Virus record (IMG/VR): IMGVR_UViG_3300032223_001260
Span: 1-26,361 of that record
Source: a virus
Strand: one strand, 5' to 3'
Length of the DNA: 26,361 nt
In this document: positions 1 through 26,361 of the stretch, piece after piece
Layout of the letters: every line of letters begins with the position of its first letter
Numbering within the stretch: position 1 is the stretch's first letter
The notes under the pieces: generated by a model
Seen by the model: the letters and a program-made list of their open reading frames with translations, nothing else
Told to the model about the DNA's origin: nothing
The model's database searches: none
Position numbers and translations under genes: made by a program

Positions 1-1
1 G

Positions 2-712
2 GACACGATAGTGCAGTTAGGTGATGTTGCTGATGGTTGGTCAGAGGTGTATGAATGCGTCGATCTTCTCATAAAGATGGAGAAGGAAGCTAAGTACAAT
101 ATGATCTTTATCAAAGGCAATCATGATGATTGGCTGCTGGAAGGTCTGACTACTGGTATACATCCAGGTGCTACACAAGGAGGAAGAGCGAGTATGAATT
201 CCTATGCTAATCACTGCCATGAAGGAGAAAACTTTGGAGAAGTACATATCATCGTGCCTGATGATCACCTCAAGTTCTTAAAGTATCAGCATCTATACTA
301 CCTGGATGATAAGGGTAACCTCTTCATTCATGGAGGCTTTGACCGGCATAAGCTGCTAAAGGACGAAAAAGACAAATCCAATTTCTATTGGGACAGAGAC
401 CTTTGGCACACAGCTCTATCTTATAAGGCTTTGATGAATGGCCTAGTAAATGGGTTAGAGGAAGACGAGTTTATGGATGGAAACAAGCTAGTCTTTAAGA
501 TCAAAGATCCAGCCATCAAGCAGATCTTTATAGGGCATACAACGACAATGATGTGGCATACAGATCAGCCTATGAATGCTGGGCCTGTTTGGAATCTAGA
601 TACAGGAGCTGGTTATGTAGGACGTCTTACCTTAATGGATGTAGACACAAAAGAATTTTATCAATCAGATCCTGTACAGGATCTTTACCCGGATGAAAAA
701 GGAAGAAGATAA
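2..712 (+). CDS. Metallophosphoesterase, calcineurin/PPP-like (5' partial)
   Basis: The reading frame is open to the left window edge, so the true start lies outside; the first visible codon in frame is at 2 and a GTG at 11 is not a credible start because it sits inside motif I. Visible metal-ligand motifs of the calcineurin-like superfamily are QLGDVADGW (GDxxD), KGNHDDW (GNHD) about 35 residues later, a histidine-bearing HGG near the middle and IGHTTT near the C terminus. The order and spacing fit PPP-family serine/threonine phosphatases and diadenosine-tetraphosphate hydrolases. The substrate cannot be told from the sequence; phage enzymes of this type dephosphorylate proteins, nucleotides or RNA ends. 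The next gene (DNA ligase) starts in a TAATG overlap, so the two are co-translated. Only the N-terminal residues up to about the first metal motif are missing. Confidence 0.85.
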   Translation, partial: DTIVQLGDVADGWSEVYECVDLLIKMEKEAKYNMIFIKGNHDDWLLEGLTTGIHPGATQGGRASMNSYANHCHEGENFGEVHIIVPDDHLKFLKYQHLYYLDDKGNLFIHGGFDRHKLLKDEKDKSNFYWDRDLWHTALSYKALMNGLVNGLEEDEFMDGNKLVFKIKDPAIKQIFIGHTTTMMWHTDQPMNAGPVWNLDTGAGYVGRLTLMDVDTKEFYQSDPVQDLYPDEKGRR

Positions 713-1782
713 TGACAACAATTTATAAGAAAGATACAACTGGCAAGATCCGATATATTAAAACCTGGACAGATGGAGCAATCCTCTATCAGGAAAGTGG
801 TGTATTAGGAACTGATAAGCCAGTAACACATGAGAAAACATGCAAAGCAAAAAATGTAGGCCGATCAAATGAAACTACACCTGAAAATCAGGCGCTAAGT
901 GAAATGGAATCCCTAATAGCAGAAAAACTTAAAGGGGAGTACTTCCAAACTTTAGCTGAAGCAGAGGGTGGTGCTGTGATCTTACCCATGTTAGCAAAAT
1001 CCTATAAGGATGAATCTAAGAAAGTAGACTGGAAAAATGCCTATGTTCAGCCTAAGTTGGATGGGATGCGTGCTCTAGGAGATCAAAGTCTTATCTCCAG
1101 AGAGGGGACTATTATCGATACAGTTCCTCACCTTATTGATATAGTAAAGGCTATTCCTTTACATCTCGATGGGGAACTCTATGCTCATGGAAAAACCTTT
1201 CAGGAGAATATGAGACTAATCAAGAAGCATCGCCCAGGCGAAAGTGAGGCTGTTAAGTACCATGTCTATGACGTAGTATCAGATAAGCCCTTCTCTGAGC
1301 GGTATAAATATCTTAAGCATATCATTGAGACTGAAAGACTTGCAGGTACACTCGAAATAGAGTTGGTACCTACTATTCAGGTACACAATGAGAAGGAACT
1401 AAAAGTAGCTCATGCTAAGTTTCTTGGTGAGGGATATGAAGGTACAATCCTCAGATGGGGAGATGCTCCATACAAAGTAGCCGGCCGTAGCTCTAACTTA
1501 CTTAAATATAAAGACTTTCTGGACTTAGCCCTGGAAATCAAGGACATTGAACCAGCTAACCAGCGGCCTGAGTGGGCAGTCCCGGTCTTTGATTATAACG
1601 GAAAGGAGTTTAGAGCCGGTATGAAATTTTCACACGCTGAACGGGAGGAGATCCTACGTAACAAGCAGAACTATATAGGTAAAGTAGCTGAGCTCCGCTT
1701 CTTTGAGTGGACAGAGGACGAAATACCTAGATTTCCCGTGATGGTAGGAATAAGAGAGGATCGAACAAAGGGCGATAAATAA
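712..1782 (+). CDS. ATP-dependent DNA ligase
   Basis: A 356-residue ligase that seals nicks through a lysyl-AMP intermediate. Nucleotidyltransferase motifs are present: motif I PKLDGMR with the adenylated lysine near residue 115, HLDGELY (motif III region, about 153), YEGTILR (motif IV, about 242) and NLLKYKDF (motif V, about 263). A C-terminal part of about 80 residues (from about 275, ending near PVMVGIREDR) fits the OB-fold domain. The N-terminal 80 residues, with TTIYKKDTTGKIR and NVGRSNETTPENQA, resemble the WGR-like extension found on many phage ligases. The ATG overlaps the upstream stop (TAATG). It sits with an RNA ligase and a macrodomain gene in an end-repair cluster, separated from them by a homing endonuclease. 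All key residues are intact. Confidence 0.93.
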   Translation: MTTIYKKDTTGKIRYIKTWTDGAILYQESGVLGTDKPVTHEKTCKAKNVGRSNETTPENQALSEMESLIAEKLKGEYFQTLAEAEGGAVILPMLAKSYKDESKKVDWKNAYVQPKLDGMRALGDQSLISREGTIIDTVPHLIDIVKAIPLHLDGELYAHGKTFQENMRLIKKHRPGESEAVKYHVYDVVSDKPFSERYKYLKHIIETERLAGTLEIELVPTIQVHNEKELKVAHAKFLGEGYEGTILRWGDAPYKVAGRSSNLLKYKDFLDLALEIKDIEPANQRPEWAVPVFDYNGKEFRAGMKFSHAEREEILRNKQNYIGKVAELRFFEWTEDEIPRFPVMVGIREDRTKGDK

Positions 1783-1790
1783 CTGGGAGG

Positions 1791-1822
1791 TTTGGAATTG
1801 TCATTTATTTTATGTAGCTTTG
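1791..1822 (+). promoter_or_regulatory. Bacteroidota-type promoter for the LAGLIDADG gene
   Basis: A TTTG box at 1791-1794, a 20 nt spacer and TAGCTTTG (TAnnTTTG) at 1815-1822 match the -33/-7 consensus of the Bacteroidota primary sigma factor. It lies in the gap between the DNA ligase stop and the ATG at 1841, giving a short A/T-rich leader. Inference from motif match and spacing only. Confidence 0.6.
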
Positions 1823-1840
1823 TATTCTAAATATAAAACT

Positions 1841-2581
1841 ATGAAAAAGTACATGGCAGGTATCTTTGATGCCGAAGGGTATGTTAGAATAAGGCATACC
1901 AATCAATTCTCCTATACCCCAGAAGTACGAATCTATATGTGTGATAAACGCATTGTAGATATGTTCGGTAGGGCCTACGGAGTGAAGACTAAATCTGTAG
2001 ATAGGGGTAAGGATAGAAAGTTAGCCCACTGGGTTTCCTTAGGAGTAAAAGAACTAAAATCTACTACCTTTATCGCAGATATTCTTCCCTACTTAAATGA
2101 GAAAAGGATTCAACTTTTACAGGTGGACTATCTGCTTGGAAAAGCTAAACCTAAAGATGAGTGCTACCAAGACTACATGTTAGCTAAGGATACCTTTGAC
2201 CATCCTATTATAGGCAAACCTGACTATGAGTACATAGCAGGAGTTGTTGATGGGGATGGCTGGTTTACTATGTTTAACTCTGGTAAGTTCGATACCCACT
2301 CTATTCTTAACCGATTTTCATTTGGGTTAGAGCAGAGGTATAAGCCTATGATAGATTATATGACTCAGTTTGGAGGACATGTAACTACGAGACCTATCAA
2401 GGATAAGGATAATCACCGTCAGACCTATGAGTGGAAAATGTCTACACGAGATATGTTACCACTCCTTCGTAATATTGAACCGCATCTTATTGAAAAGAGG
2501 GAAAGATGTCAAGATTTCATAAAATACATTGAAAAGTGTAATGAGCTTGATGAATTAAGTAAAGAACTTTTAAAGAAATAA
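1841..2581 (+). CDS. LAGLIDADG homing endonuclease, two-motif form
   Basis: A 246-residue protein with two LAGLIDADG helices: YMAGIFDAEGYVRI at the very N terminus and YIAGVVDGDGWFTM about 135 residues later, each ending in the acidic residue that binds the catalytic metal. Two motifs in one chain mean it works as a monomer cutting an asymmetric site. It is free-standing: the DNA ligase before and the RNA ligase after it are both complete, so it is neither an intein nor intron-encoded. An in-frame TTG at 1820 overlaps the promoter -7 box, so the ATG at 1841 is preferred. The RNA ligase ATG follows its stop by only 3 nt. It has its own host-type promoter, unlike most phage genes here, which suggests recent insertion as a selfish gene. 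The target site is unknown. Confidence 0.88.
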   Translation: MKKYMAGIFDAEGYVRIRHTNQFSYTPEVRIYMCDKRIVDMFGRAYGVKTKSVDRGKDRKLAHWVSLGVKELKSTTFIADILPYLNEKRIQLLQVDYLLGKAKPKDECYQDYMLAKDTFDHPIIGKPDYEYIAGVVDGDGWFTMFNSGKFDTHSILNRFSFGLEQRYKPMIDYMTQFGGHVTTRPIKDKDNHRQTYEWKMSTRDMLPLLRNIEPHLIEKRERCQDFIKYIEKCNELDELSKELLKK

Positions 2582-2584
2582 ACT

Positions 2585-3151
2585 ATGATACCAGAATTTA
2601 AAGACTTCCCAAAGATGGCTAGGCTTTCTAGACCTATGATCATTACTGAGAAGATTGATGGTACTAATGCCTCTATCTTCATAGGAGAAGATGGAACCTT
2701 TCTCTGTGGTTCTAGGTCTAGGTGGCTATCCCTTGAGGATGATCATTATAACTTCGCTAAATGGGCTCACGAAAATAAAGAGGATCTAATGAAACTAGGC
2801 CCTGGCCATCACTTTGGTGAGTGGTGGGGAAGTGGTATTCAGAAAAGCTATGGGCTTGTTAATGGAGAGAAGAGATTTTCTCTGTTCAATGTATCCAGAT
2901 GGACTGATCCGGAAGCACGTCCTAAGTGCTGCCATGTAGTACCTATACTGTACACTGGTCCTTTTGATACAACCAAAATAGATGAAGTTTTACGAGATCT
3001 AGCCCATAACGGAAGTGTTGCTTCACCAGGCTTTGAGAAACCTGAAGGAATCATTATTTGGCATACTGCCGCTAACATTGGATTTAAGAAGACTGTCCAT
3101 AAGGACGAGGTTCCTAAATCTCTACAAACTGACGACCATGGTAACCTTTGA
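2585..3151 (+). CDS. RNA ligase, Rnl2-like nucleotidyltransferase domain only
   Basis: A 188-residue protein of the T4 Rnl2 / RNA_ligase family, which joins or caps RNA ends through a lysyl-AMP. Motif I is ITEKIDGTNAS (lysine near residue 23), the central motif is HFGEWWGSGI (about 77), motif IV is KPEGIIIW (about 152) and motif V is IGFKKT (about 165). It is much shorter than T4 Rnl2 (about 330 residues) and stops soon after motif V, so the C-terminal specificity domain is absent. Such minimal ligases occur in many phages and may repair tRNA nicked by host defences. The Poa1-like macrodomain gene 39 nt downstream may act in the same RNA-repair setting. Family assignment is firm; substrate is inference. 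Confidence 0.88.
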   Translation: MIPEFKDFPKMARLSRPMIITEKIDGTNASIFIGEDGTFLCGSRSRWLSLEDDHYNFAKWAHENKEDLMKLGPGHHFGEWWGSGIQKSYGLVNGEKRFSLFNVSRWTDPEARPKCCHVVPILYTGPFDTTKIDEVLRDLAHNGSVASPGFEKPEGIIIWHTAANIGFKKTVHKDEVPKSLQTDDHGNL

Positions 3152-3190
3152 TCTAACCTTGGATTATTTCATTAACAAAATAGAAAAGAT

Positions 3191-3751
3191 ATGGGAACAT
3201 ACAAGGAAGTGGAAGGTGACTTAATTGACCTTGCACTTCAAGGAGAATTCGATGTCATTGCACACGGAGCGAACTGTTTTTGTACTATGGGTGCAGGCAT
3301 AGCGCCTATCATGGCGGAGAACTTTGGTTGTGACCGGTTCAGGCTGGAGAATACCAAGTACAAAGGATCTATTCTTAAGCTAGGCCAGATCGACTTTGAA
3401 GGAAAGATGGTTGTGGATGGAGAAGTTCAATCTCCTATGCCCGAGCAGCTACCTAATCTCTATGTGGTCAACGCCTATACCCAATACGGATTTGGTCGCA
3501 ACCACTCAGATGGAATAAGCATACCGCTTAACTACCCAGCCTTAACTCTTTGCCTTATTAAGATTAACCATCTTTTTAAAGGCAAGAAGATAGGCCTACC
3601 CCAAATTGGCTGCGGACTGGCCGGGGGAGATTGGAAACAAGTCCAGGCGCTTATCAAGACTCACCTAGTAGACTGTGACGTCACTGTGGTGATCTTTGAT
3701 GGACAAACAACAATGGCTCAGCACGAGCTAGAAGAAGAAACTGAAGACTAA
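3191..3751 (+). CDS. Macrodomain protein, Poa1-like (ADP-ribose-1''-phosphate phosphatase type)
   Basis: A 186-residue stand-alone macrodomain. The N terminus shows YKEVEGDLIDLA, then FDVIAHGANCF with the conserved asparagine near residue 28 and TMGAGIAPIM, which form the ADP-ribose pocket. A second ligand loop is GLPQIGCGLAGGDW near residue 135, followed by VTVVIFDG. These are the marks of the yeast Poa1 and phage Appr-1''-p processing group, which act on ADP-ribose 1''-phosphate or on ADP-ribosylated substrates. It lies directly after the RNA ligase, so it could clear a by-product of RNA repair. It could also remove ADP-ribose placed on phage DNA or protein by host DarT-like defences, and a NADAR protein with a related role is encoded 5 kb away. 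The ATG at 3191 directly precedes the first conserved strand. Confidence 0.87.
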   Translation: MGTYKEVEGDLIDLALQGEFDVIAHGANCFCTMGAGIAPIMAENFGCDRFRLENTKYKGSILKLGQIDFEGKMVVDGEVQSPMPEQLPNLYVVNAYTQYGFGRNHSDGISIPLNYPALTLCLIKINHLFKGKKIGLPQIGCGLAGGDWKQVQALIKTHLVDCDVTVVIFDGQTTMAQHELEEETED

Positions 3752-3769
3752 CTTTTTTAAATATTAAAC

Positions 3770-4372
3770 ATGGCAACTATTCAAAAGGAGGCTGTCCTAC
3801 AAACAGCAACTGAGCCGGCGACTCCAAGGAGAGGACGCGGAAGACCTCGTAAACACCAAGTTATGACTGGCCAGACTTTGGTAGCAGCAGCTCCAATACC
3901 TGTGCAGGCCCCTGTAACTGAGGTGAAAAGAGGACGCAGTCGTCCAAGGAAGAACCCGGTATCTGCAGCACCTGCTCCTGTAGTTGAGCCAGTAACCTCG
4001 GTAAAGAGAGGAAGAGGGCGTCCTAGGAAGCATCCTCTACCTATATCTGCACCTGTGACTGCTGCATCTGCACCAATCAACCTGAAGCCTGTTCCGGCTA
4101 AGGCGCCTATCCGTATCTCTCACGCTAAAGCCCTTGAGCTGATGGAGAACAACAAAGGCCACTACTTTACTGCAGTGTTTATCAAGAAAGACCAGACTGA
4201 GAGGACTATGAACTGTAAGCTCATGGCTAATCAGGTACCTGATCGTCTTGGTTATATCAAGGTGAAAGAGGCGGTTCTACTTCGCCAAGGTAAAAATGCA
4301 ATTCGTAACGTTAATCTGCAAACACTAAAGGCTCTGCAGATTGGCAAGAAAAGCTACCGCGTAGGAGCATGA
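3770..4372 (+). CDS. Triple AT-hook protein with C-terminal SH3-like domain
   Basis: A 200-residue, probably DNA-binding protein. Three AT-hooks, which bind the minor groove of A/T-rich DNA, are visible: RRGRGRPRKH (about 20-29), KRGRSRPRKN (about 53-62) and KRGRGRPRKH (about 79-88). They are separated by Ala/Pro/Val-rich linkers expected to be disordered. The C-terminal 85 residues are different: FTAVFIKKDQTERTMNCKL followed by GYIKVKEA and a late KALQIGKKSYRV, a pattern I associate with small SH3-like beta-barrel proteins of Bacteroidota phages. The middle hook has Ser for Gly (GRSRP). Its stop overlaps the MazG-like start (ATGA). A role in organising or regulating the phage genome is inference. 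The repetitive linkers make long spurious reverse-strand frames, which are ignored. Confidence 0.82.
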   Translation: MATIQKEAVLQTATEPATPRRGRGRPRKHQVMTGQTLVAAAPIPVQAPVTEVKRGRSRPRKNPVSAAPAPVVEPVTSVKRGRGRPRKHPLPISAPVTAASAPINLKPVPAKAPIRISHAKALELMENNKGHYFTAVFIKKDQTERTMNCKLMANQVPDRLGYIKVKEAVLLRQGKNAIRNVNLQTLKALQIGKKSYRVGA

Positions 4373-4656
4373 CGCAAGACGAAATCATTGAACATCTTTT
4401 CCTGAATAATGGGACCAAGTACAACCTCCACAAAGCATCTGAAGAGATGCAGGAGCTTGGCTTGGTCCTTAATCAGTATCTCTTAAAGCCTACGAAAGTA
4501 GACGAACAGGAGATCATTGATGAGATAGGCGATGTGAAGATTCGCTTAGCTATTTTGGAAAAGATGTTCCCGACAGATAAGATCCAGGCAAGGGTAGATT
4601 ACAAGCTATCTAAGTTCCAGGAATACATCGATCGTAAGCTGTACGATCAGATCTAG
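4369..4656 (+). CDS. MazG-like all-alpha NTP pyrophosphohydrolase candidate
   Basis: A 95-residue, helix-rich protein. It shows SEEMQEL near residues 24-30 and IIDEIGDVKIRLAIL near 49-63, the E-x-x-E ... E-x-x-D arrangement that binds magnesium in MazG and dUTPase-2-like all-alpha pyrophosphatases. Such phage enzymes hydrolyse dNTPs or (p)ppGpp. Only one four-helix unit is present, so it would work as a dimer or tetramer. It begins in an ATGA overlap with the AT-hook gene and is the last gene before a clear terminator, so it closes the first operon. Fold assignment is moderately sure; substrate unknown. Confidence 0.65.
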   Translation: MTQDEIIEHLFLNNGTKYNLHKASEEMQELGLVLNQYLLKPTKVDEQEIIDEIGDVKIRLAILEKMFPTDKIQARVDYKLSKFQEYIDRKLYDQI

Positions 4657-4722
4657 TAATTAGCTGAAACTGAGACAGTTAGGAAAGATTGTCAAAGGTT
4701 AGATTGTTCGCCGATTTAACAC

Positions 4723-4765
4723 AAAATAGTAGTAGAAATGCTTGGTTTTCTCCTTACTATTTTTT
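4723..4765 (+). terminator. Intrinsic terminator closing the first operon
   Basis: A long hairpin has an AAAATAGTA arm at 4723-4731 that pairs with TACTATTTT at 4755-4763. An inner AGAAA/TTTCT pairing extends the stem, and a run of T follows. It sits 66 nt after the MazG-like stop. The loop and the 3' end overlap the promoter of the following ATPase gene. Confidence 0.72.
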
Positions 4766-4772
4766 ATCTTTG
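4742..4772 (+). promoter_or_regulatory. Bacteroidota-type promoter for the recombination operon
   Basis: TTGG at 4742-4745, a 19 nt spacer and TATCTTTG (TAnnTTTG) at 4765-4772 lie 17 nt before the ATG at 4790. The -33 box is inside the loop of the preceding terminator hairpin and the -7 box begins at the last base of its T-run. Confidence 0.65.
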
Positions 4773-4789
4773 ACTTTTAATTCAATACA

Positions 4790-5266
4790 ATGTCAGAAAC
4801 AGCTAAAGTAGCAAAAACAGCGGACAAAGTCCAAGCAAAGAGGGAGTTCTACAAGGTACTTCTTCTGGCTCAATCAGGAAAGGGTAAGACCTACTCATTC
4901 CGGAATGTGGATCCTACCACATTCGCGATGGTAAACATCGAGAACAAGCCTCTCCCATTCAAAAACGAATTCAAGTATCATGCCCGCCCTACCACCACGA
5001 AAGAGGTGATAGACATGACTATTGAGTTTGCTAAGAACCCGGAGATTACGGCTATAGGCATTGACTCTTTCTCAGCGTTCACAGACATTCTCCTTGCAGA
5101 GGCGAGAGCCAACTACGAAGGATGGGATGTTTGGAACTACTACAACAAGCAACTTGCTTTCTTCTTTGAGATGGTTAAGAAGATCAAGAAAGAAGTTTTC
5201 ATCACAGCCCACTACGAAACGCTTGGTATCGAGGGTTCTCCTGAAAAGAGAACTAAGGTTAAGGGT
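4790..5266 (+). CDS. Sak4-like RecA-fold ATPase, exon 1
   Basis: N-terminal 159 codons of a phage single-strand-annealing/recombination ATPase of the Sak4 (AAA_24) type. Walker A is AQSGKGKT at residues 27-34 and a Walker B-like strand is EITAIGIDSF near 85-93. The signature histidine strand VFITAHYETLG follows. The gene is interrupted after the GGT glycine codon at 5264-5266: reading on gives seven foreign codons and a TAA at 5288-5290. The missing C-terminal part resumes at 6087. After splicing the protein is 228 residues (159 + 69), normal for the family. The downstream neighbours, a probable SSB and a primase, support a role in recombination-dependent replication. Translation starts after an A-rich leader (CAATACAATG). 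Confidence 0.88.
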
Positions 5267-6086
5267 AAACTTTTGCCCTCACTGGTTTAACTGCTGGAAT
5301 ATCTCGAAGGTATGGTGACTACAACAGAAATAGAAATATTAAATGTGAACGTTCAAAAACATCATATTATGAGACAATCAGCATCCAAGCCCCTGTCAAA
5401 TGGGGAAGGTTCAACGACTATCCCGAAAGGGAGTACTGGGAGAAATCCTGGGAAACAGCCAGTATATTTAAGAGAAAGGTTTGTAGTCTATAAGATTACA
5501 AATCTAGTTAATGAGAAGTTTTATATAGGTTCTGCATCTTACTACGATAAGCGCATTGGGACTCATGTATCGAGACTAAGACAAAATATCCATAAAAATC
5601 CACACTTACAAGCAGCATGGAATAAATATGGAGAAGATAATTTCAAGTTTGAGGTCTTAGAAAGATGTACTAAAGAGTCTCTAATCACTAGAGAAATGGA
5701 ACTTATAAAAAAACTAAAATGTAGTGATAGAGAAGTAGGTTATAACATGTTAACTCTTCCATCGAGATTAGGCGCTACTATGCCAGAGTCAGCTAAAGAA
5801 AAGATAGGAAATTTTTGGAGGGGAAAACCCTTTTCAACAGAGAGGCTAGAAAAGTTTACTACTATTATGAGAGAAAAATTCTCTATACCAGTAATAGCTA
5901 CCAACATTGTGACAAATGAGTCTGTCGAGTTTCCATCCATATCAGAAGCAGCATTGCAATTAGGAATGCATGTGTCATCTATCTCTCGTCAATTACATAA
6001 AACATTAACTAGAAAACCAAGAAAATATCTCTTTAAGTATAAAGATATAGTCTGATCTACATGGTGACATGTAGCTAACACAAATG
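5267..6086 (+). ncRNA. Group I intron in the Sak4-like ATPase gene
   Basis: An 820 nt self-splicing intron. The 5' exon end AGGGT pairs with GCCCT at 5275-5279 to form P1 with the U-G wobble at the splice site. The P7 arms are GTTCaacGACTA (5409-5420) and TAGTCtGATC (6048-6056); the GACTA/TAGTC pairing is perfect and the outer part has one U-U mismatch. CTTT at 5270-5273 can pair with the first bases of exon 2 (AAAG) as P10. The intron ends in G at 6086. Removing it joins KVKG to KEWEG in frame. It encodes a GIY-YIG endonuclease whose UGA stop lies in the 3' P7 region. Confidence 0.87.
5312..6055 (+). CDS. Intron-encoded GIY-YIG homing endonuclease
   Basis: Up to 247 residues; an I-TevI/I-BmoI-like modular nuclease that would cut intron-less copies of the ATPase gene and spread the intron. 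The GIY-YIG domain starts at FVVYKITN and YIGSA (about residues 57-75), with the catalytic arginine in KRIGTHVSRLR and the metal-binding glutamate in ITREMELI. A NUMOD3-like segment (MPESAKEKIGNFWRGKPFS) and a C-terminal NUMOD1/helix-turn-helix-like segment (FPSISEAALQLGMHVSSIS) follow for DNA binding. The first 50 or so codons overlap the catalytic core of the intron RNA. No ATG, GTG or TTG lies between codon 20 (ATG 5369) and the nuclease domain, so translation must begin within the core, at 5312 or 5369. The stop codon overlaps P7. Composition looks more A/T-rich than the exons. Confidence 0.88.
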   Translation: MVTTTEIEILNVNVQKHHIMRQSASKPLSNGEGSTTIPKGSTGRNPGKQPVYLRERFVVYKITNLVNEKFYIGSASYYDKRIGTHVSRLRQNIHKNPHLQAAWNKYGEDNFKFEVLERCTKESLITREMELIKKLKCSDREVGYNMLTLPSRLGATMPESAKEKIGNFWRGKPFSTERLEKFTTIMREKFSIPVIATNIVTNESVEFPSISEAALQLGMHVSSISRQLHKTLTRKPRKYLFKYKDIV

Positions 6087-6296
6087 AAAGAGTGGGAAGG
6101 TGTGTGTGAAAAAGAATTTACCATTGTCCTTTTTGGAGAGAGTAAGTTCGTCAATGAAAGGCCTGAGTACTCTTACTTCCTAGCTAAGGAGGGAACTCCG
6201 GCCAAGTGTCCACCAGCCATCTTTGGTCCGGACACAGTAAAGGTTCCCAACGACGTAAATCTTATCCTTGAAAAGATCGTCACATTTGCAAGTTAA
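6087..6296 (+). CDS. Sak4-like RecA-fold ATPase, exon 2
   Basis: C-terminal 69 codons of the ATPase begun at 4790, beginning KEWEGVCEKEFTIVLF. The segment has no ATPase motifs of its own but continues the beta strands expected after the HYET strand of exon 1, and it ends with PNDVNLILEKIVTFAS. An ATG at 6084-6086 is made of the last three intron bases, so the apparent small gene starting there is an artefact of the splice site. The frame with exon 1 is kept exactly when 5267-6086 is removed. The stop is followed by a short A/T-rich gap before the next gene. Confidence 0.85.
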   Translation, partial: KEWEGVCEKEFTIVLFGESKFVNERPEYSYFLAKEGTPAKCPPAIFGPDTVKVPNDVNLILEKIVTFAS

Positions 6297-6308
6297 ATTT
6301 TAAATACA

Positions 6309-6602
6309 ATGTCACAGACACACGAAAGTCCAGCAGTAGTTGGCAGACAGAAAAGAGAAGTATCTATCAAATGGAGAGACGTAAGAATCGCCTATGAAGT
6401 GGATGAAAAGTCAATCGCAGAACTCGCTGAGCTCTACGACATTGACTGGTCAGACATGAAGAAGGTTCTGATGGACTACGGTATCTCTGTACGCAGAGAT
6501 GGTGAAGTAAAACCTGAACCAGCTAAGTCTTACACTATCCATCTGGTAGACGCAGACAAAGTAGCTAAAGCAACAGCTAAACCAGTAAACGCAGCAGTCT
6601 AA
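6309..6602 (+). CDS. Small HTH-like protein, unknown function
   Basis: A 97-residue protein I do not recognise by family. The middle, SIAELAELYDIDWSDMKKVL followed by DYGISVRRDGE (about residues 37-68), looks like a helix-turn-helix of the AsiA/homeodomain-like kind in which a short recognition helix follows a small turn. The N terminus is polar and the C terminus is Ala/Lys-rich and probably disordered. It sits between the Sak4-like ATPase and the probable SSB, so a part in recombination or its regulation is possible. The upstream leader (AATACAATGTCA) is the same as that of the ATPase gene, which hints at shared translation signals. Function is unknown. Confidence 0.7.
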   Translation: MSQTHESPAVVGRQKREVSIKWRDVRIAYEVDEKSIAELAELYDIDWSDMKKVLMDYGISVRRDGEVKPEPAKSYTIHLVDADKVAKATAKPVNAAV

Positions 6603-6644
6603 GTAATTCCCGGTTAACAATTAAACACAATAATCTAAAGTAAC

Positions 6645-7277
6645 ATGGCTAACGACGCATTCGACATGGGTGGCACAGCTGCCCCAGAGAACAAAGAGAG
6701 AGAATTCCTAACGCCCGGCTATCGCAAGCTAACCGTCAACAAGTTTGAGTACACTCCGGCTGAAGCTGGTAAGACTCCGCTTATCCTGATGAAGGCAACA
6801 GGTACTGGAGCATCAGGCGATCCTGTAGAGTTCACTGAGCGTCTTTACATCAGCGGAAAGCTGAATAAAGACAAAGTGATGAGCTCTATTGTACGTCTTC
6901 AGGAGCTCTACAAAGGTCTGACCGGCAACGAGAAGATCACTATCCAACCAAGCAAGTTTGAGTACACTAAAGATGGTACTAAGTACACTATCCCTAATCC
7001 TCAGGAGCTCTGCGACTTCCTTAACACTACTTGTACTGGTATCACCAGAATATTCAAGATCGGTGGAGAGAAGAATGAAGAAGGAAAAATCTTCACTAAG
7101 CTGACCTACTCTGGATTCCTGTACTACACAGACAAGCAAGGTAGCCTGCACACTTATCCAAGTGAGGCAGACTTTTCTGAGCAAGAGTACAAGTTCGCAG
7201 TGCAAACCAAGAAGACAGAAGGTGCTCCTGCCGGCAATGGCGCAGTATCGTCTCCTTCCGCACTAGACGACCTATAA
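6645..7277 (+). CDS. Probable single-stranded DNA-binding protein
   Basis: A 210-residue protein with strand-rich sequence and few acidic or basic clusters: KLTVNKFEYTPAEAGKTPLI, VEFTERLYISGKLNKDKV, KITIQPSKFEYT and TKLTYSGFLYYT suggest an OB-like fold. The last 25 residues are Gly/Ala/Ser-rich and end in the acidic tail SALDDL, the arrangement used by SSB proteins to recruit partners. Its position directly after the Sak4-like ATPase and before primase is the usual place for phage SSB genes. No diagnostic SSB motif is visible, so the call rests on context, tail and predicted strands. It is followed by a strong intrinsic terminator, consistent with an abundant product at the end of a transcript. 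Confidence 0.55.
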   Translation: MANDAFDMGGTAAPENKEREFLTPGYRKLTVNKFEYTPAEAGKTPLILMKATGTGASGDPVEFTERLYISGKLNKDKVMSSIVRLQELYKGLTGNEKITIQPSKFEYTKDGTKYTIPNPQELCDFLNTTCTGITRIFKIGGEKNEEGKIFTKLTYSGFLYYTDKQGSLHTYPSEADFSEQEYKFAVQTKKTEGAPAGNGAVSSPSALDDL

Positions 7278-7299
7278 AGTTTCCTTTTTCCCGACTTAG

Positions 7300-7327
7300 G
7301 GGCTACTCAGCAATGGGTAGCCCTTTT
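7300..7327 (+). terminator. Intrinsic terminator after the SSB-like gene
   Basis: GGGCTAC at 7300-7306 and GTAGCCC at 7317-7323 form a perfect 7 bp stem with a 10 nt loop, followed by TTTTAATTTAT. It lies in the 61 nt gap before the primase gene. Confidence 0.85.
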
Positions 7328-7338
7328 AATTTATCACC

Positions 7339-8379
7339 ATGGAAGACACATTTGACATGAGCGCCTATGAGGTAGCCACGCCTTTAACTGCTGAGTATGT
7401 CCTAAGCCAGGTAGATGACGTTCTTATCCTAAGGCACTACATAGGAGAGTTCAAACTAGGTAAGGCCATGAAGTCCCCGCTAAGAGTAGATCGTAATCCA
7501 AGCTTTAAAATCATTCTGAGTCCTACGTGGCTCAAACTTATGTATAAGGATTGGACAACAGGAGAGGCCGGAGATTGCTTTAAACTCGTAGCAAGGATGT
7601 TTGGACTGACCTGGAAAGAAGCTGTCTACAAAGTAGCTTGTGATTTTGGACTGGTCAAAGGGACATGCACTGTAAACAAGAAACAACTCGCTGAGGCCCG
7701 GAAGTTCAAGGAAGAATTCCAGCAACAGGAGTACATCATACAATTCGACCCCAGACGAATGGATGAGCAGGAGCTGGCCTATTGGCAGCAATACTGCATC
7801 TATCCACCGGATCTGAAGGAGAATAACATCTACGCGATCAGGGCTCTCTGGGTGAGCAAGAAACAATTTTTCCTGGGCGCTGGACTACACTTTGCTTACT
7901 ATTTCCCTGAAGTAGATAAGCTAAAGATCTACAGTCCTAACGAAAAGGAGTGGAAATGGTTTGGGAACGTATCAGCTTTCCAGATGGAAGGCGTAGAGAG
8001 ACTCATCCCTAGCCTTTATGAACCAGTGATCATTACCAAAAGCCGGAAAGATCGGATCATTCTTAGTAAGCTCTATCCTAATGTCTGTTCTACACAGAAT
8101 GAGGCGGAAACAGCTATCCCTAAAGAGATGGATGCTAAGTTCGATAAGATGTATCCAGCAGGTAAGTTCTGCTGGTTTGATTCAGACGAACCTGGTAAAG
8201 CTGCAAACAGAAAGCTTAACTATCGCGGGTACAAATGGATCAATGTACCAAACAAGCTCTACGAAGAGCACAAAGTCAAAGACCCTTCCGATGTGATCAA
8301 ACACTTTGGCTGGGACGAAGGCTCAAAAATATTACTCAAAGAGATAAACAAAAAGATTGGTTATGGAACTAAACGATAA
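7339..8379 (+). CDS. DnaG-type DNA primase
   Basis: A 346-residue protein. The N-terminal part shows MKSPLRVDRNPSFKI and YKDWTTGEAGDCFKLVARMFG (about residues 50-95), the pattern of the zinc-binding CHC2-like domain of phage primases in which the cysteines have been lost. The Toprim core is seen as PVIITKSRKDRIILSKLY (about 229) and KFCWFDSDEPGKAANRKL (about 275), which carry the acidic residues for metal, then KDPSDVIKHFG near the end. It would synthesise RNA primers for the polymerase encoded 10 kb downstream. No helicase domain is fused, and no replicative helicase is seen in the window. It starts 12 nt after the terminator T-run; the NADAR gene overlaps its 3' end by 17 nt. Confidence 0.8.
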   Translation: MEDTFDMSAYEVATPLTAEYVLSQVDDVLILRHYIGEFKLGKAMKSPLRVDRNPSFKIILSPTWLKLMYKDWTTGEAGDCFKLVARMFGLTWKEAVYKVACDFGLVKGTCTVNKKQLAEARKFKEEFQQQEYIIQFDPRRMDEQELAYWQQYCIYPPDLKENNIYAIRALWVSKKQFFLGAGLHFAYYFPEVDKLKIYSPNEKEWKWFGNVSAFQMEGVERLIPSLYEPVIITKSRKDRIILSKLYPNVCSTQNEAETAIPKEMDAKFDKMYPAGKFCWFDSDEPGKAANRKLNYRGYKWINVPNKLYEEHKVKDPSDVIKHFGWDEGSKILLKEINKKIGYGTKR

Positions 8380-8872
8380 AATACGAGCCATTATGGTCGT
8401 AGATGAAACCCAGATACGTGGCTTCTTTGGAGACTACCGCTGGCTTTCGAACTTTCACTCGGCTACTATCGAGTTTGAAGGTTTGACTTATCCTTCTAGC
8501 GAGGCTGCTTATCAGGCGGCTAAAACACTGGATGAGGAACAGCGTAAAACTTTCACTAAGGTTACTCCAGGCGACTCTAAGATCATGGGCAGGCTAGTAA
8601 GCCTACGTTCAGACTGGGAGCAGGTCAAGGATGACATTATGTACAGGATTCTGATCTACAAATTTACCAAGCATCCTGAACTAGGGCAGGCCCTTTTGGA
8701 TACAGGAGATAAGTACCTGGAAGAGACTAACTACTGGAATGATACCTACTGGGGTGTCTGCAAAGACCTCGGCCAGAACAAGCTTGGCAAACTACTTATG
8801 AAGATTCGCGAAGAGCTGTTTTTCGAAAATCACAAAACAAGACCGTATGATCCAAATAAAGATAACCGGTAG
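8363..8872 (+). CDS. NADAR-family protein (YbiA-like)
   Basis: A 169-residue NADAR (NAD and ADP-ribose) domain protein. Nearly the whole family signature is present: GFFGDYRWLSNFHSA at about 20-34, TYPSSEAAYQAAK, MGRLVSLRSDWEQVK, LLDTGDKYLEETNYW and NDTYWGVCKDLGQNKLGKLL. Known members hydrolyse N-glycosidic bonds: YbiA-like ones act on riboflavin intermediates, and others reverse ADP-ribosylation of guanine in DNA. A NADAR protein of phage RB69 (AdfN) counteracts the DarTG defence system, so anti-defence is a reasonable inference here. The ATG at 8363 overlaps the primase end by 17 nt; a second ATG at 8393 is also possible. A TTG at 8357 is less likely. Confidence 0.88.
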   Translation: MELNDKIRAIMVVDETQIRGFFGDYRWLSNFHSATIEFEGLTYPSSEAAYQAAKTLDEEQRKTFTKVTPGDSKIMGRLVSLRSDWEQVKDDIMYRILIYKFTKHPELGQALLDTGDKYLEETNYWNDTYWGVCKDLGQNKLGKLLMKIREELFFENHKTRPYDPNKDNR

Positions 8873-9020
8873 TGGGTCTAAAGAGGAGATCACCAAGGCT
8901 TTAGGCTCATTGATCACCTTCCTGGAGTTCAACTACACTGAAGCGGACTTTGAGACTCCCAAAACCTTTGAAGACGAAACCTTATTTACACACATAAGCA
9001 AAGTAAAAGACGATGAGTGA
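8847..9020 (+). CDS. Small acidic protein of 57 residues, unknown function
   Basis: The 140 nt between the NADAR stop and the glycosylase start looks empty, but an uninterrupted frame from ATG 8847 to TGA 9018-9020 fills it. The product starts MIQIKITGSGSKEEITKAL, a strand-loop-helix opening, then has a hydrophobic LGSLITFLEF segment and an acidic C terminus ending KVKDDE. It overlaps the NADAR gene by 26 nt and the glycosylase gene by 8 nt (its stop lies just inside the next start), matching the tight packing of neighbouring genes. I do not recognise a family. Confidence 0.65.
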   Translation: MIQIKITGSGSKEEITKALGSLITFLEFNYTEADFETPKTFEDETLFTHISKVKDDE

Positions 9021-9780
9021 CCAACTACGACTCGATGTGGAAGTCAAGAATCCCATCAAACCAGCTTTAGCGAATCAGCTAAGAGACTGGAAGTGCTTAT
9101 ATCCGTTTTTTGAGGGCCCCGAATGGGTTGCTCTCAAGAATGCAATTAAGCCGGATATGGAAAAGGTTGTCCCGATACCCGACAAGTGGTTCCGCGCATT
9201 CACAGCTTGTGAGTACAAAGATCTTAAGGTCGTGTTCATAGGGCTTTGTCCATACCACACACTAGACGGTTATACCAAGCAGATAGTAGCAGACGGACTG
9301 GCATTCAGCACAGCCCAGAAGCACAATACACCACCTAGCCTGTTCAAAGTGTATAAGGGTATCGAGGCGGATCTCTGGCAAGGAATGAACCTCGATATGA
9401 TGAGGTACTTAGAGCTAGACTTCCTGGCTCATCAAGGTATCCTTCTGGCCAATATTGCCTTAACAACTATCCTTGGTACTGCAGCCTATCACACTAAGGT
9501 CTGGGAACCTTTTACTAAGTTCCTGATCGATACCTTGAACAAAGAAAAAGAAGGTCTGATCTTTGTAGGCTTTGGAGTTCCAGCTTGCAAGGCTCTCCAG
9601 CAAGTAGACCAGACCAAACACACTCTCATAGAACTTGAACATCCGGCAGCCAGTGCCTATGAATCCAGGGACTGGAGACATGAGAATGTCTTCTCCCGAA
9701 TCAACGACATTTTAAGACATCAAAATCAAACTGAAATTCTATGGGACAAATACTTAGTAGACATAAAAGTACCATTCTAG
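9013..9780 (+). CDS. Uracil-DNA glycosylase homologue with altered catalytic motif
   Basis: A 255-residue protein of the family 1 UDG fold. The motif order is kept: VVFIGLCPYH at about 74-82 stands for GQDPYH, DGLAFST holds the uracil-stacking Phe, ILLANIALT has the uracil-reading Asn (about 147), and LEHPAASAY has the catalytic His (about 210). The striking change is GLCPYH for GQDPYH: the Gln and the catalytic Asp that activates water are replaced by Leu and Cys. It may therefore be weakly active, act on another substrate, or bind uracil or modified DNA without cleavage. The segment between this motif and GLAFS (LDGYTKQIVA) is also unusual and contains an Asp that might substitute. It starts just before the upstream small gene ends. 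Confidence 0.82.
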   Translation: MSDQLRLDVEVKNPIKPALANQLRDWKCLYPFFEGPEWVALKNAIKPDMEKVVPIPDKWFRAFTACEYKDLKVVFIGLCPYHTLDGYTKQIVADGLAFSTAQKHNTPPSLFKVYKGIEADLWQGMNLDMMRYLELDFLAHQGILLANIALTTILGTAAYHTKVWEPFTKFLIDTLNKEKEGLIFVGFGVPACKALQQVDQTKHTLIELEHPAASAYESRDWRHENVFSRINDILRHQNQTEILWDKYLVDIKVPF

Positions 9781-9944
9781 CACTTCTGATCGTACTAGCG
9801 ATCGACATACATCTAACCTGGATCCTTAAGCCTTACTTTAAATCCCAGCCTGTAACCAAAGTTTGGTTCTGTCTGGCGTGGATGGGTATGGTAACTGAGG
9901 CGGGCTTAGGCATTCTTTGGTATCACGTAAAAAATAAGAAATGA
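9741..9944 (+). CDS. Small membrane protein with two transmembrane helices
   Basis: A 67-residue protein. STILALLIVLAIDIHLTWIL (about residues 10-29) and VWFCLAWMGMVTEAGLGILW (about 42-61) are strongly hydrophobic and long enough to span the membrane, joined by a short KPYFKSQPVTK loop and ending in the basic HVKNKK. The positive charges are at both ends and in the loop, so orientation is not clear. It overlaps the glycosylase gene by 40 nt and the next gene by 4 nt (ATGA). No family recognised; small phage membrane proteins can act in superinfection exclusion or host membrane takeover, but nothing here decides this. Confidence 0.7.
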   Translation: MGQILSRHKSTILALLIVLAIDIHLTWILKPYFKSQPVTKVWFCLAWMGMVTEAGLGILWYHVKNKK

Positions 9945-10249
9945 GCGTAGCAACCCAACAATCACGGAGCAACCTGGAATACATCAGTAACTTACAGCCT
10001 GGAGACCTTATAGGCATTGCCTACGGTAACCAGATCTGGCCTGCCTACTTCCTAGGCTATGGTAAAGGCGGTAATATGCATTTCTACATATTGTACACCT
10101 GGCTACCTGAGCAGCTTAAAGCCGGACGTAAGTTAAAAAAAGACTACACCAACGGTGTAATGGCCAGAAGAGTAGTCAGAATGGATGTATCGGCACTCAA
10201 CCCCCTGGAACTAGAGGGTTATCAACTTTTAAAAGCAAGAAACCCATGA
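9941..10249 (+). CDS. Unknown protein, first of two tandem paralogues
   Basis: A 102-residue protein without a recognised family. It contains LQPGDLIGIAYGNQIWPAYFLGYGKGGN followed by a lysine-rich stretch and ARRVVRMDVSALNPLELEGYQLL; the first part looks like a small beta-barrel (PGD-turn, alternating hydrophobics) and the last like a helix. The gene directly after it encodes a protein with the same order of motifs, so the two arose by duplication. It begins in an ATGA overlap with the membrane protein and ends in an ATGA overlap with its paralogue. It lies just upstream of rIIA. Confidence 0.75.
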   Translation: MSVATQQSRSNLEYISNLQPGDLIGIAYGNQIWPAYFLGYGKGGNMHFYILYTWLPEQLKAGRKLKKDYTNGVMARRVVRMDVSALNPLELEGYQLLKARNP

Positions 10250-10530
10250 GCACACAAACATTAACCGGGCCTATAGCCCAAATCTATGCAGCTCACCTGC
10301 AACCAGGAGACGTCGTTGCGATGGCTAGTGGTACTAAGCAGGAGATAGGAGTCTTTAAAGGTCATAGTAAATCAGGCAATTGCCAGGCGGTTTTCCCTTA
10401 CTACGGAAACTACACTAAGGGCATTGCTTACAATCATACCGCAAGACTCGTTCGTGTTCAGCTGCAGGATCTCGATCTGGCTACACAGAACAAACTCAAA
10501 CCTCTAATCGAAAAATACAAGCAACAATGA
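10246..10530 (+). CDS. Unknown protein, second of two tandem paralogues
   Basis: A 94-residue protein that aligns by eye with its upstream neighbour: LQPGDVVAMASGTKQEIGVFKGHSKSGN corresponds to LQPGDLIGIAYGNQ...FLGYGKGGN, and ARLVRVQLQDLDLATQNKL corresponds to ARRVVRMDVSALNPLEL. Identity is low overall, so the duplication is old or the pair diverged fast. The predicted shape is a small beta-barrel followed by a helix. The ATGA junctions on both sides place it in one translational unit with the paralogue and rIIA. Function unknown. Confidence 0.75.
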   Translation: MSTQTLTGPIAQIYAAHLQPGDVVAMASGTKQEIGVFKGHSKSGNCQAVFPYYGNYTKGIAYNHTARLVRVQLQDLDLATQNKLKPLIEKYKQQ

Positions 10531-12911
10531 AACTATCAACAGACAAAAGAGACGTAACTAAAAGCCAAGAGTTCGAGACTATGCAGTATGGAGTAGATGC
10601 ATCAAATCTACCACTCCTTTTCCAACTACTCAGAACAAATCTCTATTCAGATTTGCCGGGATCAATAATGCGAGAGCTAGTCTCTAACGTCGTTGACTCC
10701 CACACAGAAGCCGGTAAGCCCGATGCTTTAGGAGAAGTGGATTGGATTCCATCAAGCAAGCTTCTTGGACAGGATTGTGAACTGGTTATCAGAGACTTTG
10801 GTATAGGCCTAAGCCCTGAGCGCATGAAGACCGTCTATGGCAACTATCTATCCTCTACTAAGAGGGAAGACAATTCATCGATAGGCGGATTTGGCTTAGG
10901 ATCTAAAGTGCCTTTCGCCTACACAGACAGCTTCTCAGTACAGACCATCTACAATGGCATCAAGTACAGGTACTTATGCTATATCGATGCATCTCAGCTA
11001 GGAGCTATTTCTTTGCTTACCCAAGAACCTACCAAAGAAGAGAATCAGACCGAGATCATCATCCCTATCAAGAACGAACAGAGGGACTACCCACTGTTCC
11101 AGAATGCTGTAAACACCCAACTAGCCTACTTCAAGAACATTCGCTACAAAGGTTTCACACAGCCAGACCTAGAGATCAAGTTCGAAGACAATGTCTGCAT
11201 ACTGAAAGCCGTACCACCAATGCAGGAGTTACACGTCGTACTAGGTAATGTCGCCTATGAGATTGATCCTGAGGCGCTTGGTATTCATCAGACAGACTGG
11301 TATAACAACGGGTATGCTACCTGTGGGTTAGGACTTAAGTTTGGTATAGGAGAACTTCAGCCAACCATGAGCCGAGAAAGCCTCTTCTGGAACGAATCTA
11401 CCAAGAAGAAAGTACTTGAAAAGATAGCCCAAGCTCGTAAGAGTGTACGTAACAGGATTCAGATCGAGCTGGGGAACACTAAGGACTACGGTAAGTGGTT
11501 TGGCTATGTAGCTAACTCTTCTACTGAATCTTTTACAAACCAGTGGGAATTTGCTCAGGTTAAGGGAAAGGGGGAGATGATCTACGATGGAGTTCGCCTT
11601 CCAATCGTGTCGAGATTCACTGAATGGTTTGCCGGGCATAACATCAGGAAAGTTACACCACACGTGACGCATAGCTGGAGAACCAGATCAGGTGAAGAAC
11701 CTGATTATAACGTAGCCAAACCAATGGATCAGGACTTTGCAAATCTACCTATCTACCGCCTGGATCGTAACCTCAACGCCGGAGCCTGTCTATTCCTATT
11801 CCGAACGCATAAGGATGGCTTCCTGGCTATCAGTGAGCTGGGAGAACCGGATACCGCAGATGCGCACTTGAGGCCGTACTATGAGGCTACAAAGAAGTGG
11901 GCAATCACTCTTCCGGACTTTGATGCTATCGACGTTCCTTACGACGCTCCTCAGGGAATGGAAGACGAACGTGCCAGACAGTATCGGGAAATGGTTAAGA
12001 ACAGAAAGCTTCAAGGCAAGTTCACTGCTAAAAGAATGAGGCCTAACTACGACATGTATCAGGATCTGGAGGCTAGCTTCATCTACAATATGTTTGAGGC
12101 TAAGTTTGAAGATATGAAGAACCACACCATCATCTATGGATTCCAAGAGGAGCATAAAAAGATGTGCGAAATAGCTGCGACGCTTAGCTACTCCTACGAG
12201 AACTGGAATAGGTTTACTAAACACCTGAATACCGGTGGACACACCAAGCCAATCACAATTCTTAAGATAGGGCAAAACTACGAGAAGCAATTCTTTGCTA
12301 TGCCTAATGCCTATCACGTAGAAGAGGTTCTAAGCTTGCAGACACCTTTCAATGAGACCTTCGCGTCTATTACCACTGCTATCAAGATTAAACCTTACCT
12401 ACACTTGTATCATACACTAGACTACTTCGGCTCAATCAATGGTGATCTGTGTAACAAGTACAAGGCAATGCACACTTTTGTAGAGCAGTATACAGTGAAA
12501 AAGAACTGCCAGTCTGCTCAACTTGAGAACAGAATTTTAACCAGAAATCTGACAAATGTCAACAATGAGTTTGAATCAGACTGGGTACAAATTCAGGAGT
12601 ACCTTGATGGTGTAGAATTGCTGAAATCTGTTAACTTTGCTTTTCACTCCAGCGAGCACCGTTACCAGAACAACTATGGCCAGAATACTGGGCGAACAGA
12701 AGGATCAAGCGTAGCTTACATCAAGAACTGGGTACACCAGAGCCAGGCCTCAATCATTGATTACCTGATCCTTAAAGGTAAGGATGTCGATGGTCACACG
12801 CCGGATAGTCCGCTGGTAAGACTTCAACCAGAACTCGTCGTCGAGTATAACAACGTAGAGGATGTAGTACCTTTCCAAGAGTTACAACAATTTTTAACAG
12901 TACAAAACTAA
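10527..12911 (+). CDS. rIIA: RIIA-like protector protein, GHKL ATPase
   Basis: A 794-residue homologue of T4 RIIA (725 residues), a membrane-associated protein that with RIIB protects infected cells from prophage-encoded exclusion and affects lysis. The N terminus has the GHKL (Hsp90/MutL/gyrase B) ATP site: N-box MRELVSNVVDSHTEA near residues 48-62, G1 box RDFGIGLS near 89-96 and G2 box IGGFGLGSKVPFAY near 119-132. The long remainder lacks obvious motifs, which is normal for the family. No membrane helix or signal peptide is visible. It begins in an ATGA overlap with the upstream paralogue gene and is followed after 5 nt by rIIB. The ATP-binding residues (Glu, Asn, Asp, Gly) appear intact. 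Confidence 0.88.
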   Translation: MKLSTDKRDVTKSQEFETMQYGVDASNLPLLFQLLRTNLYSDLPGSIMRELVSNVVDSHTEAGKPDALGEVDWIPSSKLLGQDCELVIRDFGIGLSPERMKTVYGNYLSSTKREDNSSIGGFGLGSKVPFAYTDSFSVQTIYNGIKYRYLCYIDASQLGAISLLTQEPTKEENQTEIIIPIKNEQRDYPLFQNAVNTQLAYFKNIRYKGFTQPDLEIKFEDNVCILKAVPPMQELHVVLGNVAYEIDPEALGIHQTDWYNNGYATCGLGLKFGIGELQPTMSRESLFWNESTKKKVLEKIAQARKSVRNRIQIELGNTKDYGKWFGYVANSSTESFTNQWEFAQVKGKGEMIYDGVRLPIVSRFTEWFAGHNIRKVTPHVTHSWRTRSGEEPDYNVAKPMDQDFANLPIYRLDRNLNAGACLFLFRTHKDGFLAISELGEPDTADAHLRPYYEATKKWAITLPDFDAIDVPYDAPQGMEDERARQYREMVKNRKLQGKFTAKRMRPNYDMYQDLEASFIYNMFEAKFEDMKNHTIIYGFQEEHKKMCEIAATLSYSYENWNRFTKHLNTGGHTKPITILKIGQNYEKQFFAMPNAYHVEEVLSLQTPFNETFASITTAIKIKPYLHLYHTLDYFGSINGDLCNKYKAMHTFVEQYTVKKNCQSAQLENRILTRNLTNVNNEFESDWVQIQEYLDGVELLKSVNFAFHSSEHRYQNNYGQNTGRTEGSSVAYIKNWVHQSQASIIDYLILKGKDVDGHTPDSPLVRLQPELVVEYNNVEDVVPFQELQQFLTVQN

Positions 12912-12916
12912 GCAAA

Positions 12917-14101
12917 ATGATAAACAAAGTAGACAAATGTGCATACATAGCTACCGAGGAGACGATCAACATCGTACTTAACGGTAACTATCGTACTGTG
13001 CAGATCAAGTCAAAAGAGCACAAAAAGGAAGTGATGCTCGCTCTGGAGCGCTACAAGAAAAGCCCCCAGAATCAATTCGACCTTGACGAATTGGAAATCT
13101 ACCTGTCTCCTATCAGACGTTCTGTTCTTGCCTCTGACAATCGCTTCGAGCTTAGTCCGGATGGTAAGGTGCTTTACGTCGTAGGTAGTACCGTGCCTAT
13201 TCCGAATCAACTAAGTGACCGCATCATTGAATTCCTGGATAACGGTCTTCCGGTAGATGCGCTTGCTAAGTTCTGGGAATCTTGTCTTAAGAATCCTCAC
13301 TACGTTGCAGTGCAGGAGCTGTTCGCCTTCCTTGAAGAGAACAGACTTCCAATAACTGACGATGGCGGATTCCTGGGTTACAAGAAACTGAACTTCGTAA
13401 GAGGAGCCCGTCGGATAGACGTTCCTGATGAGTTCGAAGAGCTTACAGTCAATGCGAACGGCACTGTAGTTTCAATCACCGGAGGAGCTGTACTACCTAG
13501 CGTAGCTAAGAAGTACAAGGAGTTCGTAGAGACTGCGTCTAACCCAATGATGGTAGATGTGCACTCAGGCACTATCAGACAACAGATCGGAGATGTCGTA
13601 AAGATCGAACGTGTACGCCTCAATGAGGAGGCTCGTAGACATTCCTGTGGATATGGGCTACACATAGGCGCTTATAGCTACTCCTTCTCAGGCAATGTTC
13701 GTGTTCTCTGTAAGGTCTTCCCTGCAGATGTCATAGCATGCAACGAAGGTCAGGCTAAACTCAGAACGTGTGCTTATCAGATAGTTTCCTTTGTAGATGA
13801 AGCCAAGGAGGTAAGAGAGATCTTCTGTAACCTTCAAGGTGACTCAGCTAAGGTAGCTGCTGGTAACTTCCATGAAGAAGAGGATGATAGTCCAGATGAC
13901 TATGACGATTTTTCAATCGGAGACACTGTCTGTTTCTATGGTGATCCTTCAGACCACTACGACGAAGATGAGGATGTGTTCGAACTAACCGTAGGACGTA
14001 ACTACACTGTCATCGATGTAGATGGTGACTGTATCCTTATCGTGAATGACTTAGGCGAATCAGAATGGTATTCTGCCTCAGCATTTGACGACGTATACTA
14101 A
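12917..14101 (+). CDS. rIIB: RIIB-like protector protein with extra C-terminal domain
   Basis: A 394-residue protein, partner of RIIA. The family signature is in the middle: FLEENRLPITDDGGFLGYKKL near 137-157, PMMVDVHSGTIRQQIGDVV near 212, and SCGYGLHIGAYSYSFSG near 241 corresponding to the CSxGLH motif of T4 RIIB. It is longer than T4 RIIB (312 residues) because of an acidic linker (HEEEDDSPDDYDD) and a terminal domain of about 60 residues (FSIGDTVCFYGD to EWYSASAFDDVY) that looks like a small SH3-type barrel. A similar domain ends the RusA-like protein encoded at 16441. It follows rIIA by 5 nt. An HNH gene comes next. Confidence 0.85.
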   Translation: MINKVDKCAYIATEETINIVLNGNYRTVQIKSKEHKKEVMLALERYKKSPQNQFDLDELEIYLSPIRRSVLASDNRFELSPDGKVLYVVGSTVPIPNQLSDRIIEFLDNGLPVDALAKFWESCLKNPHYVAVQELFAFLEENRLPITDDGGFLGYKKLNFVRGARRIDVPDEFEELTVNANGTVVSITGGAVLPSVAKKYKEFVETASNPMMVDVHSGTIRQQIGDVVKIERVRLNEEARRHSCGYGLHIGAYSYSFSGNVRVLCKVFPADVIACNEGQAKLRTCAYQIVSFVDEAKEVREIFCNLQGDSAKVAAGNFHEEEDDSPDDYDDFSIGDTVCFYGDPSDHYDEDEDVFELTVGRNYTVIDVDGDCILIVNDLGESEWYSASAFDDVY

Positions 14102-14127
14102 GATTTTTTAACAAGCCCTGAGAAGAT

Positions 14128-14484
14128 ATGTCTTACATTAAGAAGCCAGTAGAAGCTAGGATTTGTCCATATTGTAATGTGGATTTCTTACAAACTAGGT
14201 GCACTCAAGTTTACTGCTCAGATCGATGTAGTAGAGTTAATGCTGTAAGGAACCGTAAGTACCCCTACAGAAAGTATAAGAAAGATGTATGTGAGCTTTG
14301 TGGCTTTGTACCTGTCGACTCTTGTCAACTAGATATAGACCATATAGATAACAACCATAAAAACAATCTTCCAGAAAACTTACAGACACTTTGTGCGAAT
14401 TGCCATAGGCTTAAGACAAAACGCAACATAACAACAAGGAGAGTTGGGAGGCATCCTAACTCTCCTCTTATTATTTCATGCTAA
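14128..14484 (+). CDS. Free-standing HNH homing endonuclease
   Basis: A 118-residue nuclease. An N-terminal zinc knuckle (CPYCNVDF, then YCSDRCSR) is followed by the HNH core: CELCGFV, LDIDHIDNNHKNN, NLQTLCANCHRLK, with the catalytic His, Asn and distal His all present and four zinc cysteines. The two-part layout is the same as in the HNH protein inside the DNA polymerase intron. It lies between intact rIIB and nrdJ genes, and I see no group I core around it, so it is not intron-encoded. The last codons form the terminator hairpin. Composition looks more A/T-rich than neighbours, in line with separate acquisition. Confidence 0.85.
   Translation: MSYIKKPVEARICPYCNVDFLQTRCTQVYCSDRCSRVNAVRNRKYPYRKYKKDVCELCGFVPVDSCQLDIDHIDNNHKNNLPENLQTLCANCHRLKTKRNITTRRVGRHPNSPLIISC
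14438..14475 (+). terminator. Intrinsic terminator overlapping the HNH gene end
   Basis: GGAGAGTT at 14438-14445 pairs with AACTCTCC at 14458-14465, with a likely extra GG/CC pairing, followed by TCTTATTATTT. The hairpin is inside the last codons of the HNH gene and just before nrdJ. It could isolate HNH transcription from nrdJ or end read-through from rIIB. Confidence 0.6.
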
Positions 14485-14494
14485 ATTTGACATA

Positions 14495-16444
14495 ATGACA
14501 GACTTTAAATTAGAGAAAGATTTTGTAGACAAGTACGCCACAAAGCCGGTAAACTTTGGCTTTAACGGACTAGGAGAACTGACTTACTTCAGAACCTATA
14601 GCCGCCTAAAGTCAGATGGAACCAACGAACAGTGGTTTGAGACAGTAGAGAGGGTTGTCAATGGCATCTACTCTATTCAGAAAGCCCATATTCTGTCCCA
14701 GGAACTCGGCTGGAACGCTACTAAGGCTCAGGAATCTGCTCAAGAGATGTACGAACGGATGTTTACCTTTAAGTTCCTTCCACCAGGACGTGGTCTTTGG
14801 GCTTGTGGGACAGACATCATCAAAAAAGGTCTAGGTGCTGCAATGAACAATTGTGGTTTCGTGTCTACCAAAGACATCGATAAGAACTTCTCTAAGCCTT
14901 TCACTTTCATGATGGACATGTCCATGCTGGGTGTAGGTGTTGGATTCGACCTGAAGGGTGCCGGCAAACTCAACGTGAGTACTTCGAACAAACACGAGGA
15001 CACTTTTACAATACCAGACACACGCGAGGGTTGGGTAGAGAGCTTAAAGCTTCTACTTGAATCCTATGTAAGTCCTGATAACTGTAAGATACTATTCGAC
15101 TACTCAAAGATCCGCCAGGCCGGTGAGCCTATCAAGACCTTCGGGGGAGTAAGTTCCGGGCCCGGACCGCTGATGACACTCCACGAACAGCTCAGGAAGA
15201 TCCTGGACAAGAAAAGACATGAAACCTTATCTACTACAGACATAGCCGACATGATGAACCTCATAGGTGTTTGTGTTGTCTCTGGAAATGTAAGGCGGAG
15301 TGCTCAAATTATGTTTGGAGAGCCAGACGATGCTGAATACCTGGACCTTAAGAACTACAAAGTCAATCCACACAGAGCTGATTTTGGCTGGACTTCGAAC
15401 AACAGTGTAATCTGTGATGAGAAGACTGACTACGAAGAAGCTGCTAAACGTACTGCGATCAATGGAGAACCTGGCTACTTCTGGCTGAAGAATGCTCAGG
15501 ACTATGGCCGTATGTGCGAACAACCAAACTACAAAGACTCCAAAGTTGTAGGTTGCAATCCATGTGCTGAACAGTCGCTGGAGAACTTTGAGCTATGCTG
15601 CCTGGTAGAGACCTTCCCGGCACATCATGAGTCTCTGGAGGACTATCAGAGAACTCTGAAGTTCGCCTATCTGTATGCGAAGTCAGTGACACTGCTTAAG
15701 ACACACAACAAGGATACTAACCGAGTGCTGCTGAGAAACAGGAGAATAGGCCTAAGCCAATCAGGCATAGCCCAATTCCTAGAGACTCATAGCCTTGAGG
15801 AGTACCGGATATGGTGTGACACTGGATACAAAACAGTACAGAAGTACGACGAGATCTACTCTAACTGGCTATGTATCCCTAAGTCAGTAAAGACTACAAG
15901 CATCAAGCCTTCAGGATCAGTAAGCCTTCCAGCGGGGGCTACTCCCGGTATGCACTGGCCTGAGAGTGAGTACTACCTACGTAGAATCAGGATAGGTATC
16001 AATTCGCCTCTCCTTGAGCCTTGCCGTAAAGCAGGATACAAGATTGAGGTTGATGCTTACGATCCATCCTCTATGGTAGTAGAGATCCCGGTACATGTGA
16101 AATGCAGGACGATCAAGGAGGTTTCTATCTGGGAACAAGTTGAACTTGCTGTGTTCATCCAAAAATGGTGGGCCGATAACCAGGTATCTTGTACAGTCAC
16201 ATTCCGTCCGGAAGAGGCTAAAGAGATACCGGCGATCCTTAAGTACCACCAGTACAATCTAAAGGCTATTTCGTTCCTACCACAAGTAGAACAAGGCGCC
16301 TACCCACAAATGCCTTACGAGGCTATTACCAAAGCACAGTACGAAAAACTGGCAGCTAAACTCAAACCTCTTGTAATCAATGAGATCTCTCAGGATAGCA
16401 AGCCGGAAATGTACTGTGACGCTGACAAATGTGTAATCAAATGA
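14495..16444 (+). CDS. nrdJ: Class II ribonucleotide reductase, adenosylcobalamin-dependent
   Basis: A 649-residue enzyme of the monomeric Lactobacillus-type ribonucleoside triphosphate reductase group, which makes dNTPs using vitamin B12 coenzyme. By analogy to that enzyme: NNCGFV holds the first redox Cys (about 120), CNPCAEQSLENFELCC holds the thiyl-radical Cys (about 357), catalytic Glu (359) and second redox Cys (about 368), and the C-terminal CDADKC is the tail pair that passes electrons from thioredoxin. Most homologues have Gly where this has Ala (NPCAE). It is about 90 residues shorter than the Lactobacillus enzyme. ATG 14495 is preferred to an upstream GTG, which lies in the terminator. 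No cobalamin riboswitch is apparent. The next gene overlaps (ATGA). Confidence 0.92.
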   Translation: MTDFKLEKDFVDKYATKPVNFGFNGLGELTYFRTYSRLKSDGTNEQWFETVERVVNGIYSIQKAHILSQELGWNATKAQESAQEMYERMFTFKFLPPGRGLWACGTDIIKKGLGAAMNNCGFVSTKDIDKNFSKPFTFMMDMSMLGVGVGFDLKGAGKLNVSTSNKHEDTFTIPDTREGWVESLKLLLESYVSPDNCKILFDYSKIRQAGEPIKTFGGVSSGPGPLMTLHEQLRKILDKKRHETLSTTDIADMMNLIGVCVVSGNVRRSAQIMFGEPDDAEYLDLKNYKVNPHRADFGWTSNNSVICDEKTDYEEAAKRTAINGEPGYFWLKNAQDYGRMCEQPNYKDSKVVGCNPCAEQSLENFELCCLVETFPAHHESLEDYQRTLKFAYLYAKSVTLLKTHNKDTNRVLLRNRRIGLSQSGIAQFLETHSLEEYRIWCDTGYKTVQKYDEIYSNWLCIPKSVKTTSIKPSGSVSLPAGATPGMHWPESEYYLRRIRIGINSPLLEPCRKAGYKIEVDAYDPSSMVVEIPVHVKCRTIKEVSIWEQVELAVFIQKWWADNQVSCTVTFRPEEAKEIPAILKYHQYNLKAISFLPQVEQGAYPQMPYEAITKAQYEKLAAKLKPLVINEISQDSKPEMYCDADKCVIK

Positions 16445-17355
16445 TCCTAGAAAAGTTCACCTGTATCATACCGGATTTCCCAAGAGAGATCCAGGTAAGC
16501 AAGAAACGAAATCCTGTCTACTGGAAGGTAGGCGATAAGTTACCAAAGAAGTATGCTAAGCTAGGCAACTCCAACGGATTTATCGTAGATGCCCAAGGTA
16601 ACAAGCTCGTTAAGAATGTGAAAACCGTAGGAACGCCTAAGAGTGTACCTATCAACTCACAGCTAATTTACGTAGGTCTACATCACTCTGTAAGGGGTAA
16701 GATCGTAGATGCTATTCACACACTGTTTCATGACGAGTTCAAGAAACAACTACCAGCTAAGATTGACCTGAAAGAGGACCAGCGGATCCTGATCAGCCTG
16801 AACTTCCACGATGTGCTAAGCCGGAAGACTCGAGATCTGGATAACCTAAGTTCTTTGTTCTTCAAGTGCGGAATAGACTGCCTGACAACTCCTAGTAACC
16901 CTAACCAGGTGACCAGCTCCGGCTATTCACATAAATTAGGGATCATAGAAGATGACTCTATCTACTTTATTCCGTATATTGCAATCGAATTCACACCCAT
17001 CCCAGAAGGGATACAGAGACACTTGGATTTCAACGTCTATGTGGTAAGTAAAGACTTCTCAGTGGAATGCCACTTAGATGCCTTGTTAAACATTACCAAT
17101 AGACGTAATCTCTTCAATGTCCAGTTCAATCCTTTCTGTAAGGGAGACACAGTCACTTGTCGACGAGCAGACTTCGGCCTGACTCTTAACAAGCAATACA
17201 CAGTAACAGACCGCAATGAAAATGCGATCGAAGTGGTCAATGACCAGGGAAAACCTTATAGTCATCCCTTCCGTATATTCATCAAAGGACCTGCACTGAT
17301 AGATGCGTGTAATCCGGATGGCCAAACAGAAAGAACACCAACACATGAGTACTAA
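16441..17355 (+). CDS. RusA-like Holliday junction resolvase with C-terminal SH3-like domain
   Basis: A 304-residue protein. The RusA core is recognisable from TRDLDNLSSLFFKCGID (DLDN at about 132-135, further Asp near 146) and LGIIEDDSIYF (about 167-176), which supply the acidic cluster that binds magnesium at four-way junctions; ILISLNF is the strand before it. It is over twice the usual RusA length (about 120 residues): about 80 residues precede the core and a domain beginning CKGDTVTCRRADFGLTLNKQ closes the protein and resembles the RIIB tail. It would resolve branched DNA made during recombination-dependent replication. ATG 16441 overlaps the nrdJ stop (ATGA), so a frame extension to 16429 is not used. 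Confidence 0.75.
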   Translation: MILEKFTCIIPDFPREIQVSKKRNPVYWKVGDKLPKKYAKLGNSNGFIVDAQGNKLVKNVKTVGTPKSVPINSQLIYVGLHHSVRGKIVDAIHTLFHDEFKKQLPAKIDLKEDQRILISLNFHDVLSRKTRDLDNLSSLFFKCGIDCLTTPSNPNQVTSSGYSHKLGIIEDDSIYFIPYIAIEFTPIPEGIQRHLDFNVYVVSKDFSVECHLDALLNITNRRNLFNVQFNPFCKGDTVTCRRADFGLTLNKQYTVTDRNENAIEVVNDQGKPYSHPFRIFIKGPALIDACNPDGQTERTPTHEY

Positions 17356-18205
17356 GCTTTCAAACCGATACTTCAACACAGCTCTGATCGATGCAGATTC
17401 CATAATGTGGATTGCAGGAAATGGTAACAAGGTTCTGGACCGTAGCGGGCATCCAATCAAAGTAGATGGCAAGTATGTCTACACTGATAAGACCCTTGAA
17501 GAGGCCATCCAAACTTGTGACAACTACATAAACGACCTGCTTAACCTGACGAAGGCGGACAGTTACACACTGTTCCTGACCACAGGTTCAACCTTCAGAG
17601 TAAAACTGGACTCGTCCTACAAAGCTAATCGCGTGGGTATGGAGAAACCCAAGTGGTTTTACGAAGTCAAACAACACCTTATAGACCACTGGGATGCCGT
17701 AGAGGTACCCGGGCTTGAGGCTGATGACCTAGTATCTATCACTAAGAACTCTCTTGAAAACTGTTTCATTATAGCCTCTGACAAAGACATCTTAAGGTGC
17801 ATACCAGGTCGACATTTCGATGCACGAAGAGGACAACTCGTCTTTGCAGAAGTCAGCTACCATGAAGCAACTTTCAACTTTGCTGTTTCGTTACTAACCG
17901 GTGACACTGTAGATGGAATCCCGAACCTAGTAAAGGGCATGGGGCCTAAAACAGCTGAAACTGAGCTCTTACGAAGGATGGAGCATAACAATCCTATCAT
18001 TGCTGCTTTGCAGATCTTTATCTCGCATCTTGGACTACATCAGGGAATACTAAGATTTGCAAACCAATACCAGCTACTCAAGATCCTTGAGAACACTGAG
18101 CAGCTACCTGAAGGCATCGAATTTGCAATTCGCGAACCGCGATGCTGGAACTGCGTTGAAACAATTCTATCTGACGAGTTCTATCAGCTACACTACAAAG
18201 ACTGA
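17345..18205 (+). CDS. 5'-3' exonuclease, FEN/PolI N-domain family
   Basis: A 286-residue nuclease of the T4 RNase H / T7 gp6 / PolI 5'-nuclease group that removes RNA primers and flaps. The metal-binding acidic sites are visible in order: ALIDADSIMW near 13, LEADDLVSI near 124, IASDKDILRC near 143 and LLTGDTVDGIPN near 180, then the helix-3-turn-helix motif VKGMGPKTAE. The arch-region basic helix is FRVKLDSSYKANR. It lies immediately before the DNA polymerase gene, so the phage keeps as two genes what E. coli Pol I has in one. ATG 17345 overlaps the RusA-like gene by 11 nt; an earlier in-frame ATG at 17318 is possible. Confidence 0.9.
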   Translation: MSTKLSNRYFNTALIDADSIMWIAGNGNKVLDRSGHPIKVDGKYVYTDKTLEEAIQTCDNYINDLLNLTKADSYTLFLTTGSTFRVKLDSSYKANRVGMEKPKWFYEVKQHLIDHWDAVEVPGLEADDLVSITKNSLENCFIIASDKDILRCIPGRHFDARRGQLVFAEVSYHEATFNFAVSLLTGDTVDGIPNLVKGMGPKTAETELLRRMEHNNPIIAALQIFISHLGLHQGILRFANQYQLLKILENTEQLPEGIEFAIREPRCWNCVETILSDEFYQLHYKD

Positions 18206-18249
18206 CATTTACAACCAGCAACCCAGACGGGTGAAGTAAAAACCAAATT

Positions 18250-19572
18250 ATGAGATACACAATCGGGTGCGAATTAGGCACCAAGAGTACGGTTGAGGAC
18301 TGCCTGGAGTACTTCCAGTTCACTCCTCACGTAGAAGTGGATACCGAGACCAGTGGTCTGGACCCACACAAAGACAAAATAGTATCACTTCAGCTAGGAG
18401 ATCATGCTAACCAATGGTTCATAGATACCAGGCATGTAGACATCCTGCTATTCAAGCAACTCTTAGAGTCTAAGCTTTGCATTCTACACAATGCCAAGTT
18501 CGACTACAAGATGTTGAGGAAGGCGGGTATAGTCCTGGAGCAGATCTACGATACTATGCTGGCAGAATGCGTTCTAGCCTGTGGACATGACAAGTGGGGC
18601 TACACACTAAAAGCCTTATACAAGCGCTATCTTGGGATTGAACTAGCAAAAGAAGAACAGAAGAGTTTCATCGGTCTTAAGAATCAGGAGTTTACCCTGG
18701 CTCAGATCGAGTATGCATGTGAGGACGTCTCCAATCTTGGAAACATTCGTGCACATCAAATGATGAAACTCCAGAAGTTCGATCTGAAATACTGCGCTAA
18801 CCTTGAGAATGAGGTCGTTAAAGCCCTAGGAGATATCGAGTACAACGGAATGTACCTTGACTCTGACGCCTGGATAAAGATGACCAATGCACACAAGGCC
18901 AAACTGTTCATTATCCAGCAGAACTTGGACAAACTTGTCATGGAAGATCCTAAGCTAGTCAAGTTCAGACCACAAGGTCAACAAGCCAACCTCTTTGGAG
19001 ATTACGAACGACCTACCAGCATTAACTTTGGCTCGCCTAAGCAAGTGCTGGAGATCTGCCACATTCTAGGAGAACCAGTAGAAACTACAAACGAGCGTGA
19101 GATAGGCAAACTAGCTAAACTCGACGCTGAAACCAGTGAAGTCATCTTCTCTAAACATCCGTTCTTTGGCTTACTGTTGCAGAACCGGGAAGCAGCGAAG
19201 ATCGTCTCCACCTACGGCCTAAGCTTTCTGGACTACATCAATCCAGTCACCGGTAGGATTCACACGAACTTCTGGCAAGTACTTAATACTGGCCGAGTAA
19301 GCTCAGGCGATCCTAACCTCCAGAACCTACCAGCTAAGAACCTCTTCAGAAACTGCTTTAAAGCTAGACCCGGATTCAAGTGGGTATCAATAGATTATAG
19401 TGGCCAGGAGTTGAGAATCATGGCCGATGGTTCCGGAGAACAAGGCTTTATAGATGTCCTTAATAGTGGACAGGATCTACACTGCTATGCCGGAGAGATG
19501 ATGTTCAAGAGGCCTATCGACAAGAAGAAAGACAAGGCGTTGCGAGACAAAGCAAAAACCATTAACTTCGGT
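18250..19572 (+). CDS. polA: Family A DNA polymerase, exon 1 (exonuclease and motif A)
   Basis: First 441 codons of the replicative polymerase. The 3'-5' proofreading domain has Exo I VEVDTETSGLD (Asp31, Glu33), Exo II LHNAKFDYKML (Asp85) and Exo III YACED (Tyr155, Asp159), so it should be active. The polymerase domain starts with the TGRVSSGDPNLQNLP-type motif and motif A VSIDYSGQELRIM (catalytic Asp near 382). The exon ends inside motif B, RDKAKTINFG, the O-helix that holds the incoming dNTP. Unspliced, ten foreign codons follow before the TGA at 19600-19602. Exons 1-3 join to give 631 residues, typical for phage PolA without a 5' nuclease domain; that activity is in the previous gene. Confidence 0.93.
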
Positions 19573-19586
19573 AGACAAAAATTCAC

Positions 19587-19594
19587 TATCTTTG
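19587..19594 (+). promoter_or_regulatory. Promoter -7 box inside the P1 loop of intron 1
   Basis: TATCTTTG matches the Bacteroidota TAnnTTTG -7 element and stands four bases before the ATG of the intron HNH gene. The same box with the same spacing precedes the HNH gene at 21024. A -33 box at 19-21 nt upstream is poor, so this may be weak or depend on another signal. Transcription from here would give an almost leaderless HNH mRNA. Confidence 0.4.
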
Positions 19595-19598
19595 TATC

Positions 19599-20111
19599 AT
19601 GAGTACCAAAGAAATTGCCGAAGTAAAACCTTTCAAAGTCGGTGAACCCTTAACAGAGAATGCTGATGGGAATACCGAGCCAAGCATACTAGATAGTTCT
19701 AGTAAGGCGTGTGTAGAGACTAGACGGAAGGTGTGTATCAAATGTGGGAACGTAATTCCACAAAGCAAATATAAAAGCGCTAAGTATTGTTCTGATGTGT
19801 GTAGAAATGCCTATATCTCTTGGAGATATCGAGTAAACCATGGACTAATTAAGAATCCAGGTGTAGGCTCAGGTAATAATCAGGAAAGATCTATTGAGAC
19901 CCTTAAAGGTAGAACAGCTTGTAGAAAAGCAATGCTTCTACTTTCAAAAGTCTGCAATAGATGTTCCAGTACACACAATTTAGTAGCTCATCATATAGAC
20001 CATAATAGAGATAACAATGTATTATCTAATTTTGAGATACTATGTAAGGCATGCCATCAAAGGCATCATAACAATACACGCGATTCTATAGGCAGATATA
20101 CAAAGGTATAG
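19599..20111 (+). CDS. Intron-encoded HNH homing endonuclease
   Basis: Up to 170 residues. The nuclease part has a zinc knuckle (CIKCGNV, then KYCSDVCRN) and the HNH core CNRCSSTHNLVAHHIDHN, RDNNVLSNFEIL, CKACHQRHH with His, Asn and His present. It should promote homing of the intron into intron-less polymerase genes, like the I-HmuI family in SPO1-like phages. The ATG overlaps the TGA that ends unspliced exon 1 (ATGA), allowing coupled translation from unspliced RNA. The first 40 or so codons run through the intron core, including the 5' P7 arm, and look like non-domain sequence; a GTG just before CIKCG (19732) is an alternative start. The UAG stop forms part of the 3' P7 arm. Confidence 0.87.
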   Translation: MSTKEIAEVKPFKVGEPLTENADGNTEPSILDSSSKACVETRRKVCIKCGNVIPQSKYKSAKYCSDVCRNAYISWRYRVNHGLIKNPGVGSGNNQERSIETLKGRTACRKAMLLLSKVCNRCSSTHNLVAHHIDHNRDNNVLSNFEILCKACHQRHHNNTRDSIGRYTKV

Positions 20112-20143
20112 TCCACACCTTAATGAAAATTAAGGATAATGTG

Positions 20144-20461
20144 AAACCGTATGGAATGGGAGTAGATAAGCTCGCGGACACCTTAAGCATTCCTAAAGAA
20201 GAAGCTGCAGAACTGTTCAAAGTTTATGCTGAGGCCTTCCCAGTGCTGAACAACTGGTTGGAGGCGCAGGGTAAGCTCGCAGTAAGCAGGCACTATTCTA
20301 CCACTCTGGCGCCTTGTAAGAGACGCAGATGGTATCCGGATATGCAGAAGGCCATTGAGAAGAGAAAAAGCGCTAAGAAAGGAGATAAGACCGCTTGGAA
20401 GGAGATTATGATCACTGAAGGTCAGACTCACAGAAACGGAATGAACTCTCCAATCCAGGGT
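20144..20461 (+). CDS. polA: Family A DNA polymerase, exon 2
   Basis: The middle 106 codons of the polymerase, starting KPYGMGVDKLADTLSI, the C-terminal half of motif B (O-helix and following turn), and continuing through the fingers: EEAAELFKVYAEAFPVLNNW and the LAPCKRRRWYP region. It ends in MNSPIQG, the conserved NxPIQGTxAD motif, after the GGT glycine codon at 20459-20461. Unspliced, the next codon is TAA. An ATG at 20123 makes a false start inside the intron; true exon sequence begins at 20144. Frame and protein alignment are continuous with both flanking exons. Confidence 0.9.
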
Positions 20462-20724
20462 TAAACAGTAGCCCTGGCTAAATTCCGTGAATTGCTGGGA
20501 AGTCCTTAGGGATTATCAGCAGCCAAGCTGCCTAGGAATAGGTAGAAGGTTCAGAGACTAGATGAAGTAATCCAGACCGGATGAAACATCCACGAGCGCG
20601 GAACTCAAAGATTTGGAAATGTGTTCTGTAAAAACATTCCCAAATACTTTGAAGAAGATATAGTCCGAACTACTATGTAAGTAGTAGAACCATAGGATAA
20701 AGAGCCTGTGGGATAACATAATTG
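20462..20724 (+). ncRNA. Group I intron 2 of the polymerase gene, without an ORF
   Basis: A compact 263 nt intron. Exon bases CCAGGGT (20455-20461) pair with GCCCTGG (20471-20477) as a 7 bp P1 with the U-G wobble at the splice site. CAGT at 20466-20469 can pair with the first four bases of exon 3 (ACTG) as P10. The P7 arms are GTTCagaGACTA (20549-20560) and TAGTCcGAAC (20661-20670), perfect. It ends in G at 20724. No reading frame of useful length is inside, so homing would need another endonuclease. Splicing restores NSPIQG-TGADICKEAL. Confidence 0.92.
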
Positions 20725-20979
20725 ACTGGAGCAGACATCTGTAAAGAGGCCTTGGTTGATGTGCGTAAACTAGCTCAAGCCTACAACACAAAGTATGGCG
20801 AAGAGGTAGTATTTCTTATTTGCACTGTCCATGATGCGATCGATTGTGAAGTCAGAGAAGATCTGGCTGAGGAATTCGCAAAGGAAATGGCAGATGCAAT
20901 GATCACCTCCGGCAATCGGTACGTATCAAAGGTAAAGATGGAAGTCGATACTACGATAACGTCGGAATGGACCAAGTAA
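20725..20979 (+). CDS. polA: Family A DNA polymerase, exon 3 (motif C)
   Basis: The last 84 codons and stop. It begins TGADICKEALVDVRKLA, the continuation of the PIQGTxADI motif, and carries motif C, CTVHDAIDCEV, whose Asp is the second catalytic metal ligand. E. coli has VHDEL here; Ala instead of Glu after the Asp is common in phage enzymes. The C terminus, VKMEVDTTITSEWTK, is the usual end of the thumb-palm strand in PolA (EVGxGxxW-like), so the protein is complete. A frame extension to TTG 20722 is created by intron bases and is not real. Confidence 0.9.
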   Translation, partial: TGADICKEALVDVRKLAQAYNTKYGEEVVFLICTVHDAIDCEVREDLAEEFAKEMADAMITSGNRYVSKVKMEVDTTITSEWTK

Positions 20980-20988
20980 GTCCAACAA

Positions 20989-21019
20989 TTTGAATATCTG
21001 GAATAAAGCATTATCTTTG
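20989..21019 (+). promoter_or_regulatory. Bacteroidota-type promoter for the HNH gene after polA
   Basis: TTTG at 20989-20992, a 19 nt spacer and TATCTTTG at 21012-21019 match the -33/-7 consensus with ideal spacing. The ATG follows the -7 box by four bases, so the transcript would be nearly leaderless. Confidence 0.68.
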
Positions 21020-21023
21020 TAGC

Positions 21024-21530
21024 ATGAGAACATGCTATAGATGCAAAGAGCAAAAAGAAGCTGAAGACTTCTACATAGGTCAAACCTACTGCAAGTCTTG
21101 TCAGTCCGGTTACTTTCAAGAGAACAAGGACAAGATACAAGCACAACGTAGGCAGTATAGATTAGATCATCCCGAGGCTAAGACCCGGCAATGGGAAATG
21201 GCTAAGACAAGAAGAATCTGTAATAGAGAAAAGCACTTATGGAGAGCTGCAAAAGATAGAGCTGCTAAGTCGGGTATATCCTTCTCTATTGAGGTTTCAG
21301 ACATAGTTATTCCAGAACTATGTCCCTTACTTCAAATTCCACTTACTAAAGGAAGCATGTCAAGGAATGACCCTAATGCTCCATCTCTTGATAGAGTAGA
21401 TAATTCTAAAGGCTATATTCCTGGTAATGTCAAAGTAATCAGCTATAAGGCCAACTTCATGAAGTCCAATGCTACTAAAGAGGAACTAGAAACTTTTTAC
21501 AGCAACATTTTTAACTATTTGGCCAAATAA
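21024..21530 (+). CDS. Free-standing HNH/His-Me finger endonuclease downstream of polA
   Basis: A 168-residue protein. The N terminus has a zinc ribbon (CYRCKEQ, then YCKSC), followed by a basic helix-rich linker (KDKIQAQRRQYRLDHPEAKTR). The C-terminal half, ELCPLLQIPL followed by APSLDRVDNSKGYIPGNVKVISYKANFMK, is the pattern of phage HNH-like nucleases in which SLDRxD and GNVxxIS bracket the active site. It lies 44 nt after the polymerase stop, with its own promoter, so it is not co-regulated with polA. It may be the homing nuclease for the ORF-less intron 2 (collaborative homing), or target the polymerase region generally; that is inference. Confidence 0.8.
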   Translation: MRTCYRCKEQKEAEDFYIGQTYCKSCQSGYFQENKDKIQAQRRQYRLDHPEAKTRQWEMAKTRRICNREKHLWRAAKDRAAKSGISFSIEVSDIVIPELCPLLQIPLTKGSMSRNDPNAPSLDRVDNSKGYIPGNVKVISYKANFMKSNATKEELETFYSNIFNYLAK

Positions 21531-21539
21531 ACCAACTAT

Positions 21540-21725
21540 ATGGCAGAACTAACAGCAGAGGTAAACCTCAAACAAATACTAAGACCTTGGGGCTACTACA
21601 CAGCCAAGGGACAGACAGTCTTTCTGTATGACAACCAGCACTTCAAAGATCAGCAGTTCCTAGAGCTATGCAAGAAGCACCAGGTAAGGATATTACCTGA
21701 CCTATTCACCCCTATTCCAGACTAG
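21540..21725 (+). CDS. Small unknown protein of 61 residues
   Basis: A complete small frame starting MAELTAEVNLKQILRPWGYY and ending LPDLFTPIPD. It contains a likely alpha/beta segment (TVFLYDNQHFKDQQFLELCKK) but no motif I recognise. It starts 9 nt after the HNH stop and is separated from the next gene by 30 nt. Base use is similar to the core phage genes (many CAG, AAG, CTA codons), not to the A/T-rich endonuclease genes, supporting it as an original phage gene. Confidence 0.65.
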   Translation: MAELTAEVNLKQILRPWGYYTAKGQTVFLYDNQHFKDQQFLELCKKHQVRILPDLFTPIPD

Positions 21726-21755
21726 GATTTTGTAATAACATTAAATCATACCTAC

Positions 21756-22085
21756 ATGGAACAACTTAAAGAATTTGAAATCTGGATTGGGAGATATACC
21801 GCTACCGGTGAGGATGATCCTCCACATTTCGTAGGTAAATCAATGGGTAAAACCTTTGAAGAAGCTCTTAAGAATTACAGGTACCCAGAAGATATACCAA
21901 ATCCTAACTGGAAGTATAGTGATAATGGAAGACACAGCCACTATGGACCAGAATTCTTTGTTAGGAAGGGGGATAAGCTTCATTTAGATCTAAAGAAAGA
22001 TGGCTCCCTTACTTACGGATTTCCTTCTACCTATGGAACAGCTTACTATGACCACAACCCTGAACCAAATGACAAAAAATGCTAA
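21756..22085 (+). CDS. Unknown protein of 109 residues
   Basis: The protein starts MEQLKEFEIWIGRYTATGED and has an aromatic-rich C-terminal half (KYSDNGRHSHYGPEFFVRKG, then GFPSTYGTAYYDHN). KSMGKTFEEALKNY resembles a helix seen in small phage proteins of the same general shape, but I cannot assign a family. It overlaps the next gene by 17 nt. Function unknown. Confidence 0.7.
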   Translation: MEQLKEFEIWIGRYTATGEDDPPHFVGKSMGKTFEEALKNYRYPEDIPNPNWKYSDNGRHSHYGPEFFVRKGDKLHLDLKKDGSLTYGFPSTYGTAYYDHNPEPNDKKC

Positions 22086-22692
22086 CCTAGGTCTGACACA
22101 GGCTCCAGATATGAGCCATCTGCCTCACAATAAGACTACACTCTTCATGCTGCCTGCTATAGGCTTTAAGGAAGAGAAAACAAGTCTTAAGCTTCTGAAG
22201 TATTATGGTTTCGTCAACTGCTATCTCTCGCACGTTCAGAGTCCAGTCGAATACACAGACTGTCTGACTCTTATATTCAATCCTTCTGTCCAAGCTTTAG
22301 AGAAGTTCAAAGACTTCTACAAAGTCTACCGCACTTACTCGAACTTCGTCACAGACTACACTATTGACCATAGGCTTATTGCTTTGGTCTTCCGAGTGTT
22401 GCCTAGGTGGGGTGAGAGTCTAAAGGCGTTCAGGGAATCCAAGTACAGTAAAATGGCAAAGGAGTATGCTGACCTTTTCAAGAACATAGATATGGCCACA
22501 GGAAAGGTATTAGCTGGTCCTGAGTATTTCATTATGAGGAAAGATCCGGAGTACCGCAAGTACCTGGAAGACTCTCTGAGTAATAGAGTTGGAAAAGAAC
22601 CACCGAGTCTAGTAAAGATCAATCCAGATGCAGAACTAATGAGTGCACTAGACCTAAACAAAGAACACCTAAATTATGCCTTACCTAGATAA
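22069..22692 (+). CDS. Unknown protein of 207 residues
   Basis: A mixed alpha/beta protein with no motif I recognise. Notable segments are TTLFMLPAIGF, VNCYLSHVQSPVEYTDCLTLIFNP, a long charged middle (FKDFYKVYRTYSNFVTDYTID) and HRLIALVFRVLPRWGESL, ending in a helical, basic C terminus. The sequence opens with MTKNANLGLTQAPD; a frame extending to 22000 runs backwards through the upstream gene and is not used. ATG 22069 gives a 17 nt overlap, the same as at the primase-NADAR junction. The next (HNH) frame starts 17 nt before its stop. A phage structural or regulatory role cannot be decided. Confidence 0.7.
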   Translation: MTKNANLGLTQAPDMSHLPHNKTTLFMLPAIGFKEEKTSLKLLKYYGFVNCYLSHVQSPVEYTDCLTLIFNPSVQALEKFKDFYKVYRTYSNFVTDYTIDHRLIALVFRVLPRWGESLKAFRESKYSKMAKEYADLFKNIDMATGKVLAGPEYFIMRKDPEYRKYLEDSLSNRVGKEPPSLVKINPDAELMSALDLNKEHLNYALPR

Positions 22693-22789
22693 AGAACAAG
22701 AAAAAGCACGTAATAGAGCTAAGTACCATCGTAATAAAGAGAAATATCTAGCACGTGGGAGGCTTATGTCAATAGCCCTACTGGGCTAG
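22676..22789 (+). pseudogene. N-terminal fragment of a frameshifted HNH endonuclease
   Basis: ATG 22676 opens MPYLDKEQEKARNRAKYHRN, the typical basic N terminus of phage endonuclease VII-like HNH proteins (MPYKDPEKxREY type). The frame then leaves the expected sequence after KEKYLARG and stops at TAG 22787-22789. The expected continuation (WEAYVNSPTGLDKLL, then YKLSYDEY) is in another frame from about 22757. One extra base between CGT and GGG near 22756 would restore one continuous protein of about 120 residues. Either the gene is decayed, expressed by frameshifting, or the base was lost in sequencing. Confidence 0.6.
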
Positions 22790-22806
22790 ATAAACTCTTA
22801 CAAAGA

Positions 22807-23037
22807 TTGTATAAACTTTCTTACGACGAGTATTGTTTACTAGCTACACAGCAAGATTATAAGTGTGCAATATGTAAGATAGAGGCAGTAAAGCTCGAAA
22901 AACGATTACATGTAGATCATGACCATCGGACAGGTAAAGTTCGTGGTTTACTTTGCAGCAATTGTAATAGAGGGCTCGGATATTTTAAAGATAGTCCAGA
23001 AACTCTAATTGCAGCATCTAACTATTTAAAATCATAA
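22807..23037 (+). CDS. HNH endonuclease (endonuclease VII-like), C-terminal part of a frameshifted gene
   Basis: 76 residues from TTG 22807, with the same frame open back to 22738. It holds a complete HNH core: CAICKIEAVKLEKRLHVDHDH with the catalytic His, RTGKVRGLLCSNCNRGLGYF with zinc cysteines and the Asn, then DSPETLIAASNYL. The preceding LYKLSYDEYCLLATQQ is the YGLTxEEYxxLxxxQ helix of this family. Its normal N terminus is found 80 nt upstream in another frame (see the fragment at 22676). A TTG start would leave a protein with the nuclease core but without the basic N terminus. It is probably another free-standing homing endonuclease, decayed or nearly so. Confidence 0.72.
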   Translation: MYKLSYDEYCLLATQQDYKCAICKIEAVKLEKRLHVDHDHRTGKVRGLLCSNCNRGLGYFKDSPETLIAASNYLKS

Positions 23038-23039
23038 CA

Positions 23040-23864
23040 ATGAATCTTTTAAAATTTTCTCCAGGTAAAGGCAATGCGAAATTGCAGTTACTTGGTGGAG
23101 AAGTGTATACCTTTTCACTTCTCAGCGGCTGGGCATGTCCAGGAGCCAAAGAATGCTACTCAAGAGCAGTAGTAGAAACCGACCATCTAGGAGAGAATCG
23201 TACAATTCACATTGAAGATGGGCCGGATACTCAGTTCCGTTGCTTCTCTGCCACGCAGGAAGTAGTCTATGGAGCAGTCTACAATCAACGCAAACATAAC
23301 TTCGATACTATCAAGGCGGCTATGAGAGCTGTGCCTACTGACGAACGTGCAGTAGCTGTAGCAAATCTCATTCAGCAATCACTTCCATCTAAGGCTACGG
23401 TTATCCGTATACATGTGGCAGGTGACTTCTTCCTTAAGGAGTATATGGAAGCGTGGCTCATCGTAGCCAAAAACAACCCGGGAATTACCTTCTACGCCTA
23501 TACCAAAAGCATACACTTTTGGGTTGAGTTGATGTCGGAAATACCCAACAATATGAAGCTAAACGCTTCTAAAGGTGGAAAATTCGATCATCTTATCGAT
23601 GCTTATAAGCTTAAGTACGCTGAGGTAGTCTACACAGAGCAGGAAGCAATCGACAAAGGTCTGGAGATAGACCATGACGATGCGCACGCCTTTCTACAAG
23701 ACAATTCCTTTGCTTTACTTCTTCATGGAGTACAGCCTAAGGGATCTGATGCAGCTGAAGCACTTAAGCTTTTAAAGAAGGCCGGTATTGGCCAATACAC
23801 AAAAACAAAAACCAAAAAAGATGTCACTACTAGAAAAAACAAACTTGAAACTGCAGCTGCTTAG
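23040..23864 (+). CDS. Gene product 88 (gp88) family phage protein
   Basis: A 274-residue protein that resembles the phage gp88 family first named in mycobacteriophages. Shared features are the opening LKFSPGKGNAKLQLLGGEVYTFSLLSGWACPGAKEC, a third cysteine in FRCFSATQEV, and the strongly conserved VIRIHVAGDFFLKEYMEAW followed by FYAYTKSIHFWV. The CPGAKEC cysteines plus FRC could bind a metal or iron-sulphur cluster, but this is inference; the biochemical function is not known to me. The last 20 residues are very lysine-rich (TKTKTKKDVTTRKNK). The next gene starts 44 nt inside its 3' end. Confidence 0.75.
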   Translation: MNLLKFSPGKGNAKLQLLGGEVYTFSLLSGWACPGAKECYSRAVVETDHLGENRTIHIEDGPDTQFRCFSATQEVVYGAVYNQRKHNFDTIKAAMRAVPTDERAVAVANLIQQSLPSKATVIRIHVAGDFFLKEYMEAWLIVAKNNPGITFYAYTKSIHFWVELMSEIPNNMKLNASKGGKFDHLIDAYKLKYAEVVYTEQEAIDKGLEIDHDDAHAFLQDNSFALLLHGVQPKGSDAAEALKLLKKAGIGQYTKTKTKKDVTTRKNKLETAAA

Positions 23865-24048
23865 CCTGGCTCAAAGCACACAACATTCTGTCAGTGCAGG
23901 ACAATCTCATCTAAATGATAGGAATGAGGTCATAGTAATCTATAAAGGTTATCTGGAGCTTTTTCCAGAGCTTGCTCTACCAAATCCGGCAGATTTTCCT
24001 AACGATAGTGACCTCGGAAAGGAGGTTAGAAAAATCCTAAACAAATGA
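23821..24048 (+). CDS. Small unknown protein of 75 residues
   Basis: Starts at ATG 23821, inside the end of the gp88-like gene, and ends in an ATGA overlap with the dNMP kinase gene. The sequence (MSLLEKTNLKLQLLSLAQST, then NEVIVIYKGYLELFPELALP and a charged end) suggests an N-terminal helix and a short strand-helix unit. No family is recognised. A longer frame from TTG 23788 is open, but the ATG is the more usual start and gives a smaller overlap. Confidence 0.65.
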   Translation: MSLLEKTNLKLQLLSLAQSTQHSVSAGQSHLNDRNEVIVIYKGYLELFPELALPNPADFPNDSDLGKEVRKILNK

Positions 24049-24719
24049 TCATAGCAATAAACGGTCGTGTAGGATCTGGTAAGGATACTACCGGTGCCAT
24101 CATACGTGGCACCTCAAAGCAGACCTGGGACATCAAAAAGTTTGCTGGTAAACTGAAACAGATAGCCGGTCTAATGCTAGGAGTACCTCCAGAGAAGTTT
24201 GAAGACCAAGAGTATAAGAAAACATTTCTCCCAAAGGAATGGAATACAACTATCTTTAACAACTCTTCCGGACTTGTGGATGTAAGCCATTCTGACTTTA
24301 TGGAGCAGCAAATGACAGTTAGAGAATTTCTACAGAAGCTAGGCACTGCTGCAGTACGTAATCACGTACATGATCAGGCTTGGGTCAATGCTCTCTTTGC
24401 TGACTACAGAAAAAGAGTCGTAGTAGAGGGAGAAGACAAAGTAGCATCAGATGGAGGCTACTACACATCTCCCTCATACTCTGAGTATCCTAACTGGCTT
24501 ATTACTGACTGCCGCTTTCCTAATGAAGCTGATACAGTTAAGAAGAAAGGCGGCCTGGTAATACGAGTCACCAGACCACAGGGCAATCTTACTGATCTGC
24601 ACCCATCCGAGACAAGTCTGGATGGTTATAGTTTCGACTATGTGATCAATAATGATGGACCTCTCGATACTCTTCTACCTAAAGTGAAGATATTTCTTAA
24701 CGAATTTAATATAGACTAA
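24045..24719 (+). CDS. Deoxynucleoside monophosphate kinase
   Basis: A 224-residue P-loop kinase of the T4 gene 1 type, which phosphorylates dNMPs (in T4 dTMP, dGMP and hydroxymethyl-dCMP) to diphosphates. The N terminus has MIIAINGRVGSGKDTTGAII with Walker A GRVGSGKDT. The lid and base-binding part includes MTVREFLQKLGT and HDQAWVNALF, and NWLITDCRFPNEADTVKKKG followed by LVIRVTRP is the family's conserved DxRFxNE region. HPSETSLDGYSFDYVINNDG is the C-terminal motif of this group. It overlaps both neighbours (ATGA and TAATG) and is immediately upstream of thyX, so dTMP made by ThyX can be phosphorylated by its operon partner. Confidence 0.9.
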   Translation: MIIAINGRVGSGKDTTGAIIRGTSKQTWDIKKFAGKLKQIAGLMLGVPPEKFEDQEYKKTFLPKEWNTTIFNNSSGLVDVSHSDFMEQQMTVREFLQKLGTAAVRNHVHDQAWVNALFADYRKRVVVEGEDKVASDGGYYTSPSYSEYPNWLITDCRFPNEADTVKKKGGLVIRVTRPQGNLTDLHPSETSLDGYSFDYVINNDGPLDTLLPKVKIFLNEFNID

Positions 24720-25723
24720 TGACTCAAACAATCACTGAAAAGAAAAAGATCAGTGCTGTAGTCATAGCAGACAGTACCAATCCCCTAGGACATAGGCTCA
24801 CCACTTTTGTGGTGACCTTTCCTAGGATTGTACTAGCTGAATTGAATACACACCGGATGTTTTCACGTAACTCGGCTAGTAGCCGGGCTATACCATTTGA
24901 GCGTATGCTTAAGATGGTAGAAGAAGATCCATTCATACCAATCGCCTGGCAGAAAGACCATAAAGGAATGCAAGGTACAGAATATCTTACACCTGGAACG
25001 GTTAACTACCCACAAGTTATGTGGCTAGAGGCTAGGAATGAGGCCGTAAGAAATGCTACTAACTTATCCAGAACTGAAGTTACTAAACAGCTCTGTAATC
25101 GCCTACTCGAACCCTTCATGTGGCATACAGCTATCATAACAGCTACTGAATGGGAGAACTTCTTCTCACTAAGATGTCCTCAATATACATATACTACAAA
25201 ACACGGTACAATTACTTCAAAAAGTCGTAAAGACTTTGAAAAAGAATCTCTGAAAATATATGGTGTTCCTCCAATCTTAACAGATATGGAATGGATGTTA
25301 ACTAATAAAGGGCAGGCAGAAATCCATATCATGGCTCTAGCAGAAGCTATGTGGGATGCTAGGAATGAGAGCACTCCAAAGCAGTTAGACCACAATGGCT
25401 GGCATATCCCTTTTGGAGATAACATCTCAGCAGATCTAAGTAGATGGGAAGGAATCATAGACAGTACTGAGGGTTGGGGCAAAGACTTAACTCCACTGAT
25501 GATAAAGGTAGCCACTGCCCGCTGTGCAAGAGTATCTTATATGAACTTTGAAGGCAAGGACGATTACAAGGCGGATATCAAACTACATGATCAGCTACTG
25601 GCCTCTGGCCACATGAGTCCTTTTGAACATTGCGCACAGGCTATGCCTATCGATGTCTGGTCTGGAAACTTCAGAGGATTCAAACAATACAGAAAGACAA
25701 TTTCTGGAGAGAATAGGATATGA
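24719..25723 (+). CDS. thyX: Flavin-dependent thymidylate synthase
   Basis: A 334-residue ThyX, which makes dTMP from dUMP with methylene-tetrahydrofolate and FAD. The signature motif is LNTHRMFSRNSASSRAIP near 40-57 (THR in place of the classical RHR, as in many phage enzymes), followed by TATEWENFFSLRCP near 142 and the C-terminal HMSPFEHCAQAM and GNFRGFKQYRK segments that close the dUMP site. The central part, after FFSLR, is longer than in bacterial ThyX by an insert around YTTKHGTITSKSRKDF. It starts in a TAATG overlap with the dNMP kinase. The enzyme does not need the phage to carry a dihydrofolate reductase. Confidence 0.93.
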   Translation: MTQTITEKKKISAVVIADSTNPLGHRLTTFVVTFPRIVLAELNTHRMFSRNSASSRAIPFERMLKMVEEDPFIPIAWQKDHKGMQGTEYLTPGTVNYPQVMWLEARNEAVRNATNLSRTEVTKQLCNRLLEPFMWHTAIITATEWENFFSLRCPQYTYTTKHGTITSKSRKDFEKESLKIYGVPPILTDMEWMLTNKGQAEIHIMALAEAMWDARNESTPKQLDHNGWHIPFGDNISADLSRWEGIIDSTEGWGKDLTPLMIKVATARCARVSYMNFEGKDDYKADIKLHDQLLASGHMSPFEHCAQAMPIDVWSGNFRGFKQYRKTISGENRI

Positions 25724-25926
25724 CATCAGAAGAGATAATAACAACCGTACTAGAGCCACTATTTGTTAGTAACCTTCAGACTTTACAATCTCTACTTAAG
25801 GAAGTAAAAACTCCTGGCACTACTCTTTATGAAGTAAATCAAAGTGAAGAAGGAAAACTAGAGAATTCTCTAAAAAAGGTTAGCAATTTATTTGAAAACA
25901 TGTGGGAGAAATTAAATGTAACATGA
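25720..25926 (+). CDS. Small unknown protein of 68 residues
   Basis: A short, largely helical, acidic protein (MTSEEIITTVLEPLFVSNLQ, then a TLYEVNQSEEGKLENSLKKV helix). ATGA overlaps tie it to thyX and to the following zinc-finger/HNH gene, which supports it as a real gene. No recognised family. Confidence 0.65.
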   Translation: MTSEEIITTVLEPLFVSNLQTLQSLLKEVKTPGTTLYEVNQSEEGKLENSLKKVSNLFENMWEKLNVT

Positions 25927-26351
25927 TAAAATCGAAACCATGTACTGTGGAAGGCTGCACTAACCCAAGGTTCGCTAAGGGCTATTGCACTCGTCACCAG
26001 TCATTACGTACTGACAAGAAGCCTAAAGGATTGAGTAAGGCCAGATCACCTAAAGCTCAGGCCAAGGTAGATTTGAAGAAAGAGCTCTACCCTACTGATA
26101 TGGCTTTCTACCTGCGAGTGTGGGAAAAGAGACCACACACCTGTGAGGGCTGTGGCAAAGACTTAGGACATAAGCCTAAGACTTATAATTTTGATCATAT
26201 CCTTGAAAAAGGAAACAAGAAGTATGAACATCTACGGCATGTGGAAGACAACATCTGTCTCCTATGCTTTGACTGTCATACAAACAAAGCGTTACTTCCT
26301 GCTCTCGTAGATCTGAGAGCTGAGACTAAGCGCAAGTTGATGCCTGAATAG
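25923..26351 (+). CDS. Zinc-finger HNH-like nuclease
   Basis: A 142-residue protein. An N-terminal CTVEGCTNPRFAKGYCTRH zinc-finger motif (C-x4-C-x8-C-x2-H) is followed by a basic linker and a second module CEGCGKDLG, NFDHILEKG, NICLLCFDCHTNKA with a His, Asn, His arrangement typical of HNH nucleases; the NinG recombination nucleases of lambda-like phages have a similar layout. ATG 25923 overlaps the upstream stop (ATGA); a GTG at 25902 would add seven residues. Unlike the other endonucleases here it is translationally joined to the phage operon, so it may be a phage recombination or packaging nuclease instead of a homing enzyme. Confidence 0.72.
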   Translation: MIKSKPCTVEGCTNPRFAKGYCTRHQSLRTDKKPKGLSKARSPKAQAKVDLKKELYPTDMAFYLRVWEKRPHTCEGCGKDLGHKPKTYNFDHILEKGNKKYEHLRHVEDNICLLCFDCHTNKALLPALVDLRAETKRKLMPE

Positions 26352-26361
26352 GCAAAAAAAA

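Follow-up and report, generated by a model that had tools for sequence, protein, structure and literature searches.

SCO6735 is a macrodomain-class enzyme that cleaves thymidine-ADPr and neutralises DarT, and the catalytic lysine of the DarG macrodomain is Lys80 (PMC9411070). Every NADAR tested removes guanine-ADPr in vitro (PMC11125620), and tested NADARs strip it from both DNA and RNA (PMC11125620, PMC11833690); in the literature consulted, the substrates shown for NADARs comprise riboflavin intermediates and nucleic acids that carry guanine-ADPr. Two of these enzymes, E. coli YbiA and T4 gp30.3 (in which the catalytic Glu is a His), were active in vitro, yet neither saved cells from the DarT1 of E. 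coli C7 (PMC11125620). Co-occurrence of Macro and NADAR proteins above chance in phages has already been published, as has the idea, put forward for phage Adele, that a macrodomain feeds NAD+ synthesis (PMC12846349), and a preprint describes a glycosidase, encoded within a NARP1 operon, whose action on cyclic ADPR signals yields ADPR for making NAD+ (PMC13232231).

We analyzed a virus fragment of 26,361 bases, which is all there is of record IMGVR_UViG_3300032223_001260 and which we refer to as the window. An earlier note had pointed to a macrodomain and a full NADAR domain in it and had proposed that they could form a pair protecting phage DNA from both classes of DarT. The two proteins are real: each is encoded by an intact open reading frame on the plus strand (as are all features given below), keeps its active-site residues and yields a confident predicted model, and their family and fold matches are not attributable to chance.

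The macrodomain protein (3191..3751) is a stand-alone protein of 186 aa that matches phrog_335 (3e-46), a family found in over 2,600 phage records, and that falls in the TARG1/ALC1-like class by its model and aligned residues. Its Pfam Macro score of 17.9 bits is under that profile's own cut-off of 22; a profile built from its relatives matched BT1257, SCO6735, Poa1p, TARG1 and DarG in a PDB search, and the predicted model (pLDDT 84) gave Z scores of 17.6 to BT1257 and 16.0 to SCO6735 in structure comparison. The earlier description of the protein as Poa1-like is a loose label, because BT1257, TARG1, SCO6735 and DarG (Z 17.6–15.0) all outrank Poa1p (13.8) in fold. The residue set of Poa1p, as listed in PMC12846349, is His23, Asn26, Ser30 and Gly33; the first two have counterparts in H25 and N28, Ser30 is replaced by Thr32, as in phage Adele, and Gly33 by Ala35. 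Identity as a DarG was rejected because the PADLOC and NCBIfam DarG matches span only ~50 residues and the NCBIfam score, 37 bits, is far under the cut-off of 250. The DarT-binding C-terminal domain of DarG was not found in the 186-aa protein, and in our alignment the active-site residues H25, N28 and Q98 are retained and the lysine of DarG and TARG1 is absent, the position of DarG Lys80 being occupied by Gln98, which is invariant in relatives.

N28 and Q98 are the equivalents of SCO6735 Asn27 and Gln85 and are invariant across 18 aligned sequences. With SCO6735 and BT1257, the window macrodomain shares the fold, this active-site Asn and Gln, a long mobile loop, and an Ala where TARG1 has Asp125; it differs from them in sequence (22–24% identity), in being phage-encoded next to an RNA ligase, and in having Gly26 at the position of the SCO6735-specific Val25 (or Ile). 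SCO6735 Lys89 is also unmatched, the region reading Gly102/Arg103, and the protein is acidic (pI 4.8). The mobile loop, counted by eye from the Gln to the Tyr, spans ~18 residues, versus 15–16 in SCO6735 and BT1257 and ~10 in TARG1, and it is of low confidence in the predicted model. Among phage proteins, T4 Tk.4 and Vibrio phage Cilsick gp173 belong to the same family by profile and share the Asn and Gln core, and PaAdele_020 of the Pakpunavirus Adele was assigned to phrog_335 by description only.

The NADAR protein (8363..8872; 169 aa) starts at an ATG at 8363, with a TTG at 8357 listed as an alternative, and matches PF08719 (8e-27; 94.9 bits, cut-off 35.1), phrog_1017 (3e-44), and the ribofla_fusion model (80.9 bits, above its cut-off of 73.7). 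Structure prediction, which the earlier note had suggested as a check, bore out both folds and placed the NADAR model (pLDDT 91) nearer to YbiA (2b3w, Z 18.8) and a Phytophthora NADAR (Z 18.2) than to the Geobacter lovleyi NADAR (Z only 8.9). E. coli YbiA is 38% identical to the window protein over 151 residues, has the same E/K/E active-site set (E47, K54 and E121 here, kept and invariant, with D127 and W130 kept also), and likewise carries no extension; the window protein differs in lying outside a dinG/rhlE operon, in being coupled to a primase in a phage, and in a one-residue insertion before the D-x-x-W motif. DarT1-linked NADARs (DarG1) share the superfamily and the Glu and Lys, but relative to their BC4488 type the window protein lacks the catalytic Asp, which is present neither at E121 nor two residues earlier (L119), and it has no DarT neighbor in the fragment. 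The gp30.3 proteins of T4 and RB69 are phage NADARs as well, but they form a separate Pfam family, PF08010, whose match here is under cut-off (E = 0.099), and the window protein has Glu, not His, at the catalytic position. The NADAR is YbiA-type, neither DarT1-linked nor gp30.3-type. RB69 AdfN, the phage protein reported to block DarT defense, we take to be gp30.3, the only NADAR homologue we found in RB69 and one on a different branch from the window NADAR.

Comparison with relatives revealed where the two genes sit. A megablast of the window against phages found no close relative among named phages, and scans with the window's primase and GP88-like protein yielded no relatives; a scan with its RNR recovered two collinear relatives, L099 and L100. 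The macrodomain lies in a block bordered on the left by an ATP-dependent DNA ligase (712..1782; Pfam DNA_ligase_A_M 1e-16, phrog_114 3e-79) and on the right by an AT-hook-containing ORF, g3770 (3770..4372; Pfam AT_hook 4e-6, phrog_2267 5e-10). Inside the block, a LAGLIDADG homing-endonuclease-like ORF (1820..2581; Pfam LAGLIDADG_1 2e-4, just below cut-off) is followed by an RNA ligase (2585..3151; Pfam RNA_ligase 7e-16, phrog_548 8e-30) 40 bp upstream of the macrodomain; this ligase consists of the nucleotidyltransferase domain only (188 aa with a KIDG motif, covering positions 30–213 of 341 in the phrog_548 profile). In L099 and L100, the g3770 homologue directly follows the DNA ligase, and the LAGLIDADG ORF, RNA ligase and macrodomain are missing as a unit.

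The NADAR gene is at a second site, ~4.6 kb and at least six genes away. Its left border is a DNA primase (7339..8379; phrog_12622 5e-31; 60–61% to L099/L100), whose stop the NADAR start overlaps by 17 nt, and its right border is a UDG-like gene (9013..9780; phrog_12143 9e-31; 50–51% to L099/L100), with a 57-aa ORF that has no PHROG match (8847..9020) at the same insertion point. The UDG-like gene comes after the primase in both relatives, and NADAR is missing from both, with nothing at the site in L099 and an unrelated 71-aa ORF in L100. Both genes are thus absent from both relatives, and they occupy independent insertion sites; as just two collinear relatives were available, it is equally possible that the ancestor of L099 and L100 lost the genes and that they were gained here. 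Elsewhere in phages, NADAR genes have primase/helicase, DnaB and DNA polymerase families among their neighbors.

Carrying both enzymes is ordinary in phages; T4 and RB69, for example, encode a gp30.3 NADAR as well as a Tk.4 macrodomain. The two are not strictly linked, since a NADAR was found in one of 19 macrodomain-bearing IMG/VR records (L001) and phrog_335 in 6 of 30 NADAR-bearing records.

Relatives of the macrodomain are concentrated in NAD+-reconstitution (NARP1) loci, whose marker genes are Adps (Prs-like) and Namat (8 of 11 lineages, versus 1 of 21 NADAR lineages; p = 1.3e-4). The order Prs-macro-Namat occurs in L014, in the L012/L013 group and in Vibrio phage Cilsick. Two Pseudomonas phages have Prs-Namat-macro instead, and L001, the nearest relative in IMG/VR context, has Prs..NADAR-macro..Namat; the L002 record holds Prs and Namat. 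The window macrodomain differs from these other phrog_335 members in its LAGLIDADG-RNA ligase setting and in the absence of Prs and Namat from the 26,361-base fragment. Namat is absent from the fragments holding L099 and L100, and both genes are absent from the complete phage phi17:2, which bears a close macrodomain relative. At first we guessed that the macrodomain supplied the DarT2 half of a pair, but we abandoned this once the neighbors of its relatives proved to belong to the NAMPT, Prs and NadM families. RNA repair, which the earlier note had left as an alternative, is for the macrodomain the better-supported half of that note's reading.

On balance, we favor the reading that the window encodes two unrelated, probably active accessory ADP-ribose hydrolases in separate genes, not one dedicated pair, the NADAR acting on guanine adducts and the macrodomain on a 1''-linked ADP-ribose derivative. 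We infer the activities, substrates and timing as follows. The NADAR, a YbiA-type N-glycosidase inserted between the primase and the UDG-like gene, is probably translated together with the primase and most likely takes ADP-ribose off guanine in DNA (and RNA) during phage replication, with marks that would be made by host ADP-ribosyltransferases such as DarT1; by analogy with the NADARs tested, guanine de-ADP-ribosylation is its likely activity. The macrodomain most likely hydrolyses a 1''-linked derivative, for which the candidates are an immune nucleotide, the ADPr-phosphate that arises in RNA end repair, and a base or end carrying ADP-ribose (thymidine-ADPr being possible but not favored), and the ADP-ribose it releases may be reusable by the NAD+ economy. 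A tentative and rather doubtful extension is that phage NAD+ reconstitution repeatedly includes a phrog_335 macrodomain as its third member, which would free ADP-ribose for Adps/Namat from immune nucleotides or from adducts made by the host, so that a product of host attack would become NAD+; the NADAR here and in L001 would then add ADP-ribose from guanine adducts to that pool.

We consider it unlikely that the genes form a matched counter-DarTG pair, with the NADAR reversing DarT1 guanine marks and the macrodomain DarT2 thymidine marks so that phage DNA is safe from both classes. Parts of that proposal stand: the NADAR has its E/K/E set, every NADAR tested cleaves guanine-ADPr, both genes are accessory with the NADAR coupled to the primase, and the macrodomain, with N28, Q98 and a long mobile loop, is in the class of the DarT-neutralising SCO6735. 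Divergent phage NADARs are also reported to counter DarTG1. However, a matched pair is not supported: Gly26 replaces Val25, Lys89 is unmatched, an acidic protein stands against the electropositive cleft of SCO6735, the DarG lysine and C-terminal domain are missing, the context of the macrodomain is RNA ligase and NAD+, the insertion sites are separate, and YbiA and T4 NADARs gave no protection from DarT1 in vivo. A search for DarT (PF14487) had no match in the record, which as a 26-kb fragment is uninformative on the whole phage.

Decidedly unlikely, in our estimation, is that small ADP-ribose derivatives (Thoeris-like immune nucleotides or ADPr-1''-phosphate) are the main substrates of both enzymes, a view that has been argued for phage Macro and NADAR proteins generally from co-occurrence and context in 21,191 viral proteomes (PMC9503650). 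The NARP1-operon glycosidase and a NADAR-macro-SLOG-like fusion in L062 are consistent with this, but the demonstrated NADAR substrates point elsewhere, and the NADAR here is coupled to a primase, not to NAD+ genes. Least probable is that a Poa1-like ADPr-1''-phosphate phosphatase serves the adjacent RNA ligase alongside a YbiA-like metabolite detoxifier, since, despite that adjacency, the H25, N28 and Adele-like Thr32 matches and the ribofla_fusion score, none of the window proteins examined was recognised as a KptA/Tpt1 or 2H enzyme, and Poa1p is a poorer fold match than BT1257, SCO6735 and TARG1, its Gly33 being Ala35 here.

Macro and NADAR proteins abound in phages. Gene context splits the two, placing the NADAR among replication genes and the macrodomain beside an RNA ligase or, in its relatives, in NAD+-reconstitution loci, which predicts directly the substrates to try first. 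Should the macrodomain supply NAD+ synthesis, a role could be given to thousands of phage annotations that now read 'phosphatase'.

The window, 26,361 bases forming a complete IMG/VR record and a piece of a larger phage, had no close named phage when compared with phages at the DNA level. The NADAR ORF (8363-8872, + strand) was unambiguous (Pfam 8e-27, PHROG 3e-44), and the macrodomain ORF (3191-3751, + strand) fell below the Pfam cut-off yet clearly matched PHROG family 335 (3e-46). Structure predictions, with viral relatives as input alignments, were confident (pLDDT 84 for the macrodomain and 91 for NADAR), and both models matched the expected folds, confirming that both genes are present. 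The earlier note had proposed that they form an anti-DarT pair, with the macrodomain acting on thymidine and NADAR on guanine ADP-ribosylation. This was supported in part: the guanine role is likely, and in place of the pairing we favor two different jobs for the two proteins, whose activities are predicted.

Carrying a macrodomain and NADAR together is ordinary in phages. In DNA viruses, Macro domains turn up alongside NADAR domains more often than chance predicts, and tandem NADAR-Macro proteins exist (PMC9503650). Macrodomain relatives were present in 2,661 phage records and NADAR relatives in 499, and both T4 and RB69 encode a phrog_335 macrodomain as well as a gp30.3 NADAR. The RB69 gp30.3 frame (L077, NC_004928) is ∼15 residues shorter at its C terminus than that of T4 (L076). 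A single 464-aa ORF (L062:5944-7335), apparently joining NADAR, macrodomain-like, and SLOG-like parts, looks like a tandem protein. One 482-kb jumbo phage record (L028 record G020) encodes two NADARs of different branches (317400-317837 and 403937-404383), the more divergent lying ∼3 kb from a Namat/NadV-like gene.

The NADAR model matched Escherichia coli YbiA (Z 18.8, 151 aligned, 38% identity) and a Phytophthora NADAR (Z 18.2), and weakly the Geobacter lovleyi NADAR (Z 8.9). Its E47, K54, and E121, without variation across 25 aligned sequences, correspond to the Glu/Lys/Glu set known from NADARs (PMC11543638). The protein lacks both the Asp of DarT1-linked NADARs and the His of gp30.3 proteins. 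In one study, every NADAR tested in vitro, including YbiA and T4 gp30.3, removed guanine-ADPr and none removed thymidine-ADPr, and neither YbiA nor gp30.3 protected cells against E. coli C7 DarT1 (PMC11125620); NADARs also reverse guanine-ADPr on RNA (PMC11833690). The gene starts 17 nt within the primase gene, suggesting that the two are probably translated together.

The macrodomain is a member of the TARG1/ALC1-like class, its closest structures being BT1257 (Z 17.6), TARG1 (16.2), SCO6735 (16.0), DarG (15.4), and Poa1p (13.8). Because SCO6735 cleaves thymidine-ADPr (PMC9411070), the thymidine activity proposed in the earlier note is possible by analogy. By alignment, Asn28 and Gln98 correspond to SCO6735 Asn27 and Gln85, whereas the SCO6735-specific Val25 is replaced by Gly26, TARG1 Asp125 by Ala144, and the DarG/TARG1 Lys position holds no Lys. 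His25, Asn28, and Thr32 agree with the Poa1p residue set cited for phage Adele, so the protein may also have phosphatase-type activity on ADPr-1''-phosphate.

Gene context separated the two families. The commonest neighbors of macrodomain relatives were nicotinamide phosphoribosyltransferase, ribose-phosphate pyrophosphokinase, NadM-type, and Nudix families and RNA ligase, whereas NADARs often neighbored replication families instead. Three distinct lineages have a macrodomain gene flanked by Prs (Adps-like) on one side and a Namat/NadV-like gene on the other, with frames that overlap or almost touch: L014 (9123-12120), cultured Vibrio phage Cilsick (gp172-gp173-gp174, L086:6992-9998), and the L012/L013 group, where the order is RNA ligase-Prs-118 aa-macro-Namat. 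These Namat/NadV and Adps labels are family-level and do not imply ADPR-PP specificity. The Cilsick macrodomain gene is annotated as hypothetical. Two Pseudomonas phages have the order Prs-Namat-macro-DprA, and a macrodomain lay within ∼5 kb in 3 of the 12 named phage Prs-Namat loci examined. With lineages defined as 70% clusters and the window excluded, a Namat/NadV gene lay within 10 kb in 8 of 11 macrodomain lineages versus 1 of 21 NADAR lineages (one-sided Fisher p=1.3e-4, only a guide because the lineages are not fully independent). On the gene tree this context requires at least four changes and occurs in three branches, the window's own among them. L001, which is among the two nearest relatives, has Prs, NADAR, macrodomain, a nucleoside deoxyribosyltransferase-like gene, and Namat in ∼9 kb; the L002 record has Prs and Namat ∼12 kb from the macrodomain. 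The window fragment (26,361 bases) contains neither Prs nor Namat, a weak point of the NAD+ reading.

The two genes also occupy separate accessory sites. A scan with ribonucleotide reductase (RNR) identified two collinear relatives, L099 (RNR 76%) and L100 (RNR 75%), sharing with the window the order DNA ligase, g3770 (an AT-hook-containing ORF), Sak4, SSB-like, primase, UDG-like, rIIA, rIIB, RNR, FEN, and PolA. In both, the g3770 homologue directly follows DNA ligase, and therefore the LAGLIDADG-RNA ligase-macrodomain block (window 1820-3751) is absent. At the primase-UDG junction the two genes overlap in L099, L100 has an unrelated 71-aa ORF, and the window has NADAR plus a 57-aa ORF; since L099 and L100 are ∼97% identical up to this point, the junction varies even among close relatives. 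Neither NADAR nor macrodomain was seen in the rest of these two fragmentary records, and with two relatives, gain in the window and loss in L099/L100 are both compatible.

Several other features were observed. The window RNA ligase (2585-3151) stops at phrog_548 profile position 213 of 341 and so seems to hold the nucleotidyltransferase domain only. The Sak4-like gene (4790-6296) is broken by an insertion with a GIY-YIG-like ORF (5312-6055) and is intact, without insertion, in L099 and L100; L099 rIIA has its own GIY-YIG-like insertion (6177-6848), which L100 lacks. By eye, the UDG-like protein (9013-9780) reads CPYH, and its L099/L100 homologues SPYY, where the catalytic motif of uracil-DNA glycosylase is DPYH; it may bind uracil-DNA without catalytic activity. 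The DNA polymerase A region is split across 18250-20979, with a group I intron (20452-20687; Rfam RF00028, 76.9 bits) and HNH-like ORFs at 19599-20111 and 21024-21530.

In the favored division of labor, NADAR would de-ADP-ribosylate guanine at replication, and the macrodomain, which we connect with RNA repair and the NAD+ economy, would free ADP-ribose from a 1''-linked derivative. Precedents are the proposal for phage Adele (PMC12846349) and the RyDEP glycosidase within a NARP1 operon, demonstrated to supply ADPR for NAD+ synthesis (PMC13232231, preprint).
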